A stretch of DNA of 64,000 bases, taken from positions 2,113,001 to 2,177,000 of the forward strand of contig NZ_JAIWOU010000001.1 in the NCBI RefSeq assembly GCF_021295395.1. Direction: 5' to 3'. The DNA is from Komagataeibacter sp. FNDCR2. Lineage in GTDB: Bacteria > Pseudomonadota > Alphaproteobacteria > Acetobacterales > Acetobacteraceae. A program made the translations under genes and the position numbers. Below the pieces are notes generated by a model. It saw only the letters and a list, made by a program, of their open reading frames with translations. It was not told where the DNA came from and made no database searches. Shown one piece after another: positions 1 through 64,000 of the stretch; within the stretch, counting starts at the first letter, position 1; each line of letters opens with the position of its first letter.

Positions 1-303
1 CCGGGCCCGGAAATGGACCTGACCGATGTGCAGGCCCGCTTCAGGTATGAGGATGTTTTCACCAGCACCCCCAATGTCGGCTACGAAACCCTGCTGTATG
101 ACTGCCTGATGGGGGATGAAACCCTGTTCCAGCGCGCCGATAACATCGAAGCGGCATGGAAAGCGGTCGATCCCGTCCTGCAGGCATGGGCTAAGGACAC
201 GACCGGCCCGGAAATCTATCCCGCCGGTGCGTCCGGCCCCAAGGGGGCGGATGAACTGCTCAAACGCGACGGGCGGGCATGGTATCCGCTGGATCGCGCC
301 TGA
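1..303 (+). CDS. zwf: Glucose-6-phosphate 1-dehydrogenase, C-terminal part (5' end outside window)
   Basis: The reading frame is open from base 1 and ends at TGA 301-303, so only the last 100 residues are present. They match the C-terminus of glucose-6-phosphate dehydrogenase: a FxYxDVF-like start, then GYETLLYDCLMGD, then the FQRADNIEAAWKAVDP stretch typical of the dimer-forming domain, and a short tail ending near WYPLD. The enzyme oxidises glucose 6-phosphate to 6-phosphogluconolactone in the pentose phosphate pathway, which acetic acid bacteria use heavily. The NADP-binding and catalytic residues lie upstream of the window. A strong hairpin terminator follows 27 bases after the stop, so this is probably the last gene of its transcript. 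Confidence 0.93.
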   Translation, partial: PGPEMDLTDVQARFRYEDVFTSTPNVGYETLLYDCLMGDETLFQRADNIEAAWKAVDPVLQAWAKDTTGPEIYPAGASGPKGADELLKRDGRAWYPLDRA

Positions 304-330
304 CCTGCGGTAATTGTCCGCGGATTCATG

Positions 331-366
331 AAAAAGGCCCGTACCATGGAAGGTACGGGCCTTTTT
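331..366. terminator. Bidirectional intrinsic terminator
   Basis: A 15-bp stem, AAAAAGGCCCGTACC paired with its complement around a five-base loop, is flanked by A-run and T-run on opposite sides. It can therefore end both zwf (plus strand) and the convergent gene whose stop is at 388 (minus strand). Confidence 0.9.
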
Positions 367-387
367 TCAGGTCAAGGGCCTGATCCC

Positions 388-921
388 TTACTGCGCCGGG
401 GTAGCGGGGGCGGCCGGGGTGGCGGGCGCTGTCGCCGCCGTGTCCGCGGCCTGCTGCCTGCGTTCGGCATGCTCGGCATCGCCCTGGCGGAACAGGGTGT
501 CGGCATGCGTGCGCTGCTTTTTCGAGAAGCTCTCGTAAAGCGCCGCGAAGCTGGAGTTCAGCGTCTGCATGTCATGCGCGCGTTCGACCGTCAGCTCGGC
601 ATAGGACTGCATGTTCTCCACGGCGTTCATGCCGGGCAGCTTTTCGCGGCGGCTGTCGATGGCGTCGTGCAGGCGCTGGGCGTTGTCGCGCATGGTCTGG
701 GCGAAGGGGGTCCACAGGGCTTCCTGCTTCTTGGTAATGCCCAGCTCGTCATGCAGCGCCGTGATGTGGGCGTCCACCTGCTCCGGCGCGGGATCATGCG
801 GGGTATGGGCAAGAGAGGCGGTGGCGTTGGCTGGCGGGGCGGCAGGCTGCGGATTCGCGGCCATGGCCATGGCGGGAAGAAGCACGAACGCGGCGGCGGG
901 CAGGAACCGGCGGAACATCAT
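388..921 (-). CDS. Secreted LTXXQ/Spy-like periplasmic protein
   Basis: Protein of about 177 residues. The N-terminus, MMFRRFLPAAAFVLLPAMAMA, is a clear signal peptide. A Pro/Ala-rich linker follows, then a helical charged region containing HDELGITKKQEALW and FAQTMRDNAQRLHDAI, the pattern of the LTXXQ (Spy/CpxP-like) periplasmic chaperone family. The C-terminus is a low-complexity Ala/Thr/Pro tail. I chose the start at 921 because an AAGGA stretch lies about 11 bases upstream; an in-frame ATG at 942 is also possible. Family members bind unfolded proteins in the periplasm. The exact role here is inferred from similarity only. The nearest minus-strand neighbour, ending at 984, is also a small secreted protein. 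Confidence 0.72.
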   Translation of the reverse strand: MMFRRFLPAAAFVLLPAMAMAANPQPAAPPANATASLAHTPHDPAPEQVDAHITALHDELGITKKQEALWTPFAQTMRDNAQRLHDAIDSRREKLPGMNAVENMQSYAELTVERAHDMQTLNSSFAALYESFSKKQRTHADTLFRQGDAEHAERRQQAADTAATAPATPAAPATPAQ

Positions 922-983
922 GTTATGTATTTTCCTTCGCATCGGTTGGTTGCGGGGTGGGGATGTCAGGTGGGCCGGCGCGG

Positions 984-1346
984 TCAGTAGCCGCCGCCAT
1001 AGGGGTAATAGGCCGGCGGCGGTGGCGGCGGGGGCGGGGCGGGATAATAGGCGGGCGGCGGCGGGGCAGAGTTCCTTTCCGCCAGCGCGCTGCCCAGCAT
1101 GGCCCCCACCGCTAGACCGGCGATCCCGCTGCCTACGGCCAGCCCCGCGCCACCCCCACGGGGGCCGCCACGCCAGCCGCCGCGACCCGGCGGCGGGCCA
1201 CGATGCCAGCCCGGACCACCCGGCCCATGCCAGGGCTGGGCATGGCTGGCGGGAACGGATGCGATCAGGATTCCCAATGCAAGGCCGGTGGACAGCAGGG
1301 AAGTAGCAAATTTGCGCAGATGCATGGACTCGGAAAACCTCGACAT
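984..1346 (-). CDS. Small secreted Gly/Pro-rich protein of unknown function
   Basis: Protein of 120 residues. A signal peptide covers roughly residues 8-36 (HLRKFATSLLSTGLALGI then a small-residue cleavage region ending ASHA). The mature part is rich in Gly, Pro, Trp and His, followed by a glycine-zipper-like hydrophobic segment (GLAVGSGIAGLAVGAMLG), which could insert in a membrane. It ends in a Pro/Tyr tail with runs of seven or more prolines. Glycine-zipper segments occur in small outer-membrane or periplasmic proteins. No specific function is recognised. An alternative start at 1325 gives a more conventional signal peptide. Confidence 0.6.
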   Translation of the reverse strand: MSRFSESMHLRKFATSLLSTGLALGILIASVPASHAQPWHGPGGPGWHRGPPPGRGGWRGGPRGGGAGLAVGSGIAGLAVGAMLGSALAERNSAPPPPAYYPAPPPPPPPPAYYPYGGGY

Positions 1347-1415
1347 ATCGTAAAGCCGGATAACGGAGCCAATGTAACCCGGGCTCGTGTCGAAACAATG
1401 GCCGGGGCCGGGGCT

Positions 1416-2060
1416 CTAGGCGACCCAGGGCAACCGCTTCGTCAGGGCAGATAACCTGTGGCGGCGCAGTTCGTTGCGTGCGCTGGCGTCATTGGCCATA
1501 TAATTGAGCTGGATGGTGTAGCGCGGGCCGACATACTGCCGGTGGCCGTGCCATGTATCCGGCCCGTTGGGAAAGATGACCAGCGTGCCGGCGAGGGGGG
1601 GGATCTCGGCGGCGAAATCCTCCAGGTCATGGGCGTTGCGCAGCAGCCGCAGGCATCCCTCGTGGCGCGACCAGGCGCCGTTATCGGCGGGGTTGAGATA
1701 AAGCAGCACCGTCACCCGCTTGCATGCGGAGTCGCGGTGGATGCGCCCGTCCTTGGCGCGCGTGCGCCCGCGCAGGGTCAGCATGGTGGGCGCGTCATCG
1801 AGTTCCAGCCCGAATTTGGCGGCGATGAGCCCGCGCAGGCGCGGCTGCTGCAGTTCCGCCACCAGTTGCGCCATGACGGGGGACAGGTTCAGCGCCTGTG
1901 GCGGGAACGACCCGCCCGAGCGGATGACGGGCAGACTCGCGCTTATGGCGCGCAGGTCCGCCGGGCGGATGAACTGCGGCACGACCGCGTGGGCGAACGG
2001 CGTGGTGGATACGGGGGCCGCTTCCAGCGCCGCGTAGTCGGGAATAACGGGGTGAATCAT
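1416..2060 (-). CDS. 2-oxoglutarate/Fe(II)-dependent dioxygenase-like protein
   Basis: Protein of about 214 residues. The C-terminal half shows the iron facial triad of 2OG-Fe(II) oxygenases: an HxD motif in GRIHRDSACKRVTVLLYLN, a distal histidine in DTWHGHRQYVG, and a following Arg (PRYTIQLNY) suited to bind 2-oxoglutarate. It resembles the small prolyl-hydroxylase-like group. The substrate cannot be told from sequence. The ATG at 2060 is preferred because AGGA sits about six bases upstream; a GTG at 2072 is also in frame. Neighbouring genes give no functional clue. Confidence 0.75.
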   Translation of the reverse strand: MIHPVIPDYAALEAAPVSTTPFAHAVVPQFIRPADLRAISASLPVIRSGGSFPPQALNLSPVMAQLVAELQQPRLRGLIAAKFGLELDDAPTMLTLRGRTRAKDGRIHRDSACKRVTVLLYLNPADNGAWSRHEGCLRLLRNAHDLEDFAAEIPPLAGTLVIFPNGPDTWHGHRQYVGPRYTIQLNYMANDASARNELRRHRLSALTKRLPWVA

Positions 2061-2137
2061 GCCATCCTGCACGTTCTCAAGTGAACCGTGGCGAGACTAG
2101 GACCGGATTCAATCCATCGCAAGCGCCCCCGCCCGGT

Positions 2138-2476
2138 TCAGCCCGTGACCGTATCGACCGCGTCCAGCACGCGGCTGGAATAGACCAGGGCCGCGCCCGC
2201 GTTGAGCGCCACGGCGACGCCAAGTGCTTCGGCTATTTCCTCCTTCGTGGCCCCGGCCTTGACGGCGGCCTTGGAATGGACGGCGATGCACCCGTCACAC
2301 CGCGTGGTGACCGCCACGGCCAGAGCGATCAGCTCGCGTGTTCTGGCGTCCAGGTGGCCCGTTGCGGCGGCGGCGTGGTCCAGTGTCTGGAGTCCCTTGA
2401 GCGTGTCGGGGGCCAGCGTCGCGAAAGCCTGGACGGATTGGCCCAGATGGGCGCGGTAGGCGTTCCAGTCGGTCAT
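2138..2476 (-). CDS. Carboxymuconolactone decarboxylase family / AhpD-like protein
   Basis: Protein of 112 residues, a usual length for this all-helical family. It carries TRELIALAVAVTTRCDGCIAVH, in which the CxxC plus downstream His is the AhpD-type redox motif, followed by GATKEEIAEALGVAVALNAGAA. AhpD-like members are thiol-dependent peroxidase partners or disulfide reductases, so a redox role is more likely than aromatic ring-cleavage metabolism, but this is inference. The start at 2476 has GGAGA about nine bases upstream. It is divergent from zapE. Confidence 0.85.
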   Translation of the reverse strand: MTDWNAYRAHLGQSVQAFATLAPDTLKGLQTLDHAAAATGHLDARTRELIALAVAVTTRCDGCIAVHSKAAVKAGATKEEIAEALGVAVALNAGAALVYSSRVLDAVDTVTG

Positions 2477-2596
2477 CACAAGTTCTCCATTTGGTGGGGT
2501 TTTAGTTCACCAGATGGAGAGAACGCCTGTCATGACACAGTTTGGCGAGTTCATGGCCTTGAAGGGCTTTTTTTTCCGGACTATCGGCGAAAGATC

Positions 2597-3796
2597 ATGG
2601 ATACAGACATCGCCCCCGTCCGCCCGTCCTCTGCGGTGTTTCCCGCAGGCACCGGCCCCTTCGCCGCCTACGAGGCCCGCGTGGCTTCCGGCTGTCTCGA
2701 CCGCGACCCCGAACAGGAAAAAGCCGCCCGCAGGCTGGATCAGTTATGGCGGGAACTGCGCGACTACCACCCCCAGGTGGAGCAGCCCGAACCGCAGTCC
2801 ACCGGCTGGCTGGGCGGGCTGAAGGCGCGGCTGGGCCTGTCCCACCCCGCACCGGCCCCGGCCCGCCCGCGTGGCGTGTACATGGTCGGGCAGGTGGGGC
2901 GTGGCAAGACCATGCTCATGGACCTGTTCTTCAGCCTGGCCCCGGTGGAGCACAAGCGCCGGGTGCATTTCCACCGTTTCATGCAGGAGGTGCACCAGCG
3001 CCTGCATGACATGAAAGCCGCAAACCCCGACCTGGCGGACCCGATTCCGCCACTGGCCCGCCAGATCGCGCAGGAAGCGTGGCTGCTCTGCTTTGATGAA
3101 TTCCAGGTCAATGACATCGCGGACGCCATGATCCTGGGGCGTCTGTTCGACTACCTGTTCGCGGATGGGGTGGTGGTGGTCGCCACGTCCAACACCCGGC
3201 CCGAGGACCTGTTCCAGGACCGCCCCGGCGCCGATGCCTTCCGCCCCTTCATCGCCACGATACTGAAGGAGGTGGATACCGTCATTCTCGATTCCCCGCG
3301 TGATTACCGGCGCGGCAACGCGCATGGCATGCAGACATGGATCACCCCGGCCAATGCCGCGGCCCGTTGCGCGCTCGATTCGATCTTCACGCGGCTGGCG
3401 GCGGGCGCGCCGGTCCGGCCGGTCACGCTGGACATCATGGGCCGCAGCCTGAAGGTGGCGCAGGCGGCGGGGCCGGTCGCGCGGTTCAGCTTCGCCGATC
3501 TGTGCGGCAGGCCGCTGGGGGCGGGTGACTATCTGGCGCTGGCCACGCGCTTTCCCAACCTGGTGCTCGATGGCGTGCCGCGCATGGGGCCGGACAATTT
3601 TGACGAAGCCAGACGTTTCATCGTCCTGATCGACACATTGTACGAACAGAACGTCAAGCTGTTCGCCTCCGCCGATGTCGGTCCCGACGCCCTTTACGCC
3701 AGCGGGCAGGGGGCGACCGCGTTCGAGCGCACGGCCTCGCGGCTGGAGGAGATGCAGAGCGCGGCCTACATGCAACTGCCGCATCTTTGCGCATAA
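2597..3796 (+). CDS. zapE: Cell division ATPase ZapE (AFG1-like)
   Basis: Protein of 399 residues. It has Walker A GQVGRGKT at about residues 98-105 and Walker B LLCFDEF at about 163-169. The AFG1/ZapE signatures HFHRFMQEVH, VVVATSNTRPEDLF and the C-terminal RFIVLIDTLYEQNVKL are also present. ZapE is a P-loop ATPase reported in E. coli to act on FtsZ polymers; mitochondrial AFG1 handles respiratory-chain proteins. It precedes the 2-oxoglutarate dehydrogenase genes by 339 bp on the same strand. I place the start at the ATG at 2597, because codons further upstream in this frame lie across the divergent CMD-family gene. Confidence 0.9.
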   Translation: MDTDIAPVRPSSAVFPAGTGPFAAYEARVASGCLDRDPEQEKAARRLDQLWRELRDYHPQVEQPEPQSTGWLGGLKARLGLSHPAPAPARPRGVYMVGQVGRGKTMLMDLFFSLAPVEHKRRVHFHRFMQEVHQRLHDMKAANPDLADPIPPLARQIAQEAWLLCFDEFQVNDIADAMILGRLFDYLFADGVVVVATSNTRPEDLFQDRPGADAFRPFIATILKEVDTVILDSPRDYRRGNAHGMQTWITPANAAARCALDSIFTRLAAGAPVRPVTLDIMGRSLKVAQAAGPVARFSFADLCGRPLGAGDYLALATRFPNLVLDGVPRMGPDNFDEARRFIVLIDTLYEQNVKLFASADVGPDALYASGQGATAFERTASRLEEMQSAAYMQLPHLCA

Positions 3797-4135
3797 CGGG
3801 CAGCGGCGGTGGCGGGGTCACGCCATCGTGACGGTTATGGCGATGGTGTGACTGATGGGGCGGTAGGCAAGCGGCACTGTCTTTGCTTGGGTATGGGCGA
3901 GTTCTCATCGGCCGGGTGTGGTCGTGGATACGGACATGCATGCCGGTACGCCTTCAGGCCCCGGCGTATGCACGAAAATGTCAGTATGCGCGGCAAGCAG
4001 ACCTGATCCTGATGAATGACGGCGGCATCCCGAAACGGGTGCGGCTAGGGTAGCGATACAAAATCGGGCCGGACATGAAGCCGGACCCGACAATAGCGCG
4101 GCCACAAAGGCCGCCAGCGAGGAGATGTCTTCAAT
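3797..4135. other. Intergenic region between zapE and sucA with inverted repeat
   Basis: No gene is supported in these 339 bases. An imperfect inverted repeat, TCACGCCATCG (3818-3828) with CGATGGTGTGA (3841-3851), lies just after the zapE stop and could mark the end of its transcript, although no T-run follows. The rest probably holds the sucA promoter; I could not assign -35/-10 boxes with confidence. The ribosome-binding site GAGGAG lies about 11 bases before the sucA ATG. Confidence 0.4.
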
Positions 4136-7009
<2,874 letters not shown>

Positions 7010-7038
7010 GGGAACACAGGCCAACGAACATGTAAGGG

Positions 7039-7056
7039 GGCGGCGGTCCGGCCGCC
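7039..7056 (+). other. GC-rich hairpin in the sucA-sucB spacer
   Basis: GGCGGC (7039-7044) can pair with GCCGCC (7051-7056) in the 120-base spacer. There is no T-run, so it is not a standard terminator. It may stabilise or adjust the relative levels of sucA and sucB transcripts; this is inference. Confidence 0.35.
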
Positions 7057-7129
7057 TCCATGAATAATGATAAGGCCCATCCGGTGCGGGAATGCCGCGC
7101 CGGGCGGGCAAGGGATTGGGAAACAGGAA

Positions 7130-8389
7130 ATGTCCGCCGAGATCAAGGTACCGACACTGGGTGAAAGTGTTACAACAGCAACCGTTGCAAAATGGCTGAA
7201 GCAGCCCGGCGATGCCGTGAGCGAGGATGATCCGGTAGTCGAACTGGAAACCGACAAGGTCAGCGTGGAAGTCCCGGCCCCGCAGGCGGGTGTGCTGGGG
7301 CCGATTCTGGTGCCCGAAGGCACGGAAGTGGAGGTCGGCACCCTGCTGTCCACCGTCGAGGCCGGTAGTGGCGCGGCCCCCAAGGCCGCCGCCCCGGCCC
7401 CGAAAAAGGAAGCGACGGCCCCCGCCGGCGTGCAGGCACAGCCCGTGGCCAGCGGGCCGGTCGCGCGCCCGGCCACCCCGCCGTCCGATGTGGTGGCACA
7501 GGGTGCCGCCGCCGTGGCCTTCCCCGCCGCGCGCAAGATCATGACGGAGCAGGGTGTCTCCGCCGCGCAGATCGGCGCGGGCACGGGCAAGGATGGCCGG
7601 ATCACCAAGGGTGACGTGCAGGCGTTCCTGTCGCAGCCGCGCGCGGCCCAGCCCGCCGCGGCCCCGCGTGCGCCCCGGCAGGACGACCCGCGTGAAGAGC
7701 GCGTGAAGATGACCCGCCTGCGCCGCACCATCGCGCGCCGCCTGAAGGACGCGCAGAACACCGCCGCCCTGCTCACCACCTTCAACGAGGTGGACATGTC
7801 GGCGGTGATGCAGATGCGCGCCGAATACAAGGACCTGTTCATCAAGAAGCATAACGGCGTCAAGCTGGGCTTCATGTCCATCTTCAGCCGGGCCGTGATC
7901 GCGGCGTTGCAGGAATTCCCCGCCATCAACGCCGAGATCGACGGCGATGACGTGATCTACCGTGAATTCGTCAATCTCGGCATTGCCGTGGGTGGCCCGA
8001 ACGGTCTGGTCGTGCCCGTGATCCGCGACGCCGACCAGATGAGCTTCGCCCAGATCGAGGGCGCGATTGCAGGCTTTGGCAAGAAGGCCCGCGAAGGCAC
8101 GCTGAAGATTGATGAACTGTCCGGTGGCACGTTCTCCATCACCAATGGCGGCATTTACGGCTCGCTCATGTCCACGCCGATCATCAACGCGCCGCAGTCG
8201 GCCATCCTTGGCATGCACGCCATCCAGGAGCGCCCGGTCGCCGTGGATGGGCAGGTCGTGATCCGTCCGATGATGTATATCGCGCTGACCTATGACCACC
8301 GCATCGTGGATGGCAAGGAAGCGGTGAGCTTCCTTGTGCGGGTCAAGCAGAACGTGGAGGATCCGCGTCGTCTGCTGCTGCAGGTCTGA
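7130..8389 (+). CDS. sucB: Dihydrolipoyl succinyltransferase, E2 of 2-oxoglutarate dehydrogenase
   Basis: Protein of 419 residues. Domain order is one N-terminal lipoyl domain (about 1-75, lipoyl lysine K43 in ETDKVSVEV), an Ala/Pro linker, a peripheral-subunit-binding domain at about 130-167 ([13 protein letters not shown] then [12 protein letters not shown]), and a C-terminal catalytic acyltransferase domain with the active-site motif [13 protein letters not shown] near residue 390. It moves the succinyl group from E1 to CoA. The start at 7130 follows AGGAA. The lipoyl domain is almost identical, also in DNA, to the one fused to the next gene's E3. Confidence 0.96.
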
Positions 8390-8398
8390 TGCCTGCCG

Positions 8399-8420
8399 GG
8401 GCCGCGCGCAGGCGCGGCCC
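8399..8420 (+). other. Perfect 9-bp hairpin in the sucB-lpd spacer
   Basis: GGGCCGCGC (8399-8407) pairs perfectly with GCGCGGCCC (8412-8420) around a four-base loop, ten bases after the sucB stop and 40 before lpd. No T-run follows. It is a candidate mRNA-stabilising or processing element between operon genes. Confidence 0.5.
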
Positions 8421-8460
8421 GTACGCGCTACCGCTGTATTGCAAGCAGGACTGAAGAAAC

Positions 8461-10194
8461 ATGACAATTGACATCAAGGTGCCCACGCTGGGCGAAAGTG
8501 TGACCACGGCGACTGTCAGCAAATGGCTGAAGCAGCCCGGTGATGCCGTGAACGCGGATGATCCGGTGGCCGAACTGGAAACCGACAAGGTCAGCGTGGA
8601 AGTTCCCGCCCCGCAGGCGGGCGTGCTGGGCGCGCATGCCGTAAAGGAAGGCGATGAGGTTGAGGTCGGCACTGTCCTGACCACCCTTACCCCCGGCGCG
8701 GGCGGCCAGCAGGCGGCCCCGGCCGCGAAACCGGCGCAGCCGGCGGCACCCGCCGCGCCAGCCGCTGCTCCTTCCGCGCCGGCCGCCGCGACGCAGGCCC
8801 CATCCGAGACGGATTACGATGTGATCGTGATCGGGGCGGGCCCTGGTGGTTACGTATGCGCCATCCGCGCCGCGCAGCTTGGCTTCAAGGTGGCCTGCGT
8901 GGAAAAGCGCGCGACACTGGGGGGCACCTGCCTCAACGTGGGCTGTATCCCGTCCAAGGCGCTGCTCCAGCAGTCCGAGAACTTTCATGCCGCCAAGGAT
9001 GAATATGCCGATATGGGCATCATCATCGACAGCGTGAAGCTCGATCTGGCGAAGATGATGGCGCGCAAGCAGTCCGTGGTCGAAGCCAACGTGAAGGGCG
9101 TGGAGTTCCTGTTCAAGAAGAACAAGATCACCTGGCTCAAGGGCACCGGCAAGGTCGAGGGCACGGGTCGCATCTCGGTCGATGGCAAGCCGGTCACGGC
9201 CAAGCACATCGTCATCGCCAGCGGCAGCGACAGTGCGGGCCTGCCGGGGATCGAGGTGGACGAGAAGCAGATCGTCACCTCCACCGGGGCGCTTGAACTC
9301 TCCGCCGTGCCCAAGCGGCTGGCCGTGATCGGTGGCGGTGTGATCGGCCTGGAGCTGGGCAGCGTGTGGCATCGTCTGGGCGCGGATGTGACGGTGATCG
9401 AATATCTCGACCGTCTGGTTCCGGGCACGGATAACGAGATCGCCAAGAGCTTCCAGCGCATCCTGACCAGGCAGGGCCTGAAGATGAAGCTGGGCCACAA
9501 GGTGACCAAGGCCGAGAAAGGCCCCAACGGCGTGACCCTGACCGTGGAACCCGCGCAGGGCGGTACGGCGGAAACGCTGGAAGCCGACGTGGTGCTGCTG
9601 GCCATTGGCCGCACGGCCGCGAGCAAGGGCTTCGGGCTGGAAGAAGCTGGCGTGGCGCTGGACAAGCGTGGCCGGATCGTGACCGATGCGCATTATGCCA
9701 CCAATGTGCCGGGCATCTACGCCATTGGCGATGTGATCGCGGGTCCGATGCTGGCCCACAAGGCCGAGGAAGAAGGCGTCGCCGTGGCCGAACTGCTGGC
9801 CGGGCAGGCGGGTCATGTGAATTACGGCGCAATCCCCGCCGTGGTGTACACATGGCCGGAGGTCGCGACCGTTGGCAAGACGGAAGAAAACCTGAAGGAT
9901 GAAGGTGTTTCCTACAAGGTTGGCAAATTCCCCTTCACCGCCAATGGCCGTGCCCGCGCCATCGGCATGACGGACGGATTCGTCAAGGTTCTGGCCGACG
10001 CCACCACCGACCAGGTGCTGGGTGTGCATATTCTTGGCCCGATGGCGGGTGAACTGATTGCCGAATGCACCATGGCGATCGAGTTCGGCGCATCGTCCGA
10101 GGATATTGCCCGCACCTGTCACGCCCACCCCACGTTGAGCGAGGCGGTAAAGGAAGCGGCGCTGGATGTGGACAAGCGCGCCATCCATATCTGA
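8461..10194 (+). CDS. lpd: Dihydrolipoyl dehydrogenase (E3) with N-terminal lipoyl domain
   Basis: Protein of 577 residues, about 100 longer than a plain E3 because of an N-terminal lipoyl domain (1-75, lipoyl lysine K43) and an Ala/Pro linker (about 80-118). The flavoprotein part follows: FAD-binding [17 protein letters not shown], the redox disulfide [16 protein letters not shown] with Cys157 and Cys162, an NAD-binding [13 protein letters not shown], and the C-terminal [10 protein letters not shown] with the catalytic His-Glu pair. It reoxidises dihydrolipoamide using NAD+. Lipoyl-E3 fusions are known in several bacteria. It is the last gene before a strong terminator, consistent with a sucA-sucB-lpd operon. 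Confidence 0.96.
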
Positions 10195-10210
10195 TCCGGT
10201 ATCCGGAACG

Positions 10211-10248
10211 AAAAAACCCACGGCAGGTCTCCTGTCGTGGGTTTTTTT
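10211..10248 (+). terminator. Intrinsic terminator of the sucAB-lpd operon
   Basis: A 17-bp stem (AAAAAACCCACGGCAGG with its complement) around a three-base loop ends in an eight-base T-run, 16 bases after the lpd stop. Confidence 0.93.
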
Positions 10249-10257
10249 TGGTCAGGG

Positions 10258-10297
10258 CCTGAAGAAGTTTTTGGTGAAGCTTTTTTCAAAAAGCTTC
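10258..10297 (+). repeat. Dispersed intergenic repeat, copy 1, with hairpin
   Basis: The 31 bases 10258-10288 match the reverse complement of 47863-47893 with three differences by my count. Within this copy GAAGCTTTTT (10276-10285) and AAAAAGCTTC (10288-10297) form a perfect hairpin. It lies between convergent genes (lpd and the GGDEF/EAL gene), as does the other copy. The T-rich hairpin could also help end the minus-strand GGDEF/EAL transcript. Confidence 0.65.
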
Positions 10298-10373
10298 AAG
10301 AAACGCTGGTTTCTGGAAAAAAGACGCCCCCCAAAAACCTTTTACTGCGTCTCAACCGCCGCGCACCGGGTAT

Positions 10374-12101
10374 TCAGCCTGTCACCGGCTCCCATGTCAT
10401 TTCCCGCGTAACATGGATCAGTTCCGTGGCCGAAACGGCGGGCGAGATGAAAAATCCCTGCACATGATCCACACCCAGCCTGCATGCGATGTCGAACTCG
10501 GCCTGGGTTTCAACGCCCTCTATGGTGACGGTCAGGTTGTAGCCATGGCCAAGCTTGATGAGTGAGGCGAGCATGCTGCGGGCCTTTTCGTCCGTGGCGA
10601 CATCCCGGATAAGGCAGCGATCCAGCTTGAGCGCGCGCAACGGCAGTTCGCTCAGTGTGGAAAGGCGGGCCATGCCGTAACCGAAATTATCCATGGCCAG
10701 CCCGAATCCCTCCTCCGCCAGTTGACGCAGGTGCGCATAGCTTTTCTTGGCCCGGCGGCCCTGAAGCATCTGTTCGGTCACCTCCAGCATGAAGGTTTCG
10801 GGCGGCAGGTCGCGCCGCCGGATTTCACTGAACAGGTTGCCCTGTTGTTCAAGGTTCAGCAGGTCCAGATGTGACAGGTTGACCGCCACGCACAGGCCGG
10901 ACATGCCTGCCTGCTTCCATTTTTCGATATCGTCATGGAAGGACTGGATAAGATGTGCCTCCATGTCCTGTGCCAGAACGGAATCGGTAAAGACCTCGGC
11001 AAACAGCCCGGCGGAAAGAAGCCCGCGTTCGGGGTGATGCCAGCGCATGAGGGCCTCCGCCTGTTCGATCCGGCCCGTGCGTGTGTTGAGGATGGGCTGG
11101 TAATACACCTCGAACTGTTTTTCCCGCACGCCCACCCGGGCTTCGGCCAGTAGCCTGGCCCGCTTTATGGTGGTCTTGTGCAGGCCCGGCGTGAACATGC
11201 GCGCCTGCTTGCCGCCCGCCTGCTTGGCGGCATAGACCGCGACATCCGCGTTTTTCTGCAGGCCTTCCAGCGTCTCGTCACCCGTTATGCGGGTCGCGCC
11301 AATGCTGCCGGAAATGCGCACCGTCGCGCTGTCCAGCATGATCGGCTCTTCCAGCAGGTGCTGTATTTTCTTCAGTATGGTCTCAAGCGGCGTGATCTTC
11401 AGGCTCTTGTGCAGGATCAGGGCGAACTCGTCGCCCCCCAGCCGACTGATCACGTCATCTGGCCCGATCAGTTCAAGCAGGCGGGTGGCAATGGTCTTGA
11501 GTACCTCGTCACCCGCATGGTGGCCATGGATGTCATTGACGGGCTTGAAACCGTCCAGGTCGAACATGACCAGCACCCGTGGCTCGGCGCTGCGGCGCTT
11601 GCTGGCTTCCAGCGCCGTGACGAGATGGGCATTGAAACCACCCCGGTTGAGCAGGCCGGTCAGCATGTCGGTCGCGGCCTGTTTCCTCAGCCGCATCTTG
11701 GTGTTCATAAGCTCGGTGATCTCGAAACGGGCGGCGACGAACCCGTTGATGTCACCGCGCATGTTGCGGTGGGGAATGATGGTGGTTGCAACCCAGTAAT
11801 GACTGCCGTCCTTGGCGCGGTTGCATATGTTGCCATGCCATGTACGACCGGCATGCAGCGTCTTGTACATGTTGCGGAAGAATGCCTGGCTATGTTCGCC
11901 CGATTTCAGGATGCTGTGGGTATTGCCCAGAAGTTCCTGACGTGAATACTGGCTGATCTGACAAAATCTGTCGTTGACGTACGTAATGGTTCCGTTCTGG
12001 TCCGTGACAGCTACAATAAGGACATTGTCCACCACATCCGCCCAGAAGTCGGCATCTTCATGCGTTAGGGCGCGAAGCCTGTGGTCATGGTGAGCGGACA
12101 T
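10374..12101 (-). CDS. PAS-GGDEF-EAL cyclic-di-GMP signalling protein
   Basis: Protein of 575 residues. Order: PAS domain about 18-130 (VTDQNGTITYVNDRFCQIS, HSILKSGEHS, WHGNICNRAKDGSHYWV), GGDEF about 140-305 with intact active-site SRLGGDEFALIL near 219 and TDMLTGLLNRGGF, then EAL about 315-565. In the EAL part the signature is AEALMRW, the NLS and EVTEQ metal ligands are kept, and KLDR and IEGVET are present. The usual DDFG segment reads MDNFGYG, so one metal-binding Asp is Asn. Diguanylate cyclase activity is therefore likely and phosphodiesterase activity doubtful. The family controls cellulose synthesis in acetic acid bacteria, but no cellulose gene is adjacent. No membrane segment is visible. 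GAGGTAA precedes the start. Confidence 0.93.
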   Translation of the reverse strand: MSAHHDHRLRALTHEDADFWADVVDNVLIVAVTDQNGTITYVNDRFCQISQYSRQELLGNTHSILKSGEHSQAFFRNMYKTLHAGRTWHGNICNRAKDGSHYWVATTIIPHRNMRGDINGFVAARFEITELMNTKMRLRKQAATDMLTGLLNRGGFNAHLVTALEASKRRSAEPRVLVMFDLDGFKPVNDIHGHHAGDEVLKTIATRLLELIGPDDVISRLGGDEFALILHKSLKITPLETILKKIQHLLEEPIMLDSATVRISGSIGATRITGDETLEGLQKNADVAVYAAKQAGGKQARMFTPGLHKTTIKRARLLAEARVGVREKQFEVYYQPILNTRTGRIEQAEALMRWHHPERGLLSAGLFAEVFTDSVLAQDMEAHLIQSFHDDIEKWKQAGMSGLCVAVNLSHLDLLNLEQQGNLFSEIRRRDLPPETFMLEVTEQMLQGRRAKKSYAHLRQLAEEGFGLAMDNFGYGMARLSTLSELPLRALKLDRCLIRDVATDEKARSMLASLIKLGHGYNLTVTIEGVETQAEFDIACRLGVDHVQGFFISPAVSATELIHVTREMTWEPVTG

Positions 12102-12395
12102 TCTGTTACCTCAAGTACGGAGCCGAAAACCGGGTGCTGCCTTCCGGCAATCTAGGACGATTTTTTTTCGGTGAAACATCTTTGGCGGTGACGGGTCAGG
12201 CCGGAACGAACGAACCGTTCCGCGCCATATCCTTACCGCTACGGCCCCGTTGCCATAGGCGCAAGGGTATTACCAGCGCAAGGCGCGTGGCTGGCTGTAA
12301 TTTTTAGATAATAATCGTTTATATTTAGTTAAAATACCGCCCTGACGGACCGCCAGCCCCCTGTCCGGGGGGAAGCCGCGCCATGTTTCAGGCCG

Positions 12396-12647
12396 TCATC
12401 TTTCCGGCGGGCGGTTTTTGCCCGCACAGGCCGAACACCCGCCACATCCCCTGGCCTCACGTGGCAGGCTGCGCCGGGTCGCGTAACGGACCAGTCCATC
12501 GGGCGCGTGGCATCGGCGCAGGAGCAGGCCCGTCGCACCCCATAGTTTCTGGCGGCCGGCAGGGAACAGCCGCCCCGCCCAGTACAGCGCGCAGAGCGCG
12601 ACAGCCCCGCAGGCCAGCAGGATCTGGAGCAGGGAACCGGGCGCCAT
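12396..12647 (-). CDS. FeoB-associated small Cys-rich membrane protein
   Basis: Protein of 83 residues whose ATG shares one base with the feoB stop (TGATG arrangement), so it is translationally coupled. It has one N-terminal membrane segment (LLQILLACGAVALCALYWAG) and a C-terminal cysteine cluster CGGCSACAG. This layout, a single membrane helix followed by a short Cys-rich cytoplasmic tail, is that of FeoB-associated small proteins. It may be involved in iron handling or FeoB stability; the family's precise role is not settled. The middle is Arg-rich. Confidence 0.7.
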   Translation of the reverse strand: MAPGSLLQILLACGAVALCALYWAGRLFPAGRQKLWGATGLLLRRCHAPDGLVRYATRRSLPREARGCGGCSACAGKNRPPER

Positions 12648-14482
12648 CAGAACATCAGTGCGATATGGTAGGTCAGGAAAGCGGCGGCGTAGGCAAGGGC
12701 GAACAGGTACCCCGCAGTAAGGCCGACCATGGACCATGACAGCGTTTCGCGCCGGATCACCGCCAGGGTCGCCACGCATTGCGGCGCATAGACATACCAC
12801 GCCAGCAGCGAAAGGGCGGTGGCCAGACTCCAGTGCGAGGGCAGCATCTGGCCAAGCTGGCTTGCGGCCAGATCCGTATCCGTGCCCGAACCAAGGGAAT
12901 AGACCGTGGCCAGCGCCCCCACCGCGACCTCACGCGCCGCAAGGCCGGGGATCAGGGCGATACAGATCTGCCAGTTGAAGCCGAGCGGGGCGAAAACCGG
13001 CAGCATGAGATGGCCGATCCGGCCGGCGAGGCTCCAGTCAATGGCCGGCCCCGGCGCGCCCGCGGGCGGGGGCGGGAAGCTGGACAGCCCCCATAGCAGC
13101 ACCGTGAGCGAGACGATGGTGGTCCCCACGCGCACCAGGAATATGCGGGCGCGTTCCCACAGCCCCAGCGCGAGATCGCGCGGGTTGGGCAGCCGGTAGG
13201 CGGGCAGTTCCATAAGCAGCGTGGCTTCCTGCCTGTCGGTATTGCGCCAGCGCAGCACGCGCGCGACCAGCAGCGCCGAACCGATGCCGATCGCATAAAG
13301 CCCGAACAGAACCAGCCCCTGGAGGTTGAGGAACCCCGCGATGCTGCGGTGGGGAATGAACGCCCCGATCAGCAGCGTATAGACCGGCAGCCGCGCGGAA
13401 CAGGTCATGAGCGGGGCGATCAGGATCGTGATCAGCCGGTCGCGCGGGTTCTGGATGGTGCGGGTGGCCATGATGCCCGGCACCGCGCAGGCGAAGCTGG
13501 ACAGCAGCGGTATGAAGGAGCGCCCGCTCAGCCCCGCAACCGACATGAACCGGTCCAGCAGGAAGGCCGCGCGCGGCAGGTAGCCCGATTCCTCCAGCAC
13601 CAGTATCCACAGGAACAGGATCAGGATTTGCGGCAGGAACGTCACCACGCTGCCCGCGCCCGCGATGACGCCATCAACGATCAGGCTGCGTATGACGCCC
13701 GGCGGCAGCATCCGCCCCACCGCCTGCCCCAGCATGCCCATGCCCGCGTCGATTCCGTCCATGAGCGGCTGCGCCCATGCGAACACCGCCTGGAACATGA
13801 AAAACAGCAGCACGACCAGCAGGACCGGCCCCCAGACCGGATGCAGCACCCAGCGGTCGAGCCGTTCCTCCATCCGGTCGGACAGGGGGGAGGAATGGGT
13901 CACGCAGTCCGCCAGGATCCCGCGCACCATCGCATGCAGGTCCGTGCCGGGGGGGAGCGGGGTAGGAACGGGCGGCAGGGCGCCGTCCAGTTCCTCCAGC
14001 AGGCTGCATGCGCCATTGCGCCTGATGCCGACCGTGGCGACGACAGGCATGCCAAGCTCCGCCTGCAGGCGCGGCAGGTCGATTTCCATGCCGTTGCGCC
14101 GGGCGGCATCGACCATGTTCAGCGCCAGGATCACGGGGCGGCCTATGGCGCGCATTTCCAGCACGAAACGCAGGTGCAGCCGCAGGTTGGTCGCATCCGC
14201 AACACAGACCAGCAGGTCGGGGGGCGTCTCCCCCCTATAGGTTCCGGCGCAGACATCGCGGGTCACGGCCTCATCGGGGCTGGTGGCGTTCAGGCTGTAC
14301 GCGCCGGGCAGGTCAAGCAGGCGGACGCGGCGGCCCCCGGCGGTGGTGAACCAGCCTTCCTTGCGTTCAACAGTGGCGCCCGCGTAATTGGCCACTTTCT
14401 GCCTGCTGCCGGTCAGCAGGTTGAACAGGGCGGTCTTGCCGCAGTTGGGGTTCCCGACCAGTGCGATGTTAAGGGTGGTCAT
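12647..14482 (-). CDS. feoB: Ferrous iron transport GTPase FeoB
   Basis: Protein of 611 residues, shorter than the 773-residue E. coli FeoB but within the range of the family. The N-terminal G domain has G1 GNPNCGKT at residues 10-17, G2/GAP region ANYAGATVERKEG, G3 DLPGAYSL and G4 NMVD. The membrane core contains gate motifs such as FIPLLSSFACAVPGIMATRT and GLAAREVAVGALATVYSLG. It imports Fe2+ across the inner membrane. Its ATG overlaps the feoA stop (ATGA) and its stop overlaps the small Cys-rich gene downstream, forming a compact three-gene operon. Confidence 0.96.
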   Translation of the reverse strand: MTTLNIALVGNPNCGKTALFNLLTGSRQKVANYAGATVERKEGWFTTAGGRRVRLLDLPGAYSLNATSPDEAVTRDVCAGTYRGETPPDLLVCVADATNLRLHLRFVLEMRAIGRPVILALNMVDAARRNGMEIDLPRLQAELGMPVVATVGIRRNGACSLLEELDGALPPVPTPLPPGTDLHAMVRGILADCVTHSSPLSDRMEERLDRWVLHPVWGPVLLVVLLFFMFQAVFAWAQPLMDGIDAGMGMLGQAVGRMLPPGVIRSLIVDGVIAGAGSVVTFLPQILILFLWILVLEESGYLPRAAFLLDRFMSVAGLSGRSFIPLLSSFACAVPGIMATRTIQNPRDRLITILIAPLMTCSARLPVYTLLIGAFIPHRSIAGFLNLQGLVLFGLYAIGIGSALLVARVLRWRNTDRQEATLLMELPAYRLPNPRDLALGLWERARIFLVRVGTTIVSLTVLLWGLSSFPPPPAGAPGPAIDWSLAGRIGHLMLPVFAPLGFNWQICIALIPGLAAREVAVGALATVYSLGSGTDTDLAASQLGQMLPSHWSLATALSLLAWYVYAPQCVATLAVIRRETLSWSMVGLTAGYLFALAYAAAFLTYHIALMF

Positions 14483-14727
14483 TCCTGCTCTTTCACCGTG
14501 TGGACGTGTACCCGTTCCGCCTCCGTGCGGCGTAGGGCGAAGCGGGTGAACCCGATGCGTACCGCCAGCGGATCACCGCCCATGGGCGCGGTCGCGACAA
14601 CACGCACGGCCTCGCCCGGTACGAAACCGAGTTCACGCAAACGCCGTGCCACGGGGTCGGCGTTGTCCGGGTCGTCAACGCTGTCAATCACACCATCGGT
14701 GCCGCGTGGCAGGTCGCTCAGTCGCAT
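14479..14727 (-). CDS. feoA: FeoA SH3-like ferrous iron transport protein
   Basis: Protein of 82 residues, the usual FeoA size. Recognisable features are LSDLPRG at the start, ARRLRELGFVPGEAVRVVATAPMGGDPLAVRIG in the middle (quoted as two joined motifs, RRLRELGFVPGE and GDPLAVRIG) and a short basic end. FeoA is a small cytoplasmic SH3-like protein needed for FeoB function. It is first in the operon, and AT-rich sequence with a Fur-box-like element lies immediately upstream. Confidence 0.93.
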   Translation of the reverse strand: MRLSDLPRGTDGVIDSVDDPDNADPVARRLRELGFVPGEAVRVVATAPMGGDPLAVRIGFTRFALRRTEAERVHVHTVKEQE

Positions 14728-14756
14728 GGGTAAGACTTCATCCAGCCGATAAAAGT

Positions 14757-14782
14757 AAGTAATAATTATTATTAATTATTCA
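14757..14782. promoter_or_regulatory. Candidate Fur-type iron-responsive operator upstream of feoA
   Basis: AATAATTATTATTAATTATT at 14761-14780 is an AT-only, partly palindromic run in otherwise GC-rich DNA, about 35 bases before the feoA ATG. It resembles the repeated NAT(A/T)AT pattern of Fur boxes. An iron regulator site here would fit feo control. It also supplies an AT-rich promoter, so the two possibilities overlap. Confidence 0.45.
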
Positions 14783-14871
14783 TTGCAGTGCTGTCCATCA
14801 TGTTTATCCATTTGCCTGCACTGTTTCCGGGGCGGGTATGTTCAGCGCACATGCAGGACCGTTACTGTCCG

Positions 14872-16191
14872 TTATGGATGGGCGGATAATATATGGAAGA
14901 ACGTGCCCGATACATGCCCCCGCCGCGCGCCCCCCGCGCCGCGTTCGGCCCCGTATCCATCGCGCATGTCCGCAAGGGGCGTGTCGTTGCCTGGATCGGT
15001 GACGGTGGCGTAGTGGAATTCATGCCCGCGCAGGGTGGCGCCCGCGCGGCCTATGGCGCAGTCATGGCGCAGGGTGGCGGCGCGGTAGCCAAGGTTCATC
15101 CGGCGTGTGGCGAAGGACGTGGCATGGCCCAGCAGGCCGGTCATGCGATGGGTGTGGCCCGCTGCATCCGTCAGGCTTTCCCCCAGCACCATGAACCCCC
15201 CGCATTCCCCATGCACCGGCCGGGTGGTCGCGAAGCTGACCAGCGCGTGGCGGAAACGCGCCGCCGCCGCCAGTCGTCCCGCATGCAGTTCGGGGTAGCC
15301 GCCGGGCAGCCAGCAGGCATCGCAGTCTTCCGCCGGGCCTTCGTTACCGAGCGGGGAAAAGGAGTGGAGTTCCGCGCCCGCCGCGCGCCAGCCCGCCACG
15401 ATATGGGCATAGAGAAAGGAAAAGGCCGCGTCGTTCGCCACCGCGATCCGCTGTCCCGGCGGGGGCAGGGCGGGCGTTGCGGCCTGCGTAGCCGTGATGG
15501 CGGGCGCCCGGGCGCAGGCGAGGATGGCGTCAAGATCCAGATCGCGTTCGGCCTGCGTGGCCAGCCGGTCGGCCAGCGCGGCCAGCCCGTCATGCTCGCG
15601 CGCCTGGACCAGCCCCAGGTGGCGTTCGGGCATCTGAAGCCCCGCATCGCGCCCGAACGCGCCCACAACCGGAATTCCGGTGGCGGTAATGGCCTGTGTC
15701 GCCATGGCGGCGTGCCGGGGCGAGCCGACACGGTTCAGGATCACGCCCGCGATCCGCACCGACGGGTTCAGCCGGGCAAAGCCCAGCGCCACCGCCGCCG
15801 CCGACTGGCCCTGCCCCGAAATGTCCACAACCAGCAGTACGGGCAGCGCATAGCGCGCGGCAATGTCCGATGGCGCGCCGCGCGCGTTCTCCGGGCCCAG
15901 CAACCCGTCGAACAGCCCCATGGAGGCTTCCGTCACCAGCAGGTCACAGCCATGGGCGGCCTCTGCCATGATGGTGTCCAGCAGGGGGGCCGACATGGCC
16001 CAGCTATCAAGGTTGGGGCTGGCGTGGCCGGTCAGGGCTTCATGAAAGGCGGGGTCGATATAGTCCGGTCCGGTCTTGGCCCCGCGCACGGCAATGCCCC
16101 GGCGGCGCAGGGCGGCCAGAATGGCCAGTGTCAGCGTGGTCTTGCCGCTGCCCGAGCGGGGTGCGGCGATCATCAGCCCTCGTGTCATCAT
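14872..16191 (-). CDS. cobB: Cobyrinic acid a,c-diamide synthase (hydrogenobyrinate type)
   Basis: Protein of about 439 residues. N-terminal ATP-binding domain: MIAAPRSGSGKTTLTLAIL, then GAKTGPDYIDPAFH and LLVTEASMGLFDG. The C-terminal class I glutamine amidotransferase-like domain has ACWLPGGYPELHA and the nucleophile region RPVHGECGGFMVLG. The enzyme amidates side chains a and c, using hydrogenobyrinate in the aerobic pathway. The start at 16191 is preferred because AGGAAC lies seven bases upstream; 16227 is a longer in-frame option. It is the last minus-strand gene of the cluster and is divergent from cbiD with 68 bases between starts. Confidence 0.94.
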   Translation of the reverse strand: MMTRGLMIAAPRSGSGKTTLTLAILAALRRRGIAVRGAKTGPDYIDPAFHEALTGHASPNLDSWAMSAPLLDTIMAEAAHGCDLLVTEASMGLFDGLLGPENARGAPSDIAARYALPVLLVVDISGQGQSAAAVALGFARLNPSVRIAGVILNRVGSPRHAAMATQAITATGIPVVGAFGRDAGLQMPERHLGLVQAREHDGLAALADRLATQAERDLDLDAILACARAPAITATQAATPALPPPGQRIAVANDAAFSFLYAHIVAGWRAAGAELHSFSPLGNEGPAEDCDACWLPGGYPELHAGRLAAAARFRHALVSFATTRPVHGECGGFMVLGESLTDAAGHTHRMTGLLGHATSFATRRMNLGYRAATLRHDCAIGRAGATLRGHEFHYATVTDPGNDTPLADMRDGYGAERGAGGARRGHVSGTFFHILSAHP

Positions 16192-16259
16192 GTCCGTTCC
16201 TGCTAAACCGGTGGCGACCGGAGCCATTCCTTACCCTGCTGGAAAAGAAGACCTCTCAG

Positions 16260-17351
16260 ATGGAGCATACCCATACCAGCCTGCGCCGGGGCTGGACTAC
16301 CGGCAGTTGCGCCACCGCCGCCGCCCGCGCCGCATGGAGCAGCCTGTGCGGGCTGGGGTTTCCCGATCCCGTCACCATTACCCTGCCGGGTGGCCAGCGC
16401 GTGGCCTTCGCGCTGGCCGCCCATGGCCAGGAGGGGGATAGCGCATGGGCGGCGGTGGTCAAGGACGCGGGCGATGACCCGGACGTGACCCATGGCGCGC
16501 ATGTGCGCGTGGACGTGCGCCCGGCCCCACCGGGCAGCGGCGTCATTTTCCGCGCGGGCGCGGGGGTGGGCACCATCACGCTGCCGGGGCTGCCCCTGCC
16601 ACCGGGGGAGCCCGCGATCAATCCCGTGCCCCGCCGCATGATCCGCGCGGCGCTGCGGGAGGTGACGGGGCACGAGCCGGATGCGGAGGTGACGGTTTCC
16701 ATCGCGGGCGGGCAGGAAATGGCGCGCCATACGCTTAATGGCCGGCTGGGCATCGTGGGGGGGCTGTCCATTCTGGGCACCACCGGCATCGTGGTGCCGT
16801 TTTCCTGCGCCGCGTGGATCGACAGCATCCATCGCGGCGTGGACGTGGCCCGCGCGCTGGGGCTGGGGCATGTGGTGGGGTCAACGGGCAATGTGTCGGA
16901 ACAGGCGGCGCGCGCGCTGTATGGCCTGCCGCAGGAAGCCATGCTGGAAATGGGGGATTTTGCCGGCGGCCTGCTGAAATACCTGCGCACGCACCCGGTC
17001 GGGCGCGTTACGGTGGCCGGTGGCGTGGCCAAGATGACCAAGCTGGCGCAGGGGTTCATGGACCTGCATTCGCGCCGGGGGCAGGCCGACATGGCGCGTC
17101 TGGCCGATCTGGCGCGCATGGCGGGGGCCACGGCGGCGCTGGCGGCGCAGGTCGCGCAGGCCCATTCGGTCGCGGCGGCCTTCGCGCTGGCCCGGCAGGC
17201 CGGGGTTGACCTGGGCCCGCCCGTGGCGCGGGGCGCATGGGCACAGGCGCGCGCTGTGCTGGCGGGGGCTGACTGCTTGCTGGACGTGCTGCTGTTCGAC
17301 CGGGCGGGAAAGCTGGTGGCCCGGCATGGCCCCTGTCCCGTCACGGACTGA
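16260..17351 (+). CDS. cbiD: CbiD-type C1 methyltransferase of corrin biosynthesis
   Basis: Protein of 363 residues. The start, LRRGWTTGSCATAAARAA, is the CbiD signature. Further family motifs are TLPGLPLPPGEPAINPVPR, GLSILGTTGIV and GFAGGLLKYL-like sequence near 240. In the anaerobic pathway CbiD methylates cobalt-precorrin-5B at C1. Here it sits among aerobic-pathway genes and no cobF is seen, so it probably supplies the C1 methylation otherwise done by CobF. It is on the plus strand, opposite to its cluster neighbours, and its 3' end is 24 bases from the convergent cobM stop. Confidence 0.93.
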   Translation: MEHTHTSLRRGWTTGSCATAAARAAWSSLCGLGFPDPVTITLPGGQRVAFALAAHGQEGDSAWAAVVKDAGDDPDVTHGAHVRVDVRPAPPGSGVIFRAGAGVGTITLPGLPLPPGEPAINPVPRRMIRAALREVTGHEPDAEVTVSIAGGQEMARHTLNGRLGIVGGLSILGTTGIVVPFSCAAWIDSIHRGVDVARALGLGHVVGSTGNVSEQAARALYGLPQEAMLEMGDFAGGLLKYLRTHPVGRVTVAGGVAKMTKLAQGFMDLHSRRGQADMARLADLARMAGATAALAAQVAQAHSVAAAFALARQAGVDLGPPVARGAWAQARAVLAGADCLLDVLLFDRAGKLVARHGPCPVTD

Positions 17352-17375
17352 GGGCTGTGCGGCCGGGTGCCGGGG

Positions 17376-18128
17376 TCAGGAGCGGAAGCGACGGTGATAA
17401 TCCGCGTCATACAGCGCGCTTTCACGGAAATCCTCTGTGCCCAGCGCGGGGCCGACCAGCACCAGCGCCGTGCGTTCCACCGGGTTGCGGGCAAGCTGGT
17501 CGCCTATGGTGGCCAGCGTGCCGCGCAGCACGAGCTGGTCGGGCCACGTGGCGCGTGCCACGATGGCGACCGGGCAGTCCGCGCCGTAAAGCGGGATGAG
17601 TTCGGCTACGATCCGGTCCAGCACATGAATGGCCAGATGGATGGCCAGCGTGGCCCCGGTCGCGCCGAAGGCGGCCAGCTTCTCACGCTCCGGCATGGCG
17701 GAAGCCCGGCCGCTCACCCGCGTCAGCACCACGCTCTGCGCCACTTCCGGCACCGTCAGCTCCCGCCCCAGCACCGAGGCGGCGGCAGCGAAGGCGGGCA
17801 CGCCGGGTGTCATCGTCCATGGAATGCCGTGGCGGTCCAGCCTGCGGATCTGTTCGGCCACCGCGCTGTAAACCGACAGGTCGCCCGAATGCAGGCGCGC
17901 GATGTCCTGCCCCGCCGCGTGGGCCCTGATGTATTCCTGCTCGATCAGGTCCAGCGTAAGCGGCGCGGTGTCCACCAGCCGGGCATCGGGGGGGCAGTGT
18001 TCCAGCATTTCGGCGGGTACGATCGACCCCGCGTACAGGCAGACCGGGCACCGCGCCAGCAGGTCGCGCCCGCGAAGGGTCAGCAGGTCGGCGGCGCCGG
18101 GGCCCGCGCCGATGAAGTGTACGGTCAT
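17376..18128 (-). CDS. cobM: Precorrin-4 C11-methyltransferase
   Basis: Protein of 250 residues of the tetrapyrrole methylase superfamily. It starts [18 protein letters not shown], followed by [32 protein letters not shown] (the CobM-type SAM site) and [16 protein letters not shown]. It methylates C11 of precorrin-4. Its ATG overlaps the cobE stop by four bases (ATGA), so the two are co-translated. Confidence 0.95.
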
Positions 18129-18499
18129 GCGTCATCTCCCTGTGCCATGGCACATGTTGCGTGGGTGCCGGTCATGCGCGGCACGATCAGTCCTGAATGC
18201 GCGCCCGCCGCCGCCAGCGCGCAGCCTTCCGCCACCGAGGCCACGCCCACCGCCGCCTGCGCGCGCGCGGAACGGGTGACGCAGCGCGGCTGGGCGGCCA
18301 GCAGTTCGGCGGGCGTGACGGCGCGCAGCCTCAGGCCCAGATGGGCCATGGCCGCCTGCAACCCGGTCTCGCGGTAGCGGAAGGCGGGCACGGCCACAAG
18401 ATCCGCCTGCCGTCCGGCGCGCGCCTGCACGGCCCGGAGCAGGGCGATGATGTCGTGCATGTCGCACCCGCTGCGCAGGCCCAGCCCGGCCACGATCAT
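18125..18499 (-). CDS. cobE: CobE / CbiG C-terminal-domain protein
   Basis: Protein of 124 residues matching the C-terminal domain of CbiG, which in aerobic cobalamin producers stands alone as CobE. Seen: [19 protein letters not shown] at the start, a central [17 protein letters not shown] and an [20 protein letters not shown] segment, which matches the family's SVAEAAAL-type motif. CobE is required in aerobic synthesis but its chemical role is unclear. Four-base ATGA overlaps join it to cobL upstream and cobM downstream. Confidence 0.85.
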
Positions 18500-19746
18500 G
18501 GCCGCGCGCCCCCGGCCCGGTGGACGGCGTAGGTGGTGACCCCCATGCCGGGGCGGAAGGCGTGAAAACGCCCGATCGGCTCCAGATGCTCCACCTGCAT
18601 GCGGGTCAGCGTGCCGCCCCATTTCGCGTGCGCGGCCATGACCGCCGCCTCGCTTTCCAGCGTGACGGCATTGGCGACCAGCCGCCCATGGGCGGGCAGC
18701 ACCTGCCATGCCGCATCGAGCATGCCGGGATTGCTCACGCCACCACCAATGAAAACGGCGTCGGGCGGGGGCAATCCATCGGCCAGCATCTGGCGCAGGA
18801 TGTCGGGCGCGCTGCCAGCCACGACCCGCAGGGCCGGCACCCCGAGGTTGAGGGCGTTATGGGCGATCCGCGCGCCGCGCGTGGCGGATTTTTCAATGGC
18901 GATGGCGCGGTTGGCGGGGTGGCGCAGCATCCATTCAATGCCGATGGAGCCGGAACCGCCCCCAATATCCCACAGCATCTCCCCCCGGCGCGGGGCCAGG
19001 GCGGACAGGGTGGCGGCGCGGATTTCGCGCTTGGTGATCTGCCCGTCATGGGCGAACAGCCCGTCGGGCAGGCCACAGGCCAGCGGGATGACCAGTGCGT
19101 CACGGTCCGCCACGATCTCCAGCGCCATGAGGTTGAGCCGGGGCGGGAGCGGAGCGTCGTCTTCCGCCATCCGCGCGACCGTTGTGGTGTGGCGGGTCTG
19201 CCCCGGCCCGCCCAGCGCGCCGAGCACATGCATGACGGACGCCCCGAAACCACGCCCCAGCAGCCAGCGCGCGAAGGCTTGCGGCGTCCCTTCATCGGCG
19301 GACAGGACAACCAGCCTGCTCCCGGGTTGCAGGGCGGGGGCCACGGCTTCCATTGGGCGGCCGCACAGGGAATGGAGGCTGACATCCTGCTCCGCCCATC
19401 CCAGCAGGTTGCACGCCCGCGCCATGGCGGAGGGGGCGGGCAGGCAGGACATTTCCTCCATGGGCAGGTGGCGGCGCAGCGTGGCCCCGACCCCGAACAC
19501 GAACGGATCCCCCGACGCCAGTACGCAGACCGGCCGACCGCGCCAGCCCAGCAGTTCCCGCACGCCATCGGCAAACGGGTGCGGCCACGCCAGCGTGCGG
19601 CCCGTGATCAGCGGCGCAGCCAGCGCGAGATGGCGCGCGCCCCCCACCACAAGCGCCGCCGCCCCGATCAGGGCGCGCGTGGCGGCGGGCAACCCCTCGA
19701 CACCGTCTTCCCCAATGCCGATAACATGCAGCCATGGCGCATTCAT
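18496..19746 (-). CDS. cobL: Precorrin-6Y C5,15-methyltransferase (decarboxylating)
   Basis: Protein of 416 residues, a fusion of the CbiE-type and CbiT-type domains as in classical CobL. N-terminal CbiE part: HVIGIGEDGVEGL, VCVLASGDPFVFGVG. C-terminal CbiT part: DGQITKREIRAATLSAL, MLWDIGGGSGSIGIEWM as the SAM site, and FIGGGVSNPGMLDAAW. It methylates C5 and C15 and removes the C12 acetate carboxyl group. Its start is only 32 bases from the divergent cobK start, leaving little room for its own promoter, so it may depend on read-through from cobJ across cobK. Confidence 0.96.
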   Translation of the reverse strand: MNAPWLHVIGIGEDGVEGLPAATRALIGAAALVVGGARHLALAAPLITGRTLAWPHPFADGVRELLGWRGRPVCVLASGDPFVFGVGATLRRHLPMEEMSCLPAPSAMARACNLLGWAEQDVSLHSLCGRPMEAVAPALQPGSRLVVLSADEGTPQAFARWLLGRGFGASVMHVLGALGGPGQTRHTTTVARMAEDDAPLPPRLNLMALEIVADRDALVIPLACGLPDGLFAHDGQITKREIRAATLSALAPRRGEMLWDIGGGSGSIGIEWMLRHPANRAIAIEKSATRGARIAHNALNLGVPALRVVAGSAPDILRQMLADGLPPPDAVFIGGGVSNPGMLDAAWQVLPAHGRLVANAVTLESEAAVMAAHAKWGGTLTRMQVEHLEPIGRFHAFRPGMGVTTYAVHRAGGARP

Positions 19747-19778
19747 GCGCCGACCACCGGCAGGGAAAAGGGGAAGGG

Positions 19779-20549
19779 ATGCGGGTTCTCGTTCTGGGCG
19801 GCACGACGGAGGCCCGCATGCTGTACGGCCTGCTGGAAGGGCAGATGGCGCGCTTTGAAGTCACGGTCTCGCTGGCCGGGGCCACGCGCGCGCCGGTCCT
19901 GCCCGCGCTGGAGGTCCGCATCGGCGGGTTTGGCGGCGTGGAGGGCCTGCGGGCGTGGCTGGTGGCGCACCGCATCGACGCCGTGGTGGACGCGACGCAT
20001 CCCTTCGCCGTACAGATGAGCGGCAATGCGGTACAGGCCTGCGCGCAGGCGGGTGTCTGCCTGCTGCGGGTGGAGCGCCCGGGCTGGACGCCGGTGGCGG
20101 GCGACCGCTGGACCATCGTGCCCGACATGGCGGCCGCGGCCCGCGCGCTGGGCACGACCCCGCGCCGCGTGCTGCTGACGGTGGGGCGCAAGGATCTGCT
20201 GCCGTTCCGGGATGCGGGGCCACATGACTGGCTGCTGCGCAGCGTGGACCGGCCCGACGCCAGCCTGCTGCCGCCCGGCGCGCGGGTGGTGCAGGCGCGC
20301 GGCCCCTTTGACGCGGCAGCGGAGGAAACCCTGCTGCGCACCGGGCGGATCGGGGTGATCGTGACCAAGAATTCCGGCGGCACCGCAACAGCGGGCAAGC
20401 TGGCCGCAGCCCGCGCGCTGGGGGTGGAGGTGATCATGGTGGCCCGCCCCCCGGTCGCACCCGCCGCCGTGGTGCCCGACGCGCTGGCCGCCATGGCGTG
20501 GCTGGAGCGGCTTTACGCGCACGGGGCATCCACCCGGCGGGAAGTGTAA
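19779..20549 (+). CDS. cobK: Precorrin-6A reductase
   Basis: Protein of 256 residues. It has the NADPH-binding start VLVLGGTTEARMLYGLL, then AVVDATHPFAVQMS, VGRKDLLPFRDAGPHDWLLR, and GVIVTKNSGGTATAGKL, all typical of CobK. It reduces precorrin-6A to precorrin-6B. The start at 19779 is preceded by GGGAAGGG. It is on the plus strand between cobJ and cobL, which are both minus-strand, and overlaps the cobJ 3' end by 37 bases tail to tail. Confidence 0.95.
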   Translation: MRVLVLGGTTEARMLYGLLEGQMARFEVTVSLAGATRAPVLPALEVRIGGFGGVEGLRAWLVAHRIDAVVDATHPFAVQMSGNAVQACAQAGVCLLRVERPGWTPVAGDRWTIVPDMAAAARALGTTPRRVLLTVGRKDLLPFRDAGPHDWLLRSVDRPDASLLPPGARVVQARGPFDAAAEETLLRTGRIGVIVTKNSGGTATAGKLAAARALGVEVIMVARPPVAPAAVVPDALAAMAWLERLYAHGASTRREV

Positions 20550-21286
20550 AGCCATTTTTCCCCATCCGCCCGGGTGATGACATGGGTCAGCGGGCAGCCG
20601 ATCAGAACCAGCGTGCTCATATCCACCTGTTCGGGGTCGGCATGGGTGATGTCGGTCAGGATGACCCGCTCATCCACCCGCCCGATGGCGCGGGCGAAGG
20701 CGACCGGCACCGTGCCGGGCAGGATGGTGCGCAACAGGTCGAAGGCTTCCCCCAACTGGTCCGGGCGCGCTTTCGAACGCGGGTTGTACAGCGCGATCAC
20801 CAGCCCCGCCCGTGCCGCGGCCGCCAGCCTGCGATGGACCACTTCACGCGGCTTGAGGTTGTCGGACAGGGAAATGACGCAGAAATCCCCCCCCAGCGGC
20901 GCGCCCAGACGGGCGGCGGCGGCCAGCACGGCGGAAACGCCGGGAATGACCGTGACATCCACTTCGCGCCATGCGGCGGGGCCATGGTCAATCGCCTCGA
21001 ACACCGCGCTGGCCATGCCGAATACGCCCGCGTCCCCGCCGGATACGACCGCCACGCTCCGCCCCGCCAGCGCCAGTTCCACCGCATGGCGGGCGCGCTC
21101 GATCTCCACGCGGTTGTCACTGGCATGGCGCACCACGTCCGGACCCGCCTCGACACGGGCGACATAGGGGGCGTAACCGATCAGGTCGGTCGCCTGCGCC
21201 AGCGCCATGGCGGCCTGCGGGGTCAACTGGTCCACGTTGCCGGGGCCAAGCCCGACGATGAAGATACGGCCCGTGCCGGCGGTCAT
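20513..21286 (-). CDS. cobJ: Precorrin-3B C17-methyltransferase
   Basis: Protein of 257 residues. Family motifs are IFIVGLGPGNVDQLTPQA, DLIGYAPYV, VAVVSGGDAGVFGMASAV, FCVISLSDNLKPREVV and LVIALYNPRSKARPDQL. It methylates C17 and contracts the ring. The start overlaps the cobI stop by four bases (ATGA). Its last 37 bases lie opposite the end of cobK. Confidence 0.96.
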   Translation of the reverse strand: MTAGTGRIFIVGLGPGNVDQLTPQAAMALAQATDLIGYAPYVARVEAGPDVVRHASDNRVEIERARHAVELALAGRSVAVVSGGDAGVFGMASAVFEAIDHGPAAWREVDVTVIPGVSAVLAAAARLGAPLGGDFCVISLSDNLKPREVVHRRLAAAARAGLVIALYNPRSKARPDQLGEAFDLLRTILPGTVPVAFARAIGRVDERVILTDITHADPEQVDMSTLVLIGCPLTHVITRADGEKWLYTSRRVDAPCA

Positions 21287-22008
21287 CGTGCCGCCTCCCG
21301 GCCGGGGACGAGGATGATGGAGAAATAGGGGGCTGGCCCCTTCATGTCCGTCAGCTTCATGCAGCGCTGCTGCGGCTGTGTCGCGCGTTCGACATAGATC
21401 GCCCGCTCCTCGCGCCCGGCACGGCGCAGGGCGGTGCGCACTTTTTCAAGGTTGCGGCCCAGCTTCATGATGACGGCGGCATCCGCCTGCTCCAGCCGTG
21501 TGGTCAGGGTGTCCTCATCCAGCGTGCCGGGAATGACGCTCAGCACGTCATCCCCATGCACCATGGGGCGCTGCGCGGCGGACCAGCAGCCCGCCATGGC
21601 GGTAATGCCCGGTACCACCGTGCAGGTGAAACGCGGGTGCAGGCGGTCGAAAACATACATGGCCGAGCCGAACAGGAACGGATCCCCCTCGCACAGCAGG
21701 GCGACATCCCGCCCGGCCAGCAGATGGGTTGCGACATGTTCGGCGCACTCGTCGTAAAACGCGGCCATGCGGACCAGATAGGCGGGATCGCATAGCGGGA
21801 CTTCCGTGGTGAACGGATAGGCGAAGCGCAGCCCCACCGCGTGGGGGGAGAGCATGTCCCCCGCGATCTGGCGGGCATGGCCGGGCCGGTCGTGGCGGCA
21901 GAACCACGCCGCCACCGTCGCTTCACGCAGCAGGCGCGCGGCCTTTACGGTCATGAGTTCGGGATCCCCCGGCCCCATGCCGAGGATGGACAGGTGGCCG
22001 GGTGTCAT
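21283..22008 (-). CDS. cobI: Precorrin-2 C20-methyltransferase
   Basis: Protein of 241 residues. It has LSILGMGPGDPELMTVKAA, VALLCEGDPFLFGSAMYV (SAM-binding loop) and VVPGITAMAGCWSAAQ, as in CobI. It methylates precorrin-2 at C20. The start and stop overlap neighbouring genes cobH and cobJ by four bases each, continuing the coupled cobG-cobH-cobI-cobJ series. Confidence 0.95.
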   Translation of the reverse strand: MTPGHLSILGMGPGDPELMTVKAARLLREATVAAWFCRHDRPGHARQIAGDMLSPHAVGLRFAYPFTTEVPLCDPAYLVRMAAFYDECAEHVATHLLAGRDVALLCEGDPFLFGSAMYVFDRLHPRFTCTVVPGITAMAGCWSAAQRPMVHGDDVLSVIPGTLDEDTLTTRLEQADAAVIMKLGRNLEKVRTALRRAGREERAIYVERATQPQQRCMKLTDMKGPAPYFSIILVPGREAAR

Positions 22009-22646
22009 TCCGCCTCGCTCGCCAGCGCGTTGACGGTGGCCGCCGCCATGGCGCTGCCCCCCAGCCGCCCCCGCACAATGATGAAGGGCAGGTCACCGAA
22101 CGCGGCAAGTGCTTCCTTGGATTCAGCAGCCCCCACGAAGCCCACCGGCATGCCGATCACCGCCGCCGGGCGCGGCGCGCCCGCGCGGATCAGTTCCAGC
22201 AGGTGGAACAGCGCCGTGGGCGCGTTGCCGATGGCGACGACCGCCCCCGCCAGATCATCGCCCCACAGATCCATGGCCGCCGCCGAACGGGTATTGCCGA
22301 TTACCCTGGCGATGTCGGGCGTGCGCGGGTCGCGCAGGGTGCAGATGACCGGGTTGTCGGCAGGCAGGCGCGCGCGGGTGACGCCATGGGCGACCATGTT
22401 CGCATCGCACAGCACCGGCCGCCCGGCCACAAGGGCGGCGCGCGCGCTGGTGACGAAATCGGGCGACATGTGGATGGCCTTCGTCACATCCACCATGCCG
22501 CAGGCATGGATGATGCGTACGACCACGCGCGCTTCCTCGGCGCTCAGTCCGTCCAGATCGGCTTCGGCGCGGATAATGGCGAAGGAACGGGCATAGATCG
22601 CCGCCCCGTCATGGATGTAGTCGTACGGTTCCGTTTGCGCGGTCAT
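22005..22646 (-). CDS. cobH: Precorrin-8X methylmutase
   Basis: Protein of 213 residues. Seen: YIHDGAAIYARSFAIIRAEA, VVRIIHACGMVDVTKAIHMS (the histidine in RIIHACGM is the catalytic one), DANMVAHGVTRARLPADN and AVIGMPVGFVGAAESKEAL. It moves the methyl group from C11 to C12 to give hydrogenobyrinate. The start at 22646 overlaps the cobG stop (ATGA). Confidence 0.96.
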   Translation of the reverse strand: MTAQTEPYDYIHDGAAIYARSFAIIRAEADLDGLSAEEARVVVRIIHACGMVDVTKAIHMSPDFVTSARAALVAGRPVLCDANMVAHGVTRARLPADNPVICTLRDPRTPDIARVIGNTRSAAAMDLWGDDLAGAVVAIGNAPTALFHLLELIRAGAPRPAAVIGMPVGFVGAAESKEALAAFGDLPFIIVRGRLGGSAMAAATVNALASEAE

Positions 22647-23878
22647 GCCGGTCCAGTTCTCCCGTTCCGTGGCGTGGTGTCCTGATGCTGCGGGGTCCAG
22701 CCCCGCACGATCGGATGTATCTGTGCCAGTGAAAGCCCGATGTCTACAGGCGTATCGTCCGCCCGGCCATGCGGGCACAGGGCATAGCCCTGCGCCTGCG
22801 CCACCAGCGTGATGTCGGCGCGCGCCGGGTGGGCGCATCCCTTGGTGCAGCCCGAAACATGCAGGCTGACCCCATCGGGCAGGTCGGGCGCCAGATCCAT
22901 CGCGTCCGCCACCACGTCGCGTGCGGCGCATGCGCAGCCCCGCGCGCCGATGCACGCCCATACGCGCAGGCGCGGGTCGTCCGCGCGGGTGATGAGGGCG
23001 TCAACGGGGGGTGGGGCCGCGCAGTCTTCCAGCACGACCGTGCGCCACGGGCCGATGCGCATATGCCCGTTGCCCGCGCTGTCGGCCCATCGCGCCACGG
23101 CTTCGAGCACGCTGGCGTCGATCGGGCCGGGGGGCAGGACCGCGCCCATGGCGTGGCCGGGCAGGGGACCGGCCAGCGGGGGCGCATGCGGGCCTGTGGC
23201 CGGGGCGGGACGGGTGGCGTCCAGCAGCCCGGCGCGGGCGAAGGCCGCGCGTGCCCGCGCCGGATCGCGCACGGTGCGCGCCGGGGGTTCCATGGCCGCG
23301 AGCGCATGGGCCAGCGACAGGACGATGGCGGCGACTTCCGCGCCCGCGCAGGAACAGGCCCGATCCCCACACGCCACCAGCCAGCCGCCGCCCTCGGCCC
23401 GCGCCACGATATCCGCCCGCAGCGTGCCCGCCGGGACATACCCGCCGCAATCGACCGCGATCAGGAACTTGGCGGGCAGGCCGCGTAACGTATCGGCGCC
23501 GGCAAGGGCGGCATCCAGCGCGCGGATGACATCTGGCGCGTCCGGCGCGGCCTGTGGGTCGATCCCGGCCAGAGGGGAGAGCAGCAGGCCACGCCGCGCC
23601 TCGGTCGCGGCATCTGCGCTGGCCAGCCCGGCATTGCCCATGTCGCGGGCGAAGGCGCGCGCGCTGTCGGGGGTCAGGCCGCGCAGTTGCAGGTTGCCCC
23701 GGCTGGTCAGTTCGATCAGCCCGTTGCCATACTGGCGGGCCGCCCGTGCGATGTGGCGGGCCTGCGCGGTGGACAGGCGGCCCAGCGGCGGGCGCACGCG
23801 CACCAGCCAGCCATCGGCGGCCTCCATGGGGGTGTGCAGGCCGGGGCACCAGCCGCGTATGCCGGGGGGTACGGTCAT
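22643..23878 (-). CDS. cobG: Precorrin-3B synthase (O2-dependent)
   Basis: Protein of 411 residues of the sulfite/nitrite-reductase-like family. The N-terminal half has GLIELTSRGNLQLRGL, the ferredoxin-like repeat. The C-terminal half contains cysteine groups CIGARGCACAARDVV and VSGCTKGCAHP for the 4Fe-4S cluster. CobG uses O2 to hydroxylate precorrin-3A and form the lactone before ring contraction. Its presence marks the aerobic route. It overlaps cobN and cobH by four bases on either side. Confidence 0.94.
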   Translation of the reverse strand: MTVPPGIRGWCPGLHTPMEAADGWLVRVRPPLGRLSTAQARHIARAARQYGNGLIELTSRGNLQLRGLTPDSARAFARDMGNAGLASADAATEARRGLLLSPLAGIDPQAAPDAPDVIRALDAALAGADTLRGLPAKFLIAVDCGGYVPAGTLRADIVARAEGGGWLVACGDRACSCAGAEVAAIVLSLAHALAAMEPPARTVRDPARARAAFARAGLLDATRPAPATGPHAPPLAGPLPGHAMGAVLPPGPIDASVLEAVARWADSAGNGHMRIGPWRTVVLEDCAAPPPVDALITRADDPRLRVWACIGARGCACAARDVVADAMDLAPDLPDGVSLHVSGCTKGCAHPARADITLVAQAQGYALCPHGRADDTPVDIGLSLAQIHPIVRGWTPQHQDTTPRNGRTGPA

Positions 23879-26800
23879 GGCGCGGGGTCAAGCAGCAGGG
23901 CGGCGCTGTTGCTGCGCGGCCGCCACAGGTCGCGCCGCATGGCGTCGGCCAGCAGGCGGCGGATGGCGGCGTGGGCGTCGGGATTGGTTTCGCGCATGAA
24001 GGCATCCATTTCCGGGTCATCAAGCAGGGCGGCGAAGGTCAGGTCGAACTGCCGGTCGAAGCGCGCGGGCACGGTCGCGGCAAAGCCATGCAGCGCCGCC
24101 ATGCCGCGCGCGATCTCGGCCGTGCCGCGATAGCCGTGGCGGCGCATGCCCGCAAGCCATGCCGGGTTGGCCAGCCGCCCGCGCACCACCCGGGCCACTT
24201 CCTGCGCCGTGGCGCGCAGGCGCGGGGTTTCGGGGCGGGAAGTATCGCCATGCAGCAGGCGGGGCGCATTGCCCAGCATGTCCGCCGCCGCCGCCATGCC
24301 GCCTTCATGCGTGGCCATGTCGGCGCTTTCGAGAATATCGGTTTCGGCATGGTCCTGCACATGCAGCAGCACGCCGGCCTGCGCCATGCGCTGGGCCAGC
24401 GCCTGCGCGTCCTGCCCGCCTTCGCGCCCGCCGCCATAGGTCCATGCCGAACCGTCCAGCCATGCCTGCCCCAGTTCGGCGGGCGTGCGCCACGCGCCAC
24501 TGGCCAGCGGGTCTTCCACGCCGGTGCCGTAGGCGCCGGGGGCCGCGCCAAACATGCGCGCGGTCGCGGCGCGGCGGGCTTCGGCCTGTAGCCCGGCGGT
24601 GCTGGCGGCCAGCGGGTTGAGGTCGGGCGCTTCGAAATCACGTTCGGCCACGGCCTGCACCGCCTGTTCGAACAGGGCGATCTGGCCGGGGAATGCATCA
24701 CGGAACAGGCCGGACAGGCGCAGCGTCACATCCACGCGCGGGCGGCCCAGCTCGGCCATGGGAATGATCGTGATGCCGCTGACCCGGCCCGATGCGCCAT
24801 CCCATACCGGGCGCACCCCCATGAGCAGCAGGGCCAGGGCCAGATCCTCGCCCCCCGTGCGCAGGCTGGCCGATCCCCACAGGTCGATGACAAGGCTGCG
24901 CAGCGGCTCGCCCTGATCCTGCAGATGCCCCTCCAGCAGCACGGCCGCCGTGCGTTCGGCCAGTACCAGCGCCGAACGGGTGGGAATGGCGCGCGGATCC
25001 GTGGCGTACAGGTTGCGCCCGGTGGGCAGCACGTCGGCGCGGCCGCGCGTGGGCGCGCCCGCCGGACCCGCGGGAATGAACCGGCCATCAAGGGCCGCGA
25101 GCAGCGCATGGCGTTCCGCCCCGCCGCATTCATGCAGGCGGGTGGCGATCGCGTCGGGCGCGACGCCGCCGCACGAGCGCGCGATGGCCCGCGCCAGTTC
25201 GCCCGCGCGCGGGGGCGGGTGGCCAAACACATGCAGCCCGTCGCGGATCTGCAGATCCTTGACATCACACAGATAGGCATCGAGCCGGGCGAGGGCCTCG
25301 TCCTCGTCATCGGTGCGGGTCATGCCGCTTTCGCCCAGCAGGCCGATACTGTCGGCGCGTTGCAGGATCTCGCCGCGCAGGATCGCCCCGCGCCTGCGGT
25401 CCAGGCCGTCGGCGGCGGCATATTCATCAATCAGGCGTTCCAGTTCGCCCGTATCCGCCCCGGATGTCCCGGCGGGCACGATGGGGGGCGTCATGTGGCC
25501 GATGGTGACCGCCCCCAGCCTGCGCCGCGCTGCGCAGGCCTCACCGGGATTGTTGACGATAAACGGGTAGATCACCGGCAGCCCGCCCACCAGAACCGAT
25601 GGCCAGCATGTGGCGGAGGGGGCCGCCGCCTTGCCGGGCAGCCATTCCAGCGTGCCATGTGTGCCCAGATGTACCATGGCGTGCAGACCGGCGTCATGGC
25701 GCAACCACAGGTAGAAGGCGACATAGGCATGCCGGGGTGGGGTGTCGGGATCATGGTACCCGGCATGGCGGTCGCCGGTTGCGCCACGGTCGGGCTGGAG
25801 CGCCATCAGGACATGCCCCGCCCGCAGGTGGCGCAGGTGGAACTGGCCGCCCATGCATGCTGGGTCGTCTTCCGGCGCGCCCCAGCAGGCGGCCAGTGCA
25901 TCCCGCAGGTGCGTGGGCAGCGCGTCCAGCCACTGGCGATAGGTGGCCACGGACACGAAGGGGCGCGCGGGCGCGCGGACCAGTGCATGGGCAAGCTGTT
26001 CCGCGTTGGGGAGGGGGGACGCACCCGTGTCGTACCCCGCCCCGCGCAGCAGGTGGAGGATGTGTTCAAGGCTTGCGAAACTGTCCAGCCCCACGGCATG
26101 GGCGGCCTGCCCGGTGGGCACGCCCTGCGCGCCGGGATAGTCGGACAGGATGATGCCGACCCGCCGCGCGGCGGGCGCGGTATGCCCCAGCCGCGCCCAT
26201 CCCGCCGCGCGGGCGCAGGTCAGTTCTATGCCGGGGGCGTAGGGCGCATGGCGGGGCGGCAGGTCGGGGGCCGTTTCCTCCTTGAAGGAGATGGGGCAGG
26301 CGGGAATGCGGCCATCGAGTTCGGGCAGCACCACCTGCATCGCCAGATCCGCCTGCGACAGTCCGCGCGTGCTGTCGCGCCATGTCGCGTGGGCGATGCC
26401 GGGCTGCTGCGCCTGCAACACGGGCACCCCCGCCAGATCGAGCGGGGAATGGCTGTCCGGCCCGCCTTGCGTGGAAAAGAAGGTGGCGTTGACGATGACA
26501 TCGGGCGGGGCCTGCGCGATCCGCGCCGTCACCACCCGGGCCGAAGCCGGATCCTTGAGCGACGTGACATAAAGCAGGTCCGCCCCGATGCCCTGGCGCG
26601 CCAGTCCGGTGGCCAGCGCCGTAATGGGGGCGATGTCACCGGCCAGCAGGTGCGCGCGGTAGAACACCACCATCGCGCGCAGGGGCAGGGCGGGGTCCGC
26701 CGCGTGCAGCAGGTCCGCCGCGGGAAGTTCCACGGGCTGGACGCCGTCATCCGCCCCGCGCCCGGCCAGATGCGCCATGAGCCGCAGGGCGGTGGCCATG

Positions 26801-27246
26801 TTCGCACTCCCGCCCGTGCGCAGCAGGCGCTCAAGCCGGGCGAGCAGGTCGTCCGCCACGGTGGACAGCCGGGCAAGGCGGGGGTCGTCACGCCCGTCAC
26901 CGGCGACGAAGGCCAGCGCAATCCCGGCCTCCCGGCAGGCGCGGGCCAGTTCCTCCGCCCCGTAGCGCCAGTATTCCACCCCCCCGAGCAGCCGGACCAC
27001 CACGCAGCGCGATTCCATGATGGTGCCGGCTACGTACAGGTCGATGGACATGGGATGCAGCAGTCGCGACAGGCTGGCGGTGCGCAGGCTCGCGCCGGGG
27101 GCGGCCTGTGCCCCATGCGCGGCGTTCAGGCACAGCAGGTCGCTGTCCGAAAAGGACAGGAACACGATATCCGCCGGGGCATGCCCCAGATCTTCCGCCT
27201 GATCGCCGTCATCCAGCGTGCGCACCTCACGTGCCAGCAGATGCAT
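23875..27246 (-). CDS. cobN: Cobaltochelatase large subunit CobN
   Basis: Protein of 1123 residues, in the range of CobN. Seen: MVVFYRAHLLAGDIAPITAL near the first third, DVIVNATFFSTQGGPDSHSP-like region, MVHLGTHGTLEWLPGKAAA in the middle (the characteristic HLGTHGTLEWLPGK motif), and YRGTAEIARGMAALHGFAA close to the C-terminus. CobN, with CobS and CobT, inserts cobalt into hydrogenobyrinate a,c-diamide at the cost of ATP. cobS and cobT are not in this window. cobN follows cobW by 36 bases and overlaps cobG. Confidence 0.97.
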   Translation of the reverse strand: MHLLAREVRTLDDGDQAEDLGHAPADIVFLSFSDSDLLCLNAAHGAQAAPGASLRTASLSRLLHPMSIDLYVAGTIMESRCVVVRLLGGVEYWRYGAEELARACREAGIALAFVAGDGRDDPRLARLSTVADDLLARLERLLRTGGSANMATALRLMAHLAGRGADDGVQPVELPAADLLHAADPALPLRAMVVFYRAHLLAGDIAPITALATGLARQGIGADLLYVTSLKDPASARVVTARIAQAPPDVIVNATFFSTQGGPDSHSPLDLAGVPVLQAQQPGIAHATWRDSTRGLSQADLAMQVVLPELDGRIPACPISFKEETAPDLPPRHAPYAPGIELTCARAAGWARLGHTAPAARRVGIILSDYPGAQGVPTGQAAHAVGLDSFASLEHILHLLRGAGYDTGASPLPNAEQLAHALVRAPARPFVSVATYRQWLDALPTHLRDALAACWGAPEDDPACMGGQFHLRHLRAGHVLMALQPDRGATGDRHAGYHDPDTPPRHAYVAFYLWLRHDAGLHAMVHLGTHGTLEWLPGKAAAPSATCWPSVLVGGLPVIYPFIVNNPGEACAARRRLGAVTIGHMTPPIVPAGTSGADTGELERLIDEYAAADGLDRRRGAILRGEILQRADSIGLLGESGMTRTDDEDEALARLDAYLCDVKDLQIRDGLHVFGHPPPRAGELARAIARSCGGVAPDAIATRLHECGGAERHALLAALDGRFIPAGPAGAPTRGRADVLPTGRNLYATDPRAIPTRSALVLAERTAAVLLEGHLQDQGEPLRSLVIDLWGSASLRTGGEDLALALLLMGVRPVWDGASGRVSGITIIPMAELGRPRVDVTLRLSGLFRDAFPGQIALFEQAVQAVAERDFEAPDLNPLAASTAGLQAEARRAATARMFGAAPGAYGTGVEDPLASGAWRTPAELGQAWLDGSAWTYGGGREGGQDAQALAQRMAQAGVLLHVQDHAETDILESADMATHEGGMAAAADMLGNAPRLLHGDTSRPETPRLRATAQEVARVVRGRLANPAWLAGMRRHGYRGTAEIARGMAALHGFAATVPARFDRQFDLTFAALLDDPEMDAFMRETNPDAHAAIRRLLADAMRRDLWRPRSNSAALLLDPAP

Positions 27247-27282
27247 GGTGGCTACCCCGTTTCGCTGCCGCTTCCCCGCGCT

Positions 27283-28335
27283 TTACGCCTGCGCCAGCGC
27301 GGCCGCAATGGCGGCGTGGTCCATGCCCTTGCACCCGATCACCACCAGGTCGCCCGTGCGCGGCGCATCCTTGGCGAGGGGACGGTCGAACTGGTGGCGG
27401 AAGCGGCTGCCCACGCCCTGTACCGCCAGCCGCATCGGCTTGCCGCGCACGGTGGCGTACCCCTTCATGCGCAGGATGTCGTGCTGTTCGGCCAGCGCCT
27501 TCAGGCGGTCGATGAAGCCCTCCACGCTGTCCTGTTCGGGAAGGGGAAGGACGAAGCTTTCAAAATCATCATGTTCATGTTCGCCGCCTTCCGCATCATG
27601 GTGGGAAGGGCGCGCGGCCAGGTCATCTTCCGCCGCCGCGTCAAGGCCGAGCAGGATGGCCGGATCCACCTGCCCGTCGGTCGCGCGCACGATCTTGACG
27701 GCGCGCGGCACCTCGGCGCGGATGGCGGTCTCCACCGTGTCGGCCTGCGCGGGGGTCAGCAGGTCCGACTTGTTCAGCACGATCAGGTCGGCGCACAGAA
27801 GTTGGTCCTCATACACTTCGGCCAGCGGGTTGTCGTGGTCGAGGGAGGGATCCGCCGCCTGCTGGCGCGCGACCTCCGCCGGGTCATCGGCAAAGCGGCC
27901 ACCGGCCACGGCGGGACCGTCCACCACCGTCACCACGCCATCCACCGTCATGCGGGTGCGGATGGTGGGCCAGCCGAACGCCTTGAGCAGCGGCTTGGGC
28001 AGCGCCAGCCCCGATGTCTCGATCACGATATGGTCGGGTGGGGTCGGGCGGTCGAGCAGGGCTTCCATGGTGGGCAGGAAGTCGTCCGCCACGGTGCAGC
28101 ACAGGCAGCCATTGGTCAGTTCGACAATATCGTCATCACCGCAGCCTTCGATGCCACAGGCGCGCAGCGTGTCGCCATCAATGCCCAGCGTGCCGAATTC
28201 GTTCACGACAATGGCGATGCGCCTGCCCCGGGCATTGGCCAGCACATGGCGCAGCAGCGTGGTCTTGCCCGCGCCCAGAAAGCCGGTGATGACGGTAACG
28301 GGCACCTTGGCGCGCGCCGTGGCGGAAGTGTTCAT
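27283..28335 (-). CDS. cobW: CobW-type zinc/cobalt GTPase metallochaperone
   Basis: Protein of 350 residues in the COG0523 family. G1 is TGFLGAGKTTLLRHVL, the metal-binding CxCC motif is in ELTNGCLCCTV, G3-like region is ETSGLALP, and G4 is LNKSDLL. A His/Asp/Glu-rich stretch SHHDAEGGEHEHDD near residue 250 is an additional metal-binding feature. The C-terminal CobW domain contains DILRMKGYATV. CobW is thought to deliver cobalt for cobaltochelatase, and its position directly before cobN supports this. It lies five bases after the DUF1636 gene. The start at 28335 has GGAG upstream. Confidence 0.95.
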   Translation of the reverse strand: MNTSATARAKVPVTVITGFLGAGKTTLLRHVLANARGRRIAIVVNEFGTLGIDGDTLRACGIEGCGDDDIVELTNGCLCCTVADDFLPTMEALLDRPTPPDHIVIETSGLALPKPLLKAFGWPTIRTRMTVDGVVTVVDGPAVAGGRFADDPAEVARQQAADPSLDHDNPLAEVYEDQLLCADLIVLNKSDLLTPAQADTVETAIRAEVPRAVKIVRATDGQVDPAILLGLDAAAEDDLAARPSHHDAEGGEHEHDDFESFVLPLPEQDSVEGFIDRLKALAEQHDILRMKGYATVRGKPMRLAVQGVGSRFRHQFDRPLAKDAPRTGDLVVIGCKGMDHAAIAAALAQA

Positions 28336-28340
28336 GGCGA

Positions 28341-28751
28341 TCAGGCTCCAGAAAAAAGGGAAGCGGGAAAGCGTCCGCGCACCATGTCCGACAGGCTGGC
28401 CGGGCGGCGCGAGGGCATGACGGTACCACTGCGTGACGTGGCGTAGGCGGCGATGTAGGTAAGCAGGTCCGCCGCCTTCTCCGGGCCGAGACCCGCCAGC
28501 AGCCAGCCCCATTTGCCTGGCGTGGCGACCACGGCGGCACAACCGCTGTCACACATGGCCAGGCAGTTGACCGCATGCACCACGATTTCCGGGTTGCCGG
28601 TAGCCAGCGCGGCCAGCGCATCGTGCAACTGGCGGCCCTGCGGGCTGTCCGACGCGGGCAGGCCACGGCGGCAGGTCACGCAGACATGCACATGCACGGG
28701 TGACACGTCCGGTGGCCGTTGCGCTGGCGGCTGTTGCGTGGGTGTGCTCAT
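28341..28751 (-). CDS. DUF1636-type, probably 2Fe-2S thioredoxin-like, protein
   Basis: Protein of 136 residues. Cysteines in VHVCVTCRRG and NCLAMCDSGCAAVV give the arrangement of ferredoxin-like thioredoxin-fold proteins (DUF1636). This family is often found in cobalamin gene clusters near cobW. The function is unproven; an electron-transfer or metal role in cobalamin synthesis is a guess. It is the first gene after the cobalamin riboswitch, with a 172-base leader between, and is followed closely by cobW. The ATG at 28751 has GGAGC immediately upstream, which is an unusually tight spacing. Confidence 0.8.
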   Translation of the reverse strand: MSTPTQQPPAQRPPDVSPVHVHVCVTCRRGLPASDSPQGRQLHDALAALATGNPEIVVHAVNCLAMCDSGCAAVVATPGKWGWLLAGLGPEKAADLLTYIAAYATSRSGTVMPSRRPASLSDMVRGRFPASLFSGA

Positions 28752-28923
28752 GCTCCATGCCCTTTCGCGGCATTGCTGCGCGCAGGCAGCCATACAAGGC
28801 GGGGTGCATGGTGACACGGCGCCACGCCGCGCGGGAACGGCGGGTGGCCCATCGCGTGCCGGGCACCCCGCCAGCCATGCGATCAGATTCGGTTCCGGCC
28901 CGGCCATGATGGTATGGCGCGGC

Positions 28924-29130
28924 GCCTGATGGCAGGTCTCCTGACTTGTGGCGCAGGGGTGAACCCCTCATTCCGGCGGCCTTCCCGGCCCCGGGATCCG
29001 GGACCAGTGACACTACCAGCCCCGTGGCGGGGCGGGCCGGAAAACAGCCACCTACAGTTGCGGGGGCAGTGACGGCCTTGCCCGTGGGCGCACCGTCTTC
29101 CCTATTCTCCCGGTGAAGGGAACCATCAGG
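28924..29130 (-). promoter_or_regulatory. Cobalamin riboswitch
   Basis: Read on the minus strand, the segment contains GTCACTG and GCAACTGTAGGTGG-like core sequence and, near its 3' end, the B12 box AGTCAGGAGACCTGCC (about 28933-28948). GC-rich arms between them match the aptamer's paired stems. It precedes the DUF1636-cobW-cobN series and should lower its expression when adenosylcobalamin is abundant. I could not decide whether control is by termination or by blocking translation. Confidence 0.93.
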
Positions 29131-29160
29131 CGCGGATTTAGACGATTGTGCGCCCCCCTG

Positions 29161-29712
29161 TCAAAGACCGTCCGGCGGCGCGCCGGTCATGGCCACGCGC
29201 CACGTCGCGTGGCGTGTCAGCACCGTGCGGCTGCGGGGCGCGATATCCAGATGCGACAGCATGCGGGCCGTACCGCCAAGGGCCGCGACCACGATGGCCC
29301 TGACCACCGTGGCGTCGGCCAGCGCGCTCAGGCGGGGCGGGGTGGGGGGAAGTGCCGCCAGCCACACCGCCACGCGGTGCAGGAGTTCCGTCCGGCTTTC
29401 CCCGCCGGGCGGCGCGAAGTCGGGGTCGGAAACCCAGCGCGCCAGATCGGCGGCGGGCAGGTCACGAAGCGCGCGGCCCCGCCATTCCCCCATGGCGGCC
29501 GCGCGTAGGGCGGGGGCAGGGTGGAACGGGCCGGTCATGCCGTGGGGGGGCGATTCGGGCGGCCACGACTCGATAGGCAGCAATGTCAGGTCGGCATCGG
29601 GCAGGTGGGCCGGAACATCCGCCCCCAGGCCGGGGGACGTCCCATCGGGGAAGATACCCCGGCGCAGGCAGTCGGGCGCGGGCAGGGCAAGGCAGGTCAG
29701 GATCTGGTGCAT
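29161..29712 (-). CDS. Histidine phosphatase superfamily homologue lacking catalytic histidines
   Basis: Protein of 183 residues. The second half, MGEWRGRALRDLP, DPDFAPPGGESRTELLHRV and ATVVRAIVVAALG, follows the histidine phosphatase (phosphoglycerate-mutase-like) pattern common near cobalamin genes. The residues normally carrying catalysis are changed. The N-terminal RHG/HA motif region reads CLALPAPDCLRRG, and the second histidine position reads ALADATVVRA where THAAVVRA-like sequence is usual. It is thus probably not an active phosphatase; a binding role or early decay is possible. It stands upstream of the riboswitch, on the same strand, and may end close to where the riboswitch transcript begins. 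Confidence 0.65.
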   Translation of the reverse strand: MHQILTCLALPAPDCLRRGIFPDGTSPGLGADVPAHLPDADLTLLPIESWPPESPPHGMTGPFHPAPALRAAAMGEWRGRALRDLPAADLARWVSDPDFAPPGGESRTELLHRVAVWLAALPPTPPRLSALADATVVRAIVVAALGGTARMLSHLDIAPRSRTVLTRHATWRVAMTGAPPDGL

Positions 29713-29884
29713 CAACAGGCGCCCCGCGTGTGGGGAAAGGGTGAGGTCCGCAATGTGACGATTGACCTTCCAGGCTGATTATTGGAAACATGACGCCAGA
29801 TCCGGTTATGGACGGGTGTGGCACGCCATGCCATGGTCCATGCATACTGCTCCGGGTCGTGCCTGATCCATGGAGTTTTCCAGT

Positions 29885-30109
29885 ATGAGCCAAGATACAT
29901 CCGCCCTGTCCGCCGGTCGCATCGCCGCACCGCAGGTTTCCATCCCGGTTCGCGACCTGCTGCCGTGGGGTGTGTTCGGGCTGGTTCTGGCCTCGCTGCT
30001 GCTTTACTTCGTCGGGGCCGAACAGGGGGCGACCTCGCTCGTATCGGGCCATTACGTGCATGAATTCGTGCATGACGGCCGCCACCTGCTGGGCTTCCCC
30101 TGCCACTGA
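29885..30109 (+). CDS. cbtB: Cobalt transporter subunit CbtB-like membrane protein
   Basis: Protein of 74 residues with one membrane segment (LLPWGVFGLVLASLLLYFVG) and the histidine-rich C-terminal motif HYVHEFVHDGRHLLGFPCH. The HEFxHDxRHxxGxPCH pattern is the CbtB signature and probably binds cobalt. CbtB usually precedes cbtA, but no cbtA follows here; the next gene is the unrelated acuI. The ATG at 29885 is preferred because GGAG lies about ten bases before it; another ATG is at 29870. No cobalamin riboswitch is visible directly upstream. Confidence 0.87.
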   Translation: MSQDTSALSAGRIAAPQVSIPVRDLLPWGVFGLVLASLLLYFVGAEQGATSLVSGHYVHEFVHDGRHLLGFPCH

Positions 30110-30164
30110 TCCGCGCGGGCCGGTAGGGCGCGGGGCCCCAGCGCCCCATGCGCCGCCCTGATTA

Positions 30165-30200
30165 CTGAACGGCATTTCCGGTGGGAAATGCCGTTTTTCG
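30165..30200. terminator. Bidirectional terminator between cbtB and acuI
   Basis: AACGGCATTTCC (30168-30179) pairs perfectly with GGAAATGCCGTT (30184-30195) around GGTG and is followed by T's. Flanking CTGAAC/GTTCAG extends the stem. It can serve both convergent genes. Confidence 0.9.
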
Positions 30201-30201
30201 T

Positions 30202-31182
30202 TCAGGCCACGTCAACCACGGCGCGGCCACGGACATGACCGGCCAGAATGCGGGGCGCCAGCCCGATGGCGTCGGCCAGCGTCACGTCATGCAGCATGCT
30301 GTCCAGCAGCGTGGGGTCGATGTCGCGCGCAAGCCGCGCCCATGCCGTCATGCGCCGGGGGCGGGGGCACATCACGCTGTCGATTCCCTGCAGGCGCACG
30401 TTGCGCAGGATAAAGGGCGCCACCGTAAGCGGCAGCGCCATGTCCGCCGCCAGCCCGCACGCCGCCACCGTGCCGCCGTACTGGATGGACGCGCACATGC
30501 TGGCCAGCGCAGTCCCCCCCACCACATCGATGCCCCCCGCCCAGCGTGTGCGTTCCAGCGGCTTTCCGGTAGGGGCCAGCGCCTCACGCGGCAGGATTTC
30601 GCTGGCGCCCAGGCTGGTCAGATAGGCATGAAGCTGCGGGCGACCCGTCACCGCCACGACCTGAAACCCCAGCCGCGCCAGCAGCATGATGGCCATGCCG
30701 CCAACCCCCCCGCCCGCGCCGGTCACGATAACCGGGCCACTGGCGGGGGTCAGGCCCCCTTCCTCCAGAGCCATGATGCACAGCATGGCCGTCAGGCCCG
30801 CCGTGCCGATTCCCATCACCTGGCGCGAGGACAGGCCGGCGGGTTGCGGCAGGAGCCACCGTCCCGGCAGCCGCGCCACCTGTGACAGGCCGCCCCAGTG
30901 GCTTTCCCCCAGCCCCCAGCCGGTGGCGATGACCCGGTCCCCCACGCGGTAGAGGGGATCGCTCGATGCGCTGACGCGACCGGCCAGGTCGATGCCCGGT
31001 ATCATGGGAAACCGCCGGACCACCGGCACGCCCCGGGTAATGGCCAGCGCATCCTTGTAATTGAGGCAGGAATGATCGACGGCCACCGTCACGTCACCCT
31101 CCGGCAGGGCCGTGGGGTCAACCTGTTCCAGCCGCGTCGTGGGCGTATCGGTGGTGCGGGTGATCATCAGGGCCTTGAACAT
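30202..31182 (-). CDS. acuI: Acryloyl-CoA reductase-type quinone oxidoreductase (AcuI/YhdH)
   Basis: Protein of 326 residues of the zinc-independent medium-chain dehydrogenase family. Seen: SCLNYKDALAITRGVPVVR and PMIPGIDLAGRV in the N-terminal domain, VIVTGAGGGVGGMAIMLLA as the NADPH site, and LQGIDSVMCPRPRR near the C-terminus, all AcuI/YhdH features. The enzyme reduces acryloyl-CoA and detoxifies this reactive intermediate. It appears to be transcribed alone. The ATG at 31182 is the only well-placed start. Confidence 0.92.
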   Translation of the reverse strand: MFKALMITRTTDTPTTRLEQVDPTALPEGDVTVAVDHSCLNYKDALAITRGVPVVRRFPMIPGIDLAGRVSASSDPLYRVGDRVIATGWGLGESHWGGLSQVARLPGRWLLPQPAGLSSRQVMGIGTAGLTAMLCIMALEEGGLTPASGPVIVTGAGGGVGGMAIMLLARLGFQVVAVTGRPQLHAYLTSLGASEILPREALAPTGKPLERTRWAGGIDVVGGTALASMCASIQYGGTVAACGLAADMALPLTVAPFILRNVRLQGIDSVMCPRPRRMTAWARLARDIDPTLLDSMLHDVTLADAIGLAPRILAGHVRGRAVVDVA

Positions 31183-31510
31183 GGGGGTGGGCTTCCTCGG
31201 TCGTGTGTACGGGTGTGGGTCGGGGCCGGCAGGGCCGTGCCTTTCATGCAGTATTCAGGCAGGCTTGCCTATTCAAAGCCACCGCCCTTCGCAGGAACGT
31301 GAAAGGAAAGGATTGCGAAAAATCGTGATGACAGAAGGAATTTTTTAAAGACCACCCGGTCCGCCCGCGGGGCGCGCGGGCGATCGTGACCACGTCCCTC
31401 CCCGATGGGGGAATGCGCAGGGCTGGTGTGATTTTCGCACGCTTCTCCGGGGCCGGGCGGTGTGGTGTGCTGATTATTCAGCCACGATCTGTACAGGCAG
31501 GAGGCATCCG
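31183..31510. other. Divergent intergenic region acuI / nitroreductase
   Basis: This 328-base stretch lies between divergent starts and shows no convincing gene. It contains an AT-rich patch near 31300-31350 that may hold promoters for one or both genes. No riboswitch or clear operator was recognised. Confidence 0.4.
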
Positions 31511-32374
31511 ATGTCCGACGTTAGAGTATCTTCGTTCTCGGCTCTTTCATCCATGAATGCGCTCTGGCAGGCCCGCTACGGCACGCCGCCGCCCGCCACC
31601 CCCCTGCCCGAAAGCCCGGTGGCGCGCAGCCTCATGATGCACCGCTCCGTGCGCCGCTTCAGCCCCACCCCCTTGCCCGATGGCGTGCTGGAAGCCGCCG
31701 TGGCCGCCGCGCAGTCGGCCGCGACATCGTGCAACCTGCAGGCATGGAGCGTCATTGCCGTGCATGACGCCGCCCGCCGCGCGCGGCTTGCGAAGCTGGC
31801 GGGGGAGCAGGACTTCATCACGCAGGCGCCGCTGTTCCTTGTATGGATTGCCGACCTGTCGCGGCTGGAGCATGTGGGGCAGGCGCGGGGCCGGGAACTG
31901 CCGGGGCTGGACTGCCTGGATACGTTCGTGGCCAGCGTGATGGATACGGCGCTGGCGGCGCAGAACGCGGCGGCCACGTTTGAATCCTACGGGCTGGGCA
32001 CCGTGTACGTGGGCGCCGTGCGCAACCAGCCGGAGGCCTTCGCCGCCGAACTGGGCCTGCCGCCGCGCACGGTGGCCATATCGGGCATGAGCGTCGGCTA
32101 CCCGGACCGCAAGCACCCCACCGCCATCAGGCCGCGCCTGCCGCAGCCCGCCGTCCTGCATGCCGAACGTTATGACGCCGCCGCCGCGAACGACCCCGCC
32201 ACCATCGCCGCCTATGACGGGCGGCTGCACGCCGCCCGTGTCAGCCAGGGCCTGCCCGCGCGTGACTGGAGCGAGAGCGTGCTGGCCCGGATGGGGGATG
32301 TCGCGGCGCTTCATGGCCGTGAGCACCTGCCCCGCACCCTGCGAAGCCTCGGTTTTGTGCTGGGTCAGGAATGA
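31511..32374 (+). CDS. NfsA-like flavin nitroreductase/NADPH oxidoreductase
   Basis: Protein of 287 residues. MMHRSVRRFSPTPLPDGVLE is the FMN-binding start of the NfsA/FRP group, followed by AAQSAATSCNLQAWSVIAV, APLFLVWIADLSRL, and the FMN site SYGLGTVYVGAVRN plus VGYPDRKHPTAIRPRLP. Such enzymes reduce nitroaromatics, quinones or flavins with NADPH. The start has AGGAGG about eight bases upstream. It lies on the same strand as ilvE, 141 bases ahead, but there is no functional link. Confidence 0.9.
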   Translation: MSDVRVSSFSALSSMNALWQARYGTPPPATPLPESPVARSLMMHRSVRRFSPTPLPDGVLEAAVAAAQSAATSCNLQAWSVIAVHDAARRARLAKLAGEQDFITQAPLFLVWIADLSRLEHVGQARGRELPGLDCLDTFVASVMDTALAAQNAAATFESYGLGTVYVGAVRNQPEAFAAELGLPPRTVAISGMSVGYPDRKHPTAIRPRLPQPAVLHAERYDAAAANDPATIAAYDGRLHAARVSQGLPARDWSESVLARMGDVAALHGREHLPRTLRSLGFVLGQE

Positions 32375-32515
32375 AAGCAGGGGTCCTGTGCTGCTGGCGG
32401 GGTTGACCGGCGGAATGTTCTGGTGAACTTCTGCTAGCGCTGCCCGCGCGTGATGGCGGGCAGGAGCGCGCTCTGTGTATCGCGCCAGCGCCACGATGAA
32501 AGAGAAATAACGGCT

Positions 32516-33607
32516 ATGGACAGCGCCACGACCCTTCCCTTCACGCTCTCCCCCAGCACTTCGCCGGTCCCGCCGCAGCGCCGGGCGGAGATTCTGGCCA
32601 ATCCCGGTTTTGGGCGTGTCTTTACCGATAACATGGTCGTTATCCGTTATGAGGAAGGCAAGGGGTGGCATGACGCCCGCGTGCAGCCCTATGCGCCGCT
32701 GTCACTGGATCCGGCGGCGGCGGTGCTGCATTACGCGCAGGAAATTTTCGAGGGGATGAAAGCCTACCGCACGGCGGAGGGACACATCACCCTGTTCCGC
32801 CCCTACGCCAATGCGGCGCGCTTTCGCAAATCGGCCGAACGGCTGGCCATGGCGCAGGTGCCCGAGGATCTTTTTGTCGAGGCGGTGCGCCAGCTTGTGC
32901 GTATCGACGCCGCATGGGTGCCCGGCAACCCCGATGAGAGCCTGTACATCCGTCCCTACATGATCGCGAATGAGACGTTCCTGGGTGTAAAGCCCGCCTC
33001 GCAGTACCTGTTCATGGTCATTGCCTCGCCCGTGGGGGCCTATTTCGGGGAAGAGGCGGTCAGCGTGTGGGTGTCCGACTTCTGCCGCGCCGCCCCCGGC
33101 GGCACGGGTGAGGCCAAATGCGGCGGCAATTACGCCGCCAGCCTTCTGGCCCAGCAGGAAGCCAAGGGGCATGGCTGCGCGCAGGTGCTGTTCCTTGATG
33201 CGGTCGAGCGCCGCTGGATCGAGGAAATGGGCGGCATGAACGTGTTCTTCGTGTTCGATGACGGCTCCATCGCCACCCCGCCGCTGACCGGCACGATCCT
33301 GCGCGGCATCACGCGTGATTCGCTGCTGACGCTGGCGCGCGGCATGGGCCTGGACGTGCGTGAGGAACGCTACGCCATCGACCAGCTTTACGCCGATGCC
33401 GCGTCGGGCCGCCTGAAGGAAGTGTTCGCCTGCGGCACGGCGGCGGTGGTCTCGCCCATCGGGCGTTTCCGGGGGCGTAAGGGGGAAGCCGTGATTGGCG
33501 CTGGCGCGGGCATCGGCCCCGTTACCGAAAAGCTGCGTAACGCCCTGATCGGCATCCAGCGCGGCACGGCCCCCGACCCGCATGGCTGGGTGGAAAAGGT
33601 TCTCTGA
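32516..33607 (+). CDS. ilvE: Branched-chain amino acid aminotransferase
   Basis: Protein of 363 residues of fold-type IV (BCAT type II). Seen: HYAQEIFEGMKAYRTAEGH, LFRPYANAARFRKSAERL, SLYIRPYMIANE, the PLP lysine in GEAKCGGNYAASLLAQQEA, EEMGGMNVFFVF and LTGTILRGITRDSLL. It transfers amino groups between glutamate and leucine, isoleucine or valine. The start at 32516 is preceded by an AAAGAGA purine run. A hairpin follows the gene and separates it from convergent thiC. Confidence 0.95.
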   Translation: MDSATTLPFTLSPSTSPVPPQRRAEILANPGFGRVFTDNMVVIRYEEGKGWHDARVQPYAPLSLDPAAAVLHYAQEIFEGMKAYRTAEGHITLFRPYANAARFRKSAERLAMAQVPEDLFVEAVRQLVRIDAAWVPGNPDESLYIRPYMIANETFLGVKPASQYLFMVIASPVGAYFGEEAVSVWVSDFCRAAPGGTGEAKCGGNYAASLLAQQEAKGHGCAQVLFLDAVERRWIEEMGGMNVFFVFDDGSIATPPLTGTILRGITRDSLLTLARGMGLDVREERYAIDQLYADAASGRLKEVFACGTAAVVSPIGRFRGRKGEAVIGAGAGIGPVTEKLRNALIGIQRGTAPDPHGWVEKVL

Positions 33608-33632
33608 GCTGTAAATTGCACGAAATGCCGCC

Positions 33633-33671
33633 CCCCGCATGCGGTGCGACAGATATTCGCCGCATGCGGGG
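33633..33671. repeat. Inverted repeat between ilvE and thiC
   Basis: CCCCGCATGCGG (33633-33644) is matched perfectly by CCGCATGCGGGG (33660-33671) around a 15-base loop. The two genes converge here. No T-run is present, so factor-independent termination is uncertain, but a transcript-end role is likely. Confidence 0.6.
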
Positions 33672-33680
33672 CGCCGGGTG

Positions 33681-35760
<2,080 letters not shown>

Positions 35761-35914
35761 TCGTTTCAGAATCATGAATCCCGCTGTTTTTGTCAATGAT
35801 GTTACGAATGTATGGGCATCGGGGCGTGAAAAAGAATTCGTGTGCTGATTTGCCAGTGGCCGCGTTGTGATAGACTACGGGCCGACAACATCTTTTTCGG
35901 GGAAGCACGACAGT

Positions 35915-37615
35915 ATGACAGGCAGCGCGATTTCAGACCGGATTGCACAGGGCAGCGGGCGCACGCCGGCGGATACGGTCATCCGTAACGTTCGCCTGTT
36001 CGATCTTGTGACCGGGACGCTCCTGCCAACGGACATCGCCCTATGCGGGGACACCATCGTCGGCACGCTGGACAGTTATGAAGGCGTGAACGTGATCGAG
36101 GGGCATGGCCGCATCGCCGTGCCGGGATTTATCGACACGCACCTGCATGTCGAATCCTCGCTCATCACACCATTCGAATTCGATCGCTGCGTGCTGCCCC
36201 ATGGCGTGACCACCGCCATCTGCGACCCGCACGAAATGGCGAACGTGCTGGGGCGCCCCGCCCTTGATTACTTTACCGAGGCGGCACTGCGCACGGTCAT
36301 GGACCTGCGCGTCAACCTGGCAAGCTGCGTGCCGTCCACCGCGCTGGAAACATCGGGCGCCACGCTGGGGGCGGCGGACCTGCTGGCCTATCGGGACCAC
36401 CCCAAGGTCATTGGCCTGGCCGAGTTCATGAACATTCCCGGCGTGCTGAACTGTGATCCGGTCTGCATGGAAAAGCTGGAAGCCTTCGCCGGGGGGCATA
36501 TCGACGGACATGCCCCGCTGCTGCGCGGGCGCAGGCTCAATGGCTACCTGTCCGCCGGGATCACGACCGACCATGAGGCGACGGCGGCGGATGAGGCGCT
36601 GGAAAAAGTGCGCAAGGGCATGATGGTCCTGATCCGCGAAGGGTCGGTGTGCAAGGACCTGCGCGCGCTGGCGCCGCTGCTCACTCCGGTCACGTCCCCG
36701 TTCTTCGCGTTCTGCACCGATGATCGCAACCCGCTGGAAATCGCGCATGAAGGGCATCTGGATTACCTGATCCGCCTTGCCATTTCACTGGGGGTGGAGC
36801 CGCTGGCCGCCTATCGCAGCGCGACACTCAGCGCCGCGAACGCCTTTGGCCTGCGTGACCGTGGGCTGATCGCGCCGGGGCGGCGGGCGGATATCGTCCT
36901 GCTTGATGACCTGCGCGAATGCCGGGTGTCGGATGTGATCAGCGCCGGGCGGCTGGTGAATGACGCGCTGTTCGCCGCGCGCGAGACCATTCCCGCCGTC
37001 GGCATCGACAGCATAAGCCTGCCCGCGCCGGTGACGCCCCAGGACATGGCCATGGCGGGCAGCGGCACACAGCGCCCGGTGATCGGCCTTGTGCCGGGCC
37101 AGATCATCACCCCGTTCCTGCATGCCGACCTGCCGGTGCGCGACGGCATGGTGCAGCCGGATCCGGCGCAGGATATCGCGCGCATCTGCGTGGTGGCGCG
37201 CCATGGGCATAACGACAATATCGGCCGTGGCTTCGTGAAGGGATTTGGCCTGTCCGGGGGGGCGCTCGCGTCCTCCGTCGGGCATGACAGCCATAACATA
37301 TGTGTGGTCGGCATGAATGACGTGGACATGGCCACCGCCGTCAACCACCTGGAAAAGACCGGCGGCGGTTTTGTGGTGGTGCGTGACGGCAGGGTCGTGG
37401 CCGACATGCCGCTGCCGGTGGCGGGCCTTATGAGCGACGCTCCGTTCGAGACCGTGCGTAACCAGCTTGAAGTGCTGCGCGCCGCCGCGCGGACCTTGGG
37501 CTGCACATTGGATGAACCGTTCCTCCAGCTTGCCTTCCTGCCGTTGCCGGTTATCCCGCATCTCAAGATCACGGATTTCGGCATGGTGGATGTCAACCGG
37601 ATGGAACTGGTCTGA
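35915..37615 (+). CDS. ade: Adenine deaminase
   Basis: Protein of 566 residues of the amidohydrolase superfamily. Seen: [18 protein letters not shown] (first metal histidines), [75 protein letters not shown], and the C-terminal [19 protein letters not shown]. It deaminates adenine to hypoxanthine with bound metal ions. The ATG at 35915 has GGGGAAGC upstream and gives a start before the family's usual first strand; an earlier ATG at 35867 is less likely. The recombinase gene begins 15 bases after its stop. Confidence 0.96.
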
Positions 37616-37630
37616 CACGGGGCTGCGCAG

Positions 37631-38497
37631 GTGACGACCCTGGCTGACCCGCCCGTGCGTGAGGCCACGGCCACGCTGCGCGCCTATCGCGCGGACTGGG
37701 TGCATTTCACGCGCTGGTGCGCGGACCAGGCGGTCTCCCCCATCCCCGCGCGACCGGAGGTGGTCGCCAGCTACCTGCGTAGCCTGACGGAATTCGCCCC
37801 CGCCACCATCCGCCGCCGCCTTGCCGCCATTGGCAAGATGCACCGTTTTAACGACGTGGCATGGGACGTGCGTGATACGCGCATCCGTAACGCACTGGCC
37901 GCAATGGTGGAACAGGTCCGTTCTCCCGCCCTTCCACCCGGGATCGTAACGCCAGACATGCTGCGCGCCATGGTCGCGCGGTGTGAGGAAGGTGCCCGTG
38001 GCCTGCGCGACCGCTGCCTGCTGCTGTTCGGTTTTGCCGGCGCGCTACGCCGGTCGGAACTGGTGGGCCTGCAGGTCGAGGATGTGCGTATCGAACCGGC
38101 CGCGGTCGTGCTGGACGTACGCGAGGAAGGGGGTGAGCAGCCCGTCATCCTGCCCCTGCCGCAGGACCGGGCCTTATGTCCCGCCGCCGCCTTCGCCGCC
38201 TGGCAGCAGGTCGCGCACCGGCTGACAGGGCCGCTGTTTCGCGGTATTTCCCGGGGTGATCGTGTGGGAGGCCGCGCGCTTACGCCCTATGCCGTGACCC
38301 GTATCCTGCAACGCCGCGCCCTTATGGCCGAGGTGCCGCCTGATACCGTCGCGCGGCTCAGCGCCCATGCCCTGCGGTCGGGCTATATAATGGATGCGTT
38401 ACGGCGGGGGATGGAGATGGACGCGCTGTGCCGCCATACGCGCTACCGTGATCCGCGCGCCCTGCGTCCGTATGAACGCCAGCTTGCCGATGAGTGA
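37631..38497 (+). CDS. Tyrosine recombinase (phage integrase family)
   Basis: Protein of 288 residues with a probable GTG start. The N-terminal SAM-like core-binding part contains TLRAYRADWVHFTRWCADQ and FAPATIRRRLAAIGKMH. The catalytic part has the first Arg in FGFAGALRRSELVGLQVEDV, the His-x-x-Arg motif in SAHALRSGYIMDALRRG, a His in ALCRHTRYRD, and the nucleophile Tyr in ALRPYERQL. All catalytic positions appear present. No phage, plasmid or attachment-site features flank it, and it overlaps the next gene by eight bases, so it looks like a resident chromosomal gene coupled to the scpA operon. Confidence 0.88.
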   Translation: MTTLADPPVREATATLRAYRADWVHFTRWCADQAVSPIPARPEVVASYLRSLTEFAPATIRRRLAAIGKMHRFNDVAWDVRDTRIRNALAAMVEQVRSPALPPGIVTPDMLRAMVARCEEGARGLRDRCLLLFGFAGALRRSELVGLQVEDVRIEPAAVVLDVREEGGEQPVILPLPQDRALCPAAAFAAWQQVAHRLTGPLFRGISRGDRVGGRALTPYAVTRILQRRALMAEVPPDTVARLSAHALRSGYIMDALRRGMEMDALCRHTRYRDPRALRPYERQLADE

Positions 38498-39194
38498 AAA
38501 CCTGCGCCTTCCCTGGGCGGACCTGTTTCCCACCCCCGCGCGGGCGGAGGAAGCACCCGCCTCCCCCCCACGCCGCGCGCCGGGGCGGCGTGGGCGGCGG
38601 CCGCTTTCGGCCTGGCCCAGCCCGTCCGAACCTGCCGCATGGCAGTCATGGCGCCTGCTGGTGTACGGGCCGGATGCGGCGATGGATGATTTCGTGGCGC
38701 AGGCTGCAGGCCCGGGGCTGATCCCGTGGCCTTTCGATGCCGAACGGGTCGAGGAAGATGTCTTTGCCCTGGCCATCGGTCCCCATGGTTCCGGGCGCGG
38801 GGCGCGGGGCCTGTCGGTGGAAGGCTGCCGTATCCTCGCGCGCCAGTTCCGTGCGGCGGCGGAGGCGCGCCATGCCCGCCTGACCCTGCGGGCGGGTGAT
38901 TCCTGCCCGCTGGATTTTCATCGTCTCGTACCCGTGCCGGACAGGATCGTGTCACTTGGCGCGACGCACCCCGATGCGCGGGCCTGGCTGCGGGCGAACT
39001 GGGGCATGGTGGAAGCGCCGGTGCAGGTGCGTATCCTGCCCGGCCTCAAGGCTGGTCGCCGCCTGCCGCGCGGGCACCGGGCCATCGTTTACGGTTTTTT
39101 CACCCGCAATGGCGCGCCCGATCCCGTCATCCGCCGGCTGGAGGAGCATTATCCCACGCTGGCGTTCCGCCTGACGGAACGTTCACTGGCATGA
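38490..39194 (+). CDS. Unknown protein between recombinase and scpA
   Basis: Protein of about 234 residues, not recognised. The first 50 residues are rich in Pro, Ala and Arg (APGRRGRRPLSAWPSPSEP). The rest looks globular, with AWQSWRLLVYGPDAAMDDFV, VEGCRILARQFRAAAEARHA, CPLDFHRLVPVPDRIVSLG and HRAIVYGFFTRNGAPDPVIR. No signal peptide or membrane segment is visible. The start at 38490 overlaps the recombinase; ATG 38472 is also in frame. Its stop overlaps the scpA start (ATGA). The position suggests a link with DNA handling or chromosome segregation, which is inference only. Confidence 0.6.
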   Translation: MSENLRLPWADLFPTPARAEEAPASPPRRAPGRRGRRPLSAWPSPSEPAAWQSWRLLVYGPDAAMDDFVAQAAGPGLIPWPFDAERVEEDVFALAIGPHGSGRGARGLSVEGCRILARQFRAAAEARHARLTLRAGDSCPLDFHRLVPVPDRIVSLGATHPDARAWLRANWGMVEAPVQVRILPGLKAGRRLPRGHRAIVYGFFTRNGAPDPVIRRLEEHYPTLAFRLTERSLA

Positions 39195-40096
39195 CGGGGC
39201 AACTCGCGCTTTTTGATGGCGTTCTGCCTGACGGTGAGCCGGTCATCGTACTGGATGCCTATCAGGGTGGCCTGTCGCACCTGCTGCAACTGGCGCATGC
39301 GCGTGAGATCGACCTGGCCCGGCTGGATATTGTCGCCCTGATCGACCAGCTTGCGCAGGCCGCGCGGGAGCGGGCCGCCCTTCCGCTTGGCCTCAAGGCG
39401 CAGTGGGCGGTCATGGCGTCCGGCCTGCTCCTGCTGCGTTCGCGCCTCATGCTGCCCGCGGATGATCCCCGCCAGCAGCATGCGGCACAGGAAGCGGCCG
39501 ACCTGCGCGCGCGCCTGCTGGCGGCGGAAGGGGCGTCGCGCCTGGCGGGCTGGCTTGCGGCCCGTGAGCAGCTTGGGCGCGATGTTCATGCCTTTGGCGG
39601 CGCGGCCACCGTGGATGATGATGACGCCGCGCAATGGGAAGTGGACCGCATCGAATTTCTGTGGGGCTGCCTTGCGGTGTTTGATGGCAACTGGGGCATC
39701 ATGGCGGTGGACGCGCCGTTTTACGCGCCCGTGCAGCTTGACCTGTTTTCGGTCGAAGATGCCCGCCAGCGTGTCCGCGCCTGTCTGGTGCGCGAGACGG
39801 GGCGGGTGCCGCTGGCGCGTATGCTGCCCGAGGCCATGCGGGAGATGCGTGAAGACAGTCTGTCCGCAGACCAGCGGCATTCGGACCAGCGGCATTCGGA
39901 CCAGCGGCGTTCGGCCCAGCAGCGTTCGGCATGGAGCAGTACGTTCGTTGCCTGTCTGGAAATGGTTAAGCAGGGCGAGGCCCATGCCTACCAGCACGCG
40001 CCCGAAACCCTGCCGGAGTTCAGCCGCGTGCCCGATGGCGCGGCGGCGGACGGGGCGGACAGGGACGGCCGGAAACAGGGACGGCAGGGGGCGTGA
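39191..40096 (+). CDS. scpA: Divergent segregation and condensation protein ScpA
   Basis: Protein of 301 residues. It follows the ScpA kleisin plan: YQGGLSHLLQLAHAREIDLA replaces the usual FEGPLDLLLxLIxxxKIDI pattern, then VALIDQLAQAARERAALPLG and WAVMASGLLLLRSRLMLP match the IxxQYL and A.yLv.AA.L...KS..LLP regions. The C-terminal winged-helix part contains VPLARMLPEAMREM. A tandem repeat encodes DQRHSDQRHSDQRRSAQQRS near residue 235. ScpA with ScpB and SMC organises the chromosome; scpB does not follow. The start overlaps the preceding gene. Confidence 0.82.
   Translation: MTGQLALFDGVLPDGEPVIVLDAYQGGLSHLLQLAHAREIDLARLDIVALIDQLAQAARERAALPLGLKAQWAVMASGLLLLRSRLMLPADDPRQQHAAQEAADLRARLLAAEGASRLAGWLAAREQLGRDVHAFGGAATVDDDDAAQWEVDRIEFLWGCLAVFDGNWGIMAVDAPFYAPVQLDLFSVEDARQRVRACLVRETGRVPLARMLPEAMREMREDSLSADQRHSDQRHSDQRRSAQQRSAWSSTFVACLEMVKQGEAHAYQHAPETLPEFSRVPDGAAADGADRDGRKQGRQGA
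39866..39931 (+). repeat. 15-bp tandem repeat inside scpA
   Basis: About four consecutive 15-base units based on TCGGACCAGCGGCAT run from 39866 to 39925, with small differences and a short partial unit after. They keep the reading frame and encode repeats of S/A-D/Q-Q-R-H/R. Copy number could vary between strains. Confidence 0.85.
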
Positions 40097-40683
40097 GCTG
40101 TCTCAACTGTATTTCCGCGCAGCCATTTCATATCTGTATGACAACATAATTTTGGACTTGGGATAGGGTGGGGAACGGTCTCGGATTTTTTTACCTGTTT
40201 TTTTTAACACTTTGCTTGACTAGGATTTTTTTTTGATCAAGCTGGACGAAACTTTTTTTTAGTAACCTGACGGGCAGCGGGAAAGCAGGCGTCCCGCAGG
40301 CTGCTTTTCATCTCGGTCGCATGATCCGCGTGGCAGGCTGTTCACATCAGCCGTTTCGCATAAAATCGGGGTTGATTTCGAGGTGTTAATAATGTTTATG
40401 GATAAAACGTGATGAATGAATGGCTTGGTCTGTTATGGCAGTGTAAATTCGGTGCATACGCACCGAAATATGCACGGCCAGAGAGCGCTGTGGTCGTGTT
40501 CTCCTGTTCCGCCAGGGGAAGCGATCATCGTGCCGTGGGGCCAGGCCGGGGAGAAAAAGGCGGATCGCAACAGTCGTTTCGTAGCAACTGGTCATACTCC
40601 CAAAGTAAACTTTAGTGAAATCAGAACATCCAGAATAATTTTGTAATAATCCTTCCTAAAAACTATGCCGTTCTGAGTGAGGT
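40097..40683. other. AT-rich intergenic region between scpA and tonB
   Basis: No gene is supported in these 587 bases. T-runs at 40195-40205, 40227-40236 and 40252-40260 stand out from the GC-rich surroundings. A GC stem (GCGGGA with TCCCGC near 40276-40296) may end the scpA transcript. A perfect hairpin, TTCGGTGC (40448-40455) with GCACCGAA (40460-40467), lies further on. The tonB promoter is probably close to 40600-40670, where AATAATTTTGTAATAAT occurs. A small RNA cannot be ruled in or out from sequence. Confidence 0.45.
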
Positions 40684-41352
40684 ATGGGTATGACGTATGC
40701 GGAACAGAGTGACAATACACTACAAAAGGTGATAATTTTCGCCATTGTCCTTGTGTTCGAAGCGGCACTGGTGATGGCGCTCCTGTATGGCCTGCACTCA
40801 CCGCCGGAGGCGCCGAAAGCACCGGCACGCCCGCCGGTGCAGGTGCGGATGATAAAGGAACCCCCGCCACCACCGCCGCCACCACCACCACCGCCGCCAC
40901 CGCCGGAAATCACGCAGCAGCCGCCGCCGTACATTCCGCCACCGAAGATTCAGGTGCCCGCGCCGCCGCCGCCGATGCACGTGACGCATACCAAGCCGCC
41001 AAAGGCGATGCCGCCCGCGAAGGCCGCGCCGCCGTCCGATGCGGCGGTATCCAACGCGCCGCCGGTTGCCGATCACTCGGCCGGTACGTCGCCGCTGAAC
41101 CATGTGGTGCCGGAATATCCGGAAGAAATGTCGGAAGAAGGCCGCGAAGGCATCGTTTCGGTCGCCTGCGACGTTGAGGCGACAGGTGTGACCAGCAACT
41201 GCCAGGTGGTCAGCGTAAAGGGCGGTGACGCCTTTGCCGAAGCCGCCCTGAAGGCGGTGCGCCGCTCGCGTTACGCACCGGCGGTCAAAAATGGTGTGCC
41301 CGTCAAGGAATATCACCATCTCTACACGATCACGTTCAGTCTGAACGACTGA
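40684..41352 (+). CDS. tonB: TonB energy-transducing protein
   Basis: Protein of 222 residues. One N-terminal membrane anchor (VIIFAIVLVFEAALVMALLYG) is followed by a periplasmic Pro-rich spacer that includes fifteen successive prolines and later PPKIQVPAPPPPMHV. The C-terminal TonB domain has VVPEYPEEMSEEGREGIVSV, GVTSNCQVVSVKGG and ALKAVRRSRYAPAVKNGVPV. TonB links inner-membrane proton energy to outer-membrane receptors. It is first in tonB-exbB-exbD-exbD, ahead of a receptor gene. The start has a GAGTGAGG sequence nearby. Confidence 0.94.
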   Translation: MGMTYAEQSDNTLQKVIIFAIVLVFEAALVMALLYGLHSPPEAPKAPARPPVQVRMIKEPPPPPPPPPPPPPPPEITQQPPPYIPPPKIQVPAPPPPMHVTHTKPPKAMPPAKAAPPSDAAVSNAPPVADHSAGTSPLNHVVPEYPEEMSEEGREGIVSVACDVEATGVTSNCQVVSVKGGDAFAEAALKAVRRSRYAPAVKNGVPVKEYHHLYTITFSLND

Positions 41353-41439
41353 GCCTGAGTATCAAGGTCAGGCGCGGCGGGGGCCGGCAGCACCCCGTCG
41401 CCTCGGAAAAAACATCCTGCTCCAGAGGATTTTGGTTAA

Positions 41440-42510
41440 ATGATCAGACTGCATCGTAAACATACTCTTGTTGCCTCGGCTGCGTTCGCCGCCATGTTGT
41501 GTGCTGCCTCTCCGCTCGCAGCCCTGGCGCAGGACGCCGCCCCGGCCGCGAACGATGCGGCCACGGCACCGGCGGTTTCCGCGCCCACGACCGATGGCTC
41601 CGGCGCCCCCGCCACCCCCGCACCGGGCACCGACGCCCCGCCCGTGCAGGCCACTGCGCCGTCTGACGCCACCCCGGCGCCCACGGATGCGGCCCCGGCC
41701 CCGGCGGCTCCGGCTGAAGCCCCGGCACCCGCTCCCGCCCCGGCGGCGGACGCCACCCCACCGGCCGACGCCCCCAAGGCGCCGGAGGGCAACCCCTACG
41801 GTCTGGGCGCCCTGTGGGCCAATGGTGACTTCATCGCCCGTGGCGTGCTGCTGATCATGGTCTTCATGTCGCTTGGCACGTGGTACATCATGATCACCAA
41901 GTTCTTCGAGCAGGCCCGCGTCATGGCCGCCGCGAAGCAGGTGGTCAGCGATTTCTGGACCAAGGGCTCCATCAAGGACGGCGCCGCCGCCCTGCCCGTC
42001 AACTCCCCGTTCCGCTACATTGCCGATACGGGCGTCAAGGCCGCCGAACACCATGAAGGCACGATGCAGGAATCCATCGACCTGCATTCCTGGACCACCA
42101 TGTCCATCCAGCGTTCGGTTGACGTGATCCAGACCAAGCTGCAGGGCGGGCTTGCCTTCCTTGGCACGGTGGGGTCCACCTCGCCGTTCGTGGGTCTGTT
42201 CGGCACGGTCTGGGGTATCTACCACGCGCTGACGGCCATCGGCATCGCGGGTCAGGCCTCGATCGACAAGGTGGCCGGTCCGGTGGGTGAATCCCTGATC
42301 ATGACCGCCATCGGCCTTGGCACCGCGGTGCCGGCGGTGCTGGGCTACAACCTGCTGGTGCGCCGCAACAAGGGTGCGATGGACCGCATCCGCAACTTCG
42401 CGGCCGATGTGCAGTCGATCCTGATGGGCGGGTATCGTCATGGTGGCGACATCACCATCCATCCCGACAGCTCCCCGACCACAACGACTATCGATAACCG
42501 GGTGGCCTGA
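41440..42510 (+). CDS. exbB: ExbB proton-channel protein with signal peptide and Ala/Pro-rich extension
   Basis: Protein of 356 residues, longer than the 244 of E. coli ExbB. The N-terminus has a signal-peptide-like start (HTLVASAAFAAMLCAASPLA ending ALAQ) and then about 90 residues of Ala/Pro/Asp low complexity. The MotA/TolQ/ExbB part follows: ARGVLLIMVFMSLGTWYIMI as a membrane helix, then GLAFLGTVGSTSPFVGLFGT and VGESLIMTAIGLGTAVPAVL, the conserved channel helices. It forms the proton channel with ExbD that powers TonB. The next gene begins two bases after its stop. Confidence 0.94.
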   Translation: MIRLHRKHTLVASAAFAAMLCAASPLAALAQDAAPAANDAATAPAVSAPTTDGSGAPATPAPGTDAPPVQATAPSDATPAPTDAAPAPAAPAEAPAPAPAPAADATPPADAPKAPEGNPYGLGALWANGDFIARGVLLIMVFMSLGTWYIMITKFFEQARVMAAAKQVVSDFWTKGSIKDGAAALPVNSPFRYIADTGVKAAEHHEGTMQESIDLHSWTTMSIQRSVDVIQTKLQGGLAFLGTVGSTSPFVGLFGTVWGIYHALTAIGIAGQASIDKVAGPVGESLIMTAIGLGTAVPAVLGYNLLVRRNKGAMDRIRNFAADVQSILMGGYRHGGDITIHPDSSPTTTTIDNRVA

Positions 42511-42512
42511 TC

Positions 42513-42935
42513 ATGGGTATGCAAGTTGGAGGTGGCGACGATGAAGACGAGGTGGTGTCGGCCATCAACACCACACCGCTTGTCGACGTCATGCTGGTGC
42601 TGCTGATCATCTTCCTGATCACCATCCCCGTTGCGACGCATACCATCAAGGTCAGCCTGCCGATGGATGCCAACCAGCCCACCCGGACGTTGCAGAACAA
42701 CATCGTCGTCGCGGTGACGCCAACGGGTCAGACATACTGGAACGAGACGCCGCTCACCAGCTATGCCGATCTCGAATCCCATCTGGAACATGTGGCGGTG
42801 GAAAACCCGCAGCCACAGATCCAGATCCGTGGGGACCAGGCCGCGCATTACGAAGGCGTGGGCCGGATCATCGCGGCCTGTCAGCAGGCGGGTATCGTCC
42901 ACATCGATTTCATTACCGAACAGCCGCACGGCTGA
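42513..42935 (+). CDS. exbD: ExbD, first copy
   Basis: Protein of 140 residues with one N-terminal membrane helix. AINTTPLVDVMLVLLIIFLI contains the essential channel Asp, and the periplasmic part has VAVTPTGQTYWNETPLTSYA and QIQIRGDQAAHYEGVGRIIA, typical of ExbD/TolR. It works with ExbB to drive TonB. A second, related copy follows 54 bases later. Confidence 0.93.
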   Translation: MGMQVGGGDDEDEVVSAINTTPLVDVMLVLLIIFLITIPVATHTIKVSLPMDANQPTRTLQNNIVVAVTPTGQTYWNETPLTSYADLESHLEHVAVENPQPQIQIRGDQAAHYEGVGRIIAACQQAGIVHIDFITEQPHG

Positions 42936-42989
42936 TATCCAGTCCCGGCCGGGGTTCATCCCCCGGCCAATTTCGGGAGAGTAGACACC

Positions 42990-43430
42990 ATGGGCATGAA
43001 TGTCGGCTCAAACAGCACGACAGAGGATGAAGGTATTGTCGATATCAATACCACGCCCCTGATTGACGTCATGCTGGTGCTGTTGATCATGCTGATCATC
43101 ACCATTCCGCTTCAGACACATTCAGTTTCGATCGACCTGCCGCAGGGCAACCCCCCGCCGTCACAGGCCCAGCCGGAGCCGGTGGTGGATACGGTGGCGA
43201 TTGATTTCGACAACACCATTACCTGGAATGGCGAACCCGTTCCCGATGATGCGGCCCTCCAGGCCCGGTTTACCGAAGCGGCGGCGCAGCCGGTCCAGCC
43301 CGAAATGCACATCCATCCGGACCGTCTGGCCAGCTACAAGGTCGTGGCGCGGGTACTGGCCGATGCGCAGCGGCTTGGCGTGAGCAAGCTCGGGATCGTG
43401 GGGAGCGATCAGTTCATGGATGCGCAGTAA
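42990..43430 (+). CDS. exbD: ExbD, second copy
   Basis: Protein of 146 residues. IVDINTTPLIDVMLVLLIML carries the membrane helix and conserved Asp, and MHIHPDRLASYKVVARVLAD is the periplasmic pattern. It has a longer loop with SQAQPEPVVDTVAIDFDNTI. Two ExbD proteins after one ExbB are known from Xanthomonas, where both matter under different conditions. A terminator follows, so the four-gene module ends here. Confidence 0.92.
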   Translation: MGMNVGSNSTTEDEGIVDINTTPLIDVMLVLLIMLIITIPLQTHSVSIDLPQGNPPPSQAQPEPVVDTVAIDFDNTITWNGEPVPDDAALQARFTEAAAQPVQPEMHIHPDRLASYKVVARVLADAQRLGVSKLGIVGSDQFMDAQ

Positions 43431-43467
43431 GCTGTGTATTTCTGAATAAGTTACAGTCTGGTCAATC

Positions 43468-43502
43468 AAAACGGCCTCTCCTTCGGGAGAGGCCGTTTTT
43501 TT
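43468..43502 (+). terminator. Intrinsic terminator of the tonB-exb operon
   Basis: AAAACGGCCTCTCC pairs with GGAGAGGCCGTTTT around the stable loop TTCG and is followed by T's. Confidence 0.95.
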
Positions 43503-43918
43503 ATGCCGCGGGCCATGGGCAATAATGCCTTTTTTTCAGGCACGGCAGGCTGTGACTGCTGTGGCATCAAAGACACAAAACCTACATTGTTGGTGGCTGT
43601 TCTGTGTCAATACGTTATGAAACCCATTATCAAAAACAAATAGAATCGTTATTTATCAGTAAGATATGTTGTGGGGACTGGGTGTGTGACCCGGTGTTGT
43701 CAAATAGATAAACAGCGTGTTGCATTTTTTAAACTTTCCGGGCGCATATGTATTTCTTAAGTCAACATATATGCGGAATGTTCAGGTTCCGTAACTACCT
43801 CGGCATGACCGGAACACGACGGGACCTGCGGGTAGTCAAGGCAGACGGGGATGGCTGCCACTGGAAAATCGTAGGGCCGCCGGAATATCGGGGCGCAGAC
43901 AGATTTGCGGGGGAATGA
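43503..43918. other. AT-rich region upstream of the TonB-dependent receptor
   Basis: These 416 bases carry no convincing gene and are markedly AT-richer than their surroundings between about 43550 and 43790. CGCATAT (43743-43749) and ATATGCG (43769-43775) form an interrupted palindrome that could be a regulator site. The receptor promoter probably lies here; a long 5' leader is possible. Confidence 0.4.
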
Positions 43919-46432
43919 ATGAAGACGGGCCGGGATATTTATAGCGTGGTGAAACGCCAGGTACGGAACGCGGGCGGTCGCACCGGTCTTGCGGGGCTGG
44001 GCATGCCGGGGCTGAAAGCGCGCCTGCGTGCCATGTCCTGCCTGGTTGGCACGGTCTGTATCGCCACGGGGGCCGATGGCTGGGCGCAGGCGGCGACGCC
44101 TGACCAGACGCAGCAGCATGCCCCCGCCAAGCGTGTCGCTACGGCGCCAAAGCACACCACCGCCGCAAAACCGGCCACGGCGCAGTCCGCGGGTGTAGTC
44201 AACCATCAGGACCCTGAAGAGATTCATGTCGCGTCCTCGCGGCACGCGAATGATGGCGGCGGCGGCATGATGCGGCTGGAAACGGCGCCCCATGCGGTCC
44301 AGACCGTGAGCAAGCAGTTTATCGAAATGCGCAACCCGACCAGCACCGCGCTTGATCTGGTCAAGAACCTGCCCAGTATGAACGTGACCACGCCCGATCC
44401 TTCGGGCATGGAAGGTGGTCAGATCCAGACCCGTGGCCTGACCGATCTGGATATGGGGCTTATGCTGGACGGCGCGCCTGCGGCGGCTGCCAAATACCTC
44501 AACGAAGACATCGATTCCGAAAACCTCGAGAGCGTGGAAGTCACGCCCGGCAGCTCGGGCACCGACCTGCCGGTCATGTCCGCTGCCGGCGGTGTGCTGA
44601 GCGAGCGTTCCCACACGGCATCGCACAAATTCGGCGGCATGACGGACTTCTCCTACGGGACGAACAACATGTCGCGTGAGTTCATCCGCCTTGAATCGGG
44701 TGACATCGGCAATACCGGCGTACGTAGCTACTTCTCGTTCTCCAACACGCATTCACGTTCATGGATGGGTTCGGGCATCAACTCGCGTAAGCACATCGAT
44801 TTCGGGCTGCAGAAGGATTGGGCCAACGGGTCCAATGCACGGCTGTTCGTTTCATGGAACTACGAAGACTTCACGATTGACGCCTATCCCGACAGCCAGG
44901 CGTTCGAGGCATACAAGCACAACGGCACCGGCTACGGCCGCAACTCCGACCCGACCAGTGACAACTACTGGAAGAACAATAACGACCACTGGAACCAGAT
45001 CTTCCTGACGGCGCCGATCCATGTCGTGCTGCCCGCGAAGTTCACGTTCGACCTGCAGCCCTATTTCAGCTTTGGTCAGGGCTGGGATGGTTCGCCGGGT
45101 AACGGCACGCCTTATACGACCCCGTCGGGCTACAACAGCAACGGCAGTCCGTACTGGGATGTGAAGCAGGGCCAGAATAACTCGACCGCCTACTTCCTGG
45201 AAAATGAAGCGCGTCAGGTTGGTGTCGTGGCGAAGATGGGACGCCATCTCGACCAGCACAACTACCTGTCGTTTGGCTACTGGTACGAAAACAACCAGAC
45301 CATCCAGAATTATCCCACCAGCTACACGATGGCTAATGGTGCGAACCCCAGCCCGAACTGGGCATCCTATCAGCAGACGGGGTTTGGCACGACTGGCGTG
45401 AATGCGGGCTACGAACTGCATGCCCTGTTCATTCAGGACACGGCCAAATATTTCAACGACAAGCTGCAGATTCACGCAGGCTTCAAGTTTGTCATGTCCG
45501 ATGCGTGGGATAAGGGCTGGACCTCCAACCCCAATACCGGGTCATGGGTCTATGGCAAGAACGGCACGGCTTCCGGCCGGATGGGCGCCAATACCACCGA
45601 GCCGCTGCCGCAACTGTCGATCGGCTATACCTTTAACGATCACCACCAGATCTACATCAACGCGGAAGGCGACTATCGTGAGCCGAGCGCGACCGATCTG
45701 GGCTGGCTGGACCCGCAATATTCCAAGATGCTGAAGAACCAGTATTCCATCAAGGAAGAACTGGGCTACCGTTACCACGACAAATACGTGATGTTTGATC
45801 TGTCACTGTTCAACTACAATGTGACCAACCGCATCATGGATACCTATATCGGCGCCAATCAGTACATGCCGATCGAGGCGGGCAACCAGACCATGCGCGG
45901 CTTCGACGCCATGATCGCGACCCGTCCGTTCCATGGTTTCAGCCCGTATGCATCGTTTGAATACCTGCACGCGACACAGGATTCGAATGTTACGGACCCC
46001 AACTCCGGCATTACCTATGCCGCGAAGGGCAAGCAGGCGATCATGGCGCCGCGCATCATGGCGAACTTCGGCCTGACCTATAAGTACAAGGGCTTCTTCG
46101 CCAACGGCAGCGTGCACTACACCGGCGCACAGTCCGTGGCGCTTGACAACAGCGAGCGTATCCCCGGTTACGTGACGGATACCCTGTCGCTTGGCTATCA
46201 CTTCAAGCCGTTCATGTATGCGAAGTCGCCGACCTTCCGCCTGAACTTCACCAACCTGACGGGTTCCATCGTCCGGACGGGTGCGATGGGTGCGATCTAT
46301 CACGGTGGCCAGCAGGGCGGGTCGACCTGGCCCGTGTTCTACGGTGCCGCCAACGGCCGTTTGACTGAAGGCAACTCCTTCATGGTCGAACCGCGCTTCA
46401 CCATGACGGGCACGGTCTCCACTTCCTTCTGA
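43919..46432 (+). CDS. TonB-dependent outer-membrane receptor
   Basis: Protein of 837 residues. A long N-terminal region (about 55 residues) ends in a signal-peptide-like segment (LVGTVCIATGADGWAQA), followed by an Ala/Thr/Lys-rich spacer. The plug domain follows: EEIHVASSR near 100 may be the TonB box, then APHAVQTVSKQFIEMRNPTS, GGQIQTRGLTDLDMGLMLDG and LESVEVTPGSSGTDLPVMSA. The rest is Tyr/Trp/Asn-rich beta-barrel ending in TMTGTVSTSF with the terminal Phe usual for outer-membrane proteins. The ligand is unknown; no siderophore genes adjoin. The tonB-exb operon directly upstream could power it. Confidence 0.92.
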   Translation: MKTGRDIYSVVKRQVRNAGGRTGLAGLGMPGLKARLRAMSCLVGTVCIATGADGWAQAATPDQTQQHAPAKRVATAPKHTTAAKPATAQSAGVVNHQDPEEIHVASSRHANDGGGGMMRLETAPHAVQTVSKQFIEMRNPTSTALDLVKNLPSMNVTTPDPSGMEGGQIQTRGLTDLDMGLMLDGAPAAAAKYLNEDIDSENLESVEVTPGSSGTDLPVMSAAGGVLSERSHTASHKFGGMTDFSYGTNNMSREFIRLESGDIGNTGVRSYFSFSNTHSRSWMGSGINSRKHIDFGLQKDWANGSNARLFVSWNYEDFTIDAYPDSQAFEAYKHNGTGYGRNSDPTSDNYWKNNNDHWNQIFLTAPIHVVLPAKFTFDLQPYFSFGQGWDGSPGNGTPYTTPSGYNSNGSPYWDVKQGQNNSTAYFLENEARQVGVVAKMGRHLDQHNYLSFGYWYENNQTIQNYPTSYTMANGANPSPNWASYQQTGFGTTGVNAGYELHALFIQDTAKYFNDKLQIHAGFKFVMSDAWDKGWTSNPNTGSWVYGKNGTASGRMGANTTEPLPQLSIGYTFNDHHQIYINAEGDYREPSATDLGWLDPQYSKMLKNQYSIKEELGYRYHDKYVMFDLSLFNYNVTNRIMDTYIGANQYMPIEAGNQTMRGFDAMIATRPFHGFSPYASFEYLHATQDSNVTDPNSGITYAAKGKQAIMAPRIMANFGLTYKYKGFFANGSVHYTGAQSVALDNSERIPGYVTDTLSLGYHFKPFMYAKSPTFRLNFTNLTGSIVRTGAMGAIYHGGQQGGSTWPVFYGAANGRLTEGNSFMVEPRFTMTGTVSTSF

Positions 46433-46450
46433 TCACTCTCACGCATGGGG

Positions 46451-46482
46451 AACCCCGCCTTTGTCCAAAGGCGGGGTTCTTT
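46451..46482 (+). terminator. Intrinsic terminator after the receptor gene
   Basis: AACCCCGCCTTT (46451-46462) pairs with AAAGGCGGGGTT (46467-46478) around GTCC, followed by CTTTG. The T-run is short, but the stem is strong and placed 18 bases after the stop. Confidence 0.85.
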
Positions 46483-46541
46483 GCGTCGGTGCCGTCGCGT
46501 TCATATGGTGGGCGCGGACCTGTAGCCTGGGGAAATGGATC

Positions 46542-47855
46542 GTGACAACGGGCACAACACACCCGGTTGATGAAATGCTGCCTGCGGGCATGCTGTTCGC
46601 CTTTGGCCTCCAGCACGCGCTGGTCATGTATGCGGGCACGGTGGCGGTGCCGCTTATCTTCGCCGCCGCCATGCATCTGTCCACTACGCAGACGGTGCTG
46701 CTGATCAATTGCGGGCTCATGACATCAGGCATCGCCACGATCGTGCAGAGTGTGGGGTTCTGGAAATTCGGCTCGCGCCTGCCCATCGTGCAGGGGTCAT
46801 CCTTCGCCATGCTGGCGTCCATGCTGCTGATCGGGCAGATCTACGGGGTGCGTTCGGTTTTTGGCGCGGTCATCGGCGCGGGCGTGGCCATGGTGCTTCT
46901 GGCCCCGGTCATGGCGCGGCTCATGCGGTTTTTCCCGCCGGTGGTGATCGGCTGTCTCATCACCATTATCGGGCTGACGCTGGTGCCGGTGGCGGGGCGG
47001 TGGATCGGTGGCGGGGGCGCGCCCGGCACGCCGGGGTTCGGTAGTGTCGCGAATCTGGCGCTGGCCTTCGCCACCATTCTCATCACCGTGGCGGTACAGG
47101 CATGGGGCAAGGGGTTTTTGGCCAATATCAGCGTACTGGTCGGGCTGCTGGCGGGCAGTATCCTGGCCGCGCTGTGCGGCATGGGGCATTACGGCATGGT
47201 GGCGGATGCGCCCTGGTTCGCCATCAGCACGCCCTTTGCGTTCGGCCTGCCGGAATTCCATGTCATGCCGGTGGTCATCATGCTTCTCAGCATGGTCATC
47301 ATTGTGGCGGAAACCACCGGCAACTGCCTTGCGATCGGGCGGGTGGTCGATATGCCGGTAACCGATGCCACCATAGCGGGCGCGCTGCGGGCCGATGGCC
47401 TGTCCACCATCCTTGGCGGCCTGTTCAACAGCTTTCCCTATAACGCCTTTACGCAAAATACCGGCCTGATCGCCATAACCGATATCCGCAGCCGCTTTGT
47501 CGTGGCGGCGGCGGGCGTGGTCATGATCGGGCTGGGGCTGTTTCCCAAGCTGGGCGCGCTGATCGCAGCCCTCCCACCCCCGGTACTGGGCGGCTGCGGG
47601 CTGGTCATGTTCGGCATGACCACGATCGGTGGCGTGCGCGAACTGCTGCATGTCCGTTTCGAGGGGACGCGCAACGGGCTGATCGCCGCCGTGTCCATCG
47701 GGCTGGGTGTGCTGCCCATGGCGTGCCCGGACCTGTTTACCCATCTGGCCGGGCTGTGGCGGCTCCTGCTGGGCAATGGCGTGCTGCTGTGCATCCTGTC
47801 CGGCGTGCTGCTTAACCTGCTGGTGGGCGATGAGAAGCCCGGCGACGTTTCCTGA
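46542..47855 (+). CDS. NCS2 family xanthine/uracil-type permease
   Basis: Protein of about 437 residues from a GTG start with GGGGAAA seven or eight bases before it; the same frame is open further upstream through the terminator but has no good start. It has 12 or more membrane segments. NCS2 motifs are FGLQHALVMYAGTVAVPLIF, GSSFAMLASML, AETTGNCLAIGRVVD and FNSFPYNAFTQNTGLIAITD, the last being the conserved QNTG substrate region. It is likely to import xanthine, uric acid or a related base by proton symport. The exact substrate is not decided by sequence alone. Confidence 0.9.
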   Translation: MTTGTTHPVDEMLPAGMLFAFGLQHALVMYAGTVAVPLIFAAAMHLSTTQTVLLINCGLMTSGIATIVQSVGFWKFGSRLPIVQGSSFAMLASMLLIGQIYGVRSVFGAVIGAGVAMVLLAPVMARLMRFFPPVVIGCLITIIGLTLVPVAGRWIGGGGAPGTPGFGSVANLALAFATILITVAVQAWGKGFLANISVLVGLLAGSILAALCGMGHYGMVADAPWFAISTPFAFGLPEFHVMPVVIMLLSMVIIVAETTGNCLAIGRVVDMPVTDATIAGALRADGLSTILGGLFNSFPYNAFTQNTGLIAITDIRSRFVVAAAGVVMIGLGLFPKLGALIAALPPPVLGGCGLVMFGMTTIGGVRELLHVRFEGTRNGLIAAVSIGLGVLPMACPDLFTHLAGLWRLLLGNGVLLCILSGVLLNLLVGDEKPGDVS

Positions 47856-47862
47856 AGCGTCG

Positions 47863-47893
47863 TGAAAAAAGCCTCACCAAAAACTTCCTTAGG
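47863..47893 (-). repeat. Dispersed intergenic repeat, copy 2
   Basis: On the minus strand this 31-base segment matches 10258-10288 with three differences by my count. It begins seven bases after the permease stop and lies before the convergent MFS gene end, as copy 1 lies between lpd and the GGDEF/EAL gene. Confidence 0.65.
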
Positions 47894-47908
47894 TTTTTCA
47901 GGCAGCCC

Positions 47909-49306
47909 TTAACGTGTCGCGCGCGGGGCTGAACCCGGCTGGATCAGCCGGATGGCGCTGCACAGCATGCCCACGAAGGCGGCGGCCGAGCCGAAGGCAA
48001 GGCAACTGCGCTCCGCATCATGCGTGATCAGGCCAAAGACCATGGCGACGCACATGGCCCCGGTGGCCTGTCCGCACTGCCGTGCGATCTGGATCATGCC
48101 CGATGCGCTGCCCGAGCGCCCGGGCGGGGCCGTGACCATCATGATACGGTTGTTGGGCGGCTGGAAAATGCCAAATCCCATGCCCGCTATCGTAATGCGC
48201 CACGCGATGTCGAACCAGCCGGGCGCGGGCGGCAGGAAATAGAGGGCCAGAAACCCGATTCCGGTCACGAACAGCCCGACCGATGACAGGATGGCCGCCG
48301 AGACCCGGTCCGCCAGCCGGCTGATAAGCGGGGCGACCGCCATGATGCCGACCGGCCACGGTGTCATGAGCAGGCCGACGATGGCCGCCGGGTAGTGAAA
48401 CAGCGACTGGAGCGTAAACGGGAACGAGACCATGAACAGGTTCGAGGCGACAAAGCCGGAAAACCCGACCACCGTTCCCATGCGGAAGGCGCGGATGCGC
48501 AGCATGTCGAGCGGGAACATGGGATGCGCCTGCCCATGCTGGCGGCGCACCAGCAGCCAGCCCGCGGCCAGTCCGGTCACGACCAGCACCACGACCCGGC
48601 CACTCCCGGCATGGTGCGCCACGGAATCCCCCGCCATGATCAGCGCGCCGAAGGCCAGTACGTTGAGCAGCGCGCTTGGCGCGTCGAAGGAACCCGGATT
48701 GACGGGCGTGCGCGGCAGCGACACCAGCGCCAGAACGAGCGCCGTAAGACCCAGCGGAATGTTGATCAGGAACAGCCACGGCCATGTGGCGCAGGACAGG
48801 ATGACCGAGGCGACGGTCGGCCCCGCCCCCACGCCCAGCGCCACCATCACGCCGTTGAGCGCGATCCCGCGCCCGATGATGGCGTGCGGATAGATGAAGC
48901 GGATCAGCGCGATGCTGACGCTCATGATGCATGCGCCCCCCACGCCCTGCACCGCGCGCGCCAGCGACAGGGCAAGCAGCGTGTGCGACAGCGCACAGAA
49001 CACGGAAGCCACAGTGAACAGCGCCAGCCCGATCTGGCACAGCCGCGCGAATCCGATGCGCGTGCCAAGGGCCGCCATGGGCAGCAGGGAGACCACGCTG
49101 GCAAGCTGGTAGGAATTGACAATCCACACAGCCGAGGCGGGCGAGACATGGATGTCATCGGCAATGGTCGGCAGCGCCACATTGGCGATGGCGTAATCCA
49201 GCAACGCCAGCAGCACGGACAACGCCACCGCCGTCATGGCCCGGGCGCGGGCCGCACCGTGCAGGCCTTCGCCTTCGATCAGGACAGGTTTTGACTGGGG
49301 GGGCAT
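47909..49306 (-). CDS. MFS transporter, drug-exporter (DHA2) type
   Basis: Protein of 465 residues with about 14 membrane segments. Seen: LDYAIANVALPTIADDIHVS (DHA2 first helix and loop), VWIVNSYQLASVVSLLPMAA, LGTRIGFARLCQIGLALF and ALSLARAVQGVGGACIMSVS. It exports toxic compounds by proton antiport; the substrate is unknown. No regulator gene adjoins. Its 5' end is 110 bases from the purD stop, on the same strand. Confidence 0.9.
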   Translation of the reverse strand: MPPQSKPVLIEGEGLHGAARARAMTAVALSVLLALLDYAIANVALPTIADDIHVSPASAVWIVNSYQLASVVSLLPMAALGTRIGFARLCQIGLALFTVASVFCALSHTLLALSLARAVQGVGGACIMSVSIALIRFIYPHAIIGRGIALNGVMVALGVGAGPTVASVILSCATWPWLFLINIPLGLTALVLALVSLPRTPVNPGSFDAPSALLNVLAFGALIMAGDSVAHHAGSGRVVVLVVTGLAAGWLLVRRQHGQAHPMFPLDMLRIRAFRMGTVVGFSGFVASNLFMVSFPFTLQSLFHYPAAIVGLLMTPWPVGIMAVAPLISRLADRVSAAILSSVGLFVTGIGFLALYFLPPAPGWFDIAWRITIAGMGFGIFQPPNNRIMMVTAPPGRSGSASGMIQIARQCGQATGAMCVAMVFGLITHDAERSCLAFGSAAAFVGMLCSAIRLIQPGSAPRATR

Positions 49307-49415
49307 GGCTACAGGCTTTTCGGACGGGGGGCGCTATGTTCTGCGTGGGGAACGGTATCGGCAGGCCGCCGCACGCTGTCCCGTCGGTTCATGCGGGAAA
49401 GCGTGCGCAGTGGGG

Positions 49416-50696
49416 TCAGTCCCGCGCCGACAGGGCGCGCTGGCCGATGTCGTGGCGGTAGATGCCATCGGGCCAGTCGATCACCTTCACCGCCGCATAG
49501 GCGCGTTCACGCGCCTGGGCCAGCGTGTCTCCCGTCGCGCAGACACTCAGCACCCGCCCGCCGGCGGCAACGATCTCGCCCCGGCTGTCCAGCTTCGTGC
49601 CCGCCTGGAACACATGCACATCCGACAGCGCCTCGGCGGCTTCGATGTTGCGGATCACGCCACCCGTAACGGGCTTGCCGGGGTAGCCGCGCGCCGCCAT
49701 GACCACGCTGATCGAGGACTGGGTGGAAAAGCGGATATCCGTCCGGTCAAGCCGGCCCGCCGCCACGGCGGCCAGCGCCGCCAGCAGGTCGCTTTGCAGG
49801 CGGATCAGCAGTGCCTGCGCCTCCGGGTCGCCCAGGCGGACGTTGTATTCGATCAGTTGCGGGCCGTCCTGTGTCAGCATGAGACCCGCGAAGATGATGC
49901 CGGTAAACGGCGTGCCGCGCCGCGCCATCTCGCGCAGCATGGGGCGCACCAGCACGTCGAGCGCCGCTTCCTGCCGCGCGCGGTCGAAACCGGCGGGGGG
50001 CGAGACCGCGCCCATGCCGCCGGTATTGGGGCCGGTGTCGTTATCGCCAATACGCTTGTGGTCCTGCGCCGCGCCGATGAGTACCGCCGTCTCCCCCGCG
50101 CAGAAGGCGAACAGCGAGACTTCATCGCCCATCAGGCAGTCCTCGATCACGACGCTCTGGCCCGCCTGCCCCAGCGTGCCCTCGGTCATCATGTCGGTAA
50201 TCGCCTGCTCGGCCTGTGCCAGATTCAGCGCCACGACCACGCCCTTGCCCGCCGCCAGCCCATCGGCCTTGACCACCACGGGCGCGCCGTGGCGGCGCAC
50301 GTAATCCAGCGCCGGACCCGCCGCGTCGAACCGCGCCCAGCGCGCGGTGGGAATGCCCGCCGCGTCACACACTTCCTTGGTGAAGGTCTTGCTGCCCTCC
50401 AGCGCGGCGGCGGCCTGCGTGGGGCCGGCGCAGGCAATGCCCGCCTGCGCGCAGGCATCGGCAATGCCCGCCACCAGCGGGGCTTCCGGGCCGGGAATGA
50501 TCAGGTCGATGCGTTCACGCTTCGCCAGCGCGATCAGGCCCGGCACGTCATCGGCCCGTATGTCGCAGTTCGTGCCCAGCGCCGCCGTGCCCGGATTGCC
50601 CGGCGCGATAAACAGGGAGTCGAGTAAGGGGGAGCGCGCGATGGCCGTGGCCATGGCATGTTCACGTCCGCCCGATCCAACCAGCAGCACCCGCAT
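49416..50696 (-). CDS. purD: Phosphoribosylamine-glycine ligase
   Basis: Protein of about 426 residues. Seen: VLLVGSGGREHAMATAIA, IDLIIPGPEAPLVAGIADAC, APVVVKADGLAAGKGVVVA (ATP grasp), DHKRIGDNDTGPNTGGMGAV and EYNVRLGDPEAQALL. It joins glycine to phosphoribosylamine in purine synthesis. The second in-frame ATG (50696) matches the family's usual beginning better than 50705, with GGGAG about 11 bases ahead. The gene is divergent from xseA with 68 bases between. Confidence 0.96.
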   Translation of the reverse strand: MRVLLVGSGGREHAMATAIARSPLLDSLFIAPGNPGTAALGTNCDIRADDVPGLIALAKRERIDLIIPGPEAPLVAGIADACAQAGIACAGPTQAAAALEGSKTFTKEVCDAAGIPTARWARFDAAGPALDYVRRHGAPVVVKADGLAAGKGVVVALNLAQAEQAITDMMTEGTLGQAGQSVVIEDCLMGDEVSLFAFCAGETAVLIGAAQDHKRIGDNDTGPNTGGMGAVSPPAGFDRARQEAALDVLVRPMLREMARRGTPFTGIIFAGLMLTQDGPQLIEYNVRLGDPEAQALLIRLQSDLLAALAAVAAGRLDRTDIRFSTQSSISVVMAARGYPGKPVTGGVIRNIEAAEALSDVHVFQAGTKLDSRGEIVAAGGRVLSVCATGDTLAQARERAYAAVKVIDWPDGIYRHDIGQRALSARD

Positions 50697-50764
50697 CACT
50701 CTCATTTCTCCCGTTTTTCATCTCTGCCCTTTCGGGGTGGCCGTCTCTATCATACCTTGGGGGA

Positions 50765-52225
50765 ATGGATGAACAGTTTCCCGACTCCGGCCCGGCCATG
50801 GGCGGCAATACCCCGGAATTTTCGGTTGCCGAAATTTCTGGCGCCATCCGCCGTACGCTTGAAGGCACGTTCGGCCGCATCCGCGTGCGTGGCGAGATCA
50901 CGGAGTTCAAGCGTTACCCCTCGGGGCATCTTTATTTCTCGCTCAAGGATGAGGGGGGCAAGCTCTCCGCCGTGGTATGGCGCGGTACGGTCTCGCGGCT
51001 GGGGCTAAAACCGGAAAGCGGGCTTGAAGTCGTCGCCACCGGCAAGATTTCCGCCTATGGCGAGCGTTCGTCCTACCAGATGGTGATCGACCGGCTGGAA
51101 TACGCGGGCGAGGGCGCGCTGCTGGCCCGTATCGAGCGCCTGCGGCTGCGGCTGGCGGCGGAAGGGCTGTTCGATGCCGGACGCAAGCAGGCGCTGCCGT
51201 TCCTGCCGCGTGTGATCGGGGTGGTCACATCGGCGCAGGGCGCGGTGCTGCATGACATACGCACCACGATCGCGCGGCGCTTTCCCCACCCCGTTCTGGT
51301 CTGGCCGGTGCCGGTGCAGGGCGAGGGCGCGGCGGAACGGATCGCCCATGCCATTGCTGGTTTCGATGCGATCGGGGGCACGTCCGCCCTGCCGCGTCCC
51401 GATGTGCTGATTGTCGCGCGCGGCGGGGGATCGCTGGAAGACCTCATGGCCTTTAACGACGAAGCCGTGCTGCGTGCGGTGGCGGCGTGCCGCATTCCCG
51501 TCATTTCCGCCGTCGGCCACGAAACGGATACGACACTGATTGATTTCGTGTCCGACTGCCGCGCCCCCACCCCCACGGCGGCGGCCGAACTGGCGGTGCC
51601 GGTGCGCGCGGAGCTTGAGGCCGGTCTGGCGCAGCGCGACGCCCGCCTTCGCGGGGGGCTGGGGCGGAGCCTGCAACTGCTGCGCGCGCGTCTGGACCGG
51701 GCGGCGTCCGGCCTGCCCGACCTGCCCGCCGTTATGGAAAATGCGCGGCGGCGGCTGGATGACCGGGGCTACCGGCTGGATCTGGCCTGGCCCACGCATA
51801 TACGTCACCTGCGCGCCAGCCTGCGCAGCGCGTCCGACCGCCTGCCCGCCCCGCAGATGATCCTGGCCCTGCGTCGCGCCGACCTTGCCCGGGTCGATAC
51901 CGCCCGCCGGCAGGCGATGACCGGCTACCTGCACCGCCGGGGGGCAATGCTGCAGGGGCTGCGCGTGCCGCCCGCCGTGCTGGTGGCGCAGTGGCGGGCA
52001 TGTGCCAGCCGCCTGGCGGGGGAAGGGGGGCGGCTGGCCTCCCTGTCGCCGCAGGCGGTGCTGGAGCGGGGATACGTACTGGTCACGGACCGCGCCGGCA
52101 AACCCCTGTCGCATGCCGCACAGGCGCGCAGGGCCACACAGGTGACCCTGACCTTCGCCGATGGGCAGGTCGCGGCCCGCCCCGTGCGCCCCGGCCGACC
52201 GGCGCAGGGGGATCTCGATCTCTAA
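50765..52225 (+). CDS. xseA: Exodeoxyribonuclease VII large subunit
   Basis: Protein of 486 residues. An N-terminal OB-fold contains FSVAEISGAIRRTLEGTFG, VRGEITEFKRYPSGHLYFSL and LKDEGGKLSAVVWRG. The catalytic core has VIGVVTSAQGAVLHDIRTTI, DVLIVARGGGSLEDLMAFND and ISAVGHETDTTLIDFVSDCR. The C-terminal coiled-coil part ends in LERGYVLVTDRAGKPL. It degrades single-stranded DNA together with XseB, which is not encoded nearby. The stop overlaps an ATG in another frame used by no confident start; the lipoprotein probably begins at 52246. Confidence 0.96.
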   Translation: MDEQFPDSGPAMGGNTPEFSVAEISGAIRRTLEGTFGRIRVRGEITEFKRYPSGHLYFSLKDEGGKLSAVVWRGTVSRLGLKPESGLEVVATGKISAYGERSSYQMVIDRLEYAGEGALLARIERLRLRLAAEGLFDAGRKQALPFLPRVIGVVTSAQGAVLHDIRTTIARRFPHPVLVWPVPVQGEGAAERIAHAIAGFDAIGGTSALPRPDVLIVARGGGSLEDLMAFNDEAVLRAVAACRIPVISAVGHETDTTLIDFVSDCRAPTPTAAAELAVPVRAELEAGLAQRDARLRGGLGRSLQLLRARLDRAASGLPDLPAVMENARRRLDDRGYRLDLAWPTHIRHLRASLRSASDRLPAPQMILALRRADLARVDTARRQAMTGYLHRRGAMLQGLRVPPAVLVAQWRACASRLAGEGGRLASLSPQAVLERGYVLVTDRAGKPLSHAAQARRATQVTLTFADGQVAARPVRPGRPAQGDLDL

Positions 52226-52245
52226 TGCCATGGGCAGGACATGTG

Positions 52246-52623
52246 ATGATGCGCATCCCCTCAGCCGTTACCGGCGCTGTTTTCGTGCTGCTGGCTGGCT
52301 GCACGGGGCAGGCGGCCCATCAGCCCGCACCGCGCGGGACCACGCCGCAGGTCACGCCCGGCCGTATCCCGCCGCAGGGTTTCGCCCCTGGCCTGACGGG
52401 GGAGGAAGGCGCGCCGCCACCGGGCATCGTGCTGACAAACGATCCGTCCGCCCCGGCTGATACGCCGCTATGTGGCCATGCCGCGCGTGAGGCCAACAGC
52501 ATCGGGGCCATGGTCCATCCCGATATCACGCCCGTTGTCAGCAGTTGCGCGGCCAATGCCTGTTTCGATGCGCAGACCGGCACCTATATCGCGGCCGATG
52601 GCAGCCGCCGGGTCTGCCGCTGA
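52246..52623 (+). CDS. Small lipoprotein of unknown function
   Basis: Protein of about 125 residues. A signal peptide with lipobox, AVTGAVFVLLAGCTGQ, gives a lipid-anchored Cys near residue 18. The mature part is Pro-rich (PRGTTPQVTPGRIPPQ), followed by a small domain with four cysteines (LCGHAAR, SSCAANACFD, RRVC), which could form two disulfides. It starts 21 bases after xseA with an AGGAC sequence upstream of ATG 52246. No function is recognised. Confidence 0.78.
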   Translation: MMRIPSAVTGAVFVLLAGCTGQAAHQPAPRGTTPQVTPGRIPPQGFAPGLTGEEGAPPPGIVLTNDPSAPADTPLCGHAAREANSIGAMVHPDITPVVSSCAANACFDAQTGTYIAADGSRRVCR

Positions 52624-52720
52624 CCCCCAATGCGACATATAGGTCATATGCCGCCATGTAAGGGTGCGGGCGGCATATTCTCATTGACTTCATCCCGCGG
52701 GATGGTTGACGCTTCCCGTC

Positions 52721-53179
52721 ATGACCGTCCCTACATCATCCACTTCAGGTGATCCGCAGGCGACAGTGCACATGTTCCCCCTCAAGCGCATGCTGCCGCT
52801 GCGCGAGGCGGCGGAATATGTCGGTATCACGCTGCTGCGGCTGCGATGCCTGCGCCTGGTAAGGGCAGGCCCCCATGCGGCCATGCGTAATGGGCGCGAT
52901 GTCATGTTCCGCGTTGAAGATCTTGATGAATATGTGGACGGGCTGTATCGCCGCGCCAATATTTCCCATGCCGAACAGGCCCGCCACCGCAATGAATGGC
53001 GCGCGCGGATAGCGGGCCTGCCCGCGGGCGCGCGCGGCCGCATATCCGATTCCTTCATGCAGATCGTGACGCGCGACGAATTTCTGGAAACCGGGGCGAA
53101 CCGGGGGTTCCGCGTGCTGTTCTTCGGCGGGCTGTGCCTTATTTTCCTGTCGCATACACCGCTGATCTGGCGGCTGTAG
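52721..53179 (+). CDS. Helix-turn-helix protein with C-terminal membrane segment
   Basis: Protein of about 152 residues. Residues about 25-80, KRMLPLREAAEYVGITLLRL then GRDVMFRVEDLDEYVDGLY, resemble the excisionase/MerR-type winged helix. The C-terminal GFRVLFFGGLCLIFLSHTPL is a single hydrophobic segment, so the protein may be membrane-bound with a cytoplasmic DNA-binding head. The function is unknown. The start is uncertain: ATG 52721 has no good ribosome site, and an in-frame ATG near 52771 has AGGCGAC before it. Confidence 0.65.
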   Translation: MTVPTSSTSGDPQATVHMFPLKRMLPLREAAEYVGITLLRLRCLRLVRAGPHAAMRNGRDVMFRVEDLDEYVDGLYRRANISHAEQARHRNEWRARIAGLPAGARGRISDSFMQIVTRDEFLETGANRGFRVLFFGGLCLIFLSHTPLIWRL

Positions 53180-53285
53180 CATAACCGCCGCGCCCATTTT
53201 GCCGCGAACGTGTTTTTTTACCTGTACGGGTATGTTCTTTCCCCATACGATCCGCTACGCAAGAAACGACGGTAGTAGAACAATA

Positions 53286-54029
53286 ATGGATCGGATGATG
53301 ACAGGTATGCGCAGCAGCATTATGGCCCGGACCGGACACGCGCGACTGCGCGGCGCGCTTTGTGGGTTGGCGCTGGCCCTGACCCCGGCCCTCGCCATGG
53401 CGCAGGACGCGGGCGGGCAGCAGCAGAGCCCCATCCTGCCCATGCCGCCGGTGCCCGAATTCAAGCCGCTGCCCGCCGGGTCGCGCCCCGCGGCGCCTGT
53501 TATCGGTATTTTCAATACGCAGCAGATCATGGCGCAGTCCCTTGCCGTGCAGAAGCTCCAGACCGAACTCGGCGCCCGGCGTGAGGCGCTGGTGCGCGAT
53601 GTCCGCGCCGAGGACGGGCAGCTTCAGGCGCTGCGCCAGTCCATCATCAAGGCGGGCAAGGCCCCCACGCCCGAACAGCAGCAGGACCTGCAGAAGCGCG
53701 TGATGGCCGACCGCACCAAGTTCGGCAACCGCAACCGAATCCTGGAAGAAGACGCGCAGGTCGCGCTCAATCAGGTCCAGCGCGAGATGCAGCAGATCGT
53801 CAGCGCCATTGCCGCCGCCCGTGGCATGACCATGGTGCTGCAGGCCGGAACCGCCGCGCTGCATGATAACAGCCTTGATATCAGCGATCAGGTCGTGACC
53901 TACCTCAACCAGGCGCTGCCCACGGTCTATCTGCCCGGCCCGACCGAAGACCCCGAGGACATTGCCAAGAGCGGCAAATACCCCGTCATGCCCTTCCAGC
54001 CGCCCGCCGATAACAATGGCGGCGAATAA
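53286..54029 (+). CDS. OmpH/Skp-family periplasmic protein
   Basis: Protein of about 247 residues. A signal peptide (ALCGLALALTPALAMAQ) is followed by a Pro-rich linker and the domain IGIFNTQQIMAQSLAVQKLQ, which is the OmpH/Skp start. A long helical charged region resembles a coiled coil (REALVRDVRAEDGQLQALRQ through ILEEDAQVALNQVQREMQQI) and is followed by ARGMTMVLQAGTAALHDNSL and ITLYLNQALP-like TYLNQALPTVYL. Skp-like proteins hold outer-membrane proteins in the periplasm. It is not next to bamA here. Several ATGs cluster near the start; the exact one is uncertain. Confidence 0.82.
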   Translation: MDRMMTGMRSSIMARTGHARLRGALCGLALALTPALAMAQDAGGQQQSPILPMPPVPEFKPLPAGSRPAAPVIGIFNTQQIMAQSLAVQKLQTELGARREALVRDVRAEDGQLQALRQSIIKAGKAPTPEQQQDLQKRVMADRTKFGNRNRILEEDAQVALNQVQREMQQIVSAIAAARGMTMVLQAGTAALHDNSLDISDQVVTYLNQALPTVYLPGPTEDPEDIAKSGKYPVMPFQPPADNNGGE

Positions 54030-54088
54030 GACGCTATTTTAAAATAACTCACTGTAAAAAATAATAAAATTTTTCAATAGCCTGCCTG

Positions 54089-54112
54089 CCCCGCGATCAT
54101 GGTGTCGCGGGG
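54089..54112. terminator. Candidate terminator hairpin between OmpH-like gene and ybaK
   Basis: CCCCGCGA pairs with TCGCGGGG around an eight-base loop, between convergent genes. AT-rich sequence with T's lies on the OmpH side (54040-54076). Confidence 0.55.
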
Positions 54113-54118
54113 GCGGGG

Positions 54119-54592
54119 TCAGGCCAGCAGGTCCGCCGTGATCGCCCCGGTCGCCGCAATGGCGTCAGTAGCGGACAGGCGGACCAGATAACCACGCTTT
54201 CCCCCGTTTATGACGACGAAGGGCTGCGCAAGCGCCTCGGCCGCAAGGGCCGTGCGCACGCGGCGGCGCTGGCCGAAGGGGCTGATCCCGCCCACGCGGA
54301 AGCCCGTGCTGCGCTCCGCGGCCGTGGGCTGCATCATCTCGGCCGATTTGCCGCCAAAGGCCGCCGCGACCTTTTTCATGCTGAGTGTGGCGGCCACCGG
54401 CACCACCACGCAGGCGGGGCGTCCATCCACCATGACCATGAGCGTCTTGAAGACCCGCTCCGGTTCCTCGCCTATGGCGGCGGCGGCGTGATTCCCGGTC
54501 TGTCCGGCTGTGGGGTCGTATTCATATTCCACGACCGTGAACGCAATACCCGCCTTTTCCAGCGCCGTGGTGGCGGGGGTGGCCTTGCTCAT
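54119..54592 (-). CDS. ybaK: YbaK/EbsC-type Cys-tRNA(Pro) deacylase
   Basis: Protein of 157 residues. Seen: KATPATTALEKAGIAFTVVE, RVFKTLMVMVDGRPACVVVP, ATLSMKKVAAAFGGKSAEMM and GFRVGGISPFGQRRRVRTAL, all typical of YbaK. It removes cysteine wrongly joined to tRNA(Pro). Its ATG overlaps the stop of the SDR gene (ATGA), making it the last gene of the cvpA-purF operon. GGAGATA precedes the start. Confidence 0.93.
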   Translation of the reverse strand: MSKATPATTALEKAGIAFTVVEYEYDPTAGQTGNHAAAAIGEEPERVFKTLMVMVDGRPACVVVPVAATLSMKKVAAAFGGKSAEMMQPTAAERSTGFRVGGISPFGQRRRVRTALAAEALAQPFVVINGGKRGYLVRLSATDAIAATGAITADLLA

Positions 54593-55334
54593 GCCTGTAT
54601 CTCCTGCATGGTGTCCGCCTGCACGTAAGCCCCCTGTGGCTGGGGGCCGGGCAGGCACAGGCGGATGATCTGCGGCGCAATGGCTTCGGGCCGGGACAGG
54701 CTGGCCATATCCAGCGCGGGCATGGCCAGCCTGCGCAGGCGGGTCGCGACCATGCCGGGTTCAAACAGGTTGATCCGTAGCGGACTGTCCTGCGACAGTT
54801 CACGCACCCATGTCCGTACCAGGGCGTCCTGCGCCGCGCGGGTGGCGGCCACCATGCCCCAGAATGGCGCGGGCGCATGGGCGTGGCGGTCGGTCAGGAA
54901 GACCGCGCGCCCGGCGCGCGCGCGCTCAAGCAGCGGGCCAAGCGTGCGGATCAGCCGCCATGTGGTCAGGGGGCCGGCCTGCATGGCGGCGGCCAGATCC
55001 TGTGGCCGGATATGGGGCAGGGGGGAAAGCACGCCCAGTTCCCCTGCGCAGTGGACCAGTATGTCCAGCCCCCCTTCGCCCGCCGCCACGGATGGGCCGA
55101 GCGTGTCCAGCCGGTCGCCATCCGTCAGGTCCAGCGGCAGCAGGATGGCACCCTGTCCGGTATGCTGGCGGATCAGGTCATCGGTCCGCTCCAGCCCGCC
55201 TGTCGTGCGCGCCACCATGATGCAGCGCGCCCCCGCGCGCGCCAGCGCCACGGCCACGGCCTGCCCGATGCCGCGACTGGCCCCGGTGACAAGGGCGACG
55301 CGCCCGTGCAGGTCGGGGCGGGTGGGGGAGTCGT

Positions 55335-55338
<4 letters not shown>
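54589..55338 (-). CDS. Short-chain dehydrogenase/reductase homologue with altered active site
   Basis: Protein of 249 residues. The nucleotide-binding TGASRGIG is intact, with DLTD and LVHCAGELGVL following, so the Rossmann fold is kept. The catalytic YxxxK motif, usually YAASKAA, reads VAATRAA in WGMVAATRAAQDALVRTW; Tyr and Lys are both replaced. The usual catalytic Ser region reads VFLTDRHAH. The enzyme is therefore likely to lack normal oxidoreductase activity or to use different chemistry. Four-base overlaps on both sides tie it to purF and ybaK. Confidence 0.85.
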
Positions 55339-56849
<1,511 letters not shown>

Positions 56850-56900
56850 GGTCAGCGATCTTTCCTTGACGGACGGGGGCGGCGGGTACCGACGAAAGGT

Positions 56901-57425
56901 TCAGATGGGCGCGTCATGCCGCGTCCCGGCGGGTTGCGCAAGATGCGCGGGGAAGTTATCGGGCGTAAAGGCCCGCAGATACGTCATGCTGCGGCCGATA
57001 AGGGGGACAATCCGGCTGGTGCGCATCACTTCGGGCCATTCGGTCCGGGGCATGAGGGCGGTTATGCCCCCATACAGGATGACAAGGCAGATATAGCCGC
57101 GCGCCAGCCCGAACAGCAGGCCCAGCACGCTATCGAGTCCGGACAGGATGGACCCCTGCACCGCCCGCCCCGAGAGATGGGCAGTGGTGGTGAAAATGAC
57201 AAGAAGGAAGAGAAACAGCACGGCGAAGGACGCCATCGCGGCCAGCGTATGGTTGCTGATCCACTGGCTGGCATAGGGCACCAGCACGCCATACCACGCC
57301 ACGGCCAGCACCGTGGCCATGACCCAGGCGGCCAGCCCCAGCACCTCGCGCGAGAAACCACGCACCGCGCCCACTATTGCCGACAGGCCGACAATAGCGG
57401 CGGCTATGATGTCAATCCAGTTCAT
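56901..57425 (-). CDS. cvpA: CvpA family membrane protein
   Basis: Protein of 174 residues with four membrane helices: IDIIAAAIVGLSAIVGAVRG, VLGLAAWVMATVLAVAWYGV, LAAMASFAVLFLFLLVIFTT and LDSVLGLLFGLARGYICLVI. Motif GFSREVLGLAAW matches the CvpA start. It is the usual neighbour of purF in proteobacteria, although its function is poorly understood (first known for colicin V production). The start at 57425 gives the expected N-terminus. Confidence 0.92.
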   Translation of the reverse strand: MNWIDIIAAAIVGLSAIVGAVRGFSREVLGLAAWVMATVLAVAWYGVLVPYASQWISNHTLAAMASFAVLFLFLLVIFTTTAHLSGRAVQGSILSGLDSVLGLLFGLARGYICLVILYGGITALMPRTEWPEVMRTSRIVPLIGRSMTYLRAFTPDNFPAHLAQPAGTRHDAPI

Positions 57426-57593
57426 GCATGCCGGACAGGGTGAATGCCGGCCGGCCTGCAACGGGCATGGACCCGGTCATCTGTCGCGATATTCCCTGCT
57501 GTTCCGTCAGCGGCCAGCTTATGCCACCCGCCTGCCCCAGCGCATAGGCCAAAAAATGGATTCCAGCCATTTCATGTAACCATACGCCCGGTT

Positions 57594-57992
57594 TCAGGGC
57601 AGTTTGGTGGTGCGGATTTTCCATGGCCGCCTGCGCGCGCCCGGCGGGATGGACCCGCGTTCGGCCATGTTGAGGGCAAGGAGCAGGTTGCCCATGCGGG
57701 TGCGCCGGTCGAGTTCGATCCACACATCTTCCGCATTGAGATCATGGGCCGCCCAGATTTCCAGCAGGTGGGTCAGCACGTCGGCGCTATGGCGGACAAG
57801 ATCGGGGCGGTCCCCGGTCATGAGGTCCATCACACATTTTTCGGCGGCACAGGCGAACGCCCGCCCGGCCTGGCGGCTGGTCGCCTGGTCTGGCGTCGCG
57901 CGGTTGCGGGGGCGGCGCAGCCGGTCATGCAACCGGCCGAGCACATGGGTCGCACCCGGCTGGTCGGACGGTGTGTGACGGGAAGGTGACAT
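57594..57992 (-). CDS. HisE/MazG-like protein with weak metal site
   Basis: Protein of 132 residues. AEKCVMDLMTGDRPDLVRHS followed by ADVLTHLLEIWAAHDLNAED and VWIELDRR has the spacing of phosphoribosyl-ATP diphosphatase (HisE): EEAxE, then EAADLLYHLLVLL, then DVxxEL. Most acidic metal ligands are changed (EEAvE reads EKCVM, EAAD reads HSAD). It therefore may not hydrolyse a nucleotide. A normal hisE would be expected elsewhere. The tail is basic (GARRRPWKIRTTKLP). It stands alone on the minus strand. Confidence 0.6.
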   Translation of the reverse strand: MSPSRHTPSDQPGATHVLGRLHDRLRRPRNRATPDQATSRQAGRAFACAAEKCVMDLMTGDRPDLVRHSADVLTHLLEIWAAHDLNAEDVWIELDRRTRMGNLLLALNMAERGSIPPGARRRPWKIRTTKLP

Positions 57993-58048
57993 GACACGAT
58001 GATGGACATTATTCCCCCCGCCGGTCAACAAGTCCCGATGCGGCGGGA

Positions 58049-58669
58049 TCAGGGCCCCCGGTGCAGCTTGGTACCAAACAGCCGATCGAGGAAAATGGCG
58101 GTAATGGCAAAATTTGCTTCCGGTTCCACGCAATGATGCTGGATGTGATGCTTTTTTATGGCGCGTAGCACCGAAACCCGCATGGGGAGCTGATGGCAGG
58201 CATAATGCACGATGTCATAACAGACATAGCCCAGAATGAACCCGCCCGCGATGCTGCCCCCCGTGGCCCTGCCGGCGCACAGGACGGCAAGGCCCCACAC
58301 CCCTGCCGCCAGTGGAATGGATACGCTCAGTGGCATGAGGTTGCGCAGCGGATGGTTGGGCTGGAGGTGATGGTTGCCGTGCAGAAGGAAGATCAGCTTC
58401 CTGCCCATGTCCGAATCGAGGCGGAGATGGAAAACGAAGCGGTGGATCAGATATTCCACCACGAACCAGCTTGCCAGGCCGCCCGCCGTGTTCAGCACGA
58501 AACTTTCGAACGACCGGCTGGCCCCGGCGTCCACGGCAAGGACGACAGCCAGCACGACCATCCAGACCAGTAAAAAGGTCTGGAAGGAAACCTGCGTCAG
58601 TCGTTCAAGAAGCGCGTTCTGGAACAGCCGGACGGGAACTTCATCATGCGATTTATGCTGATGCGCCAT
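58049..58669 (-). CDS. Fatty-acid hydroxylase/sterol desaturase family membrane enzyme
   Basis: Protein of 206 residues with several membrane helices. Histidine motifs of the di-iron hydroxylase family are EYLIHRFVFH, FLLHGNHHLQPNHP, and further on YDIVHYACHQLP and KKHHIQHHCVEP. The combination HRxxFH/HGNHH and the small size resemble ceramide fatty-acid 2-hydroxylase (FA2H/Scs7) rather than sterol enzymes. Acetic acid bacteria have 2-hydroxy fatty acids and sphingolipids, which fits. The start at 58669 follows GGGAAT. Confidence 0.88.
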   Translation of the reverse strand: MAHQHKSHDEVPVRLFQNALLERLTQVSFQTFLLVWMVVLAVVLAVDAGASRSFESFVLNTAGGLASWFVVEYLIHRFVFHLRLDSDMGRKLIFLLHGNHHLQPNHPLRNLMPLSVSIPLAAGVWGLAVLCAGRATGGSIAGGFILGYVCYDIVHYACHQLPMRVSVLRAIKKHHIQHHCVEPEANFAITAIFLDRLFGTKLHRGP

Positions 58670-58923
58670 ATTCCCATTTCCTACGGGCATTATTTTTTGA
58701 CTGTATTAAACCTGTTCCACAATTCATGGCCTTAATAAGACCGAGCCAATATCATGAAACATCCCCTGCTGACATTGTGCCCTGTCTGAAGACCACTTTT
58801 CCGCCTCTATAGCTACAGAAGGGGAAAAGTTGCCATGAAAAATAAAAACCCTGTTAATGGAAAGGCCGAACACTACACGTATTTCCACCATAGACGCATT
58901 CTCTTTCATTTGCCAGATTTCCG

Positions 58924-60132
58924 ATGGATAATGGTGGAATGTCATCCTGTGTGTCCGCCCGGTCCCCTTCCGTGCCCGTCTGGGTTGATGGTCGCAATAT
59001 CGGCAGGCGGGGCGGCACCGGCATAGCAACCTATGCGCAGGGCCTGCTGGACAGCCTGAACGCGGGTGGGATCGGGGCTGCGTGCCTGCTGGACCATGCG
59101 CCCGGCCAGCCCTCCCCGCCCGTGGGCGGGATGATCCGCAAACTGGCCCGTTTCGCCCATGCCCTGCGGCCTGAAATGCGGATGGAAGATGTTTTTCCCC
59201 CCTTCTGCGCGGATATGTACCGCATCGCGCATGTCCGTAACGCCACATGGGGCAGGCAGATGGCGCTCCGTGCGGCTGTACCGCCAACCGTCATGCACTG
59301 GACGTCCCCGCTGCCGTTACGGCTGGAGGGCGCGCTGAACATCACCACGGTTCATGACCTGATCCCCCTGACCAGCCCGGGCCTGACCGGCATTGACAGC
59401 CGCCGTTTCCGCGCCACCCTGAATACCCTGTTCGCGACCATGGATATCGTGGCGACCGTATCCGAAACCACGCGGCAGGAGATACTGGCCCATTTCTCCC
59501 TTCCCGCCGAACGGGTGGTCAATCTCTACCAGCTTGTCGATATCCCGGCCCCGGTCCTGCCCGCCATCCGGCAGGCCGCTCCTGTGGCCGAGCCGGGCTG
59601 CTTCGTTGTCGTGGGCCGGGTTGAGGCGCGCAAGAACATTGAACGCCTGATCGCCGCCCATGCGCAGTGCGGCACGCGCCGCGCACTGGTCATCATCGGG
59701 CCGGATGGGGATGACCGGCCGCGCTGCACCACCATGGGCGGGGCGCCGGTACGCCGGGTGCAGTGGTGTGAACGGCTGTCGCTCCTGCGTGCGATCCATG
59801 ACGCGCATGCGCTGCTGCTGCCCTCGCTGGCCGAAGGGTTCGGCCTGCCGATCGTGGAGGCCATGGCGCTTGGCACCCCCGTCCTTACCTCCCGTAGCGG
59901 AGCGACCGAGGAAATCGCCGGAGGGGCCGCGCTGCTGGTTGACCCGACCGACACCGCCGATATCGCCCGTGGCATGGCGGCCCTGGACAGTGATGACCCC
60001 AATGACCCGCTCCGGGCACGGCTGATCGCGGATGGGTATGAAAGGGCCGATTTCTTTTCGGCCCCCCGGCAGGGGCGGCGGTTCGTGGATTTTTACCGCT
60101 CCCTGGGGGTTTCGGGACATGAAAGATTCTGA
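58924..60132 (+). CDS. GT4-type glycosyltransferase
   Basis: Protein of about 402 residues. The N-terminal domain has VWVDGRNIGRRGGTGIATYA, which is the GT4 beginning, and TVHDLIPLTSPGLTGIDSRR. The C-terminal domain has FVVVGRVEARKNIERLIAAH and the E-x7-E motif in LAEGFGLPIVEAMALGTPVL. It transfers a sugar from a nucleotide donor, probably for a polysaccharide or glycolipid; the acceptor is unknown. Start 58924 or 58939 is possible, neither with strong ribosome site. A short unrelated frame beginning at 58835, with GGGGAAAAG ahead of it, overlaps its 5' end. Confidence 0.9.
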   Translation: MDNGGMSSCVSARSPSVPVWVDGRNIGRRGGTGIATYAQGLLDSLNAGGIGAACLLDHAPGQPSPPVGGMIRKLARFAHALRPEMRMEDVFPPFCADMYRIAHVRNATWGRQMALRAAVPPTVMHWTSPLPLRLEGALNITTVHDLIPLTSPGLTGIDSRRFRATLNTLFATMDIVATVSETTRQEILAHFSLPAERVVNLYQLVDIPAPVLPAIRQAAPVAEPGCFVVVGRVEARKNIERLIAAHAQCGTRRALVIIGPDGDDRPRCTTMGGAPVRRVQWCERLSLLRAIHDAHALLLPSLAEGFGLPIVEAMALGTPVLTSRSGATEEIAGGAALLVDPTDTADIARGMAALDSDDPNDPLRARLIADGYERADFFSAPRQGRRFVDFYRSLGVSGHERF

Positions 60133-60161
60133 TGGTTTCTTCTTCCCCAAAAAAAACAGGC

Positions 60162-61619
60162 CTAACCCGTTTCCAGGGCATGCCGTTCGATCACGCCATG
60201 CAGTTCGGCGGGAGACAGGGCCTGCGCCGCTGCCGCGTGGCTGGCGCGCGCCACGGGAAAATCAATCACGACAAAGGGCGTATCACGTTCTTTTCCCGGT
60301 TCGACCGATCCGGGGATGGAGGGGCGATGGTCGCCAAAAAATACCAGTGTCGCGGTCCGTCCCGTTGCTTCCAGCCCCTTTGCCAGCCGGTCCAGCATGC
60401 GGTCGCTTCCTTCCAGATGCCGCAGGTAATGGGCAAGGCCCCCGCCTTCGCCTTTCGGCCAGGGGCCGTGGTTTTCCATCGTCACGACATACAGGAATAA
60501 TGGCTGCGTGGCTTTATCGACCCGTTGCAGGACCGCATCGGCCACATCGCAATCGGGCGTATAGGGCATGGAAAGGGAGGCGGCATGCGCAAAGGCCGCC
60601 CCCCCCACGAGTTCGTGGAACCCGATGGCGGGCATGAGGTGGTCACGACTGTAGAAGCCCAGGTTATGGGGGTGCATGAAAACCGTCTCATACCCCGCGT
60701 GGCCCAGCCGGTAGGGCAGGGCGAAGTCCCTTTCCCGCCCGGCGGTCAGGAACGGATCGAAATAACGAAAGCCGAGATCCGCCTCGCCGCGTCCGAACAG
60801 GACGCCGTATTCGGTCCGCATCGTGTAAGCGCCAAAGCCGCTGACCTCCAGCGTCCCCCAGGCGGAGGCGAGCTGACGCGCCTGATCCAGACCGGGCATG
60901 GGCGGGATTGCAACATCGCGTCCCAAACCCAGCCTGCGTGGGTCGGCAAAGGATTCGCACTGCACCACCACCACAATGTCGCGCCGGGGCCGGGTTGACG
61001 GGCTGATGGGGGGCGGTGGCCTGCCGTCCGGTTCCGCCTGCCAGCGGTGCCAGTAGAGATGGAGCGAACCGACCAGGCCCAGACGGGTGATGTCCGCTTG
61101 GGCGTCGGGCACGGGCGCCCAGCGGGTGCGGGGTATCATGCGCAGGCCGATGAATGACCCCATGGCCATGAGCGCGCCAGACAGCCGCATGCCCGCATGC
61201 AGGCCCTGACACGCAACATGGATGAACAGCGCCGGAAGCAGCAGCACAATGGCCACCACCGCCACGCGCGCGGGCAGGGGAACGGAAAACAGGTAGAATT
61301 TCGGATTTCGTAAAAAGCTCCGCGCCACCACGACATCACTGAACAGCAGCGGTTCGCCAAGCAGGGAGAACTTGATGTTGGAGGCGATGACCCCGACCAG
61401 CACACCCAGCACCATCACGCAGGCGGACAGCCATACCGAACCCGAGATCAGCACGCACCAGCCGAACAGCCCCCCCATGACCAGACCATGCAGAACCAGC
61501 CGGGGGCGGGACCACAGGCCGCGCCCCACCGGGCGGGTCAGGTGTTCCATGAAAAACGTTATGCAGAACGCCCCCATGAAAACGGCGATGGATAACCCGA
61601 AGTCTGACGCAAATCCCAT
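60162..61619 (-). CDS. LTA-synthase-like sulfatase-family membrane protein
   Basis: Protein of 485 residues. About five N-terminal membrane helices (LSIAVFMGAFCITFFMEHLT to VVAIVLLLPALFIHVACQ) are followed by an extracytoplasmic alkaline-phosphatase/sulfatase-fold domain. Seen: VVVVQCESFADPRRLGL, LEVSGFGAYTMRTEYGVLFG with a Thr that may be the nucleophile, YVVTMENHGPWPKGEG and LVFFGDHRPSIPG. The family includes LTA synthase and phosphoglycerol or phosphoethanolamine transferases that decorate polysaccharides. Its substrate here is unknown. It converges on the glycosyltransferase gene with 29 bases between stops. Confidence 0.9.
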   Translation of the reverse strand: MGFASDFGLSIAVFMGAFCITFFMEHLTRPVGRGLWSRPRLVLHGLVMGGLFGWCVLISGSVWLSACVMVLGVLVGVIASNIKFSLLGEPLLFSDVVVARSFLRNPKFYLFSVPLPARVAVVAIVLLLPALFIHVACQGLHAGMRLSGALMAMGSFIGLRMIPRTRWAPVPDAQADITRLGLVGSLHLYWHRWQAEPDGRPPPPISPSTRPRRDIVVVVQCESFADPRRLGLGRDVAIPPMPGLDQARQLASAWGTLEVSGFGAYTMRTEYGVLFGRGEADLGFRYFDPFLTAGRERDFALPYRLGHAGYETVFMHPHNLGFYSRDHLMPAIGFHELVGGAAFAHAASLSMPYTPDCDVADAVLQRVDKATQPLFLYVVTMENHGPWPKGEGGGLAHYLRHLEGSDRMLDRLAKGLEATGRTATLVFFGDHRPSIPGSVEPGKERDTPFVVIDFPVARASHAAAAQALSPAELHGVIERHALETG

Positions 61620-61680
61620 GTCGGCACCATATTCCGCCGCGTAAAATGGGTCGAGCGCCGTATGCGCGCGGGGCAGGGGG

Positions 61681-63159
61681 CTAGACCAGGGCGTTGCGCC
61701 AGGCGCTGACGGCGTTCATGCCTGTTTTCAGCAGTTCCTCCGCACGCCGTGGGCTGTCGGCCTCGACATAGACCCGCAGTTCCGGCGCATTGCCCGAGGG
61801 ACGGAGATGGATGATCTCTCCCTGATCGAAGGTCATGCGCAGGCCATCGGTCCGATCCACATGCGAAAGCGCGCCGCAGGCTTGGGTAAAGCCCAGCGCG
61901 GCCGCGCCCTGCGTCGGGTTTTCGGCCAGTTGGGCAATCTGCGCCTGACTTTGCGCGGTCGGCATTTCGACCAGACGGTCGCTCAACGTAAAGCGCCGGG
62001 GCAGGGTGTTGACGAGTGCTTCCAGATCCCCGCCCCCCGCGCGCGCGGCCACAAGCGCGCAGATCATGGGCAGGACGGAATCGCGTGTCGGCAGGGCGGC
62101 CAGCGTGCGCCCGTCGCGTTCCACGTCGCTGGCCAGAAGGAAGCCGCCATTGGCCTCGAAACCGACCGAGGGCACGTCCCCCGCCTGTGCGGCCTCCGTC
62201 ATGGCGGCCACGACGAAGGGGGAGCCGATGCGGGTGCGGTGGACGGTTTTCGCGAACCCGGCCTGTTCCAGCGCCGTGTTGCTGCTGACCGGCGTGGTGA
62301 CGGCGGCAGCGCCCAGCGCACGGGCGGCAAGGATGCCCAGCACGTCCCCGCGCAGCCAGTTCCCGGCCCGGTCGGCCAGAAGCGGGCGGTCGGAATCCCC
62401 ATCGGTTGTCACGATGGCGTCCAGCGTGCCATCGGCGGCCCATTCGCGGGCAAGGGCCGTGTCTTCAGGCCGCACGGCTTCGGTATCGACGGGCGTGAAA
62501 CTGTCCGTCCGGCCCAGCGGCACGGCCCTGCCGCCCAGCGCCTCGATGATTTCAACCAGCACGTCCCGCCCCACGGCGGAATGCTGGTAGACGCCCAGCG
62601 TCAGGCCCGACAGGGCGTCGGGGCCAAAGAAATCGCGGTACCGCGCCACGAAGGCGGAACCGACATCCGTGACATCGGGCAACGCCACCGGGATCACGAG
62701 CGTACCCGTGGCGTCGAAGCACCCATCGGGGAGGGTGACATCGCATTCGCGCATCGCGGCTTCATCGGATTTGAGGAATTCGCCGTGCGCGCGGTTGAAT
62801 TTGATGCCGTTGCGGTCCGCCGGGATATGGCTGCCCGTCACCATGAGCGAGGGGATCCCGCGCGAGAAAGCATGCAGGCAGAGCGCGGGCGTGGGAACGA
62901 AACCACAAAAAACCGGCTCCCCCTTCATATACCGGATGGCGGCCACGCAGGCGCGGATGATGCGCGGCGTACTGGGGCGCAGGTCGCCCGCTATGGCGAC
63001 CTGCGTGCCGGGGGCGAATTCCCCAAGCTGCGCGAGATGTTTGAGATAGCCCACCGTATAGGCGAAGCAGACCGAATCCTTCATTGCGCTGACAAGGCCG
63101 CGCGCGCCGCTGGTTCCAAAGGCCACGCCTGACTGCTGCATCCACTGGGCTATTTTCAT
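61681..63159 (-). CDS. Phosphohexomutase (phosphomannomutase type)
   Basis: Protein of about 492 residues. The four conserved loops are FGTSGARGLV (start), VTGSHIPADRNGIKFN with the phosphoserine, TTDGDSDRPLL binding Mg2+, and LRPSGNAPELRVYVEADS binding the phosphate. The sugar-binding loop reads GFEANGGF. It interconverts hexose 6- and 1-phosphates for nucleotide sugar synthesis, consistent with nearby glycosyltransferase and sulfatase genes. Substrate preference (mannose or glucose) is not certain. The start at 63159 gives the family's usual length; the frame is open further upstream. Confidence 0.88.
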   Translation of the reverse strand: MKIAQWMQQSGVAFGTSGARGLVSAMKDSVCFAYTVGYLKHLAQLGEFAPGTQVAIAGDLRPSTPRIIRACVAAIRYMKGEPVFCGFVPTPALCLHAFSRGIPSLMVTGSHIPADRNGIKFNRAHGEFLKSDEAAMRECDVTLPDGCFDATGTLVIPVALPDVTDVGSAFVARYRDFFGPDALSGLTLGVYQHSAVGRDVLVEIIEALGGRAVPLGRTDSFTPVDTEAVRPEDTALAREWAADGTLDAIVTTDGDSDRPLLADRAGNWLRGDVLGILAARALGAAAVTTPVSSNTALEQAGFAKTVHRTRIGSPFVVAAMTEAAQAGDVPSVGFEANGGFLLASDVERDGRTLAALPTRDSVLPMICALVAARAGGGDLEALVNTLPRRFTLSDRLVEMPTAQSQAQIAQLAENPTQGAAALGFTQACGALSHVDRTDGLRMTFDQGEIIHLRPSGNAPELRVYVEADSPRRAEELLKTGMNAVSAWRNALV

Positions 63160-63548
63160 GGGATTTTTTTTCTCGCAATTCTGCTGTTGTTCAAAACGGG
63201 CATTTTCCGGAGTCTCCCGCAACGGGCGCCCGTGGGGAACCAACAGGAAAGGCAGGGCAGGGTTGTGGGAGGGGGCGGGATATTTCTTCAGGGCTGTTAA
63301 GCCATCATTAAGCAAATTCAATTATGTGCAGTAGTTCGCAATATATTGCCACAAATTCTTATCGGTATTACCTGCCGCGCTCTCCTCTGGGGGCTTTCAA
63401 ACAGCCCCTTAACAGTGGCGTTGATGCTGTATTTTCACGTTCAGGGCTGCCGGGTCGTCCTGCACCCCATGCAAAAAAAAGCAGGGGGCGCACCCTTCTC
63501 TTTTCGTTCATGACGAACATATAATAAAACGGATTTTACCCGGACGAC
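63160..63548. other. Divergent intergenic region at the right end
   Basis: No gene is supported in these 389 bases between the phosphohexomutase start and the unidentified gene at 63549. An AT-rich patch at 63300-63375 is a likely promoter area. GGGGCT...AGCCCC near 63392-63410 forms a small hairpin. An eight-base A-run lies near 63474-63481. Confidence 0.4.
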
Positions 63549-64000
63549 ATGATCACGGAACAGTCGTGCCGGCAGGTCGGAAGGCAGGCAGACGCGCCGG
63601 ATGGAACGAAATTATTGAGAACTGCCGATGGACTTCCCTTATTAAGATCTCCCCCGATACGGGAGCGGATGCCCGCCCTCTCCACCATCCGCGCCGATGA
63701 CACGATAACCGATCCGGCACGGCCTGACCCGGACTGGTTGGAAATTGCCGATCTGGTTGTCAAAAAGCGTATCGGCGGGGCTTTCTGGCATCCCCCGGCG
63801 CCCCTGACGCGCCCGGTAGTGGTATGTGATGGCGGGAGACACGCGGGCGGCGGGCAGAAGGCGCTGGGGAAACTGCTGTCATGGGTGCTGCGGCATCATG
63901 CGGCAGCCGAGATCGTGCTGGTCGCGCCGCACCCGCATGGCTGTGCTGTCGGCATGGCGCGGCGGCGGGGCGTGGCGGTGGTGTCCGCGCGCACCGATCC
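63549..64000 (+). CDS. Unidentified protein, N-terminal part (3' end outside window)
   Basis: A frame open to the window edge, starting at ATG 63549 or at ATG 63669. From the second start it encodes MPALSTIRADDTITD, PDWLEIADLVVKKRIGGAFW, RPVVVCDGGRHAGGGQKALG and HHAAAEIVLVAPHPHGCAVG, and continues without stop through 150 codons in total. Codon third positions are strongly GC-rich from 63669 onward, as in neighbouring genes; before that they are less so, making 63669 the better start. The protein is not recognised. Its position after polysaccharide-type genes suggests a related role, but this is a guess. Confidence 0.55.
   Translation, partial: MITEQSCRQVGRQADAPDGTKLLRTADGLPLLRSPPIRERMPALSTIRADDTITDPARPDPDWLEIADLVVKKRIGGAFWHPPAPLTRPVVVCDGGRHAGGGQKALGKLLSWVLRHHAAAEIVLVAPHPHGCAVGMARRRGVAVVSARTD

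Follow-up and report, generated by a model that had tools for sequence, protein, structure and literature searches.

A conserved tail-to-tail overlap between cobJ and cobK in the cobalamin gene cluster of Komagataeibacter sp. FNDCR2

Results

Organization of the cobalamin cluster

In the window (the whole stretch of 64,000 nucleotides that was analysed), a series of cobalamin genes lies on the minus strand, headed by a cobalamin riboswitch and broken by two genes of the plus strand, cobK and cbiD. This layout had been proposed in an earlier note, and profile and Rfam matches bore out the gene identities, strands and coordinates that it gave. The features are as follows.

28914-29142, minus: cobalamin riboswitch (RF00174), at the head of the minus-strand series; Rfam, 99.1 bits, full model
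28341-28751, minus: DUF1636 gene, first gene behind the riboswitch; PF07845, E 8.8e-22; predicted start
27283-28335, minus: cobW; PF02492 and PF07683 (scanned as 27283-28350)
23875-27246, minus: cobN; PF02514, 904.8 bits
22643-23878, minus: cobG, precorrin-3B synthase; TIGR02435, 237.4 bits (cut-off 234.8)
22005-22646, minus: cobH, precorrin-8X methylmutase; NF006136 above cut-off (scanned as 22005-22652)
21283-22008, minus: cobI, precorrin-2 C20-methyltransferase; TIGR01467 and NF004647 above cut-off
20513-21286, minus: cobJ, precorrin-3B C17-methyltransferase; TIGR01466 above cut-off; structure 3nut, E 4.7e-67
20513-20549: tail-to-tail coding overlap of cobJ and cobK, 37 bases, each stop codon inside the other gene
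19779-20549, plus: cobK, precorrin-6A reductase; NF005968 and TIGR00715 above cut-off; structure 4x7g, E 1.9e-61
19747-19778: gap between the divergent starts of cobL and cobK, 32 bases, same length in 19 of 19 congeners
18496-19746, minus: cobL (CbiE and CbiT fused); TIGR02467 and TIGR02469 above cut-off
18125-18499, minus: cobE (CbiG C-terminal domain, CbiG_C); PF01890, 74.3 bits (scanned as 18125-18520)
17376-18128, minus: cobM, precorrin-4 C11-methyltransferase; TIGR01465 above cut-off
16260-17351, plus: cbiD, C1-methyltransferase; TIGR00312 above cut-off; end 24 bases from the cobM stop
14872-16191, minus: cobB, a,c-diamide synthase; NF002204 above cut-off (scanned from 16227)

The riboswitch was the sole Rfam match reaching the gathering score within the window, and the whole genome holds three matches to this riboswitch. 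The series had been described as running from the riboswitch through cobW; the order was right, but the DUF1636 gene that comes first had been omitted. Position 28751, which closed the interval given in the earlier note, is the likely start of that gene. Four-base overlaps, said to be the rule, occur at six junctions (cobN/cobG, cobG/cobH, cobH/cobI, cobI/cobJ, cobL/cobE and cobE/cobM), but cobW and cobN are 36 bases apart. Both distances given for cobK, a 37-base overlap with the end of cobJ and a start 32 bases from that of cobL, were exact. The start of cobB is probably the ATG at 16191, as the surrounding sequence, with a stretch resembling a ribosome site, is conserved among congeners; the gap to cbiD would then be 68 bases, and 32 bases if the first in-frame ATG, at 16227, were used.

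The cluster belongs to the known alphaproteobacterial aerobic-type cob clusters: cobG, N, H, I, J, K, L and M stand in order with cobK reversed, and a riboswitch stands at the head. The same order (DUF1636-cobW-N-G-H-I-J-K-L-E-M-B, cobK reversed) is found for example on the plasmids p242883 of Paracoccus saliphilus and pACMV1 of Acidiphilium multivorum, where the tails of cobJ and cobK likewise overlap, by 34 and 25 bases according to the annotated positions. Both plasmids have an annotated cobF and lack a reversed cbiD between cobM and cobB, whereas here cbiD is present and no CobF was found above its cut-off in the genome.

Distribution of the cobL-cobK-cobJ arrangement

Gene order was compared in 117 loci. 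One is that of the window, 31 come from relatives and five from annotated plasmid records; the other 80 are named GTDB loci, the best 80 among at least 547 confirmed. These loci were selected by similarity to the CobK of the window, are mostly alphaproteobacterial and in many cases share ancestry. The pattern cobL(-) cobK(+) cobJ(-) was present in 97 of them. Judged by title, these 97 include loci from Acetobacteraceae, Mesorhizobium, Rhizobium, Bradyrhizobium, Methylobacterium, Rhodobacterales, Sphingomonas and Azospirillum and, beyond the Alphaproteobacteria, from Rhodoferax, Acidovorax, Ectothiorhodospira, Thioalkalivibrio and a Polyangiaceae assembly. Among the other 20 loci, four showed cobL(+) cobK(+) cobJ(-) and one cobM(+) cobK(+) cobJ(-), all five being actinobacterial by title (Nocardia, Rhodococcus, Mycobacterium); in three, cbiD(+) cobK(+) adjoined cobM(-), and the rest had other, partial or unrecognised neighbours.

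In the five annotated plasmid records (Methylorubrum, Acidiphilium, Paracoccus, S. meliloti and Azospirillum), cobK lies opposite cobJ; cobL is unannotated in the S. meliloti record and was located by tblastn. The closest named CobK among the matches listed was that of Komagataeibacter oboediens (84% identical). In 17 of 18 congeners a riboswitch match was found on the head side of the cluster contig, the contig of the remaining one (G016) being cut.

One locus (L065) is from the same species as another (L035), and two pairs (L134/L146 and L133/L149) look like near-duplicates; with the shared ancestry, this means that locus counts are not counts of independent events. As the loci were also chosen by CobK similarity, the 97 stand for one old arrangement rather than for 97 events. 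Recurring in 97 of 117 loci, the strand pattern is nevertheless more than chance, even with ancestry shared. The layout is thus not peculiar to the FNDCR2 genome; alphaproteobacterial cobalamin clusters of this old and widespread form have cobK, and often also cbiD where it is kept, reversed between neighbours of one strand.

Such recurrence of the cobJ-cobK-cobL order would also suit a noncontiguous operon, in which one transcript started at the riboswitch continues across cobK, possibly also across cbiD, and so expresses cobL-E-M(-B), while its antisense part and the cobK message limit each other through polymerase collision and RNase III cutting. As far as the cited source goes, a precedent exists in the menE-menC-MW1733-ytkD-MW1731 operon of S. 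aureus, which likewise has an opposite-strand gene among genes of one strand (PMC7154746). The systems differ in that cobK, besides being embedded, shares coding sequence with its neighbour cobJ, and in that co-transcription and reciprocal regulation are putative here. The likeness to such operons had been pointed out before; it holds for the geometry, an opposite-strand gene between genes of one strand, but the evidence for read-through, given below, is mixed.

The tail-to-tail overlap of cobJ and cobK

The coding ends of cobJ and cobK overlap in 79 of the 97 loci, that is in 66 of 77 outside the genus and in 13 of 20 inside it, L065 repeating L035 in the latter count. One locus (L079), whose overlap value of -1947 is a stop-finding artefact, was left out of the overlap counts and kept in the denominator of 97; another (L026) was omitted from alignment A2 for a stop within its translation. 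Overlap lengths range from 4 to 67 bases, 37 being common.

Outside the genus, the overlap length is 1 modulo 3, with third codon positions facing each other, in 65 of the 66 overlapping loci. We read this phase as (123:213), one of three described for conserved convergent overlaps of prokaryotes, which are likewise tail-to-tail; in the portion of that study drawn on here, it accounts for 18% of 1218 convergent overlaps of at least 5 bases from 58 species (PMC2174442), against the 65 of 66 loci here, which share ancestry. Of 36 loci outside the genus, 21 also have overlapping cbiD and cobM, by 10-58 bases and with the same phase in 20 of the 21; the phase as such may therefore be a reflection of G+C-rich sequence.

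The unusual part is the persistence of the overlap, together with a lock by an end motif. In 75 of the 79 overlapping loci, the cobK stop codon is antisense to a tyrosine codon of CobJ, which mostly belongs to a YTPR-like end motif, Y-[TSA]-x-R: the residue after the covered tyrosine codon is T in 58, S in 4 and A in 4 of the 79, and R stands three places on in 70. Reading this motif in antisense yields R-x-V, and CobK indeed mostly ends in this way (V in 58 and R in 67 of the 79). Both overlapping genes are real; relatives of CobK and CobJ have solved structures (4x7g and 3nut), and the overlap is kept in distant species, across orders. As far as the source consulted extends, most of the convergent overlaps above 60 bases that may be real show conservation only among very close species (PMC2478687), whereas the present overlaps are shorter and kept across orders.

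Since the coding ends overlap, the messages of the two genes must overlap as well, and in the window they would share at least 37 complementary bases if each reaches its own stop. An RNA hairpin across the overlap (arms GGCTTTAC...GTAAAGCC) was considered and discarded, its fold being not special (z-score -0.96). No published account of the overlap or of antisense transcription of cobK was found in the open-licence literature searched.

The head-to-head gap between cobK and cobL

At the other end of cobK, the gap to cobL, under a simple start-choice rule, has a median of 32 bases over the 97 loci and is below 40 bases in 73 and below 60 in 86. In all 19 congeners it measures 32 bases, despite 18 distinct sequences with a mean identity of 55%. 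Other congener gaps vary, from 31 to 139 bases for cobN-cobW (17 measured) and from 32 to 67 for cobB-cbiD (16 measured), although these values were taken from alignment ends and part of the variation may be trimming. A gap of 32 bases leaves no room for ordinary promoters of both genes; the promoters must then lie inside the partner gene, unless read-through supplies cobL. Overlap of the messages on this side of cobK is very likely.

These junctions bear on the view that the genes are ordinary adjacent units without functional cross-talk, with inherited strands, neutral packing in a G+C-rich genome and negligible antisense effects. In 7 of the 19 congeners cobJ and cobK do not overlap and CobK lacks the overlapping tail, which can therefore be dispensed with there, and the cbiD/cobM overlaps represent similar packing at another junction. 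Such a view is at odds with the fixed length of the cobK-cobL gap beside others that vary, and with the retention of the cobJ-cobK overlap across orders; we consider it decidedly unlikely.

Separate promoters or read-through

In the seven congeners without overlap, cobJ and cobK are 82-117 bases apart and the gap holds a 77-base repeat, whose predicted fold has an outer stem and two hairpins (with flank, about -35 kcal/mol; z-scores of -5.5 and -5.8 for the two strands). In a tree built from seven cob proteins, these seven congeners fall into a single group. From its shape, the repeat may act as a terminator, which would speak against an operon passing through this junction, although the repeat of one such locus (L046) was not called a terminator by the consensus scan.

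In Commensalibacter, the cobL-cobM block is on the strand opposite to cobJ and some 13-14 kb away, so cobL cannot be fed from cobJ there. The gap between cobL and cobK is AT-rich and 334 bases long, which would leave room for a promoter of cobL itself; other minus-strand genes, coding for a DUF1348 protein and a kinase-like protein, lie behind cobK, and it is possible that cobL is fed from them. This layout again argues against transcription of cobL as a continuation of cobJ.

Consensus scans were no help in placing promoters or terminators. The scan for sigma-70-like promoters gave one site in the region, downstream of cobB, against 1.4 expected, and no internal promoter. In 14400-30200, nine terminator-like sites were called against 4.4 expected (sd 2.2); every one lies on the plus strand, and several are repeat counts of one stem. 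At L046, nine were called against 8.7 expected. The minus strand of 14400-30200 has no such site, as a noncontiguous operon would predict, but this silence is uninformative since nothing was called even at the end of cobB. Looking for promoter footprints at synonymous sites in up to 19 congeners, we found no alignment window exceeding 3.82, the shuffled 95% maximum, and the best (3.72) lay inside cobE; the 5' ends of cobK and cobL reached 2.71 and 2.85, below the shuffled maximum (median 3.33).

A transcript running through cobK would contain about 800 untranslated bases in a cell whose genome carries a gene for Rho, which weighs against the noncontiguous operon. The C/G ratio of minus-strand RNA is 1.22 over cobK and 1.25 over cbiD, whereas the ten minus-strand genes that were measured gave 0.92-1.07. 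In the set of 97 loci, the median ratio is 1.01 for antisense cobK, versus 0.96 for cobJ and 0.95 for cobL, and antisense cobK exceeds cobJ in 54 loci and cobL in 62; C-richness, being weakly raised over these loci, was not retained as a mark of Rho action.

Finally, B12 boxes were searched with a pattern allowing one mismatch, for which the chance rate is 0.38 per 20 kb on both strands. A minus-strand match lies upstream of cobJ in 74 of the 97 loci, some of which may be chance, and none of the 97 has one in cobK, cobJ or the cobK-cobL gap, a distribution compatible with a noncontiguous operon. Fifteen further minus-strand matches fall inside or downstream of cobL. A riboswitch within cobL-cobK-cobJ was dismissed: the five plus-strand pattern matches (one each in L072, L079, L082, L083 and L112) included no Rfam match at the gathering score. 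If cobL has its own promoter, the lack of a minus-strand box would leave cobL-E-M without riboswitch control by B12. On the other hand, with an operon crossing cobK, low B12 would boost the antisense RNA exactly when CobK is needed, an awkward consequence.

Discussion

The reading that we favour, with confidence little better than even, is that promoters are mostly separate and some transcription leaks through from upstream. The riboswitch transcript would carry DUF1636-cobW-N-G-H-I-J and mostly stop inside the untranslated stretch antisense to cobK, probably via Rho. cobL-E-M and cobB would be made mainly from promoters within the 5' parts of cobK and cbiD, and some leak-through from upstream may add to their expression. 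As a result, neighbouring messages would overlap mutually at their 5' and 3' ends, and no single long operon would be obligatory. The hairpin repeat of the congeners, the Commensalibacter layout, and Rho with some 800 untranslated bases all speak for this reading.

A long riboswitch transcript across cobK is required by none of the results and is possible but unproven; as the explanation of the locus, the noncontiguous operon seems to us doubtful. An extended form of it would hold that in most Alphaproteobacteria with the cluster, riboswitch transcripts run antisense over cobK to cobL-E-M, the overlap and the fixed gap being kept by sense-antisense pairing at both ends of cobK, which would balance CobJ, CobK and CobL. 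We regard this order-spanning version as unlikely.

The conserved tail overlap of cobJ and cobK is, in our opinion, a more interesting fact than the likeness to a noncontiguous operon. Its persistence could be explained by the stop codon of cobK being the antisense of the CobJ end motif, and that of cobJ arising from codons near the end of CobK: as each gene would supply the stop codon of the other, the two would not be easily separated.

Should the long antisense message prove real, this would be a riboswitch operon that acts by antisense on a gene of its own pathway in many orders. Even otherwise, the convergent overlap, kept across orders, offers a clear natural case of overlap lock-in, with one gene taking its stop codon from the end motif that the other encodes, and the cobJ/cobK loci form a large comparative set on which read-through, Rho and the effects of overlap can be tested.

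A genus-specific repeat between convergent cob genes

The intergenic repeat is about 77 bases long and consists of two hairpins enclosed within an outer 10-bp stem. In congener loci it was found between convergent cob genes, where both of its orientations occurred.

Copies of the repeat
10265-10345, window: copy of the intergenic repeat
cobM/cbiD or cobJ/cobK junctions, loci of congeners such as L036, L042 and L045-L051: intergenic repeat

When the repeat core GAAGCTTTTTNNAAAAAGCTTC was used as a search pattern with at most 2 mismatches allowed, 33 copies were detected in the genome of the window, and the copy number ranged from 33 to 205 per genome over the 16 genomes of the genus that were searched. 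Under the same conditions, no match was obtained in 9 genomes from other families, and the reversed core pattern, used as a control, also gave no match. The repeat is specific to the genus; the full element also had 2 weak matches in another genus belonging to the same family (G022).

By eye, a strong hairpin with eight consecutive T after it, resembling an intrinsic terminator, was noted at 10211-10248, directly adjoining the window's copy.

Outside the genus, cbiD and cobM overlapped tail to tail in 21 of 36 loci, over 10 to 58 bases, and all but one of these overlaps (20/21) shared the same phase.

Example of the overlap
7503-7536, locus L149: cbiD/cobM overlap

Cobalamin riboswitches and pathway type

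Under stricter filters, the genomes of some congeners (G009-G012 and G015) each contained between 10 and 17 matches to the cobalamin riboswitch, partly clustered within tens of kb; the genome of the window has 3.

No CobF was found above its cut-off in the latter genome, the best weak match falling within cobI. CobG belongs to the oxygen-dependent route and CbiD to the anaerobic-type route. With CobG and CbiD (window 16260-17351) in one cluster, the cobalamin pathway appears to be mixed.
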